Assembly: GCA_020445315.1 (NCBI GenBank)
Contig: JAGRGW010000149.1
Span: 1-32,087, forward strand
DNA: 32,087 nt
From: Gammaproteobacteria bacterium
GTDB taxonomy: Bacteria; Pseudomonadota; Gammaproteobacteria; Chromatiales; Chromatiaceae
Direction of reading: 5' to 3'
Part shown: positions 1-32,087 of the stretch, one piece after another
How the letters are laid out: each line of letters opens with the position of its first letter
How positions within the stretch are numbered: position 1 is the first letter of the stretch
The notes under the pieces: model-generated
Databases searched by the model: none
Told to the model about the DNA's origin: nothing
The model's input: only the letters and a program-made list of their open reading frames with translations
Made by a program: the position numbers and the translations under genes

Positions 1-1899
1 TTCGGCAAGGACCACAACACGCCGGTGGACCAGATCGCCAACGGTCCCTACGACCGCACGCCCACCGGTCGGGGCTTCGACTACTTCTACGGTTTCATCG
101 CCGGCGAGACGTCCCAGTGGGAACCGACTTTGTGGGAGAACACCACGCCGATCTCCCTCCCGCATGTCGAGGACTACGAGGATTACCACCTCACCGAGGA
201 CTTGGCGGACAAGGCCATTACCTGGATGCGCCGACACCGCGCCATGAACCCGGACCGCCCCTTCCTCATGTGGTGGACGCCGGGCGCCGTGCACGGCCCC
301 CACCATGTCGCGCAGGCGTGGGCGGACAAGTACAAGGGCAAGTTCGACGACGGCTGGGATGCCTTCCAGGCGCGGGTCTTCGAGCGGCAGAAGGCCATGG
401 GCTGGATTCCCGACAACACGATCCGGGCACCGCGGCCGCAAGGCATGCCCGCATGGGCTGACATCCCGGACGACGAAAAGGCCTTCCAGGCACGCCTGAT
501 GGAGGTTTACGCCGGCTTTCTCGAGCACACGGACGTGCAGGTCGGCAAGCTGCTCGACGAGTTGGACGCCCTCGGTGTTCGCGACAACACGCTGGTCATG
601 TACATCCTTTCGGACAACGGCGCCTCCGCCGAGGGCATGGAAGGCAGCGTGGCGGAGCTGAACGCCCAGAACGGTATCCCGTCCAGGGTGGAGGAACACA
701 TCACCGTGGCCGAGCAACTCGGCGGTCTCGATGCGATCGGCGGGCCGAAGATGGACAATATGTACCACTCGGCCTGGGCCTGGGCCGGGGGCAGCCCGCT
801 CCGTTACACCAAGCTGGTGGCAGCCGACTGGGGCGGCACACGCACCCCGATGGTGATCTCCTGGCCGAATCGGATAAAACCGGACGACACGCCGAGATCC
901 CAGTTCACCCACGTCAACGACGTGGTGCCGACGATCTACGAGATCCTGGGCATTACGCCGCCTAAGGTGGTGGACGGCCACGAGCAGGATCCCATCGACG
1001 GGGTGAGCTTCGCCTACACCTTCGATGCCCCGCAAGCACCGGAGCGCAAGAAGGCCCAGTACTTCGAGATCATGGCCAGTCGCGGCATTTATTACGAGGG
1101 CTGGATGGCCAGCACCTTCGGGCCGCGCACCCCCTGGGTGGCGGACATATCAGGGCTCCTGGGCTGGAATCCGACGCAGGACCGGTGGCAGTTGTTCGAT
1201 ACCCGGAACGACTACTCGCTCATGAACGACCTTGCCGCAGAGGATCCTGAAAAACTCGAGGTGCTGAAGGCCCTGTTCATGCAGGTAGCCAGGGACAACA
1301 AGGTGCTGCCCGTTGGCGGGGGGCTCTACGTGGGACTGAACCCTCAGGAGATGAAGCGCAGCGGCAACAACGAATGGACGCTGTTCGAGGGCATGACTCG
1401 CATTCCGGAGTCCGAGGCCCCGAACATGCGTAACGGCAACCTGCGAGCCGAGATCGAAGCGATGGTGCCCGAAGGCGTCAACGGCGTCATCTTCGCCCTG
1501 GGCGGTTATGCTGGCGGCGTCAGCCTCTTCGCCGTGGACGGCACCCTCCACTACGAGTACAGCGCCCTGTTACTCAAGCGCGATACCATCGAGGTGGGTC
1601 CGCTGCCGGCCGGCAAGGTTTCGATTGCCATGGAGATGCGCACGCCCATGGAGCGGGCGGCACCGGCGGAGCTGAAATTCTGGATCAACGGCGCACCGGC
1701 CAACGGTGGTACCGTGCGGCGTACGGTGCCGGCCGTCTTCACGGCTTCGGAAACCTTCGACGTCGGAATGGACCTGAGCTCGCCGGTGGCAGACGCCTAC
1801 TTTGACCAGGCACCTTTCGCCTTCGAGGGCAGGCTCGAGCGCCTGCACTTCGAAAACCTGTCGCCGCAGGCTGCTGTTCGTGTAATCCCGGATGACTGA
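1..1899 (+). CDS. arylsulfatase (sulfatase family), 5'-truncated by window edge
   Basis: The reading frame is open from base 1, so the gene starts outside the window. A GTG at 25 is internal and is not the start. The first visible residues, FGKDHNTP followed by a GFDYFYGF stretch, match the conserved sulfatase segment that lies well after the catalytic formylglycine. The CxPxR-type formylglycine site is therefore off the left edge and cannot be checked. SDNGAS, near 611-628, is the usual metal-ligand segment of arylsulfatase A-like enzymes. WGGTRTPMVISWP (about 829-867) is the second conserved region. About 200 C-terminal residues after the core form a beta-rich extension. Enzymes of this type hydrolyse sulfate esters, usually in the periplasm. 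The substrate cannot be read from the sequence. The DUF1254 gene follows closely and is probably cotranscribed. Confidence 0.9.
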   Translation, partial: FGKDHNTPVDQIANGPYDRTPTGRGFDYFYGFIAGETSQWEPTLWENTTPISLPHVEDYEDYHLTEDLADKAITWMRRHRAMNPDRPFLMWWTPGAVHGPHHVAQAWADKYKGKFDDGWDAFQARVFERQKAMGWIPDNTIRAPRPQGMPAWADIPDDEKAFQARLMEVYAGFLEHTDVQVGKLLDELDALGVRDNTLVMYILSDNGASAEGMEGSVAELNAQNGIPSRVEEHITVAEQLGGLDAIGGPKMDNMYHSAWAWAGGSPLRYTKLVAADWGGTRTPMVISWPNRIKPDDTPRSQFTHVNDVVPTIYEILGITPPKVVDGHEQDPIDGVSFAYTFDAPQAPERKKAQYFEIMASRGIYYEGWMASTFGPRTPWVADISGLLGWNPTQDRWQLFDTRNDYSLMNDLAAEDPEKLEVLKALFMQVARDNKVLPVGGGLYVGLNPQEMKRSGNNEWTLFEGMTRIPESEAPNMRNGNLRAEIEAMVPEGVNGVIFALGGYAGGVSLFAVDGTLHYEYSALLLKRDTIEVGPLPAGKVSIAMEMRTPMERAAPAELKFWINGAPANGGTVRRTVPAVFTASETFDVGMDLSSPVADAYFDQAPFAFEGRLERLHFENLSPQAAVRVIPDD

Positions 1900-1970
1900 T
1901 GCCACAACGGCGACCCTGCCCTATCGATGACGAACGAGCAGATTGGCCTTTACGGCAAGGAATACGCCCC

Positions 1971-3392
1971 ATGAAACGTTTCAACGCACTGAGTATCCTG
2001 GTCTGTCTGGCAGCGGCCTTTGCCGTCAGCGGATACCCGAACTCAACCGAAGCGGAAGCCTCCGCTCTCACGCCGGAGGATGCCCGCTCCATCGCGAAAG
2101 ACGCTTATGTCTACGCCAATGCGGTGGTGGACAACTACCGCGTCTTCTACGGGGCCTTCGTCGACGAGACGGATCCGGAATACAAGACGCCGATCAACCG
2201 GCTCTTGAACCTGGCGCGGGTCTACACGCACGAGGACCGGGCCGTGCAGACGCCCAACTCGGACACTCCCTACAGCTGGCTGGCCCTGGATCTGCGCGCC
2301 GAGCCGTACGTGCTGACGGTGCCGGAGATCGGGGAGGAGCGCTATTTCAGCATCCAGCTCATCGATCTCTACACCCACAATTTTGCCTACATCGGCAGCC
2401 GGGCCACCGGCAACGGTGGCGGCCATTTCCTGATCGCAGGACCGGGTTGGCACGGTGACGTGCCCGGAGGCATCACCAAAGCGATCCAGGCCGAAACGGA
2501 ACTGGTAACTGCCGTCTATCGGACACAACTGTTCAATCCGGCGGACATCGAGAACGTGAAGGCCGTCCAGGCCGGCTACAAGGCGCAGCCCCTCTCCGCG
2601 TTTCTCGGCCAGCCGGCGCCCCAGGCCACCGCTGCCATCGACTTCATCGCGCCGTTGACGCGCGAGGAGATCACGCGATCGCCAAGGGTCTTCCAGCAGT
2701 TGAATTTCGTCCTGCAGTTCTGCCCCACGCACCCGTCCGAGCAAGCCCTCATGGCGCGTTTTGCCCGAGTCGGCATCGGCGCCGGAAAGACCTTCGACTG
2801 GGACGCTTTCCCACCCGATGTCCAGGAGGCCATCGGTCAGGGCATCGCCGACGCCTGGGCCGACTTTGCAACACTAAAGGAACGAGCCGACGCCGGCGAG
2901 GTCGGTTCCGGTGACGTATTCGGCACGAGGGAGCATCTGGAGAACAACTACCTTCATCGCATGGCCGGTGCCGTTCTTGGCATCTGGGGCAACAGCGAGG
3001 CCGAGGCGATCTACCCGTCCTACTACGTGGATGCCGACGGGGAGAAGCTCGACGGCGCCTATCGATATACCCTGCGGTTCGCGCCGGGTCGGTTGCCGCC
3101 CGTCAACGCGTTCTGGTCACTGACGATGTACGAATTGCCGGAGAGCCTGTTGGTGGAGAACCCCATCAACCGTTACCTGCTCAACTCACCCATGCTCGAT
3201 GATTTCGTACGCGACGATGACGGCGGGATCACGCTCCACCTGCAACACGTTTCCCCGGGCAAGGACAAGGAAGCCAACTGGTTGCCGGCGCCCAAGGGCC
3301 CATTCAGCGCGGTGCTGCGTCTCTACTGGCCGAAGCCCGAAGCAGTCGACGGCACCTGGCAGGTGCCACCGCTGGAGCGAGCCAAGCCGTGA
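1971..3392 (+). CDS. secreted DUF1254/DUF1214 domain protein
   Basis: The protein has 473 residues. I chose the ATG at 1971 because it opens directly onto a signal peptide (MKRFNALSILVCLAAAFA, cleavage near residue 28) and has a GGCAAGG element about 9 bases upstream. The frame is open further upstream to 1899, but that part lacks signal-peptide character. A DUF1254 domain fills roughly residues 40-175 (YVYANAVVDNYRVFYGAF, then QTPNSDTPYSWLALDLRAEP). A DUF1214 domain lies at about 345-470 (PPVNAFWSLTMYELP). The two domains normally occur together in exported proteins whose biochemical role is not settled. It starts 72 bases after the sulfatase stop, so the pair probably forms one transcript. 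A joint role is inferred from position only. Confidence 0.9.
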   Translation: MKRFNALSILVCLAAAFAVSGYPNSTEAEASALTPEDARSIAKDAYVYANAVVDNYRVFYGAFVDETDPEYKTPINRLLNLARVYTHEDRAVQTPNSDTPYSWLALDLRAEPYVLTVPEIGEERYFSIQLIDLYTHNFAYIGSRATGNGGGHFLIAGPGWHGDVPGGITKAIQAETELVTAVYRTQLFNPADIENVKAVQAGYKAQPLSAFLGQPAPQATAAIDFIAPLTREEITRSPRVFQQLNFVLQFCPTHPSEQALMARFARVGIGAGKTFDWDAFPPDVQEAIGQGIADAWADFATLKERADAGEVGSGDVFGTREHLENNYLHRMAGAVLGIWGNSEAEAIYPSYYVDADGEKLDGAYRYTLRFAPGRLPPVNAFWSLTMYELPESLLVENPINRYLLNSPMLDDFVRDDDGGITLHLQHVSPGKDKEANWLPAPKGPFSAVLRLYWPKPEAVDGTWQVPPLERAKP

Positions 3393-3458
3393 AAACCGAG
3401 CGATGCTTTCTGGCTGGAAATGGAAACTATCCGCGCGTTCAGATCACGCAATTGACCG

Positions 3459-4718
3459 TTACGTCATGCGGATCGATACCATGACGCCGCCTCCGTCACG
3501 GTTGGCGACCCGGATCTGCCACCCGTACAGGTCGCACAACCGCTTGACGATATTGAGGCCGATCCCCTCACCTGCCTTCTGCACGCCACGGCCGCGCACA
3601 TGGCGATCGAAGATGTGCGGGATGAGCGCCTCGTCGATCCCACAGCCGCTGTCCTCCACGCGAATACCGTCGCGATCGACGCGGACGTGGATCACACCCT
3701 CGTCGGAGTAATTGATAGCGTTACGACAGAGGTTGCTGAGTATGATTTCGATGACCTTGCGATGGACCGGAACGCACAACGGTGCGACGGCTTCGAGCGT
3801 CATTTCCAGCGGCTTGCCGTCCAGCAGCGCGGCGAGCTTGCCGAGTTCGGCTTCCGCCACCCCGGCCACGTCAACCGCCTCGGCATCCTCCAGGCGCTTC
3901 GGCTCGCGACCGAGGATGAGAAAGGCGTCGATCAGTTCGGAGACATCCTTGCAGGCGCGGCGGATCATGCGGGCGCGACCGCTCCCCTTTTCGCCCAGTG
4001 CAGGTTCCGCCTCGAGGAACTGGGCGGCACCGTCGATGATCGTGATCGGCGTGCGCAATTCGTGACTGACGTCTGAACTGAAGCGGCGCTCACGTTCGAC
4101 GAGGTCTTCCAGCCGACGCTTGTACTCGTCCATGGCCAGGACCAGCTCGCGCGTTTCGCCCTTCAGTCCCTGCGTCGACAGCTCCGGTATGGGCTGGGCC
4201 GGTGAACTGTCGCGCAATCGGCGCGCGATACGCAGAACCGGAGACACGGCGCGCAGGCTCAGCCTGTACGCAACCCAACTGGTCCCGTAAACGATGATCA
4301 ACAACAGGGTGACGGGCACCAGGCCGAACAAACCCACCAGGCGATCGACGTTGTAGCCGGAGAACACGAGGTAGAGGCGCCCGCCGTCGAAGTCCTCCAC
4401 GTAAACGGGCAAAGGGCGTTCGTGGCCGGGAAGCGCCACGCCGCCGTGGAGACCCGGCGGCAGGGTCCGGAGGATTTCCGGTGTACTGCCGCGCCCGTCA
4501 CGATCGACCAGGTACCCCACGAGATTGCGCGTGCGCGGCAGCGGGTAGCCGGGATCCTGTTCGTAGGACTCGATGAACGTCTGCGCCTCGAGGGCCAGCG
4601 CCTGTCGAACCAGCACCTTCTGCAGCACCCAGGCCACGGCGGATACGCTCAACAACACGGCCAGGAAGATGAAGGCGCCCTGCAGCAACACGCGTTGCCA
4701 ACGTTCGCCTTCGTTCAT
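3459..4718 (-). CDS. sensor histidine kinase (HAMP/HisKA/HATPase_c)
   Basis: This is a 419-residue membrane sensor kinase of a two-component system. TM1 spans about residues 11-33, a periplasmic sensor region of about 95 residues follows, and TM2 spans about 127-150. A HAMP linker leads to HisKA, where the phospho-acceptor is His219 in SSDVSHELRTP. The ATPase domain shows the N box (NLCRNAIN, Asn333), the G1 box (EDSGCG, 355-360) and the G2 box (GEGIGLNI, 383-390), so it looks catalytically intact. Its start overlaps the response-regulator stop by 4 bases (ATGA), and it is the last gene of the ten-gene operon that begins at 12251. The periplasmic sensor domain matches no family I recognise, so the signal is unknown. 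The neighbouring lipid-modification genes suggest envelope or membrane stress. Confidence 0.94.
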   Translation of the reverse strand: MNEGERWQRVLLQGAFIFLAVLLSVSAVAWVLQKVLVRQALALEAQTFIESYEQDPGYPLPRTRNLVGYLVDRDGRGSTPEILRTLPPGLHGGVALPGHERPLPVYVEDFDGGRLYLVFSGYNVDRLVGLFGLVPVTLLLIIVYGTSWVAYRLSLRAVSPVLRIARRLRDSSPAQPIPELSTQGLKGETRELVLAMDEYKRRLEDLVERERRFSSDVSHELRTPITIIDGAAQFLEAEPALGEKGSGRARMIRRACKDVSELIDAFLILGREPKRLEDAEAVDVAGVAEAELGKLAALLDGKPLEMTLEAVAPLCVPVHRKVIEIILSNLCRNAINYSDEGVIHVRVDRDGIRVEDSGCGIDEALIPHIFDRHVRGRGVQKAGEGIGLNIVKRLCDLYGWQIRVANRDGGGVMVSIRMT

Positions 4719-5461
4719 GCCGGCGTGTCGCCCTTGTCGTGCAGCCGGTAACCCACCCCGTGCATGGTATGCAACAGTTTATGCGAGAACGGTTTGTCGA
4801 CAGCGTTGCGAATCGCCGAGATGTGCGTACGCAGCGCGTCACTGTCGGTCGGCGCGTCACCCCAGACATGGGTCTCGATCTCGCGTCGCGACACCACCCG
4901 GTGCTGGTTCTCCATCAACAACTGCAGGATCTTGAACGGAACCGGGTTCAGCGCCACCGGCTGGTCACCGCGTGCCACCTCGCGTGTCTCCGGATCCAGC
5001 GTCAGGTCGGCCACCTGCAACAAGGTGCGACCACCGAGCCCGAAACGCCGCCAGAGCGCCTGGACCCGGGCATAGACCTCGAGCATCTCGAACGGTTTGA
5101 CCAGGTAGTCGTCGGCGCCGGCGGCAAACCCGGCGAGCTTGTCGTCGAGGGTGTCACGCGCCGTCAGCATCAGGATCGGTATGTTCGAGCGTTTGACCGT
5201 GCGCAGTTGCTTGCACAGCTCCACCCCGTCGAGGCCCGGCAACGCCAGGTCGAGGACGATCACGTCGTGGTCCCCGCTGGCCGCCAGGTGCAGCCCGGTC
5301 AACCCGTCGTGCGCATAGTCGACGACATGACCGCGATCGCCGAAGAAGTCCACCAGCAAGGTCGCGATGTCGGTGTTGTCTTCGATAATCAAGACCCGAC
5401 CATGAAAATCGCTCAACGTTCCTGCCCGCCTTTCAGAAAGCCACGTCGATCGGCCGTGCAT
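4715..5461 (-). CDS. OmpR/PhoB-family response regulator
   Basis: This is a two-domain transcription factor. Counted from the ATG at 5461, the receiver has the acidic pair E27/D28, phospho-acceptor Asp71 (VIVLDLALPGLDG) and Lys122 (VKPFE). A winged-helix DNA-binding domain covers about 145-243 (RTHISAIRNAVDKP, HTMHGVGYRL). The start is uncertain. ATG 5461 would overlap the upstream methyltransferase by 29 bases. A TTG at 5416 begins nearer the receiver and has a purine-rich GCAGGA just before it. It is translationally coupled to the histidine kinase (4-base overlap) and is most simply its partner. The 11-bp-phased TCAA repeats at 12298-12335, at the head of this operon, are a plausible target, which would make the operon autoregulated. 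Confidence 0.94.
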   Translation of the reverse strand: MHGRSTWLSERRAGTLSDFHGRVLIIEDNTDIATLLVDFFGDRGHVVDYAHDGLTGLHLAASGDHDVIVLDLALPGLDGVELCKQLRTVKRSNIPILMLTARDTLDDKLAGFAAGADDYLVKPFEMLEVYARVQALWRRFGLGGRTLLQVADLTLDPETREVARGDQPVALNPVPFKILQLLMENQHRVVSRREIETHVWGDAPTDSDALRTHISAIRNAVDKPFSHKLLHTMHGVGYRLHDKGDTPA

Positions 5462-6704
5462 CCGGCTTGCTCAACAGCATCTGCACCGTACCGAGGTGGC
5501 GTTCGGCAAGACCGCCTTCGCTGTAGCACAGGTAGAACTCCCACATGCGGATGAACTCGTCCGGATAGCCAAGGGCTTTCACCTCCTGGAGTCGTGCCAT
5601 GAATCGCGCCCGCCAGTCCCGCAGCGTTCGGGCGTAGTGCAGCCCGATATCCTCGAGATGGGCAATACGCATGTCGCTGGCGCGTGTCAGCGCATTTGAC
5701 ATCGCTGTCACCGACGGCAGGAACCCACCCGGGAAAACGAATCGCTTGATGAAGTCTACCTCTTGCAATGCCTGTTTGTAGTACCGATCGTCAACGGTGA
5801 TCGCCTGGATCAACATCTGACCTTCCGGCTTGAGCAGCCGGCTGCACTGCGCGAAATAGGTCTCCATGAACTGGTGACCGACCGCCTCGATCATCTCGAT
5901 CGACACGATGCGATCGTAGCTGCCCCCGAGTTCCCGGTAGTCGTCGAAGCGGACATCGATAAGATCGGTCAAACCGGCTGCCGCGACCCGCTCCGTTGCC
6001 AGATCAAACTGCTCACGCGAGATCGTGGTCGTTGTGACGCGGCAGCCGTAATGCTTCGCCGCATGGATCGCGAGCCCGCCCCAACCAGTGCCGATTTCGA
6101 GCAAGTGATGCCCCGCCTGCAGGTCCAGCTTGCGGCATACGCGGTCGAGCTTGGCCACGGCGGCCGTGTCGAGATCGGTTTCCGGTGTCGTGTAATAGGC
6201 GCTGGAATACATCAGCTGCGGATCGAGAAACAGCCGGAACAGATCGTTGCCGATATCGTAATGCGCCTGGATGTTGCGGCGACTGCCCTCCCGGGTGTTG
6301 CGCTGCAGCCAATGCGCGAGCCGATGCAGCGGCCTTACCAGCAGGCTGACGCCACCGTCGACGGCATCCAGTACGGCGCGGTTGCGGAGAAACAGGCGGA
6401 CCAGGTCGGTCAACTGCTCGCAGTGCCACAGACCCTTGATAAAGGCCTCGCCAGCGCCCGCGGAACCGCCGAACGCCAGGTCCGACCAGGCGGCCGGATG
6501 ATCGATCCGCACGACCACGGACCGCGGCAGCACGTCACAAGGCGTACCGAACTGCCACACCCGGTCACCTTCCTCGATCTTCAGCAGACCGACCGAGAGA
6601 CGGTTCAGCTGGCGCAGCATCAACGACCGCGCCAGGCGGTCGAGCAATGAGTCTTCCCCACGTTCAGCGGAACCGGGGGCAGCGGGAACAATAGTGTCAG
6701 TCAT
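5433..6704 (-). CDS. CFA-synthase-like SAM-dependent fatty-acid methyltransferase
   Basis: The 423-residue protein belongs to the cyclopropane-fatty-acyl-phospholipid synthase family. Members use S-adenosylmethionine to methylate or cyclopropanate double bonds of phospholipid acyl chains. Visible motifs are HYDIGNDLFRLFLDP (148-162), the SAM-binding LLEIGTGWGGLAIHAA (201-216), and the SIEMIEAVGHQF segment with the conserved Glu. The segment that reads YSCGYW in E. coli Cfa is YSSAYY here, so the active-site Cys position (E. coli Cys139) is Ser168. This suggests a subfamily that may not make cyclopropanes. The start overlaps the DUF1365 stop by 4 bases. Together with the FAD oxidoreductase and DUF1365 it forms a commonly co-occurring trio. 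The gene symbol cfa is withheld because the product lipid is uncertain. Confidence 0.9.
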   Translation of the reverse strand: MTDTIVPAAPGSAERGEDSLLDRLARSLMLRQLNRLSVGLLKIEEGDRVWQFGTPCDVLPRSVVVRIDHPAAWSDLAFGGSAGAGEAFIKGLWHCEQLTDLVRLFLRNRAVLDAVDGGVSLLVRPLHRLAHWLQRNTREGSRRNIQAHYDIGNDLFRLFLDPQLMYSSAYYTTPETDLDTAAVAKLDRVCRKLDLQAGHHLLEIGTGWGGLAIHAAKHYGCRVTTTTISREQFDLATERVAAAGLTDLIDVRFDDYRELGGSYDRIVSIEMIEAVGHQFMETYFAQCSRLLKPEGQMLIQAITVDDRYYKQALQEVDFIKRFVFPGGFLPSVTAMSNALTRASDMRIAHLEDIGLHYARTLRDWRARFMARLQEVKALGYPDEFIRMWEFYLCYSEGGLAERHLGTVQMLLSKPDARPIDVAF

Positions 6705-7462
6705 GCTTGTTTATTCGCCACGACCGGCGTCTCCTTCGGCTTGGTATGAATATGCACGGGGGTCTTCTTCAGCCACAGGCACAATGCCTCGAAATAGATG
6801 GCGGCGATGACCTTCAGCGTTACGAACGGAAAAGCAAACAGGTTCCGCGCCAGGTTAGGGCCGCTGAACGGCTCCCGTTGCAGCACCAGCGAGGCATCGA
6901 ACAGGCGCTCACCGTTCTGCAGGTTCTCGATGTGCACGCTCAGGCGCTCGCCCGGGTCGCTGATCGCCCAGCGATAGGACATGTCGAGGTCCATGAAGGG
7001 CGAAACGTGGAACGTTTTTTGGCTCTCCGGTCGCTCGACGTCCATTGGCACCAGGTAACAGTGCTGTTCTCCCCAAGGGGTATTGTTGACCTCGGCGAGC
7101 ACGCACTGCGGGCGATCTTCGCGGTCATAGCAGAAGTAAAAGCTCACCGGATTGAAGCCGAAACCGAAGTAACGCAGGTGGGTGAGCAAACAGATCCGGC
7201 CCGACGGCATCTCGCCACCCAGCTCGACGACCTTTTGCCGGACCGCCTCCTGCAAAGACAGGTCCTGGGGCCCTAGGTGGTCACTGCGGCGGAAGCGCAC
7301 CGGTGCCGGACGCCGGCTGGAGCAGAACCAAAGCCGGTCCAACGTCTGCGGCAGCTCGTCCAGGTCGAGGTAGACCTGAAACAGGCGGTAGCGGAACGCG
7401 TGCCGGCGCGGCTTGTACCGGGTGTGCCTAACTTGCCCGCGATAGAGCGCGCTGCGCACCAT
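6701..7462 (-). CDS. DUF1365 domain-containing protein
   Basis: The 253-residue protein opens with the typical family start, ALYRGQVRHTRYKPRRHAFRYRL reduced here to its key elements ALYRG, RH and HAFRYR. Further conserved pieces are LTHLRYFGFGFNPVSFYFCY (about residues 135-154), EVNNTPWGEQHCYLV and FHVSPFMDLD. DUF1365 proteins are almost always encoded beside an FAD-dependent oxidoreductase and a CFA-like methyltransferase, as here. Their biochemical role is not established to my knowledge, although a part in fatty-acyl modification is implied. The start overlaps the oxidoreductase gene by 35 bases and the stop overlaps the methyltransferase start by 4 bases, indicating translational coupling. 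Hydrophobic stretches near the C terminus (ARNLFAFPFVTLKVIAAIYF) suggest membrane association. Confidence 0.92.
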   Translation of the reverse strand: MVRSALYRGQVRHTRYKPRRHAFRYRLFQVYLDLDELPQTLDRLWFCSSRRPAPVRFRRSDHLGPQDLSLQEAVRQKVVELGGEMPSGRICLLTHLRYFGFGFNPVSFYFCYDREDRPQCVLAEVNNTPWGEQHCYLVPMDVERPESQKTFHVSPFMDLDMSYRWAISDPGERLSVHIENLQNGERLFDASLVLQREPFSGPNLARNLFAFPFVTLKVIAAIYFEALCLWLKKTPVHIHTKPKETPVVANKQA

Positions 7463-8699
7463 TCACCTCCGAAAATTCATCCAATGCCTGCAGCGCACTG
7501 ACCACGCCGTCTTCGTGGAAACCGTTGCGCCAGTAGGCGCCGCAGTAGAACGTACGGTCGATACCGCTGATCTCACTGCGCCGCGCCTGGGCGACAACCG
7601 ATTCTTCCGTATAAACCGGGTGCTCGTAGACCATCCGTTTCAACACCCTCCCCGGGTCGACGGCCCCGGTGTCGTTGAGGGTCACGAGAAAACGTGTCGG
7701 TGCATCGAGGTTCTGCAGGCGGTTCATGTCGTAGGTCAGCGTCACCTTGTCGGTCTGTCCGGCCATGCGGTAGTTCCAGGACGCCCAGGCGAGGCACCGC
7801 GTCGGCATGACCGAAGTGTCGGTATGCAGCACTGCCTCGTTGCGCTGATAGCGCAGCTGCCCGAGCACCTCGCTCTCGGCGCGCGTTGGATCGGACAGCA
7901 TGGCCAGCGCCTGGTCGCTATGCGTCGCGATGAAGACGGCGTCGAACACCTCCGCGCCGTATGGGCGACTGACCACGCGCACACCGTGCGGCAGGCGGGT
8001 GACGGACTCTACCGGGGTGTCGAGTCGGATACCGGCGGCATACCCAGCCGACATCGGGGCCAGGTACTCGCGTGATCCACCGCGAATCACGTACCACTGC
8101 GGCCGGTCGTTCAGCGAGAGCAGGCCGTGGTTGACGAAGAAGCGGATGAAGAAGCGCGCTGGAAACTGTTGCATCTGCAACGGATCGGTCGACCATATCG
8201 CGGCTCCCATGGGTACGATGTAGCGGTTGACGAAGTCATCGGAATAACCCTGCCGCCGCAGGTATTCGCCCAGTGGCTGGTCAGCGCTGCCGTCCTCGAG
8301 CGATCGCGGCGCCTCGCGGTTGAAGCGCAGGATCTCTTTCAGCATACGCAGGAAGTCGGGCCGCACCAGGTTGCGTCGCTGCGCGAACAGGGTGTTGAGC
8401 GAATGGCCGTTGTATTCCAGGTCTGCGCCGTCGTCACGGACGCTGAAACTCATCTCGGTCGGTTCGTAGGCCACACCCAACGCGTTCAGCAATCGCTGGA
8501 AATTCGGATAGGTGCGGTCGTTGAACACGATGAAGCCGGTATCCACGGCATAGTGCCGGCCGGCCCATTCGATGTCGTGGGTATGCGTGTGACCGCCGAG
8601 GTGACTGGCGGCCTCGAACAGCGTCACGTCGTGCTCCCTGCACAGGTGGTAGGCGGCGGTGTTGCCGGCAATGCCACCCCCGATTACGGCAATCCTCAT
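7428..8699 (-). CDS. FAD-dependent oxidoreductase (flavin amine oxidase-like)
   Basis: The 423-residue protein begins with a Rossmann FAD-binding motif (RIAVIGGGIAGNTAAYHL, residues 2-19) and then FEAASHLGGHTHTH, the typical continuation in the flavin-containing amine oxidoreductase superfamily. VDTGFIVFNDRTYPNF and FIATHSDQAL are also characteristic of the subgroup found beside DUF1365 and CFA-like genes. In Rhodobacter, a flavoprotein of this general type acts with CFA-like methyltransferases to make methylated furan fatty acids (the Ufa pathway, from memory). A similar desaturation or oxidation of a fatty-acyl chain is therefore a reasonable inference here. The start overlaps the lipocalin stop by 4 bases. 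It lacks a signal peptide, so it should act on the cytoplasmic side. Confidence 0.9.
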   Translation of the reverse strand: MRIAVIGGGIAGNTAAYHLCREHDVTLFEAASHLGGHTHTHDIEWAGRHYAVDTGFIVFNDRTYPNFQRLLNALGVAYEPTEMSFSVRDDGADLEYNGHSLNTLFAQRRNLVRPDFLRMLKEILRFNREAPRSLEDGSADQPLGEYLRRQGYSDDFVNRYIVPMGAAIWSTDPLQMQQFPARFFIRFFVNHGLLSLNDRPQWYVIRGGSREYLAPMSAGYAAGIRLDTPVESVTRLPHGVRVVSRPYGAEVFDAVFIATHSDQALAMLSDPTRAESEVLGQLRYQRNEAVLHTDTSVMPTRCLAWASWNYRMAGQTDKVTLTYDMNRLQNLDAPTRFLVTLNDTGAVDPGRVLKRMVYEHPVYTEESVVAQARRSEISGIDRTFYCGAYWRNGFHEDGVVSALQALDEFSEVNGAQRALSRAS

Positions 8700-9235
8700 G
8701 AGTTCTCCTCCCAGCGTTGTGGTACCCGCTGCAGCTTGCTGATGTCGTAGCCGAGCGCGCGCACGTGCTCGACGAGAGACCGGTACGCGTCGTCGCTTAT
8801 CCGCGGTGAGCGCGCCATGATCCAGACGTAGTCGCGCTTGACGCGACCGATGATGGTGGTGCGGTAGTCCGGGTCGAGGTAAACGACGCGGTAATCGGCC
8901 CTGATCGGCCAGATGAACTGCATCCCCCAGATCGCGTTGCTGCCGTCGTCCCCGACGAACCCGACCGGCTCCATTTGCGCCCTTTCACCGTCGAACGATC
9001 CCTTGCGGTACGTAAAGGTCGTCTGGATCCTGTTGGGCCCTATCCGGTCGTACCTTTCGACGGCGTTGTAGATGTCCCGCTCGACAACAGTGGGTATGCT
9101 GGCGATCACGTACCAGTCGCCCATGAAGCGGTCGAGGTCGACGTGGGCCACGCCGGGCATGGGTGCGTGGCTGGCGCAGCCCGCGAGCGTGACCAGCAGC
9201 ACCAGCGCGAGCTTGAATCTGACAAAAGCACGCAC
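8696..9235 (-). CDS. lipocalin family lipoprotein (Blc-like)
   Basis: This is a 179-residue outer-membrane-type lipoprotein. I chose the GTG at 9235 because GAGGGG lies 7 bases upstream and the first 20 residues are a lipoprotein signal with lipobox LAGC (Cys20). The frame is open upstream to 9445, but that part overlaps the previous gene. DLDRFMGDWYVIASIPT is the lipocalin GxW signature. YRVVYLDPDYRTTIIGR and YVWIMARSPRISDDAY match later bacterial lipocalin segments. Blc-type lipocalins bind lysophospholipids and fatty acids in the envelope. Here it could carry or scavenge the modified lipid made by its operon. It starts 4 bases after the stop of the DUF6134 gene and its own stop overlaps the oxidoreductase start. 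Confidence 0.92.
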   Translation of the reverse strand: MRAFVRFKLALVLLVTLAGCASHAPMPGVAHVDLDRFMGDWYVIASIPTVVERDIYNAVERYDRIGPNRIQTTFTYRKGSFDGERAQMEPVGFVGDDGSNAIWGMQFIWPIRADYRVVYLDPDYRTTIIGRVKRDYVWIMARSPRISDDAYRSLVEHVRALGYDISKLQRVPQRWEENS

Positions 9236-9239
9236 CGCG

Positions 9240-9872
9240 TCACCCCTCGCGCCGCACATAGCGCAAAACCCGGCCATTCTCGACTTGGGTCTGCAATGCC
9301 TGCCAGCTACAGCCTGCGTCGTACCATAGATCGATCCTGACGCCCTGGCCCACGTCGAGGCGGTATTGCCGATCGCCGTATGCCCGCCCCTGGAACTGCA
9401 GCGGCTGCTCCGCCACCTCGACCAGCCTGGCCGGTTCGTAGTCACCGGTCTGGGTGTTCAGAAGGAAGTCGTGCTCGAGTAGCCGGGGATTCCAGTACGC
9501 AAAGGTGCGGACACATCCACCGATTCGCACCTGCCGGTCCGCAACGGTCACGAGCAGGTCATCGGCGACGCGGCTGGCATCGACCCGGTACCGCTCCCCG
9601 TCGTCGTCGGTCCTCGTTTTCAGGTTGGCGATACAGTCGCCATGCCAGACCTCGTCGGCCTGGTGCCGGTAGCTGAACGCGTTGAAGAACAGGATATCGA
9701 TCGACATCTCCGCCTCTACGCTCACACGACGTTGGTCGGCGTCCTGCTGAATCTGCACGCGGTGAACACCCACGGGCCTGTCGTCGAGATAGATGTCGAA
9801 CGCAAGCTCCGATTGTGCGGCACCGGCCCCGAATGCCGAGGCGAGGAGCAGTGTGGCGAACTGTGCTCTCAC
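9240..9872 (-). CDS. DUF6134-like secreted protein
   Basis: The 210-residue exported protein starts at GTG 9872, which overlaps the preceding DUF1295 stop (GTGA, 4 bases). Residues 1-20 (VRAQFATLLLASAFGAGAAQ) form a signal peptide with cleavage near AAQS. The mature part is beta-rich (LAFDIYLDDRPVGVHRVQI, FFNAFSYRHQADEVWHGDC) and resembles DUF6134, a family of periplasmic proteins with no assigned activity. Similar proteins tend to occur in lipid-modification clusters of this kind, by my recollection. Two Cys in the second half (in GGCVRTF and DAGCSW) could form a disulfide. Function unknown. A periplasmic accessory role in lipid handling is inferred from the operon only. Confidence 0.78.
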   Translation of the reverse strand: MRAQFATLLLASAFGAGAAQSELAFDIYLDDRPVGVHRVQIQQDADQRRVSVEAEMSIDILFFNAFSYRHQADEVWHGDCIANLKTRTDDDGERYRVDASRVADDLLVTVADRQVRIGGCVRTFAYWNPRLLEHDFLLNTQTGDYEPARLVEVAEQPLQFQGRAYGDRQYRLDVGQGVRIDLWYDAGCSWQALQTQVENGRVLRYVRREG

Positions 9873-10669
9873 GACTGCTGCCCCTTCAAGCCGGTCGGGT
9901 CGGCGGAGTTGCCCGGCCGCCACGGGATAAAGGCCGGCGTCGTCTGCTTGTAACGACGGTACGCAGGGCGCCGTTCGTGGATATCGCTCTCGAGCAGCGT
10001 GACGCCGGACACCCTGAGCAGCAGGAAGGTCATCAATACCGGTGCAAACACGGTCCAGGCCGCCCCGCTGGCCAGCGCGAAAAGGTAGAAACTCCACCAG
10101 ACGACGGCCTCGCCAAAGTAATTGGGATGACGGCTGAAGCGCCAAAGGCCCTGGTCCAGTACAGCGCCCTTGTTTTGCGGATTGGCCTTGAAGCGCATCA
10201 ACTGCCAGTCGGCCACGGCCTCGAACGCGAAGCCGACCAGGAACAACACCACGGCGACCAGGTGCAGGGGCTGCAGTGCCGCGGGCATCGCGAACGCAGC
10301 GGCGAGTGGCAACGATATCAACCAGGCCAACACCGCCTGCAAACCGAATACGGTGACCAGGCTCCGTCGATTGAAACCGGGACTTGCGTCGCGCATGGCC
10401 GCGTAGCGCCTGTCCTCCGGCTTGCCCGCATTGCGCCACGCCAGGTGCAGCGACAGCCTCAGCGACCACGCGGCAACCAGCACGAACAGCAACAGGCTGC
10501 TGGGCATTACTGCGCCGCCGGCGGCCAGGTAAACGACGGCGGAGACCAGAAAAAACAGCGACCAGAGGCTGTCGACAATGTTGACGTTCTCACGCCGCGC
10601 CGCATATGCCCAGCCCAGTGACGCCATCACCAGGAGCAGCGGCAGGGTAACCATCCAGGTGCCGATCAT
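9869..10669 (-). CDS. DUF1295 membrane protein (steroid 5-alpha-reductase/ICMT-like fold)
   Basis: The 266-residue polytopic membrane protein has about six or seven hydrophobic segments. The C-terminal signature GLWRFSRHPNYFGEAVVWWSFYLFAL (key elements RFSRHPNYFGE) is the hallmark of DUF1295 and the related isoprenylcysteine methyltransferase and steroid 5-alpha-reductase superfamily. NVNIVDSLWS near residue 28 is also typical of DUF1295. Family members bind NADPH or SAM at that C-terminal region and act on lipophilic substrates inside the membrane. A reductase or methyltransferase step on the acyl chain is therefore possible here. The start overlaps the DUF2878 stop by 4 bases and the stop overlaps the DUF6134 start by 4 bases. 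Confidence 0.9.
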   Translation of the reverse strand: MIGTWMVTLPLLLVMASLGWAYAARRENVNIVDSLWSLFFLVSAVVYLAAGGAVMPSSLLLFVLVAAWSLRLSLHLAWRNAGKPEDRRYAAMRDASPGFNRRSLVTVFGLQAVLAWLISLPLAAAFAMPAALQPLHLVAVVLFLVGFAFEAVADWQLMRFKANPQNKGAVLDQGLWRFSRHPNYFGEAVVWWSFYLFALASGAAWTVFAPVLMTFLLLRVSGVTLLESDIHERRPAYRRYKQTTPAFIPWRPGNSADPTGLKGQQS

Positions 10670-11211
10670 CGCGAGACCTCCAGGGACGTGTTCAACCTGC
10701 GTTCGAACCCGTCGTAACGTTGCGACAGGCGCATCAGCAGCGGGAACAGCGTGGCCCAGCCGACAGCGAGAACGATCATGGTCAGGCCGGTATCGGGAAA
10801 CACCACGGCGCCGAGCCGTTCACCGGCAAGAAACGCCAGCGGACCACCGATCGCGCCGAACAGCGCCGCAAGCAGGTACCGTCCCTTGAGCCAGCGCAAC
10901 GACACGTTCAGCGTGATCGCCAGCAGCGGCCACATCGCCAGTATCCACGCCGGCGCCAGCTGTCCGAACGGCTGGCCGCTCGGGTAGATCACCAGCCCGC
11001 TGACACTGACGAGGTTTTCCCAGACCAGTCCAAACGCCAGCGCGTAGGCCATCAGTTTCTGCTCTGCGGCCCGGTCGGCACTGGTCGACAGGTGAACCAG
11101 CAGGATCAGCAGCACGACGCCTGGCGCCAGCCAGTGCCAATCGCCCGCGCCCATCAGAACACTGGCAAACCAGCCCAGCTGGAACATCAGGAAATTCAGC
11201 AGCCCGCTCAT
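10666..11211 (-). CDS. DUF2878 family membrane protein
   Basis: The 181-residue protein is almost entirely hydrophobic, with about five or six TM segments (for example FLMFQLGWFASVLMGA, LAPGVVLLILLVHL, PAWILAMWPLLAITLNVSL). I chose the ATG at 11211 because it overlaps the stop of the upstream methyltransferase (ATGA) and begins with the family-typical MSGLLNFLMFQLGW. The open frame upstream to 11319 overlaps that gene and has no membrane character. DUF2878 proteins are commonly found beside CFA-like methyltransferases and DUF1365 (recollection). No activity is established. A membrane scaffold or transporter role is possible but unsupported. Confidence 0.88.
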   Translation of the reverse strand: MSGLLNFLMFQLGWFASVLMGAGDWHWLAPGVVLLILLVHLSTSADRAAEQKLMAYALAFGLVWENLVSVSGLVIYPSGQPFGQLAPAWILAMWPLLAITLNVSLRWLKGRYLLAALFGAIGGPLAFLAGERLGAVVFPDTGLTMIVLAVGWATLFPLLMRLSQRYDGFERRLNTSLEVSR

Positions 11212-12251
11212 ACCGGTTCCTTGGCGAAGCGGTAGTGCGCGACGAACCACTCCTGACCATCGCGGTAGGCGAACAGCACGGCGCAGGCCATGAAGAACAT
11301 GCGCCAGCGCTGCCACCACAGGCCGGCGAAATCACGACCGTAGGTCTGTTCGAACAACGGCCGCAGCTCGGATCGGCGCGCGTCCATGCGTTCCAGCCAG
11401 GCATTGCACGTCCGCGCATAGTGCTCGCCCGACCAGAACCAGCGCCGCTCCAGCGTGAACGGCGAATGCACCCGCAGCGGCAGGTCGGCGCTGGGCATCA
11501 TGCCGCCGGCGAAGAAATGGCGACTCATCCAGTCCGCCGGCCCCTTGTCCTCGAACAGGTAGGGTACGCGACGATGCACGAAGATGTGCACGAACAGGCG
11601 GCCCGACGCGTTCAGCCATTCGGCCGCACGACCCAGCAGAGCCTCCCAGTTGCGCATGTGTTCGAACATCTCGACCGACACGATGCGATCGAAGCGGCCT
11701 TCCGGCTGGAAATCGTTCATGTCCGCGGTCACGACGCGAACATTGCTCAGCCCTTGCGCCGCGGCCCGATCGCGGATGAAACGACCCTGGGACCGGGAGT
11801 TGGAGACAGCGACGATCTCGCTACCGGGAAAGCGATCGGCCATGTACAGGGTGAGTGACCCCCAACCACACCCCAGTTCGAGGATGCGGTGGCCGTCCTG
11901 TATCGCGGCGTGGTCGACCGTGGCGGCAAGCGCGGCGGCCTCGGCGTCGTCGAGGCTCGTCACGCCTGCCGGCCAATAGCCGCAACTGTACTTGCGATGA
12001 CCACCAAGGACCTGGTCGAAGAACTCGGCCGGCACCTCGTAATGCTGTTCGTTGGCGAGTTCGGGCACCTCGGCGACAGGTCCGGAGCGCATGGCGTCGA
12101 GAAAATCCTGTTCGGCCACGGCGGCGCGCTCGATGTCGTCGGCCGAGATCTCGGCGAGACGCTCGCGCAACAGGTGCCGGATCCCGGCACGAATGATCGC
12201 GTCGGGAAGCATCCCCTTCTCAGAAAGTTCCTGCGCCGTGTGCTGATTCAT
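11208..12251 (-). CDS. second CFA-synthase-like SAM-dependent methyltransferase
   Basis: The 347-residue protein is the first gene of the ten-gene operon. I chose the ATG at 12251 because GGAGG lies 6 bases upstream. The frame reaches 12302, but that would place the start inside the phased repeat element. HYEVPAEFF (about residue 70) precedes YSCGYW, which keeps the Cys (Cys90) equivalent to E. coli Cfa Cys139. The SAM site is LELGCGWGSLTLYMA (124-138), and VEMFEHM keeps the conserved Glu and His. It is only distantly similar to the gene at 5433-6704 and lacks that protein's long N-terminal domain, so the two are not a recent duplication. It probably transfers a one-carbon unit to an unsaturated acyl chain. 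Whether it makes a cyclopropane or a methyl branch is unknown. Confidence 0.88.
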   Translation of the reverse strand: MNQHTAQELSEKGMLPDAIIRAGIRHLLRERLAEISADDIERAAVAEQDFLDAMRSGPVAEVPELANEQHYEVPAEFFDQVLGGHRKYSCGYWPAGVTSLDDAEAAALAATVDHAAIQDGHRILELGCGWGSLTLYMADRFPGSEIVAVSNSRSQGRFIRDRAAAQGLSNVRVVTADMNDFQPEGRFDRIVSVEMFEHMRNWEALLGRAAEWLNASGRLFVHIFVHRRVPYLFEDKGPADWMSRHFFAGGMMPSADLPLRVHSPFTLERRWFWSGEHYARTCNAWLERMDARRSELRPLFEQTYGRDFAGLWWQRWRMFFMACAVLFAYRDGQEWFVAHYRFAKEPV

Positions 12252-12294
12252 GATTGGCCTCCATCTAGAGCTTTTCACGAAGGCTACGCGCAGG

Positions 12295-12337
12295 TTTGTC
12301 AAACGGTCGTCAAGGAGATCTCAAAATTTCGTCAAAA
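12295..12337. promoter_or_regulatory. 11-bp-phased TCAA direct repeats, probable OmpR-family operator
   Basis: GTCAA, GTCAA, CTCAA and GTCAA begin at 12298, 12309, 12320 and 12331, an exact 11-base period over four copies. On the operon's strand they read TTGAC/TTGAG. The copy nearest the gene is part of TTGACA (12302-12297), a perfect -35 hexamer lying 46 bases before the methyltransferase ATG. No good -10 lies 16-18 bases downstream (CGTGAA), as expected for an activator-dependent promoter. OmpR/PhoB-type regulators bind head-to-tail half-sites spaced by one 11-bp helical turn. The operon encodes such a regulator. Binding itself is inferred. Confidence 0.6.
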
Positions 12338-12518
12338 CCGCGAACAAAACCCTTGCCTGTCCGTTGATTTGAAGACATCGATGAAGCGGCAAGCCAGGTA
12401 CACGGATCAAGTCCGCGAAGCATCGTTCGATCGCTACTGAGGTACGATGGCGTCGGACACCGACATCGATGGTTTCCCCAAGACCTGCCCCACTCCACCT
12501 GACGACGGAAGCAACGTG

Positions 12519-13589
12519 ATGCACCTGCGAGACATGCTATTGAGCCTGTGGACCATCGTTATGCTGGCCAGCCCGGCTTTTGCAACAGGCGAGGTCTATC
12601 ACCTCCGCCTGGCGCAGAGCTGGCCGACGAACGCGCCCTTGATGGGCGACGCGCCGAGGCAGATGGCAGCATTGGCGGATAGCCTGTCCGGCGGCCGCCT
12701 GAAGATCACCGTCGACTCGGCCAACAAGCACAAGGCGCCGCTGGCCGTGTTCGACATGGTCAAGGCCGGCCACTACGACATGGGACACTCGGCCTCCTAC
12801 TACTGGAAGGGCAAACTCCCCAACGCGCAATACTTCACGACCATGCCGTTCGGCATGACGACACCGGAACAGTTCGCCTGGTTCTATCACGGCGGTGGTC
12901 TGCAACTGATGGAGAAGGTCTACGCACCGCACGGCGTGCTGTCGTTTCCCGGTGGTAACTCCGGCGGGCAGATGGCCGGCTGGTTCCGCAAGGAGATCAA
13001 CGCTGTCGACGACCTCAAGGGCCTGAAGATCCGCATCCCCGGTTTCGCCGCGGAAATCATGGCCGAACTCGGCGCCGTACCGACCAACATCGCCCAGGGC
13101 GACCTCTACACCGCGCTGGACCGCAAGACCATCGACGCCGTCGAGTGGGTCGGGCCGTCGCTGGACCTGCGCATGGGTTTCCAGAAGATCGCGCCGTACT
13201 ACTACACCGGCTGGCACGAACCCGGCGCAGACCTCCAGTTTCTCGTCCACGAAAAGACCTACCGCGCGCTGCCGCCCGACCTGCAGGCCGTGCTCGAGGC
13301 CGCGATGCGGCTGGCCGCGTTCGACACCTACGTGAGCTTCTACCACGAAAGCGCCGTCGAGCTGGCCCGCTTGCGCACGGAGTTCCCGAACGTGCAGATC
13401 AGGCCGTTTCCGGCCGATGTCGTGCAGGCCCTGCGCGAGGCCTACCGGCGACTGCTGGCACAACAGGCGGCACGTGACCCGCTCGCACGGGAGATCATCG
13501 AATCGCTCGGGTCCTACCGCCGGATCGCCAGGGACTGGACGCGGGTATCCGACGGCACCTTTCTCGACCTCGTCGCCGGTGACGACTGA
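12519..13589 (+). CDS. TRAP transporter substrate-binding protein (DctP family)
   Basis: The 356-residue periplasmic receptor starts at ATG 12519 with a signal peptide (MHLRDMLLSLWTIVMLASPAFA). A GTG one codon earlier is an alternative. YHLRLAQSWPTNAPLMGDA opens the mature domain. LKGLKIRIPGFAAEIMAELGAVPTNI and ALDRKTIDAVEWVGPSLDLRMGF are DctP-family hallmarks, and the Arg in KIRIPG is the residue that normally pairs with the substrate carboxylate. The wider sequence resembles the TakP-like alpha-keto-acid group. No dctQ or dctM membrane genes are adjacent, so it is an orphan here. It is divergent from the lipid operon and shares the 267-base intergenic region at 12252-12518. A role in fatty- or keto-acid uptake is only a guess. 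Confidence 0.9.
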   Translation: MHLRDMLLSLWTIVMLASPAFATGEVYHLRLAQSWPTNAPLMGDAPRQMAALADSLSGGRLKITVDSANKHKAPLAVFDMVKAGHYDMGHSASYYWKGKLPNAQYFTTMPFGMTTPEQFAWFYHGGGLQLMEKVYAPHGVLSFPGGNSGGQMAGWFRKEINAVDDLKGLKIRIPGFAAEIMAELGAVPTNIAQGDLYTALDRKTIDAVEWVGPSLDLRMGFQKIAPYYYTGWHEPGADLQFLVHEKTYRALPPDLQAVLEAAMRLAAFDTYVSFYHESAVELARLRTEFPNVQIRPFPADVVQALREAYRRLLAQQAARDPLAREIIESLGSYRRIARDWTRVSDGTFLDLVAGDD

Positions 13590-13596
13590 TTCCGGC

Positions 13597-13653
13597 TAGT
13601 GTGGGCCATGCGGATGATTCTGAGCGTTACAGAATTATCCGCATGGCCCACTA
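13597..13653. terminator. long perfect hairpin between convergent genes
   Basis: The arms 13602-13622 and 13630-13650 pair over 21 positions with a single G-T wobble (13616/13636) and a 7-base loop. TAG at 13597 and CTA at 13651 extend the pairing past a 2-base bulge. The element sits 12 bases after the TRAP gene stop. Its far end overlaps the stop codon of the DUF2894 gene on the other strand, so it is placed to terminate both convergent transcripts. There is no T tract on either side, so simple Rho-independent termination is not certain. An RNA-stabilising or mobile palindrome is an alternative. Confidence 0.55.
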
Positions 13654-14532
13654 ACGCCGTCGCTTGCGCGCGGGTTTCTTTTTGCCGCCCACCGATTCGG
13701 CGGCACGCTGCAACCACAGCACGGTGTCCATGTGCGCGACGAACCGCCTGGCGAATGCCGGCGAGATCTCGTGCATCATCGCCAGGTGGCGCGCAACCAG
13801 CGCCTGGGCATTCAACGGCCCGCGATCCTCTTCGCCGACCTGCAGCTCCCGCGTGACCCGCTGCTGCGCCTGGTGCGCCTGCAGCGACTGGCGCAGGCGG
13901 CGCATCGCGCCGAGTTCGACGGTGTCTTCCGCAGACGCGGCGGCCGGCCGGTATCCGCGCCGTGCGGGCTGCAGCAGTTCCCGGTCCTGTTGCCGCAGGG
14001 CCGCTGCCAGGGAGCCGTCCTGCGCGGGTTCGTCGTCCGGGTCGCTGCGCGGCACCGCGTCGCGCAGCGCCGACAGTTGGCCGGTGCGGTAGCCGTGCAC
14101 CGGGCGACTCCCGGCATGGCGCAGGACCCGTTTGAACTCGCCCCGCGCGAACGCCTGCTCCAGCTCGACCTCGCGGCCGGGGTCTTCTGCCGCGATGCGT
14201 TCGAGTACGCCGCCCGCCTGCTCCCGCGCCGCCACGAAATCGTCGTGGTAGCCCTTCATCGCCCGCAGTGCCTTCCGTGCCAGCATGTCGGCCACCGCCG
14301 GTCGCTGCTTGCCGGCACGCTCGGCGAGCGCCTGGATGAAACAGGCCCGCACGGGATCGTACTGGCCGATACCGCTGTCGACGAACGCCCGCAGCGCGGC
14401 CGGCAGGCGCTCGGGGGCGTCGACGTCGATGTCGGCCAGCGCATCAATACCGGGTACGGAGTCGTTATCCAGCTTGCTGCGCACAGCGGGCGCTTTCCGG
14501 CCTTTCGTCATCCGATCCGCGCCCCTGCTCAA
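13651..14532 (-). CDS. DUF2894 domain-containing protein
   Basis: The 293-residue, mostly helical, cytoplasmic-type protein has no signal peptide or TM segment. Residues 23-150 are rich in Ala, Arg and Glu with helical heptad character. A linker rich in Gln, Asp and Pro covers about 155-200. The C-terminal part (VARHLAMMHEISPAFARRFVAHMDTVLWLQ, about 247-275) is the most family-like block, and the protein ends in a strongly basic tail (KKKPARKRRR). I assign DUF2894 mainly because this protein ends the characteristic DUF3348-DUF802-OmpA-DUF2894 operon. Its start overlaps the OmpA gene stop by 4 bases (ATGA). No activity is known. The basic tail could bind nucleic acid or membrane. An effector or regulator of the neighbouring motor proteins is inferred. 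Confidence 0.8.
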   Translation of the reverse strand: MSRGADRMTKGRKAPAVRSKLDNDSVPGIDALADIDVDAPERLPAALRAFVDSGIGQYDPVRACFIQALAERAGKQRPAVADMLARKALRAMKGYHDDFVAAREQAGGVLERIAAEDPGREVELEQAFARGEFKRVLRHAGSRPVHGYRTGQLSALRDAVPRSDPDDEPAQDGSLAAALRQQDRELLQPARRGYRPAAASAEDTVELGAMRRLRQSLQAHQAQQRVTRELQVGEEDRGPLNAQALVARHLAMMHEISPAFARRFVAHMDTVLWLQRAAESVGGKKKPARKRRR

Positions 14533-15221
14533 CCGCCCTGCGCGCTGCGGGGAACCGGCGCCATTTCGACCCGTCGATTCTGCGACCGGCTCTGGTCATC
14601 GTCGTTCGGCACGATCGGCTGCTGTGCACCGAACGCGGCAGCGAACACCCGCTGCGGCGACATGCCCTGTTCGATCAGTGCGCGGGTGACCGTCAACGCG
14701 CGCTGCGCCGACAGCTCCCAGTTGTCGAGGTAGCGGCTGTTGCCCTTCTGGATCGGCAGGTCATCGGTGAACCCGCTGACCATCAACAGTTCGTCGCGCT
14801 CCTCCAGGTAGACCTGCAGCGGGCCGACCAGCGTCTGCAGCAGGCGCGCGCCCTCCGGCTCCAGCCGGTCGGAGTTCAACGAGAACAGGAACCGGCCGCT
14901 GATGCCGATGCGACCGTCGCGCAACGTCACGCGCCCGGTCGCCAGCGGGTCGGCCAACGCAGCCTCCAGCGCGAGGCGACGACGTTCCGCTTCTTCGCGC
15001 AAGCGCTCGGCGGCCAGGCGGCGCTCCTGCTCGGCGATGCGTCGCTGCTCCTCGACCTGGCGCCTGGCCACTTCCTCGCGCAGGCTCTCGTCGAGCTGCA
15101 GCTGGTAGCCGATGAACCAGACGACCAGCAGCACGAAGACGCCGGCCAGGCCGGCCATCAGGTCACCGAATACCGCCCAGATTGGCGGTGCCGGCGCATG
15201 ATGCTCGTCCCACTCGTCCAT
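14529..15221 (-). CDS. OmpA/MotB-like stator B-subunit protein
   Basis: The 230-residue protein has one TM helix near the N terminus (about residues 17-39) and an acidic residue at its start (VFGDLMAGLAGVFVLLV, Asp20). This is where MotB and ZorB carry their proton-binding Asp. A charged helical stalk (about 42-92) follows, then an OmpA-like peptidoglycan-binding domain (about 100-222) with GFTDD, NWELSAQRALTVTRALI and the final SRSQNRRVEM motif. This architecture belongs to peptidoglycan-anchored stator subunits, not to outer-membrane porins. It overlaps the DUF802 gene by a single base (TGATG). Its likely partner is the channel protein encoded immediately upstream. Flagellar MotB is unlikely because no flagellar genes are present and the A subunit is of another type. 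Confidence 0.9.
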   Translation of the reverse strand: MDEWDEHHAPAPPIWAVFGDLMAGLAGVFVLLVVWFIGYQLQLDESLREEVARRQVEEQRRIAEQERRLAAERLREEAERRRLALEAALADPLATGRVTLRDGRIGISGRFLFSLNSDRLEPEGARLLQTLVGPLQVYLEERDELLMVSGFTDDLPIQKGNSRYLDNWELSAQRALTVTRALIEQGMSPQRVFAAAFGAQQPIVPNDDDQSRSQNRRVEMAPVPRSAQGG

Positions 15222-17386
15222 CAGGCCTCCGCGGCAGCGCCCGCCTGCGCTGCATTACCCGCATCCAGTCGTCGCAGTCCGTCGAAGATCTCCTGCTGCG
15301 CCTGGACGCTGTAGTCGATGACCTCGCGCGCCTGGGCAACGTAGAAACCGAGTTGCTCGTCGCTGCGGTTCGATGCCTGCTCCAACGCGGTCTCGATCCG
15401 CTGCAGACCTTCCAGCAGGCGCTCGTTGGCGCCGTTGTACAACTCGACGGCGACCTTGAAGGCCTCGCCCAGGCTCGACACCTCGGCCATGCTGGCGGCG
15501 ACCAGGTCCGTGACATCACCGGCCTTGGCGGTCTCGTCAGCGACCTGCCGGGCAAACTGCTGCCCGACTTCCTGCAACATCGTCGCGGACGACGTCACCA
15601 GTTTCTCGATCGCAGCGACCTGGCTGCTCGTCGAACCGGCCAGCGAACCCGACACTGTGTCGAGTTCGGCCATGATCCGGCGCCGCTCCTCGAGCAGTTC
15701 GTTCTCACGCGCCGCGTTGTGCGTAATCTCTTCACGCAGCTTGCCGATGACCTCGGCCGCGGCCCGCGGTGTCTCCGACGCCAGCTCGATCAGCTGCGCC
15801 ATTGGCGCCTCCAGCGACTGTCCCAACGTGGCAAGATGCTCGGCCACGGTTCCCTCCAGCGCGGCCAGGCGATCGACGGCGGCCTGCCCGCGCGCGGCCT
15901 CGTCGTCGTGCAGTACCGACACCGCCGCCCGGGTGCTGTCGACCAGCGCTTCCATGCGTTGCTCGTGCGACGCCAGCCAGGCCTTCTCCGATTCGATCCG
16001 TGCCGTGACCAGGGATTCCGAGGCCGACAGCAGTTCTGCCTGCGTCGAGGCCAGCGACTGCAGCTCGGCAGCCAGCGTCGTCGACGTCTGCGCCAGCCGC
16101 TCGGCCTGCTCCTGCTGACCGTGGCGCAGTGCCTCGGCCCAACGGCCGAGCTGGTCCTCGTGTGCCGCGGCCTGCCGCTCCTGCCCTTCGTCCACGGCCC
16201 GTCGAAGCCCGGCCAGCACCTCGGTGGCCGCGTCCGAAAACCGGGTATTGAATGCATCGAGCGCGTCGCGGACGCCGTCGACGAGTGCCACGCTGGACTG
16301 CGTGTGCGCCGCGACACCGTCCTGCCAGGCGCCTGCCACCTGGGCAGACGTCTTGCCGAACTCGGCCTGTAACTCGTTCAACTGCTCGCGCATGGCCCCG
16401 GTCACCCCTTCGTGCGTGCGCCGCACACCCGCGTTGACCTCGGCCGTGATCGCACCCATCGCCTCCTCGACGATCGGCAGCATGGACGTGCCGACGCTGC
16501 GGCCGGCTTCCTCCAGCGCCGCTCGCGAGTGGTCGACGCCGGCCTGCACGGCCTCGTTGACCGTCACCGCCAGCTGTTCATAGCTGGCCTTTGCCGATGC
16601 GTGGAAATCGTCCTGGCCGGCGGTCAGACGCTGCGCGAGCGTGTCGGTCATCTGCGCCACCTTGTCGACCATCTGTGCAAGGCTGTCGGCGATCGCCGGC
16701 AGGCTCTGCGACTGCTGCCGCAGGGCGTCGAACGCCTCGTCCTGCCGGTGCCGGGACGAGAATCGACGCAGGTCGGTGGCAATCCGGCCATCGAGTTCGC
16801 GGGTCGCCAACGTGCGCTCGTAACGACTCAGCGTCGACATCAGTCCCAACATCGCCGACGCCGCGACACCGGCCACCGACGTACCGAACGCCAGCCCCAG
16901 GCCGTCCATCGGCGCGGTCAGGGCGAGACGGATCGATGCCAGGTCGGACGAACCTTCGAGTGCCGTGACGACGCCTTTCAATGTCTCGACCAATCCGATG
17001 AAGGTGCCGAGCAGGCCCAGCATCACCAGCAGGCTGACCAGGTACGGTGTCAGCACCGGTCCCGGCAGGGCGATACGCTCGCCCTCGATACGCTGGCGCA
17101 CGGGATGCCGCAACGAGGGATGCAGCTTCTGCAACCAGGTATCCAACGCCGCCACCGCGTTCGAGGATTCGGCGGCCGCCGCGCCAAGGGCTGCGCCCAG
17201 CGTGCCTTCCAGGGTGGCCGTGACTCCGCGATACCGCACCAGCTCGACGACGCCGATGGCGAAGACGCCCCCGATTACGGCCGTGACGACGAACGCCAGC
17301 GTATTGGAACCGATGAAATTGGCGCCCATCATCACGACGGCTGCCGCACCCAGTACGGCGGCCAGGCCAAAGACCAACCTAGTCAT
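15221..17386 (-). CDS. DUF802 protein, MotA/TolQ/ZorA-like channel with long helical tail
   Basis: The 721-residue protein has TM segments at about residues 3-22, 28-50, 113-135 and 160-186. LVMLGLLGTFIGLVETL (120-136) and ALTAPMDGLGLAFGTSVAGV (155-174) correspond to the two conserved helices of MotA/TolQ/ExbB proteins that line the ion path. From about 190 to the end the sequence is a roughly 500-residue Ala/Glu/Gln/Arg-rich helical tail with methyl-accepting-protein-like heptads. This long tail resembles ZorA of the Zorya anti-phage system more than flagellar MotA. It is immediately followed by the OmpA/MotB-like gene and preceded by DUF3348, whose stop overlaps its start (ATGA). The likely product is the A subunit of an ion-driven motor. 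Its output is unknown. Confidence 0.85.
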   Translation of the reverse strand: MTRLVFGLAAVLGAAAVVMMGANFIGSNTLAFVVTAVIGGVFAIGVVELVRYRGVTATLEGTLGAALGAAAAESSNAVAALDTWLQKLHPSLRHPVRQRIEGERIALPGPVLTPYLVSLLVMLGLLGTFIGLVETLKGVVTALEGSSDLASIRLALTAPMDGLGLAFGTSVAGVAASAMLGLMSTLSRYERTLATRELDGRIATDLRRFSSRHRQDEAFDALRQQSQSLPAIADSLAQMVDKVAQMTDTLAQRLTAGQDDFHASAKASYEQLAVTVNEAVQAGVDHSRAALEEAGRSVGTSMLPIVEEAMGAITAEVNAGVRRTHEGVTGAMREQLNELQAEFGKTSAQVAGAWQDGVAAHTQSSVALVDGVRDALDAFNTRFSDAATEVLAGLRRAVDEGQERQAAAHEDQLGRWAEALRHGQQEQAERLAQTSTTLAAELQSLASTQAELLSASESLVTARIESEKAWLASHEQRMEALVDSTRAAVSVLHDDEAARGQAAVDRLAALEGTVAEHLATLGQSLEAPMAQLIELASETPRAAAEVIGKLREEITHNAARENELLEERRRIMAELDTVSGSLAGSTSSQVAAIEKLVTSSATMLQEVGQQFARQVADETAKAGDVTDLVAASMAEVSSLGEAFKVAVELYNGANERLLEGLQRIETALEQASNRSDEQLGFYVAQAREVIDYSVQAQQEIFDGLRRLDAGNAAQAGAAAEA

Positions 17387-18171
17387 TGTTCTCTCGTCAC
17401 CTCTTCTTCAACGGCTTCGACCAGGCCGAGTACCGGCATCAGTCGAAGATCCAGTTCAGCCAACAGCAGGTCCTGCATGTCCCGGTAAAACCCCTGCAAC
17501 CAGCCTTCAGCACCGAAGGCGGTGGCACCCGGTGCATTCCCGGGCGTGTCCACCTCGTCGTCACCGTCCTGCCGGTCCCGCCCCTGCGCCGCCTTCAGCA
17601 ATGCATCGAAGCGCCTCCCGAGCAGGTTCGGGATGGCGGCCAGCGATTTCCGCGTCTGCGCCGAGACCAGCTCGCGCAGGTTCTCGTCGAGCGCGACCAG
17701 CCGAGCCAGCGATGCCGACCGTCCCGACAGCGCCTCCCTGACCCGCAGCTGCAGCCGGTGAATTCGGGCATCGAACTCGCGCTGGTGGGCGGCGTAGAAG
17801 CGGTGATAGGGCTCGAACGTCAGCAATGCCTCGTCCGGCACGTCCGCCCCCGGCCGTGGCAGCTGCCGACGCGACGGTGCAGCAGCGGGCTCGAAACTCT
17901 GCAGCACGCCGCGGATCAGCGCCTGGCGCACCTCGAGTACTTCGTGCATCAGCGTCTCGTACGACACCGGTTCAGGACTGGCCACGTACTCCGTCGCGGC
18001 CAGTTCGTCGTGCAGCATCGCGAGCTTCATCGACTGGGCAAAACCGATCAGCGCCTCCATGGACTCGGTAAAACCGGCCGGCGTGGGTTCGTTTTTCAGC
18101 GCGGCCAGGCCCGACAACAGCCGCACGAATCGCGGTCCGTCGCCGGCGGCGGGAAGCGCGGCGCGCGTCAT
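17383..18171 (-). CDS. DUF3348 family protein, first gene of stator-like operon
   Basis: I chose ATG 18171 (262 residues) because GGCAGG lies 8 bases upstream and family-like sequence begins with residues RFVRLLSGL. A GTG at 18192 is an alternative. The frame is open to 18393, but the extra N terminus is low-complexity and Arg-rich. The protein is helical and soluble, with SMEALIGFAQSMKLAMLHDEL near residue 36-56, and FEPYHRFYAAHQREFD around 130. It has no catalytic motif I recognise. DUF3348 is named from this recognisable operon. It probably works with the channel and OmpA proteins, to which it is translationally coupled by a 4-base overlap. Confidence 0.8.
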   Translation of the reverse strand: MTRAALPAAGDGPRFVRLLSGLAALKNEPTPAGFTESMEALIGFAQSMKLAMLHDELAATEYVASPEPVSYETLMHEVLEVRQALIRGVLQSFEPAAAPSRRQLPRPGADVPDEALLTFEPYHRFYAAHQREFDARIHRLQLRVREALSGRSASLARLVALDENLRELVSAQTRKSLAAIPNLLGRRFDALLKAAQGRDRQDGDDEVDTPGNAPGATAFGAEGWLQGFYRDMQDLLLAELDLRLMPVLGLVEAVEEEVTREQ

Positions 18172-18453
18172 GCCGGGCACCTGCCGCGTAACGCAAAAGA
18201 CCGTCCAGTCCCTGCCGTCGCCGAGCACGGGCCGGCAGGTAAGGCGTTGCCAATTCGATGCATGCAGAAATCCGACGACTGAAGAACTACGGGGGCGCAG
18301 GGACCGGCGGGATGGGATGCTGCGGCACACCCTCTCGCGGATCGAAGCGAGGGCGAAGTATAAACCGGCTTGGGATTCGTCGCCCGCGTGCACCTGCGGC
18401 AGCGGGCAGGCGGCCCCGGATCGATAAACGGGCGGCAGGAGCCACCCGGGCGT
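18172..18453. other. intergenic region upstream of DUF3348 operon
   Basis: No supported gene lies in these 282 bases. On the minus strand a good -10 hexamer TATACT (18362-18357) could drive the DUF3348 operon, although no convincing -35 is visible 16-18 bases upstream. An imperfect inverted repeat (CCTCTCGC / GCGAGGG, about 18331-18353) lies just downstream of it. The region also contains the 3' flank of the hydrolase gene, with no obvious T-tailed terminator. Confidence 0.3.
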
Positions 18454-19107
18454 TTACAGCATGTTCTGCGTCGCCTGGCGCTCCAGGTAGAAGATATGCT
18501 GCCCTATCTGGTCGCCTTTTAGCAGCACCTTGCTCCAGTAAGGGGAAACATAGTCGGCGTGGTACCACATGGCGCCGCCGGTGATGTCAGGCAGTTCACC
18601 GGCGTAGATGGCCTCGGCCAGGCGCAGCGACTCCTCCCAGGCATCCTGGTCCGATGGGTGATCGGAGCGACCGTCGCACCACCAGGAGAACTGGCAACGG
18701 TGGCGCCGTTTTTCGCCGCCCTGCCGGACGACACCGCAGACCGACGACGGGAAACGCGGATGTGCTGCGCGGTTCATGACCACGTGCGCGACGGCTCGCT
18801 GTCCCGTATCCGACTCTCCCCGGGCTTCGAAGTAGATGTTGAGCGCCAGGCAGTGGATCTCGGCGGCGTGGGCATCCTGCTGCTCCGCCGGACCTGACGG
18901 GCGGTTCGGAGCATCCGGATTCGCGACAACCATGCCGGCCGACGCATTGTCGTCGGCGACATCGCCCGGCAGCGCCTGCTCGTCGGCAGATGCAGCGGTT
19001 ACTGTCAGGGCCAGCATTCCGGCCAGCACCAGATGGCGGACCGCGAGGGTCGCCCGGTTCGTCCATCGGTAAGTGTTGTTGGTCCTGCTCGGTTCTGTTT
19101 CACGCAT
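18454..19107 (-). CDS. SleB-like cell-wall hydrolase (Hydrolase_2 family)
   Basis: The 217-residue secreted protein has a hydrophobic signal segment at about residues 25-40 (LVLAGMLALTVTAASA) after a basic N terminus, and a linker to about 80. The hydrolase domain runs to the end: LALNIYFEARGES holds the probable catalytic Glu, followed by AVAHVVMNRA, CQFSWWCDG and GGAMWYHADYVSPYW. This family includes SleB/CwlJ-type peptidoglycan lytic enzymes, so it probably cuts cell-wall glycan in the periplasm. ATG 19107 is preferred for its upstream GGGTG. GTG 19116 is possible. The gene stands alone. A TTGATT/16-base/TATCGT promoter candidate lies in the AT-rich upstream DNA on its strand. Confidence 0.88.
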   Translation of the reverse strand: MRETEPSRTNNTYRWTNRATLAVRHLVLAGMLALTVTAASADEQALPGDVADDNASAGMVVANPDAPNRPSGPAEQQDAHAAEIHCLALNIYFEARGESDTGQRAVAHVVMNRAAHPRFPSSVCGVVRQGGEKRRHRCQFSWWCDGRSDHPSDQDAWEESLRLAEAIYAGELPDITGGAMWYHADYVSPYWSKVLLKGDQIGQHIFYLERQATQNML

Positions 19108-19189
19108 CGCCGTCACCCGACATCATCCGTTAGTCGTCAATTGCCACCAGGGTCGCCCTCGTCCACAGCCTGTGGACCTGCTGGGCACG

Positions 19190-19270
19190 ACTCATTCAAG
19201 CACGATACGTACCAGATTAAATTAATCAATTTTTCAATAAGTTATATAGCCAGCAACGTACAACGGCACC
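19190..19270. promoter_or_regulatory. AT-rich promoter region of the cell-wall hydrolase gene
   Basis: This short stretch is strikingly AT-rich (for example AGATTAAATTAATCAATTTT) within otherwise GC-rich DNA. On the minus strand TTGATT and TATCGT are 16 bases apart and directed toward the hydrolase gene. No T-rich terminator for the gene ending at 19301 can be separated from it. Confidence 0.4.
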
Positions 19271-19300
19271 ACTTTTGTCAAATTGACTGACGCATGTCTG

Positions 19301-22162
19301 TCACGACTCGGCCGACATCGCTGAGGGTGGGACGACCCGCTCCCGTTCGCGGTCGACCTCGCCGCAGTGCTGCAGTATCACCTCGCGCGCAAGGCCCTTC
19401 ATGCGCACGGCAAGGGCCCAGTCCGACTCGTTCGGCCGGCGCATCGAGACCGGATCGAGCGCTTGTCCGATCGTGATCTCGATGGGTCCCCGCGTGACCA
19501 GCCAGGCACCGCCGGGAAGGATGTGGCGGCCGCCGCGCAGCGCGACCGGCACGATTGGCAGGCCACTCGCTGCCGCCGCCACGAAGGCACCCATGCGGAA
19601 AGCCCGCAGTCCCGGCGCACGCGTGAACGTGCCTTCCGGATAGAAGAACAGCGAATCGCCACGCCTGGCCGCGTCGATCACATGCCGAAGTCCGGCAATA
19701 CCCTCGGCGGCGTCCTGGCGCCTGACGAAGAGCGTGTCCAGGCGCCGCAGGAAGGTACGTGGCAGCCAAGTGTCGGCCAGTTCGGCTTTCGCCAGGAACC
19801 GGAACATCCGGGGTACGGCCGCCGTGACGGCGTAGCTGTCGAGATAACTGGTGTGATTGGCGACGAACACGCAGGGCTGCGACGCGGCTGGCAGGTTCTG
19901 CAGACCGTTGACCCGCAGGCGCACGCCGGTCAACCGGGCCAACAGCCGGGCACAGGAGCGCAGCAAAGCCCAGCGCCAGTCCAGCTTGGGAATCACCAGC
20001 ACCCCGATCGTTACCACACCGGCAAGACAGCGGAACATGACCTGCGCGTAGACCGAGTAGGCCAGCTTGCGCGCCTGTCGCAGCTGGCGCCGCAGGGCAA
20101 CCGGCACCGTGCGCAGTACGAGCAACGCAAGCTGCGCCCTGACGCCACGCGGCACCTGGCCAATGAGGCCCTGCTCGTAGCGCTCACGGCAGGCGGCACG
20201 CCGGATCTTGCCACTTGACGTCTTCAACACCGTACCGGCGGGCGCCAGCACGATGTCGTCCGCCGGGGCCTGCGTCAGTTCCACCGTGATGGCGTTGAGG
20301 CGTTGCCGCAGTTGCTGCCGCCGGTCTTCGTTCTTCTCCCGTGACTCGGCCAGTACGACCAGTTTCTCGGTCTGGTTGGCCCGGTCCCGGCTGGCGAACA
20401 CCGCTACCCGCCCTTTGCGCACGCCCTCGACTGCGCCAATCGCCTCCTCGAGTTCCTGCGGGTGGATGTTGCGTCCACCGCGAATGATCAGGTCCTTGCT
20501 GCGGCCGGTGATGAACAGCTCACCGTCCGCGATGTAGGCCAGGTCGCCGGACTGCAGCCAGTCGCCGTCGAACAAGGCGGCCGTGGCCTCGGGGTTGCGG
20601 AAATAGCCGCGGGTGGCGGACGGCCCGCGAAACTGCAACTGGCCCTGGAAACGTTCCGGCAGCGTCTGACCTGCCGCATCGACGATGCGTATCGCGTGAT
20701 CGGGCAAGGGCCGTCCGCAACCGACGAATCGCAAGGCGTCTGCCTGCACGGCATCGACCGGGCTGGCGAAACCGTCGCGGGCGAAGCGCTCACGATCGAC
20801 GCTTTCGATGCGCGGCGCGCGGTGCAGTTCGGGAAACGCCAGGCCGACCGAGTTCTCGGCCAGGCCATATACCGGGAACATGGCCTCCGGGACGAACCCA
20901 AGCGGTGCAAAGCGCCTGATGAAGGACTCGATGGTCTCCGGGCTGACCGTCTCCGCGCCGTTCATCGCAATACGCCAGCGCGACAGGTCCAGGCCTTCGA
21001 GTTCGCGGTCCTCGATGCGCGCGAGGCACAACTGGTAGGCGAAGTTCGGTGCCGCGGAAAGCGTGCCGCCGTGGCGATGCAGCGCGCGCAACCAGCGCAC
21101 CGGTCTGGCCAGGAAACTCAGCGGCGACATGATGACCAGCCGGGCGCCGAAGTAGAGGCTGCCCAGCCAGGCCCCGATGAGGCCCATGTCGTGGTACAGC
21201 GGCAACCAGCTGACGAATACGTCGCGGCCGCTCGCCTCGATCGCGGCGCCGTCGGCGCGGATATTGGCCAAGAGGTTGGCGTGACTCAGGATCACGCCCT
21301 TGGGATTGCCGGTGCTGCCGGACGTGTACTGCAGGAACGCGGTATCGCCTGCCACCAGGTCGGGCACCGGGTAGGCCGTCGTGTCGCGCAGTTCGTCGGC
21401 GGTCAGCACGCCACGCAGGTGTTCCAGCTGGGCGGCCAGCAGCCGGGCCAGGCGCCTCGCCTCGGGCACCGTGACCAGGAACCGGCACTGGGCGTTGTCG
21501 AGTATCCGAACCTGCCGCCGCACGTGGTCGTCGAGCTGGGCCAGGCGGGTCGGTGGGTAGATCGGGACCGGTACGCCACCGGCATACAGAATGCCGAAGA
21601 AGCCACTGAAGTAGTCCATGCCCGTCGGCAGCATCAACGCGACCCGCTGACCGCGTTCGAGTCCCCGCGCCTGCAGGCCGGCGGCTATTGCCCGTGCCTC
21701 GTCGCGCAGTTCGCCGTAGCTGATGACCCGGCCGTCACCCTCGTCGGCGTCGATCAGGACGTGCGCCTGGCGCGGATGACGCGACGCATGCCACTCGAGC
21801 ACATCGACCAGGGTTTCCGCATGCTCCGGCTGGCCGATGTCGTCGCCCGCCGCCTCCGGCAACGGCTGCTTGAGCCAAGGTTCGGTGACGCCGGACGCAG
21901 CAGCCACGGCGCGCAGCAGGTCGCGCAGCGTCTCGGCCTCGGCGAACGCCGGTTCCGCAAGGTGCACCGAGAAACGCTGCTCGATGCGTGCAACCAGTTC
22001 GAGACGACCGAGGCTGTCGAGGCCGAGGTCGCTATCGAGCAGGCTGTCGAGCGTGATTGGCGCCATCGAATCCAGCCGGGGCTGCAGCTCGACGGCCAGC
22101 CTGCTTGCCATGTCGAGCAGTGCCTCCTCAACGGATGCCGCGGAATGTCGTTCGCTGCTCAT
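19301..22162 (-). CDS. three-domain ACP / fatty-acyl-AMP ligase / acyltransferase protein
   Basis: Counted from ATG 22162 (953 residues), an acyl-carrier domain fills about 8-88, with DLGLDSLGRLEL presenting the phosphopantetheine Ser at 50. An adenylate-forming ligase spans about 115-670: LQYTSGSTGNPKGVILSHAN (277-296), SWLPLYHDMGLIG, APNFAYQLC, and the C-terminal TSSGKIRR Lys. These motifs resemble fatty-acyl-AMP ligases (FAAL) more than CoA ligases. After a hydrophobic stretch (about 705-725), a PlsC-type lysophospholipid acyltransferase domain shows NHTSYLDSY (769-777) and FYPEGTFTRAPG (840-851). The protein could activate a free fatty acid, load its own carrier and hand the acyl group to a glycerolipid. 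The start is uncertain: no clear ribosome site precedes 22162, and the frame is open to 22306. Confidence 0.88.
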   Translation of the reverse strand: MSSERHSAASVEEALLDMASRLAVELQPRLDSMAPITLDSLLDSDLGLDSLGRLELVARIEQRFSVHLAEPAFAEAETLRDLLRAVAAASGVTEPWLKQPLPEAAGDDIGQPEHAETLVDVLEWHASRHPRQAHVLIDADEGDGRVISYGELRDEARAIAAGLQARGLERGQRVALMLPTGMDYFSGFFGILYAGGVPVPIYPPTRLAQLDDHVRRQVRILDNAQCRFLVTVPEARRLARLLAAQLEHLRGVLTADELRDTTAYPVPDLVAGDTAFLQYTSGSTGNPKGVILSHANLLANIRADGAAIEASGRDVFVSWLPLYHDMGLIGAWLGSLYFGARLVIMSPLSFLARPVRWLRALHRHGGTLSAAPNFAYQLCLARIEDRELEGLDLSRWRIAMNGAETVSPETIESFIRRFAPLGFVPEAMFPVYGLAENSVGLAFPELHRAPRIESVDRERFARDGFASPVDAVQADALRFVGCGRPLPDHAIRIVDAAGQTLPERFQGQLQFRGPSATRGYFRNPEATAALFDGDWLQSGDLAYIADGELFITGRSKDLIIRGGRNIHPQELEEAIGAVEGVRKGRVAVFASRDRANQTEKLVVLAESREKNEDRRQQLRQRLNAITVELTQAPADDIVLAPAGTVLKTSSGKIRRAACRERYEQGLIGQVPRGVRAQLALLVLRTVPVALRRQLRQARKLAYSVYAQVMFRCLAGVVTIGVLVIPKLDWRWALLRSCARLLARLTGVRLRVNGLQNLPAASQPCVFVANHTSYLDSYAVTAAVPRMFRFLAKAELADTWLPRTFLRRLDTLFVRRQDAAEGIAGLRHVIDAARRGDSLFFYPEGTFTRAPGLRAFRMGAFVAAAASGLPIVPVALRGGRHILPGGAWLVTRGPIEITIGQALDPVSMRRPNESDWALAVRMKGLAREVILQHCGEVDRERERVVPPSAMSAES

Positions 22163-22499
22163 ACAGGCTGTTATAGCCGTTGTTGCTTCCCTGCGCGCGA
22201 CTTGCATTCCCGCTGAAGGACCGGCAGCCGTGAGCATCGACAGCCCGTCGACCAGGGTGCGCGAGATGATGCGGACGTTCGCTTCACGACCCGTAGCGGG
22301 GGCCACCTGTACGAAGCTTTTTCGGGACCAGTCGTTTACTTTCTGTTTACCGCAGTCAAAGTGATTCGATTTATTTACAAAGGCACGTAAAGCAATCTTA
22401 TTTTTCTCTTTTTTTCATATGGTTACCTGATTGGCGCGGGTTATGCTTGGATGTATTTGTATTCAAGCTGTTACGCAAATCGCCGTTGGGAATCCGGTT
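22163..22499. promoter_or_regulatory. divergent intergenic region with AT-rich core and paired GTTTAC repeats
   Basis: This 337-base gap separates the ACP-ligase gene (minus) from the two-TM hypothetical gene (plus). The part at 22330-22430 is AT-rich, with a T-rich run at about 22398-22416. GTTTAC occurs at 22334 and 22345, exactly 11 bases apart, with a looser ATTTAC at 22373. On the plus strand TTGGCG (22431) and TATTTG (22454) are 17 bases apart and could form a weak promoter for the gene at 22500. Part of the gap nearest 22162 could be coding if the ligase gene starts further upstream. Confidence 0.4.
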
Positions 22500-23267
22500 A
22501 TGAAAGCGGGAAAATCAGTGGGCCAGCCGACGCCACCGGGATATCGCTGGCGGGCGGTCGTCCTGCTGGCGCTGCTCGTACCAGGCACAGCAATGGCAAC
22601 CATCGCGCTCCACGCCCGGGGGACACCGGCCGAGGTATCGAACGACAAGACCGAAGTCGCGATCGACACCAAGACGCGCGTAACGACAATTGCCGCCGGT
22701 CAGCTGCCTCACCATGCGATGCCGAGGTCCGCAGAGAACGGCCTGGAGCGATTCCTCGATGTCTACACGAAAATCGGCCAGTCGCACGCAAGCCCTGTTC
22801 CGCAGCCGGCGGATCTGCCCGGTGCCTTCGGCGTGGCGCCACCCGACCAAGCCGAACTTCAAGGCACCCTGACGCTTCCCGCGACACTGGTTGAGCGCCA
22901 GACACCGATGTCGGCGTTCTCGGCCGAGACGGCCACGCTGGCCGAAGCGGTGGCGGCATCGTGTATCGACCCGGCCGGCGTGGCTGCCTGTATCGGCACC
23001 ACGACAATGGCCCTGCGCCCGCCCGAACTCACCGAACGCGCAGACGGTCACCCCACACCCGCGCTGATCGCCGCAACCGGGGTGGCCGTTGCGCTGGCCG
23101 TGTTGTACCCGGCACGCCGGGCGAGGCAACCGACGGCAAAGGCGCAGCGCCACATCCGCCAGCAGCGCACTGGTGGAAAGCGTGGCAAGACCAGGGTCAA
23201 TACCGCACCGATACGCCAGGTACGACGTCCGTTGGCCGGTGCGATACGACGAAGTGCAGTCACGTGA
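22500..23267 (+). CDS. hypothetical protein with two membrane segments and basic tail
   Basis: I do not recognise this 255-residue protein. ATG 22500 has GGGAAT about 7 bases upstream and leads into a hydrophobic segment at about residues 20-36 (AVVLLALLVPGTAMATI) that could be a signal anchor. A Pro/Thr/Ala-rich central region follows, with one Cys pair (ASCIDPAGVAACIG, about 154-167). A second TM lies at about 188-203 (ALIAATGVAVALAVLY), followed immediately by ARRARQ and a 50-residue tail very rich in Arg, Lys and Gln. A TM followed by an Arg cluster resembles C-terminal sorting signals, but the long tail does not fit them. The PilZ gene follows after 45 bases on the same strand and may be cotranscribed. 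Confidence 0.6.
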   Translation: MKAGKSVGQPTPPGYRWRAVVLLALLVPGTAMATIALHARGTPAEVSNDKTEVAIDTKTRVTTIAAGQLPHHAMPRSAENGLERFLDVYTKIGQSHASPVPQPADLPGAFGVAPPDQAELQGTLTLPATLVERQTPMSAFSAETATLAEAVAASCIDPAGVAACIGTTTMALRPPELTERADGHPTPALIAATGVAVALAVLYPARRARQPTAKAQRHIRQQRTGGKRGKTRVNTAPIRQVRRPLAGAIRRSAVT

Positions 23268-23312
23268 CGTTCGCGACGCGGACCGCTGTAGAGACCTGAG
23301 CGAGGTAGTCTT

Positions 23313-23858
23313 ATGGAGCTCGGAAAACTGGAATACGTCGAGCAGGGCCTTGCGGCCGTGGATGCCGGAGTCCGGCGATCCTCTGCTCATGCACAAGTGG
23401 ACGAAAAAAGATGTGACCGGCGCTGGCCGATTCATTTCCAGGCTGCCATCGCCATGCCGCCGCTGGCCACCCGGTTCGCCGAACTGCGGGACATCTCCCG
23501 CGGCGGCCTGTTCCTCGCCTTCAAGGACCCGGTCACGACGCTGTTCGAGATGCAGAGCGCCGAGATCGACGTCGGCGCCTGTGCCGAGATCGCGTTCAGC
23601 GCACCGCTGGACGGCAGGCACCACCGCGTCAACCTGCGTGGCCTGATCACGCGGGTCGAACGCAAGGGTATCGGCGTGACCTTCACGACACACAATCCGC
23701 CGCAGCTTGGCGTGCTGCGGGACTACCTGCCGCCGCTCGAAAAGCGGCAGGTGCCGCAAACCGTCCGCCGTCACACAGCCCCGCCGGGCCGACGCCGACA
23801 GGTCGTCAAGCAGGCGCCGGCGACGTCCGGCTGGCAGGACTGGCAGCTGGTCGACTGA
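23313..23858 (+). CDS. PilZ domain protein (probable c-di-GMP receptor)
   Basis: The 181-residue protein starts at ATG 23313 with GAGG 7 bases upstream. A PilZ domain covers about residues 33-145. The RxxxR-type entry is KRCDRRWPIHFQA, the second c-di-GMP motif is DISRGG (D-x-S-x-x-G), and VNLRGLITRVERKGIGVTF is the closing strand pair. Both binding motifs are present, so it should bind cyclic di-GMP. Residues 1-32 are a short helical lead and the last 35 are a basic tail (RRHTAPPGRRRQVV). No enzyme domain is attached, so it probably acts by protein contact. The partner could be the hypothetical membrane protein just upstream, but this is positional inference. Confidence 0.82.
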   Translation: MELGKLEYVEQGLAAVDAGVRRSSAHAQVDEKRCDRRWPIHFQAAIAMPPLATRFAELRDISRGGLFLAFKDPVTTLFEMQSAEIDVGACAEIAFSAPLDGRHHRVNLRGLITRVERKGIGVTFTTHNPPQLGVLRDYLPPLEKRQVPQTVRRHTAPPGRRRQVVKQAPATSGWQDWQLVD

Positions 23859-24011
23859 GCGGAAGCCTGCCTGCCGGCAGGTCAGTCAAGTGATCACCGT
23901 CGCGGCCGATAGTTAGCGACAACGCCTCGGACCATGGCGTGGGCTCGACTACACTCCCCATACCCGTCCGGGCATAATGTCGTTTGACCCTACTGTCAGG
24001 AAAGGACCACC

Positions 24012-24548
24012 ATGGACTCATCGCTCCTGATCGCGCTGGCTGCCGGGTTCGCCGCGCTCGCCGCCCTCGCCTCGCTCGTCGCCGCCTCCAAGGCCCTGTC
24101 GCTCGCCCGACACCAGGCCAAGACCCTCGACACCTATGTCGCCAACATGGAAAAGAGCCGCGTGCTGCGCGACATCGCCAACGAGAGCCGCGAGGCGATC
24201 GATATCGGCCGCCGGGTCGAGAAACTCGCCGTCGAATCCGTTGCACTGAGACGCTCGCTGGCGATACACCAGGGCGGTCTCGGCAGCGAACAGCAGCGAC
24301 ATTTCGACGAAGAGGTCAGCAACCTCAGCCACCAGGTGGCGGCCGCGATCGAGGGCCTGAACGGTATCTTCAACGCGGACAAGCCGGTCGCGTCGTACGA
24401 CCTGAAGGAACTCGGCAGCATCCACTCGCAGATGAGCCAACAGCGTGGCGAAGTGGGCAACCTGCTGAAGCAGCTCGAACTCAAGCACACCGGCCTGGTC
24501 GCCGCATTGGCGCCATTCGAACAGGTCGTCGCCGCGCCTGCCGACTGA
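24012..24548 (+). CDS. hypothetical membrane-anchored coiled-coil protein
   Basis: The 178-residue protein starts at ATG 24012 after a strong AGGAAAGGACC ribosome site. Residues 4-26 form one Ala/Leu-rich TM helix (LLIALAAGFAALAALASLVA). The rest is almost wholly helical with heptad-like spacing (SKALSLARHQAKTLDTYVAN, ELGSIHSQMSQQRGEVGNLL), suggesting a dimeric coiled coil on the cytoplasmic side. No family is recognised. It stands alone in a short intergenic setting and is convergent with the glutamine amidotransferase gene 29 bases downstream. Function unknown. Confidence 0.75.
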   Translation: MDSSLLIALAAGFAALAALASLVAASKALSLARHQAKTLDTYVANMEKSRVLRDIANESREAIDIGRRVEKLAVESVALRRSLAIHQGGLGSEQQRHFDEEVSNLSHQVAAAIEGLNGIFNADKPVASYDLKELGSIHSQMSQQRGEVGNLLKQLELKHTGLVAALAPFEQVVAAPAD

Positions 24549-24577
24549 ACGGCATCGCGCCCAACCGGGCGTCGACC

Positions 24578-25396
24578 TCAGTCGCCGATCCGCTGCCGGT
24601 GCGTAATCTGGCCGTCGGCGATGATCAGCAGTTCCCCGGGGTCGAGCGGTTGCCAGTTCTCGCCGGTCAGCGGCTCGCTGGCGACCAGCGTCAGGGCCTG
24701 GCGGCAGGTCTTGAGCATGACGCCCGAAGCCGCCAGGTCGGGCACCGATTCCCTGCAGTTCCGGCTCAGCAGGTGGAGCCCGGGAAGCTGGGCCTTGGTC
24801 TCCGGGTGGATTCGGCGGTCCGCGTGAACGAACAGCACATCGCCGTCGGAATAGAGGAAGTTCGCCGGCCCCATCTCGCGCAGCTCGGCGGCGAATATGG
24901 CGACCAGTTCCATGCGTCGAACGAGATCGACCGTCCGACCGGCCGCCGCCAGCCAGGCATCGCTCAGTCGGTGCAGCAGGCTGCAGAACGCCAGCTCCGA
25001 ATCGGTCTCGCCGATCGGCCGGAAACGGCGCGGGGCGAACCCCGGCCGATGCTCGATGTCGGCCAGGTCCCCGTTGTGTGCAAACACGTGCATCCGCCCG
25101 CCCAGCTCGCGCGTGAACGGCTGGGTGTTGGCCAGCTTGCGGGCACCGACGGTTGCCAGCCGGATATGCGAAATCACCAGTTCGCTGGGAGGACCGTAAC
25201 GTTCGACGTGGTGTACCAGCAGGCTCTCGCTCGCGGCACTGGCCTCGCGCAGCAGCAGCGCATCCCGGCCCTGGTAGTAGGCAATGCCCCAGCCGTCGCG
25301 GTGCGGCCCCTCGAACCCGCCGTGCCGGGCCAGCTTTTCCAGCGAGATGTCGACGGTCGTCGGCATCAGGCTGGACATCGCGAACAGTTCACACAT
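24578..25396 (-). CDS. class II glutamine amidotransferase (YafJ-like)
   Basis: The 272-residue protein begins MCELFAMSS, which puts the catalytic Cys at position 2, exposed as the N-terminal nucleophile after Met removal. GPHRDGWGIAYY (about residues 30-41), SHIRLATVG and VFAHNGDL (about 108-115) are the conserved glutamine-binding and oxyanion segments of the GATase type-2 YafJ group. Members hydrolyse glutamine to release ammonia. The acceptor reaction in stand-alone YafJ-like proteins is not known. It starts 9 bases after the DegS-like protease stop and is probably cotranscribed with it. Confidence 0.92.
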   Translation of the reverse strand: MCELFAMSSLMPTTVDISLEKLARHGGFEGPHRDGWGIAYYQGRDALLLREASAASESLLVHHVERYGPPSELVISHIRLATVGARKLANTQPFTRELGGRMHVFAHNGDLADIEHRPGFAPRRFRPIGETDSELAFCSLLHRLSDAWLAAAGRTVDLVRRMELVAIFAAELREMGPANFLYSDGDVLFVHADRRIHPETKAQLPGLHLLSRNCRESVPDLAASGVMLKTCRQALTLVASEPLTGENWQPLDPGELLIIADGQITHRQRIGD

Positions 25397-25405
25397 GTAT
25401 CCGTC

Positions 25406-26536
25406 TCACCTGGCGCCCTGTAGAACCACTTCGACCTCGCGTTCACTGCCACCGCGCCAGACATGTACCGTCACGCGGTCGCCAACGCTGTAGTCGTCGA
25501 GCACCGACAGCAGCGCGGACACCGATTCCACCGGCCTTTCGTCGATGCGCAGGATGACGTCGCCGGGCACGATATCACCGCCGCGGTTCACTCGGGTGCC
25601 CTGCAGGCCGGCCGCCTCGGCCGCCGAGCCCGGCTCGACGCGCAGGATCAGCACACCGGTCACCCCGAGCTGCTCGGCGATCGCCCGGTTGACGTCCTGG
25701 TCGACCGCGATACCCAGCGTCGGCCGGACGTAACGACCTTCGGCAATCAGGCGCGGCACGACCCGGTTAATCGTGTCGACCGGCACGGCGAAGCCGATAC
25801 CGGCATAGGCGCCGGACGGGCTGTAGATCGCCGTGTTGATACCGATGAGCCGACCGGCGCTGTCCAACAGCGGGCCGCCGGAATTGCCGGGATTGATCGC
25901 CGCGTCGGTCTGGATCAGGTTTTCGATCGTCGTGCCGTCGTCGTCCTGCAGCGAGCGGTCGAGTGCCGACACGATGCCGCTGGTCAGGGTGTAGTCGAGG
26001 CCGAAGGGATTGCCGATCGCGAAAACCTTCTGTCCCACGCGCAGGTCGGCGCTGGTGCCTATCGCCACCGCCGGCCGACGGTCGAAGGGCACGTTGATCC
26101 GCAACACCGCGAGGTCGTGCTCAGGACTCTTGCCGACCAGCACGGCACGGTAGCTGCGGCCGTCGTTGAGCCGGATGCTCGCCTCCGACGCGCCCTCGAT
26201 GACATGGTTGTTGGTCACGACGTGACCGAGCTCGTCCCAGAAAAACCCCGATCCGTTGCCACGCGGCACGCTGGTCACGTTGCGGGTCCAGGCGTTGACG
26301 ACACGCTGGCGTGTCGTGATGAACACCACCGATGGACTGGCCCGCTCGAACAACGCGATGGTCGCCTGCTCGTCGGCCGCCAGCTCGCCGCGGGCCTCGA
26401 CCGTGCGCGGCTCCGCGGTCAGCCGCACCAGGTACCGCTCCACCATCGGCAGGAACTGCCATACGACCAGGATGATGACGACGGACCAGGTTATCCAGCG
26501 GATTCGGCGCAGACCGGGGTCTGAAGTCGCGCTCAA
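25406..26536 (-). CDS. DegS/HtrA-like membrane-anchored serine protease with one PDZ domain
   Basis: I prefer a TTG start at 26536 (376 residues) because GGAG lies 7 bases upstream. A TTG at 26554 in the same frame would add six residues. One N-terminal TM (about residues 14-31, WITWSVVIILVVWQFLP) anchors it in the inner membrane. The trypsin-like triad is His111 (TNNHVIEG), Asp141 (EHDLAVLRI) and Ser219 (NPGNSGGPLL). One PDZ domain follows at about 285-375 (GVLILRVEPGSAAEAAGL, GDVILRIDERPV). One TM plus one PDZ is the DegS layout, and DegS starts the sigma-E envelope-stress cascade. No rseP, rpoE or rseA is adjacent, so that role is not proven and a general HhoA/DegQ-like protease is possible. 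Confidence 0.92.
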   Translation of the reverse strand: MSATSDPGLRRIRWITWSVVIILVVWQFLPMVERYLVRLTAEPRTVEARGELAADEQATIALFERASPSVVFITTRQRVVNAWTRNVTSVPRGNGSGFFWDELGHVVTNNHVIEGASEASIRLNDGRSYRAVLVGKSPEHDLAVLRINVPFDRRPAVAIGTSADLRVGQKVFAIGNPFGLDYTLTSGIVSALDRSLQDDDGTTIENLIQTDAAINPGNSGGPLLDSAGRLIGINTAIYSPSGAYAGIGFAVPVDTINRVVPRLIAEGRYVRPTLGIAVDQDVNRAIAEQLGVTGVLILRVEPGSAAEAAGLQGTRVNRGGDIVPGDVILRIDERPVESVSALLSVLDDYSVGDRVTVHVWRGGSEREVEVVLQGAR

Positions 26537-26847
26537 CGGAAGTCTCCGAAACAAGAGATGTCTGAGGACAGAGATTGCCGTCCAAGGCGAACGCGGGCAA
26601 CCCCCGCAGCTCAGCGCGATTCCAACCGAATCCGCTGGTTCAGGCGCGTGTCAACCCGGCGACCAGCAGCGCAATCGACAGCATCGGCACCAGTACGACC
26701 GGCGTTCATGCGCAAACCGATCCGATCACACATCGTCGATCAGGCACGGAACAAGCGCGCGATGCCCCCGACTGACCGTGACAGTAGAAACCACCTCGCG
26801 GGTCGCCGAACCAGCCGACGCGTGTCCCGGGAGGGCTGCGCGCGCTT
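26537..26847. other. gene-free interval between protease and ppnN
   Basis: No supported gene lies in these 311 bases. Short open frames exist on both strands, but none has a ribosome site or recognisable protein character. A 5-bp GC hairpin (GCGGG / CCCGC, 26593-26607) is the only structure noted. The part next to 26536 should hold the protease promoter, but I see no convincing -35/-10 pair. Confidence 0.3.
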
Positions 26848-28215
26848 TCAGCTGCTCAACGTGTAACACGGCGTGTAGTCGCCCTGCAGTTTCATCCGTC
26901 GCTGGGCGACGAAGCGCTCGAGCAGGCGGTCCATGGCGGCGGTCATATCGGCCTCGGCGCGGATCTGGAACGGGCCGAACTGTTCCACCGCGCGGATACC
27001 GTGCTCCTTGACGTTGCCGGCGACGATGCCGGAGAAGGCCCGGCGCAGGTTGGCGGCGAGTTCGTGTGGTGCCTGCCTGCGCGACAGCGACAGCGCCGAC
27101 ATGGCCTCGTGCGTCGGTACGAAAGGCTGCTGGAAATCCTTCTCGATCAGCAACTGCCAGTTGAAGTAGAAAGCGTCCTTGGCCTTGCGCCTAAAGCGAA
27201 GGACTTTTTCCATGCCCTGTTTCATCGCCCTGCCGACAGCGGCCGGGTCGTCGATGATGATCTCGTACAGGTCCTGCGCCCTGCTCCCCAGCGTGTCGGC
27301 GATGAAGCGGTCGACCTCGTCGAAGTATTCCCGGGCGCTGGCGGGACCTGTGAGGACCAGCGGCAGCGGGTGGTCCCGGTTGTCGGGGTGCATCAGGATA
27401 CCGAGCAGGTAGAGCAACTCCTCTGTCGTGCCCGCGCCACCGGGAAACACGACGATGCCGTGACCGATGCGGACAAAGGCCTCGAGCCGCTTCTCGATGT
27501 CGGGCATGATGACCAGTTCGTTGACGATCGGGTTGGGCGGTTCGGAGGCGATGATCCCCGGCTCGGTCAGACCGATATAACGGCGCCCGGCCATGCGCTG
27601 CTTGGCGTGGCCGATGGTCGCGCCCTTCATCGGTCCCTTCATCGCGCCCGGCCCGCAGCCGGTGCAGACGTCGAGGCCGCGCAGCCCCAGCTCGTATCCC
27701 ACCTCCTTGGTGTACTCGTATTCTTCGCGGCCGATCGAATGACCGCCCCAGCAGACGACGATGTTGGGATCGACGCTCGGTTGCAGCACGCGTGCATTGC
27801 GCAGGATGTGAAACACCGCCGAGGTAATGTGTTCGCTGCGGCCGAGGTCGAATCCCGGGTCGTTGAGGATCTCGTTGTGCGTATAGATGACGTCGCGCAA
27901 CACCGCGAACAGGTGCTCACGAATCCCCTGGATCATCCTGCCGTCGACGAAGGCCGTTGCCGGCGCGTTTTCGAGTCGGAGCTTGATACCCTGGTTGCGC
28001 TGCTTCAGGTTGATGCCGAAGTCACGGTAGCTGTCGAAGATCTCGCGCGCGTCGTCGGTATGGCTGCCGCTGTTCAGCACCGCCAGCGCGCAATTGCGGA
28101 ACAGGCGGTAGAGACCCTTCGCGCTGGTGTCCAGCAGGGTCTTGACCTCGATCTGCGACAGCACCTCGAGGCTGCCCTCCGGGCTTACCGAGGCACTGAG
28201 TTTCTGATTGTTCAT
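26848..28215 (-). CDS. ppnN: pyrimidine/purine nucleotide 5'-monophosphate nucleosidase
   Basis: The 455-residue length and architecture match E. coli PpnN (YgdH). A helical N-terminal domain (about residues 1-145) precedes a LOG-like Rossmann catalytic domain with CTGCGPGAMKGPMKGA (184-199) and the PGGAGTTEE motif (258-266) that binds ribose phosphate. The C-terminal part (about 350-455) is the PpnN-specific extension. The enzyme cleaves nucleoside 5'-monophosphates to base and ribose 5-phosphate and is a (p)ppGpp-stimulated enzyme in E. coli. The start ATG 28215 lacks a strong ribosome site. The gene follows the ArsM-like gene after 78 bases that include a GC palindrome. Confidence 0.94.
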   Translation of the reverse strand: MNNQKLSASVSPEGSLEVLSQIEVKTLLDTSAKGLYRLFRNCALAVLNSGSHTDDAREIFDSYRDFGINLKQRNQGIKLRLENAPATAFVDGRMIQGIREHLFAVLRDVIYTHNEILNDPGFDLGRSEHITSAVFHILRNARVLQPSVDPNIVVCWGGHSIGREEYEYTKEVGYELGLRGLDVCTGCGPGAMKGPMKGATIGHAKQRMAGRRYIGLTEPGIIASEPPNPIVNELVIMPDIEKRLEAFVRIGHGIVVFPGGAGTTEELLYLLGILMHPDNRDHPLPLVLTGPASAREYFDEVDRFIADTLGSRAQDLYEIIIDDPAAVGRAMKQGMEKVLRFRRKAKDAFYFNWQLLIEKDFQQPFVPTHEAMSALSLSRRQAPHELAANLRRAFSGIVAGNVKEHGIRAVEQFGPFQIRAEADMTAAMDRLLERFVAQRRMKLQGDYTPCYTLSS

Positions 28216-28260
28216 CGTGGCTATTCGACTGGTCGGAACGGGGAATCACCTGTGACAGCG

Positions 28261-28278
28261 GGCCGACCGGGGTCGGCC
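28261..28278. terminator. GC palindrome between arsM-like gene and ppnN
   Basis: GGCCGACC and GGTCGGCC pair perfectly over 8 bases around a 2-base centre, 15 bases after the ArsM-like stop on the minus strand. There is no T tract, so it may be a weak or Rho-assisted terminator, or a site for a regulator. Confidence 0.35.
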
Positions 28279-28293
28279 GCCATTACCGCCACA

Positions 28294-29340
28294 TCAACAG
28301 CAACAGCTGCCGCTGCTGGCCGGGGCTTCGCTGTCGAACGGCAGCCCGCTGCCGCAATCGGCGAAGATGCCGCGGTGAACCGTCATGTCGCCCTCGAAAT
28401 CGAAGTGGCGCGCGAAACGGGTGTCGTGCAGCATCCGCCAGGTGTTGCCGCACACCGGGACGGGCGTGCCGGCCGGAAAAACGTGGTGCTTGTCCAGCAG
28501 CAGGCTGTCCGGGTGTTCCGCCACGGTGCCGCGGTAGACGACCCGCTGACCGTAGTCCTCGCACGCCGGCTCCAGTCCGTCGAGGCGGAACAGGCGGTAG
28601 GTGGCCGAATAGAAACTGACGTCGCCGACCAGCGCCCGCAACGCATCGTTGTCGATCGTGATCGGGCTGTCGGTGACGAGCCTCGGATCAACGAAGCCGG
28701 CCTGTCTGGCCAGTGTGACGAGGTCGTTCCAGTACAGCGCACCGCCGAGACACTCGTTGTACAGCGTCGGGTGGCCGGCGACTTCGGCCGGAACCCGGCG
28801 GTCGGCGTAGACGTCGGAGAAATACATCTCACCACCGGGGCGCAGCAGGGCAAAGGCATCGGCGAGTACCTTGGCCTTGTCCTGGCACAGGTTGATGACG
28901 CAGTTCGACACGATCAGGTCGAAGCCTTCACCACCGAGTTCGAGCTGGTCGAGATCTTCGAGCTGTCCCTCGACGAAGCGCACATTGCTGTCGGCGTAAC
29001 CGAACCGCTGGCGGTGTTCATCGACGTGGGCATTGGCCACGGCCAGCTGTTCCGGCGTCATGTCGACGCCGACCACGCTGCCATTCTCACCGACCAGCTT
29101 TGACAGGATGAACACGTCGCGACCGGCGCCGCAACCGAGATCGAGCACGCGCAGACCGTCGAGCACCGCTGGAACGACCAGCCCGCAGCCGTAATAGCGC
29201 TGCGCCACCTCGGGCGCGATGTCCGCCAGCACCGCCACGACATGGGGCGGCGTACTCTCTCCGGTGCAGCAGGCATTGGTCTGCAAGTCGGCCGAGGTCT
29301 TCAGGACCTGGCCATAGTAATTCTTGACGTCTTCGAGCAT
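28294..29340 (-). CDS. arsM: arsenite S-adenosylmethionine methyltransferase-like protein
   Basis: I chose ATG 29340 (348 residues), where family-like sequence begins (VKNYYGQVLKTSADLQTNACC). The SAM site is VLDLGCGAGRDVF (65-77). The four Cys that ArsM enzymes use to bind arsenite have likely equivalents: Cys24/25 (NACCTG), Cys52 (YYGCGL), Cys147 (SNCVINL) and Cys197 (NECLGGAL). ArsM methylates As(III) stepwise to volatile or excreted forms. About 100 residues follow the core, with additional Cys and a striking SGSCCC end that may bind metal. It is the last gene downstream of the suf set, 88 bases after sufE, and no arsR, arsB or arsC is nearby. The symbol rests on motif spacing, and a relative with another acceptor is possible. 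Confidence 0.72.
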   Translation of the reverse strand: MLEDVKNYYGQVLKTSADLQTNACCTGESTPPHVVAVLADIAPEVAQRYYGCGLVVPAVLDGLRVLDLGCGAGRDVFILSKLVGENGSVVGVDMTPEQLAVANAHVDEHRQRFGYADSNVRFVEGQLEDLDQLELGGEGFDLIVSNCVINLCQDKAKVLADAFALLRPGGEMYFSDVYADRRVPAEVAGHPTLYNECLGGALYWNDLVTLARQAGFVDPRLVTDSPITIDNDALRALVGDVSFYSATYRLFRLDGLEPACEDYGQRVVYRGTVAEHPDSLLLDKHHVFPAGTPVPVCGNTWRMLHDTRFARHFDFEGDMTVHRGIFADCGSGLPFDSEAPASSGSCCC

Positions 29341-29428
29341 CGGGAATCCAGTCGACTGGGCGAAGTTGCGACCGGGGATTGTGAACGAACTCGTTGCGGC
29401 AGGGCAAACCCCGGCCGACACCCCGGTC

Positions 29429-29863
29429 TCAGCAATTGGAGGCTTCGTCGGCGTTCATGGCCCCGGCCTGGGCCTTCATCAGTTCGACCACGGCATAGAT
29501 GCCAAAATGGCGATTGGGGCTCAGGTGCTCGGCCAGCTTGAGTTCCCCGAACAGGCCGTCGAGGTCGAGCGCGATCGCGTCTGCCGGCGTCCGTCCCGAC
29601 ATCAGGCCGATCAACAGGGCGAGCACGCCCTTGATGATGGCCGTGTCACAGTCACCGACGTAATCGATATGTCCCGGCACGTCTTTCGACGCCACCGGGC
29701 AGACCCAGACCTGGCTCATGCAGCCTTTGACCCGGTTCCGCTCTGTTCGGTAGGCATCGTCCAGCGGCGGCAGCTTCTCGCCGAGCTCGACGAGGTAGGC
29801 ATAGCGCGATTCCCAGTCCTCGAGCAGGTCGAAGTTGTCGAGGACTTCCTGCGGCGTCAACAT
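29429..29863 (-). CDS. sufE: SufE sulfur-acceptor protein
   Basis: The 144-residue protein matches SufE in length and layout. It begins TPQEVLDNFDLLEDWESRYAYLVELG, shortened here to the key elements LLEDWESRY. The catalytic Cys48 sits in VKGCMSQVWV, where SufE accepts persulfide sulfur from a cysteine desulfurase. GDCDTAIIKGVLALLIGLMSG and ALDLDGLFGELKLAEHLSP are further family blocks. Its normal donor partner SufS is not in the window. An AGGA about 10 bases upstream of the ATG is a weak ribosome site. It is 26 bases after sufA. Confidence 0.94.
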   Translation of the reverse strand: MLTPQEVLDNFDLLEDWESRYAYLVELGEKLPPLDDAYRTERNRVKGCMSQVWVCPVASKDVPGHIDYVGDCDTAIIKGVLALLIGLMSGRTPADAIALDLDGLFGELKLAEHLSPNRHFGIYAVVELMKAQAGAMNADEASNC

Positions 29864-29889
29864 GCTCGATTATCCTGTGTGTGCCCGGG

Positions 29890-30216
29890 CTAGACGCTGA
29901 ACGACTCGCCGCAACCGCACATGTCCTTGACGTTGGGATTGCGGAACTCGAAGCCCTGGTTGAGCAGGTTCGTCTTGACGAAATCGACGACCATACCGTC
30001 GAGCTGCGCCAGCGAGGCGCGATCGACAACGACCTTGACACCGTGACTCTCGTAGACGGCGTCGTCCTCGCCGATGCTGTCCGCGTAGTCGACGACATAG
30101 GCGAAGCCCGTGCAGCCACTTTTTTTCGTGCCGATGCGCAATCCTTCGCCCGCACCCCGCTTGCTGATCTCGCGCGCGACGTGATCGGCCGCCGCTACCG
30201 TCAACTCAACTGCCAT
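29890..30216 (-). CDS. sufA: SufA/IscA A-type iron-sulfur carrier
   Basis: The 108-residue protein has the three Cys ligands of A-type carriers: Cys35 in KSGCTGFAY and Cys100/Cys102 in MCGCGESF at the C terminus. It receives a nascent iron-sulfur cluster from the SufBCD scaffold and delivers it to apo-proteins in the cytoplasm. A good purine-rich ribosome site (GGAGAAGGAA) abuts the ATG. It is 24 bases after sufT and 26 bases before sufE, so it belongs to the same transcript. Confidence 0.94.
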   Translation of the reverse strand: MAVELTVAAADHVAREISKRGAGEGLRIGTKKSGCTGFAYVVDYADSIGEDDAVYESHGVKVVVDRASLAQLDGMVVDFVKTNLLNQGFEFRNPNVKDMCGCGESFSV

Positions 30217-30240
30217 TTCCTTCTCCAGGCCGTTAGCCGG

Positions 30241-30600
30241 CTACAACAGGCCAAGCTGCAGCTTGGCCTCGTCACTCATGTTGTCCTTCGACCAGGGTGG
30301 ATCCCAGACCAGCTGCACATCACAATGATCGACGCTGTCGACCGACTCGACCGCGCGCGCCACCATGCCGGGCAGTGTACCGGCCACGGGACAGCCCGGT
30401 GCGGTCAGCGTCATCCGGATCGCGATATCGTTGTCACCGACGGCATCGATCGCGTAGATCAGGCCGAGATCGTAGACGTTGGTCGGGATCTCCGGGTCAA
30501 ACACCGTCCGGATCGCCGCGATGATCCGCTCCAGACGCGCTTCGTCACTGCTTGCCACCTGCATCACCTCAGTCTGCGGAACCTTCATTGCTGCGTACAT
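30241..30600 (-). CDS. sufT: SufT-like DUF59/MIP18 protein
   Basis: The 119-residue protein starts at ATG 30600, with AGGAG 7 bases upstream and a stop for sufD just before. The DUF59 fold is shown by VFDPEIPTNVYDLGLIYAI (about residues 33-51) and the conserved Cys70 in TLTAPGCPVAG. SufT proteins help mature iron-sulfur proteins, particularly when demand is high. It lies between sufD and sufA, 24 bases from sufA, and is clearly part of the operon. Confidence 0.92.
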   Translation of the reverse strand: MYAAMKVPQTEVMQVASSDEARLERIIAAIRTVFDPEIPTNVYDLGLIYAIDAVGDNDIAIRMTLTAPGCPVAGTLPGMVARAVESVDSVDHCDVQLVWDPPWSKDNMSDEAKLQLGLL

Positions 30601-30612
30601 CGAATGACTCCT

Positions 30613-31941
30613 TCAGGCGGCTTGCGACAGTCGCTTCGCCAACAGCGCCTCGGTGCGCTGCTGCAGCGACGCGTCTGCAAACCGGGACACGACATCATTC
30701 GCAAAGCCCTGGCACAGCATCTGTTTCGCCTGCCGTTCCGGCACGCCTCTCGAGCGCAGGTAGAACAGCATGTCGTGGTCGAGTTCGCCCACCGTCGTGC
30801 CATGGCTGCACTTGACGTCGTCGGCATAGATCTCCAGCTGCGGCTTGGTGTCGACCTCGGCCGAACGCGACAACAGCAGGTTGTGATTGGACAACTGCGC
30901 GTCGGTCAGCTGTGCATCCCTGGCTACGAGGATACGGCCGTCGAACACCACCCGGCCCCTGCCGTCGAGGATGCCCTTGAAGTTCTCGCGGCTCGTGCAG
31001 CCGGGCACGTCGTGCCGCACATCGAGATGGACATCGTTCAACTGCCGGTCGCCGGCGAGGATCAGGCCGTCGAACTCCGCCGACGCACCCTCGCCCGTGA
31101 ACGCCAGGCGAACATCGGTACGTGACCAGGCCGCGCCCATCGACGCCGACACCTGCCGGTAGTGACTGCCCTGCCCCAACCGAATATGCAGGTCGGCAAG
31201 GTGCTGCGCCGCCGGGCTTTCTTCCTGTAGCCGCTCGTGCACCAGCGTGCTTCCGGCGGCACAGTCGATCTCGACGACGGCGTTGTTGAAGTACTGCGCA
31301 TCGCCGATTGCCACGTAGCGCTCGATGACCCGCGCACTCGCGCCCTCGTCCACCAGGACCAGGTGACGCGGATGACAGATCCCGGGTTCGTCCCTGCCAA
31401 CGGACACGTGCAGGATCTCGATCGGTCGATCGACGCTCGCACCGGCGGCGATCCGGATCATCGCGCCATCGGACATCAACGCCCGGTTCAGCGCCGCGAA
31501 CACGTGTGACTCGGCGGCGATCGTGTCCAGTCGCTGTTTCAGCGTGTCCGGCAGATCGGCGAGCCCGCCGCCGAGCGTCGCCAGCGTGACCCGGTTGTCC
31601 GCCGAGCCGGCCTTCGACAGCGCCGGGGCGAAGTAACCGTTGACGAACACCAGCCGGTCGGTGGCGGTATCCAGCAGCAGGTCGTCGATATCCGACGGCT
31701 GCAGGGCGCGAAAAGGGCCGTCGACGACGGCGGCGTAGGCCTGCTGCTCGAGAAACGCGGTCGAGGTGTAGCGCCAGGCCTCCTGCTTGCGATGCGGCAT
31801 CGGCAGGCGGTCGAGCTGCTCGGCGCCGCGCTGACGCACAGGCCCGAGCCATTCGCGGTTGGAGGCGGCCGTGGCCAGGCCCTGGCGACCGTTGCGCAGC
31901 ACCTCGTGCAGATCCGTCTTGGTCATGGCGGCGGTTGTCAT
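30613..31941 (-). CDS. sufD: SufD subunit of the SufBCD scaffold
   Basis: The 442-residue protein starts at ATG 31941, which overlaps the sufC stop by 4 bases (ATGA). A longer open frame to 31968 lies inside suf[16 protein letters not shown] (about residues 50-64) is the usual N-terminal block. The beta-helix core carries the repeats leading to [21 protein letters not shown], and [11 protein letters not shown], with [17 protein letters not shown] close to the end. SufD pairs with SufB and SufC to assemble iron-sulfur clusters. The overlap indicates tight coupling to sufC. Confidence 0.94.
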
Positions 31942-32087
31942 GCGGCCTGCTCCTGCTCGACCAGCCACGCATAGCCCTTGTCTTCGAGCTCCCTGGCCAG
32001 CGACTTGTCGCCGGACTTTATGATCCGCCCGCCGGCCAGCACGTGCACGAAATCGGGCTCGATGTAGTCGAGCAGGCGCTGGTAGTG
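31938..32087 (-). CDS. sufC: SufC ATPase, only the C-terminal 49 residues (cut by window edge)
   Basis: The minus-strand frame reads in from base 32087 as [17 protein letters not shown], then [17 protein letters not shown] and ends EQEQAA. This is the characteristic end of SufC, the ABC ATPase of the SufBCD complex. The Walker and signature motifs lie outside the window. Its stop overlaps the sufD start by 4 bases. Confidence 0.88.

What the first reader, a model, noticed from the sequence alone, without database searches (positions are those of the whole stretch)
5433..12251. Eight-gene lipid-modification cassette with two different CFA-like methyltransferases
The sequence shows methyltransferase, DUF2878, DUF1295, DUF6134, lipocalin, FAD oxidoreductase, DUF1365 and a second methyltransferase, nearly all joined by 4-base overlaps. 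Known family facts: CFA-like enzymes modify acyl-chain double bonds, and flavoproteins of this type act with them in furan fatty acid synthesis. Inference: the set makes an unusual methylated, furan or cyclopropyl fatty acid in three compartments (cytoplasm, inner membrane, periplasm). Two distinct methyltransferases and a reductase-like DUF1295 suggest more steps than known pathways.
Basis: partly seen in the sequence, partly recalled or inferred. Interest (0 to 1): 0.75.

Follow-up and report, generated by a model that had tools for sequence, protein, structure and literature searches.

The report
Dimethyl furan fatty acid operon
This is a compact bacterial operon that very probably makes furan fatty acids, membrane lipids that soak up damaging forms of oxygen, by a known enzyme route including the second methyltransferase that adds an extra methyl group, and it ties to that last step a reductase-like membrane protein and a lipid-carrier protein whose roles have not been worked out.

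Summary
The eight genes are there as described, in one tight run on the minus strand. They are best read as a complete dimethyl-furan-fatty-acid operon: FAD oxidoreductase = UfaD, DUF1365 = UfaO, methyltransferase 5433-6704 = UfaM, methyltransferase 11208-12251 = FufM. These enzymes form the route worked out in Rhodobacter sphaeroides and Rhodopseudomonas palustris (PMC7380195). Tree, active-site residues, gene order and co-occurrence agree. What the known route does not explain is the helper set. DUF1295 and the lipocalin go with FufM (DUF1295 in 25/36 FufM loci, but in 3/40 UfaD-UfaO-UfaM loci of FufM-less genomes); DUF2878 goes with furan cassettes in general. DUF1295 resembles NADPH steroid and sterol reductases; I propose, as inference, that it reduces ene-diones formed when furans are oxidised. 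The operon runs on into a two-component system and has a conserved array of 11-base-spaced TTGA[C/G] repeats at its promoter, suggesting PhoB-type control in place of the RpoE-ChrR control known elsewhere.

The parts
12298..12335 (-). Four TTGA[C/G] direct repeats at exact 11-base spacing, candidate response-regulator site
   Evidence: Three copies at the same distance from the start codon in G042 and G037; 0, 1 and 0 of 20000 dinucleotide shuffles reach 3 copies; no other array in the window
12281..12286 (-). Candidate -10 element TAGCCT, 10 bases after the last repeat
   Evidence: Read from the sequence; TAGACT and TAAAGT at the matching place in G042 and G037; inference
11208..12251 (-). 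FufM orthologue, candidate furan fatty acid C-methyltransferase
   Evidence: 49% identity to R. palustris FufM; FufM clade 100/100; CMAS domain
10666..11211 (-). DUF2878 protein, about five membrane spans
   Evidence: Pfam; hydropathy; 81 of 83 Pseudomonadota genomes with it also have DUF1365
9869..10669 (-). DUF1295 protein, about six membrane spans, steroid-reductase-like, candidate NADPH C=C reductase
   Evidence: Pfam; profile hits to 7c83 and 7bw1; near FufM in 25/36 loci against 3/40 controls
9240..9872 (-). DUF6134 protein, probably periplasmic
   Evidence: Pfam; signal-like N-terminus read from the sequence; alignment
8696..9235 (-). Lipocalin with lipobox LAGC, probable Blc-like lipoprotein
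   Evidence: Pfam Lipocalin_2; NCBIfam Blc below cut-off; lipobox
7428..8699 (-). UfaD orthologue, FAD fatty acyl desaturase
   Evidence: 42% identity to R. palustris UfaD, as between R. palustris and C. johrii; gene order
6701..7462 (-). UfaO orthologue (DUF1365), furan-forming oxygenase
   Evidence: Pfam 282 bits; 37% to R. palustris UfaO; first row of the alignment with the invariant residues
5433..6704 (-). UfaM orthologue, acyl-chain methyltransferase
   Evidence: UfaM clade 100/99; UfaM active-site signature
4715..5416 (-). OmpR/PhoB-type response regulator (TTG start)
   Evidence: Pfam Response_reg and Trans_reg_C; 72% identical at the same place in G042; start choice
3459..4718 (-). 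Histidine kinase with two membrane spans and a periplasmic segment
   Evidence: Pfam HisKA and HATPase_c; 65% identical at the same place in G042; hydropathy

Best explanation
This is a dimethyl-furan-fatty-acid operon acting on acyl chains of phospholipids. Step 1: UfaM methylates cis-vaccenoyl chains. Step 2: UfaD (FAD) desaturates the product to a methyl-branched 10,12-diene. Step 3: UfaO (DUF1365) adds oxygen from O2 and closes the furan ring. Step 4: FufM methylates the ring to the dimethyl form. These four steps are shown experimentally for the reference enzymes and inferred here by orthology. DUF1295, DUF2878, DUF6134 and the lipocalin are a helper module; DUF1295 probably reduces an oxidation product of the dimethyl furan, and the lipocalin and DUF6134 probably handle lipid in the periplasm (inference only). 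The response regulator encoded at the end probably activates the operon from the TTGA[C/G] repeats (inference). Confidence 0.85 is for the four-step core; for the DUF1295 reductase role alone about 0.3; for the control about 0.6.
For: Published functions of UfaM, UfaD, UfaO and FufM (PMC7380195). Orthology by tree, active-site residues and identity levels like those between the reference genera for UfaD and UfaO. UfaD-UfaO-UfaM order as in 38 of 40 control loci. FufM genomes have DUF1365 in 34/37 (phylum) and 22/22 (family) cases. Whole operon conserved in L138 and largely in L163, L164, L195. DUF1295 and lipocalin tied to FufM. FufM tracks photosynthesis genes in the family, fitting a role against singlet oxygen. 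Repeats.
Against: No lipid has been measured in this organism. Substrate positions may differ from vaccenate. The FufM clade may hold enzymes with other substrates: six FufM-like genes of one genus (L225-L230) have altered motifs and lack the neighbours. The window genome and G042 lack reaction-centre genes, so the stress met here is unknown. FufM alone sufficed for the dimethyl product in R. sphaeroides, so no helper is strictly required.
Confidence: 0.85

Rival explanations
1. The operon makes cyclopropane or plain methyl-branched fatty acids; DUF1295 saturates the methyl-ene and no furan is made.
For: Both methyltransferases match the CMAS family, and the closest solved structures of the 5433-6704 protein are cyclopropane synthases.
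Against: The 5433-6704 protein has Ser, Glu-Ala and Gln where cyclopropane synthases have Cys, Glu-His and His and is in the UfaM clade. UfaD and UfaO, whose known roles lead to the furan, are in the same run.
Confidence: 0.07
2. The 11208-12251 enzyme is not a furan methylase but methylates an amine, like its nearest solved relative coclaurine N-methyltransferase.
For: Best structure match is a coclaurine N-methyltransferase (6gkv, E 1e-62).
Against: 49% identical to R. palustris FufM and in its clade; FufM genes co-occur with DUF1365 and often sit beside UfaD-UfaO-UfaM. The plant enzymes were not placed in the tree.
Confidence: 0.07
3. DUF1295 is not a reductase but a membrane methyltransferase, or a partner that helps FufM reach the lipid.
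For: Weak Pfam matches to ICMT and PEMT, an ICMT among the profile hits (4a2n, E 0.007), and the FufM-specific linkage.
Against: Better matches to steroid 5-alpha-reductases and sterol reductases in Pfam (Steroid_dh 8e-9) and among structures. All are weak, and the predicted fold was too poor to decide. FufM works without it in vitro.
Confidence: 0.3
4. The two-component genes are merely neighbours, and the operon is controlled by another regulator.
For: L163, L164 and L195 carry the operon without this response regulator beside it; most furan operons known are under RpoE-ChrR (PMC6852236).
Against: Response regulator and kinase conserved at the same place in G042; promoter repeats of the type OmpR/PhoB regulators use are conserved in three species; no ChrR in the window genome.
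Confidence: 0.35

Closest known systems
R. sphaeroides and R. palustris furan fatty acid pathway (UfaM, UfaD, UfaO, FufM; PMC7380195)
   Same: All four enzymes present, with clade membership, active-site signature and UfaD-UfaO-UfaM order.
   Different: In R. palustris FufM is at a separate locus and in R. sphaeroides UfaM is separate; here everything is one operon with DUF2878, DUF1295, DUF6134, lipocalin and a two-component system.
Aeromonas salmonicida cfa operon with SDR, FAD oxidoreductase, DUF1365, DUF2878 (PMC10012899)
   Same: FAD oxidoreductase, DUF1365, CFA-type methyltransferase and DUF2878 in one predicted operon.
   Different: The listed operon has no second methyltransferase, DUF1295, DUF6134 or lipocalin, and has an SDR and an NTF2-like gene instead.
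Chlamydomonas SAK1-dependent singlet-oxygen genes (PMC4067076)
   Same: CFA1, CFA2, a DUF1365 and a DUF1295 gene are all induced by singlet oxygen and need SAK1.
   Different: Separate nuclear genes; whether furan fatty acids are made there was still under study in 2021 (PMC8491031).
Halomonas sp. YLGW01 ufaM locus (PMC12089945)
   Same: Consecutive ufaD, ufaO and ufaM in a gammaproteobacterium; UfaM gave 11-methyloctadecenoate in E. coli.
   Different: No FufM or helper genes are described.

Membership tests
UfaM | Clade with experimentally tested UfaM, apart from cyclopropane synthases | tested here: met
   UfaM clade 100/99 with R. palustris UfaM; E. coli Cfa and four paralogs outside
UfaM | UfaM-type active site (Ser/Ala, Glu-Ala, Gln in place of Cys, Glu-His, His) | tested here: met
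   YSSAYY, IEMIEAV, LIQAI in the window; same pattern in R. palustris and C. johrii
UfaM | Methylates vaccenoyl chains | not testable with these tools
   Needs lipid analysis
UfaD | FAD amine-oxidase-like protein next to UfaO, identity in the range of the references | tested here: met
   42% to R. palustris and C. johrii, which are 42% to each other; order as in 40/40 control loci
UfaO | DUF1365 protein with the residues shared by reference UfaO | tested here: met
   Pfam 282 bits; in the alignment with the references
FufM | Clade with R. palustris FufM | tested here: met
   100/100 clade; 49% identity
FufM | Found only with UfaM, UfaD and UfaO | tested here: met
   34/37 phylum genomes and 22/22 family genomes have DUF1365; the three misses are in one genus
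FufM | Methylates the furan ring | not testable with these tools
   Needs enzyme assay
Cyclopropane fatty acid synthase | Catalytic Cys and His of the bicarbonate site | tested here: not met
   Absent in the 5433-6704 protein
RpoE-ChrR (ECF11) regulated furan operon | ChrR anti-sigma factor in the genome | tested here: not met
   No ChrR match in the window genome, which is 80% complete; present in R. palustris and C. johrii
PhoB-type activated promoter | 11-base direct repeats ending about 10 bases before the -10 | tested here: met
   Four copies in the window, three in G042 and G037; binding not tested, geometry rule from own knowledge
Steroid 5-alpha-reductase-like reductases (DUF1295) | Sequence and fold relationship with NADPH-site residues | tested here: inconclusive
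   Profile hits 7c83 (8e-4) and 7bw1 (3e-3), but ICMT too; model too poor

The most novel reading that the evidence does not exclude
DUF1295 makes the dimethyl furan a renewable antioxidant. Singlet oxygen or radicals open the furan to an ene-dione; DUF1295, a steroid-reductase-like membrane enzyme, reduces its C=C with NADPH to a saturated 1,4-dione, which can close again to a furan by loss of water, so the scavenger is recycled instead of spent. The lipocalin and DUF6134 would handle oxidised lipid on the periplasmic side.
Probability: 0.12. Interest if true: 0.82.

Novelty: new variant of a known kind. Interest (0 to 1): 0.52.

Why it matters
Furan fatty acids are antioxidants in bacteria, algae, plants and fish. 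Their synthesis is known in outline, but what cells do with the oxidised product, and what the conserved DUF neighbours do, is open. The survey around this operon singles out DUF1295 and a lipocalin as partners specific to the dimethyl form, gives DUF1295 a concrete testable role, and points to a form of control other than RpoE-ChrR. An R. palustris deletion of RPA0923, apparently the DUF1295 gene beside fufM, was already built (PMC7380195), so the question could be tested at once.

Tried and rejected
Cyclopropane or simple branched-chain reading: rejected on active-site residues and tree. More methylation steps than known: not needed once FufM orthology was found. RpoE-ChrR control: no ChrR in the window genome. 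PDB profile searches with DUF1365 and DUF6134 found no relative. NCBIfam has no match above cut-off for the four pathway enzymes. Dufour et al. 2008 on the core RpoE-ChrR regulon is not held, so whether the helper genes were noted there is unchecked. A search for furan fatty acids in Chromatiaceae found no paper.
Full report
Check of the observation. The eight genes exist as described. On the minus strand the order is methyltransferase 11208-12251, DUF2878, DUF1295, DUF6134, lipocalin, FAD oxidoreductase, DUF1365, methyltransferase 5433-6704. Five of seven junctions are 4-base overlaps, one is a 35-base overlap and one a 4-base gap. After 16 more bases the unit continues into a response regulator and a histidine kinase. 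In a complete genome of the same genus (G042, locus L138) the same ten genes lie in the same order, 46-72% identical. Two further genomes of the family (L163, L164) and genomes outside it (such as L195) carry most or all of the eight genes.

What the enzymes are. Lemke et al. 2020 (PMC7380195) showed that UfaM methylates cis-vaccenoyl chains on phospholipids, UfaD desaturates the product, UfaO (a DUF1365 protein) inserts oxygen from O2 to give the monomethyl furan, and FufM, a second methyltransferase, gives the dimethyl furan. As anchors I fetched named Rhodopseudomonas palustris and Cereibacter johrii genomes; C. johrii stands in for R. sphaeroides. R. palustris has three strong CMAS genes, as in the paper, and their identities to C. 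johrii UfaM (51% for UfaM, 37% for the RPA3082 type, 28% for FufM) fit the published 38% and 26% for the last two. The window's 5433-6704 protein is 41% identical to R. palustris UfaM, and its 11208-12251 protein 49% identical to R. palustris FufM. UfaD is 42% and UfaO 37% identical to R. palustris, close to the values between R. palustris and C. johrii (42% and 39%).

Identity alone does not separate UfaM from cyclopropane synthases (the RPA3082 type is 39% identical to the window protein), so two further tests were used. In a maximum-likelihood tree of 72 proteins the window enzymes fall in a UfaM clade (100/99) and a FufM clade (100/100), each with the R. palustris reference. At the cyclopropane-synthase active site, E. 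coli Cfa and the four paralogs have Cys, Glu-His and His. All UfaM-clade proteins, references and window included, have Ser or Ala, Glu-Ala and Gln. The FufM clade mostly has VEMFEHM and keeps the last His. The window UfaM is therefore unlikely to make cyclopropanes. The E. coli sequence and the roles of those residues are from own knowledge.

Genome-scale association. In 397 Pseudomonadota genomes FufM occurs in 37 and DUF1365 in 185; 34 of the 37 have both (p 1.5e-9). DUF2878 occurs in 83, of which 81 have DUF1365. In 96 genomes of the window's own family all 22 FufM genomes and all 20 DUF2878 genomes have DUF1365, and 17 of the 20 DUF2878 genomes have FufM, although in many of them the DUF2878-DUF1295-lipocalin unit lies at a separate place. 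Counts by genus remain significant; the p-values do not correct for relatedness.

Which helper goes with which step. I compared 36 FufM loci with 40 DUF1365 loci from genomes lacking FufM. In the controls UfaD and UfaO are together in 40/40 and UfaM in 38/40. DUF1295 is in 25/36 FufM loci against 3/40 controls (p 1e-8), and the lipocalin in 9/36 against 0/40 (p 7e-4). DUF2878 (7/36 against 10/40) and DUF6134 (3/36 against 9/40) do not discriminate. So DUF1295 and the lipocalin are tied to the dimethyl branch, and DUF2878 and perhaps DUF6134 to furan cassettes in general. In R. palustris the DUF1295 gene lies directly upstream of fufM. Lemke et al. built deletions of RPA0923 alone and with fufM, but the main text gives no result for them; that RPA0923 is the DUF1295 gene is inferred from gene order. 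In Chlamydomonas two CFA-type genes, a DUF1365 gene and a DUF1295 gene are among those needing SAK1 for induction by singlet oxygen (PMC4067076).

What DUF1295 may do. A 24-sequence profile finds, among solved structures, steroid 5-alpha-reductases (7c83, E 8e-4; 7bw1, E 3e-3), then ICMT and Delta14-sterol reductases. The first and last are NADPH enzymes acting on C=C bonds (own knowledge). Furan fatty acids are oxidised to dioxoenes (PMC12595405, PMC2914009), and singlet oxygen promotes destruction of furan fatty acids (PMC6852236). An ene-dione is an enone, the substrate type of steroid 5-alpha-reductases. The simplest proposal is that DUF1295 reduces that product, either to detoxify it or, more boldly, to recycle it. 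This is inference. Structure prediction here was too poor to help.

Control. The window genome has no ChrR match (genome 80% complete), unlike R. palustris and C. johrii. Upstream of fufM there are four TTGA[C/G] repeats at exactly 11-base spacing (12298-12335), followed after 10 bases by TAGCCT. G042 and G037 have three such repeats at the same distance from the start codon, followed by TAGACT and TAAAGT. Dinucleotide shuffles of each 120-base upstream region gave three or more copies in 0, 1 and 0 of 20000 cases, and no other such array lies in the window or those two loci. The pattern was noticed by eye in the window and then found in the other two. With an OmpR/PhoB-type regulator in the same run, self-activated PhoB-like control is likely but unproven.

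Setting. 31 of the 96 family genomes have photosynthetic reaction-centre genes, so the family includes many phototrophic purple bacteria. FufM follows them: 19 of 22 FufM genomes (p 2e-9). The three exceptions are the window genome, G042 and G037; they form one FufM clade and share the promoter repeats. The operon form seen here may therefore belong to non-phototrophic members; the window genome is incomplete, but G042 is complete.

Verdict. A real, conserved operon whose chemistry is largely explained by a published pathway. The new content is the joining of the whole dimethyl route in one unit, the FufM-specific link of DUF1295 and the lipocalin, and the likely two-component control. I found no report of these, but key papers outside the open library could not be read.

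Noticed in passing
window 13651-18393, minus strand: A type III Zorya anti-phage defence set: ZorG-like 17383-18393, ZorA-like 15221-17386, ZorB-like 14529-15221 and ZorF-like 13651-14532.
   Followed up: partly
window 19301-22306, minus strand: A 1001-residue protein joining a carrier (PP-binding) domain, an AMP-binding ligase and an acyltransferase, possibly an acyl-transfer enzyme for lipids.
   Followed up: no
L225-L230: Six FufM-like genes of one genus lack the DUF1295 and UfaD-UfaO-UfaM neighbours, and most have changed motif residues (FERM or FEQM, MQIV); three of the genomes, including L226 and L227-L228, lack DUF1365. They may have taken on another role.
   Followed up: partly
L148-L151, L153-L155, L157-L158, L160-L162: A DUF2878-DUF1295 unit, usually with a lipocalin and sometimes DUF6134, standing away from the UfaD-UfaO-UfaM genes in phototrophic relatives, often beside a pair of ABC-transporter genes.
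   Followed up: partly
L140, L141 (genome G083): Two separate UfaD-UfaO-UfaM sets in one phototrophic member of the same genus, both only about 38-39% identical to the window UfaM and grouping with the alphaproteobacterial side of the tree.
   Followed up: no
L163, L164: The DUF2878 match is split in two pieces inside one open frame of about 340 residues, so the protein may be enlarged or rearranged there.
   Followed up: no
window 1899-3392 (+) and 12447-13589 (+): A DUF1254/DUF1214 protein and a DctP-type solute-binding protein flank the operon on the opposite strand.
   Followed up: no
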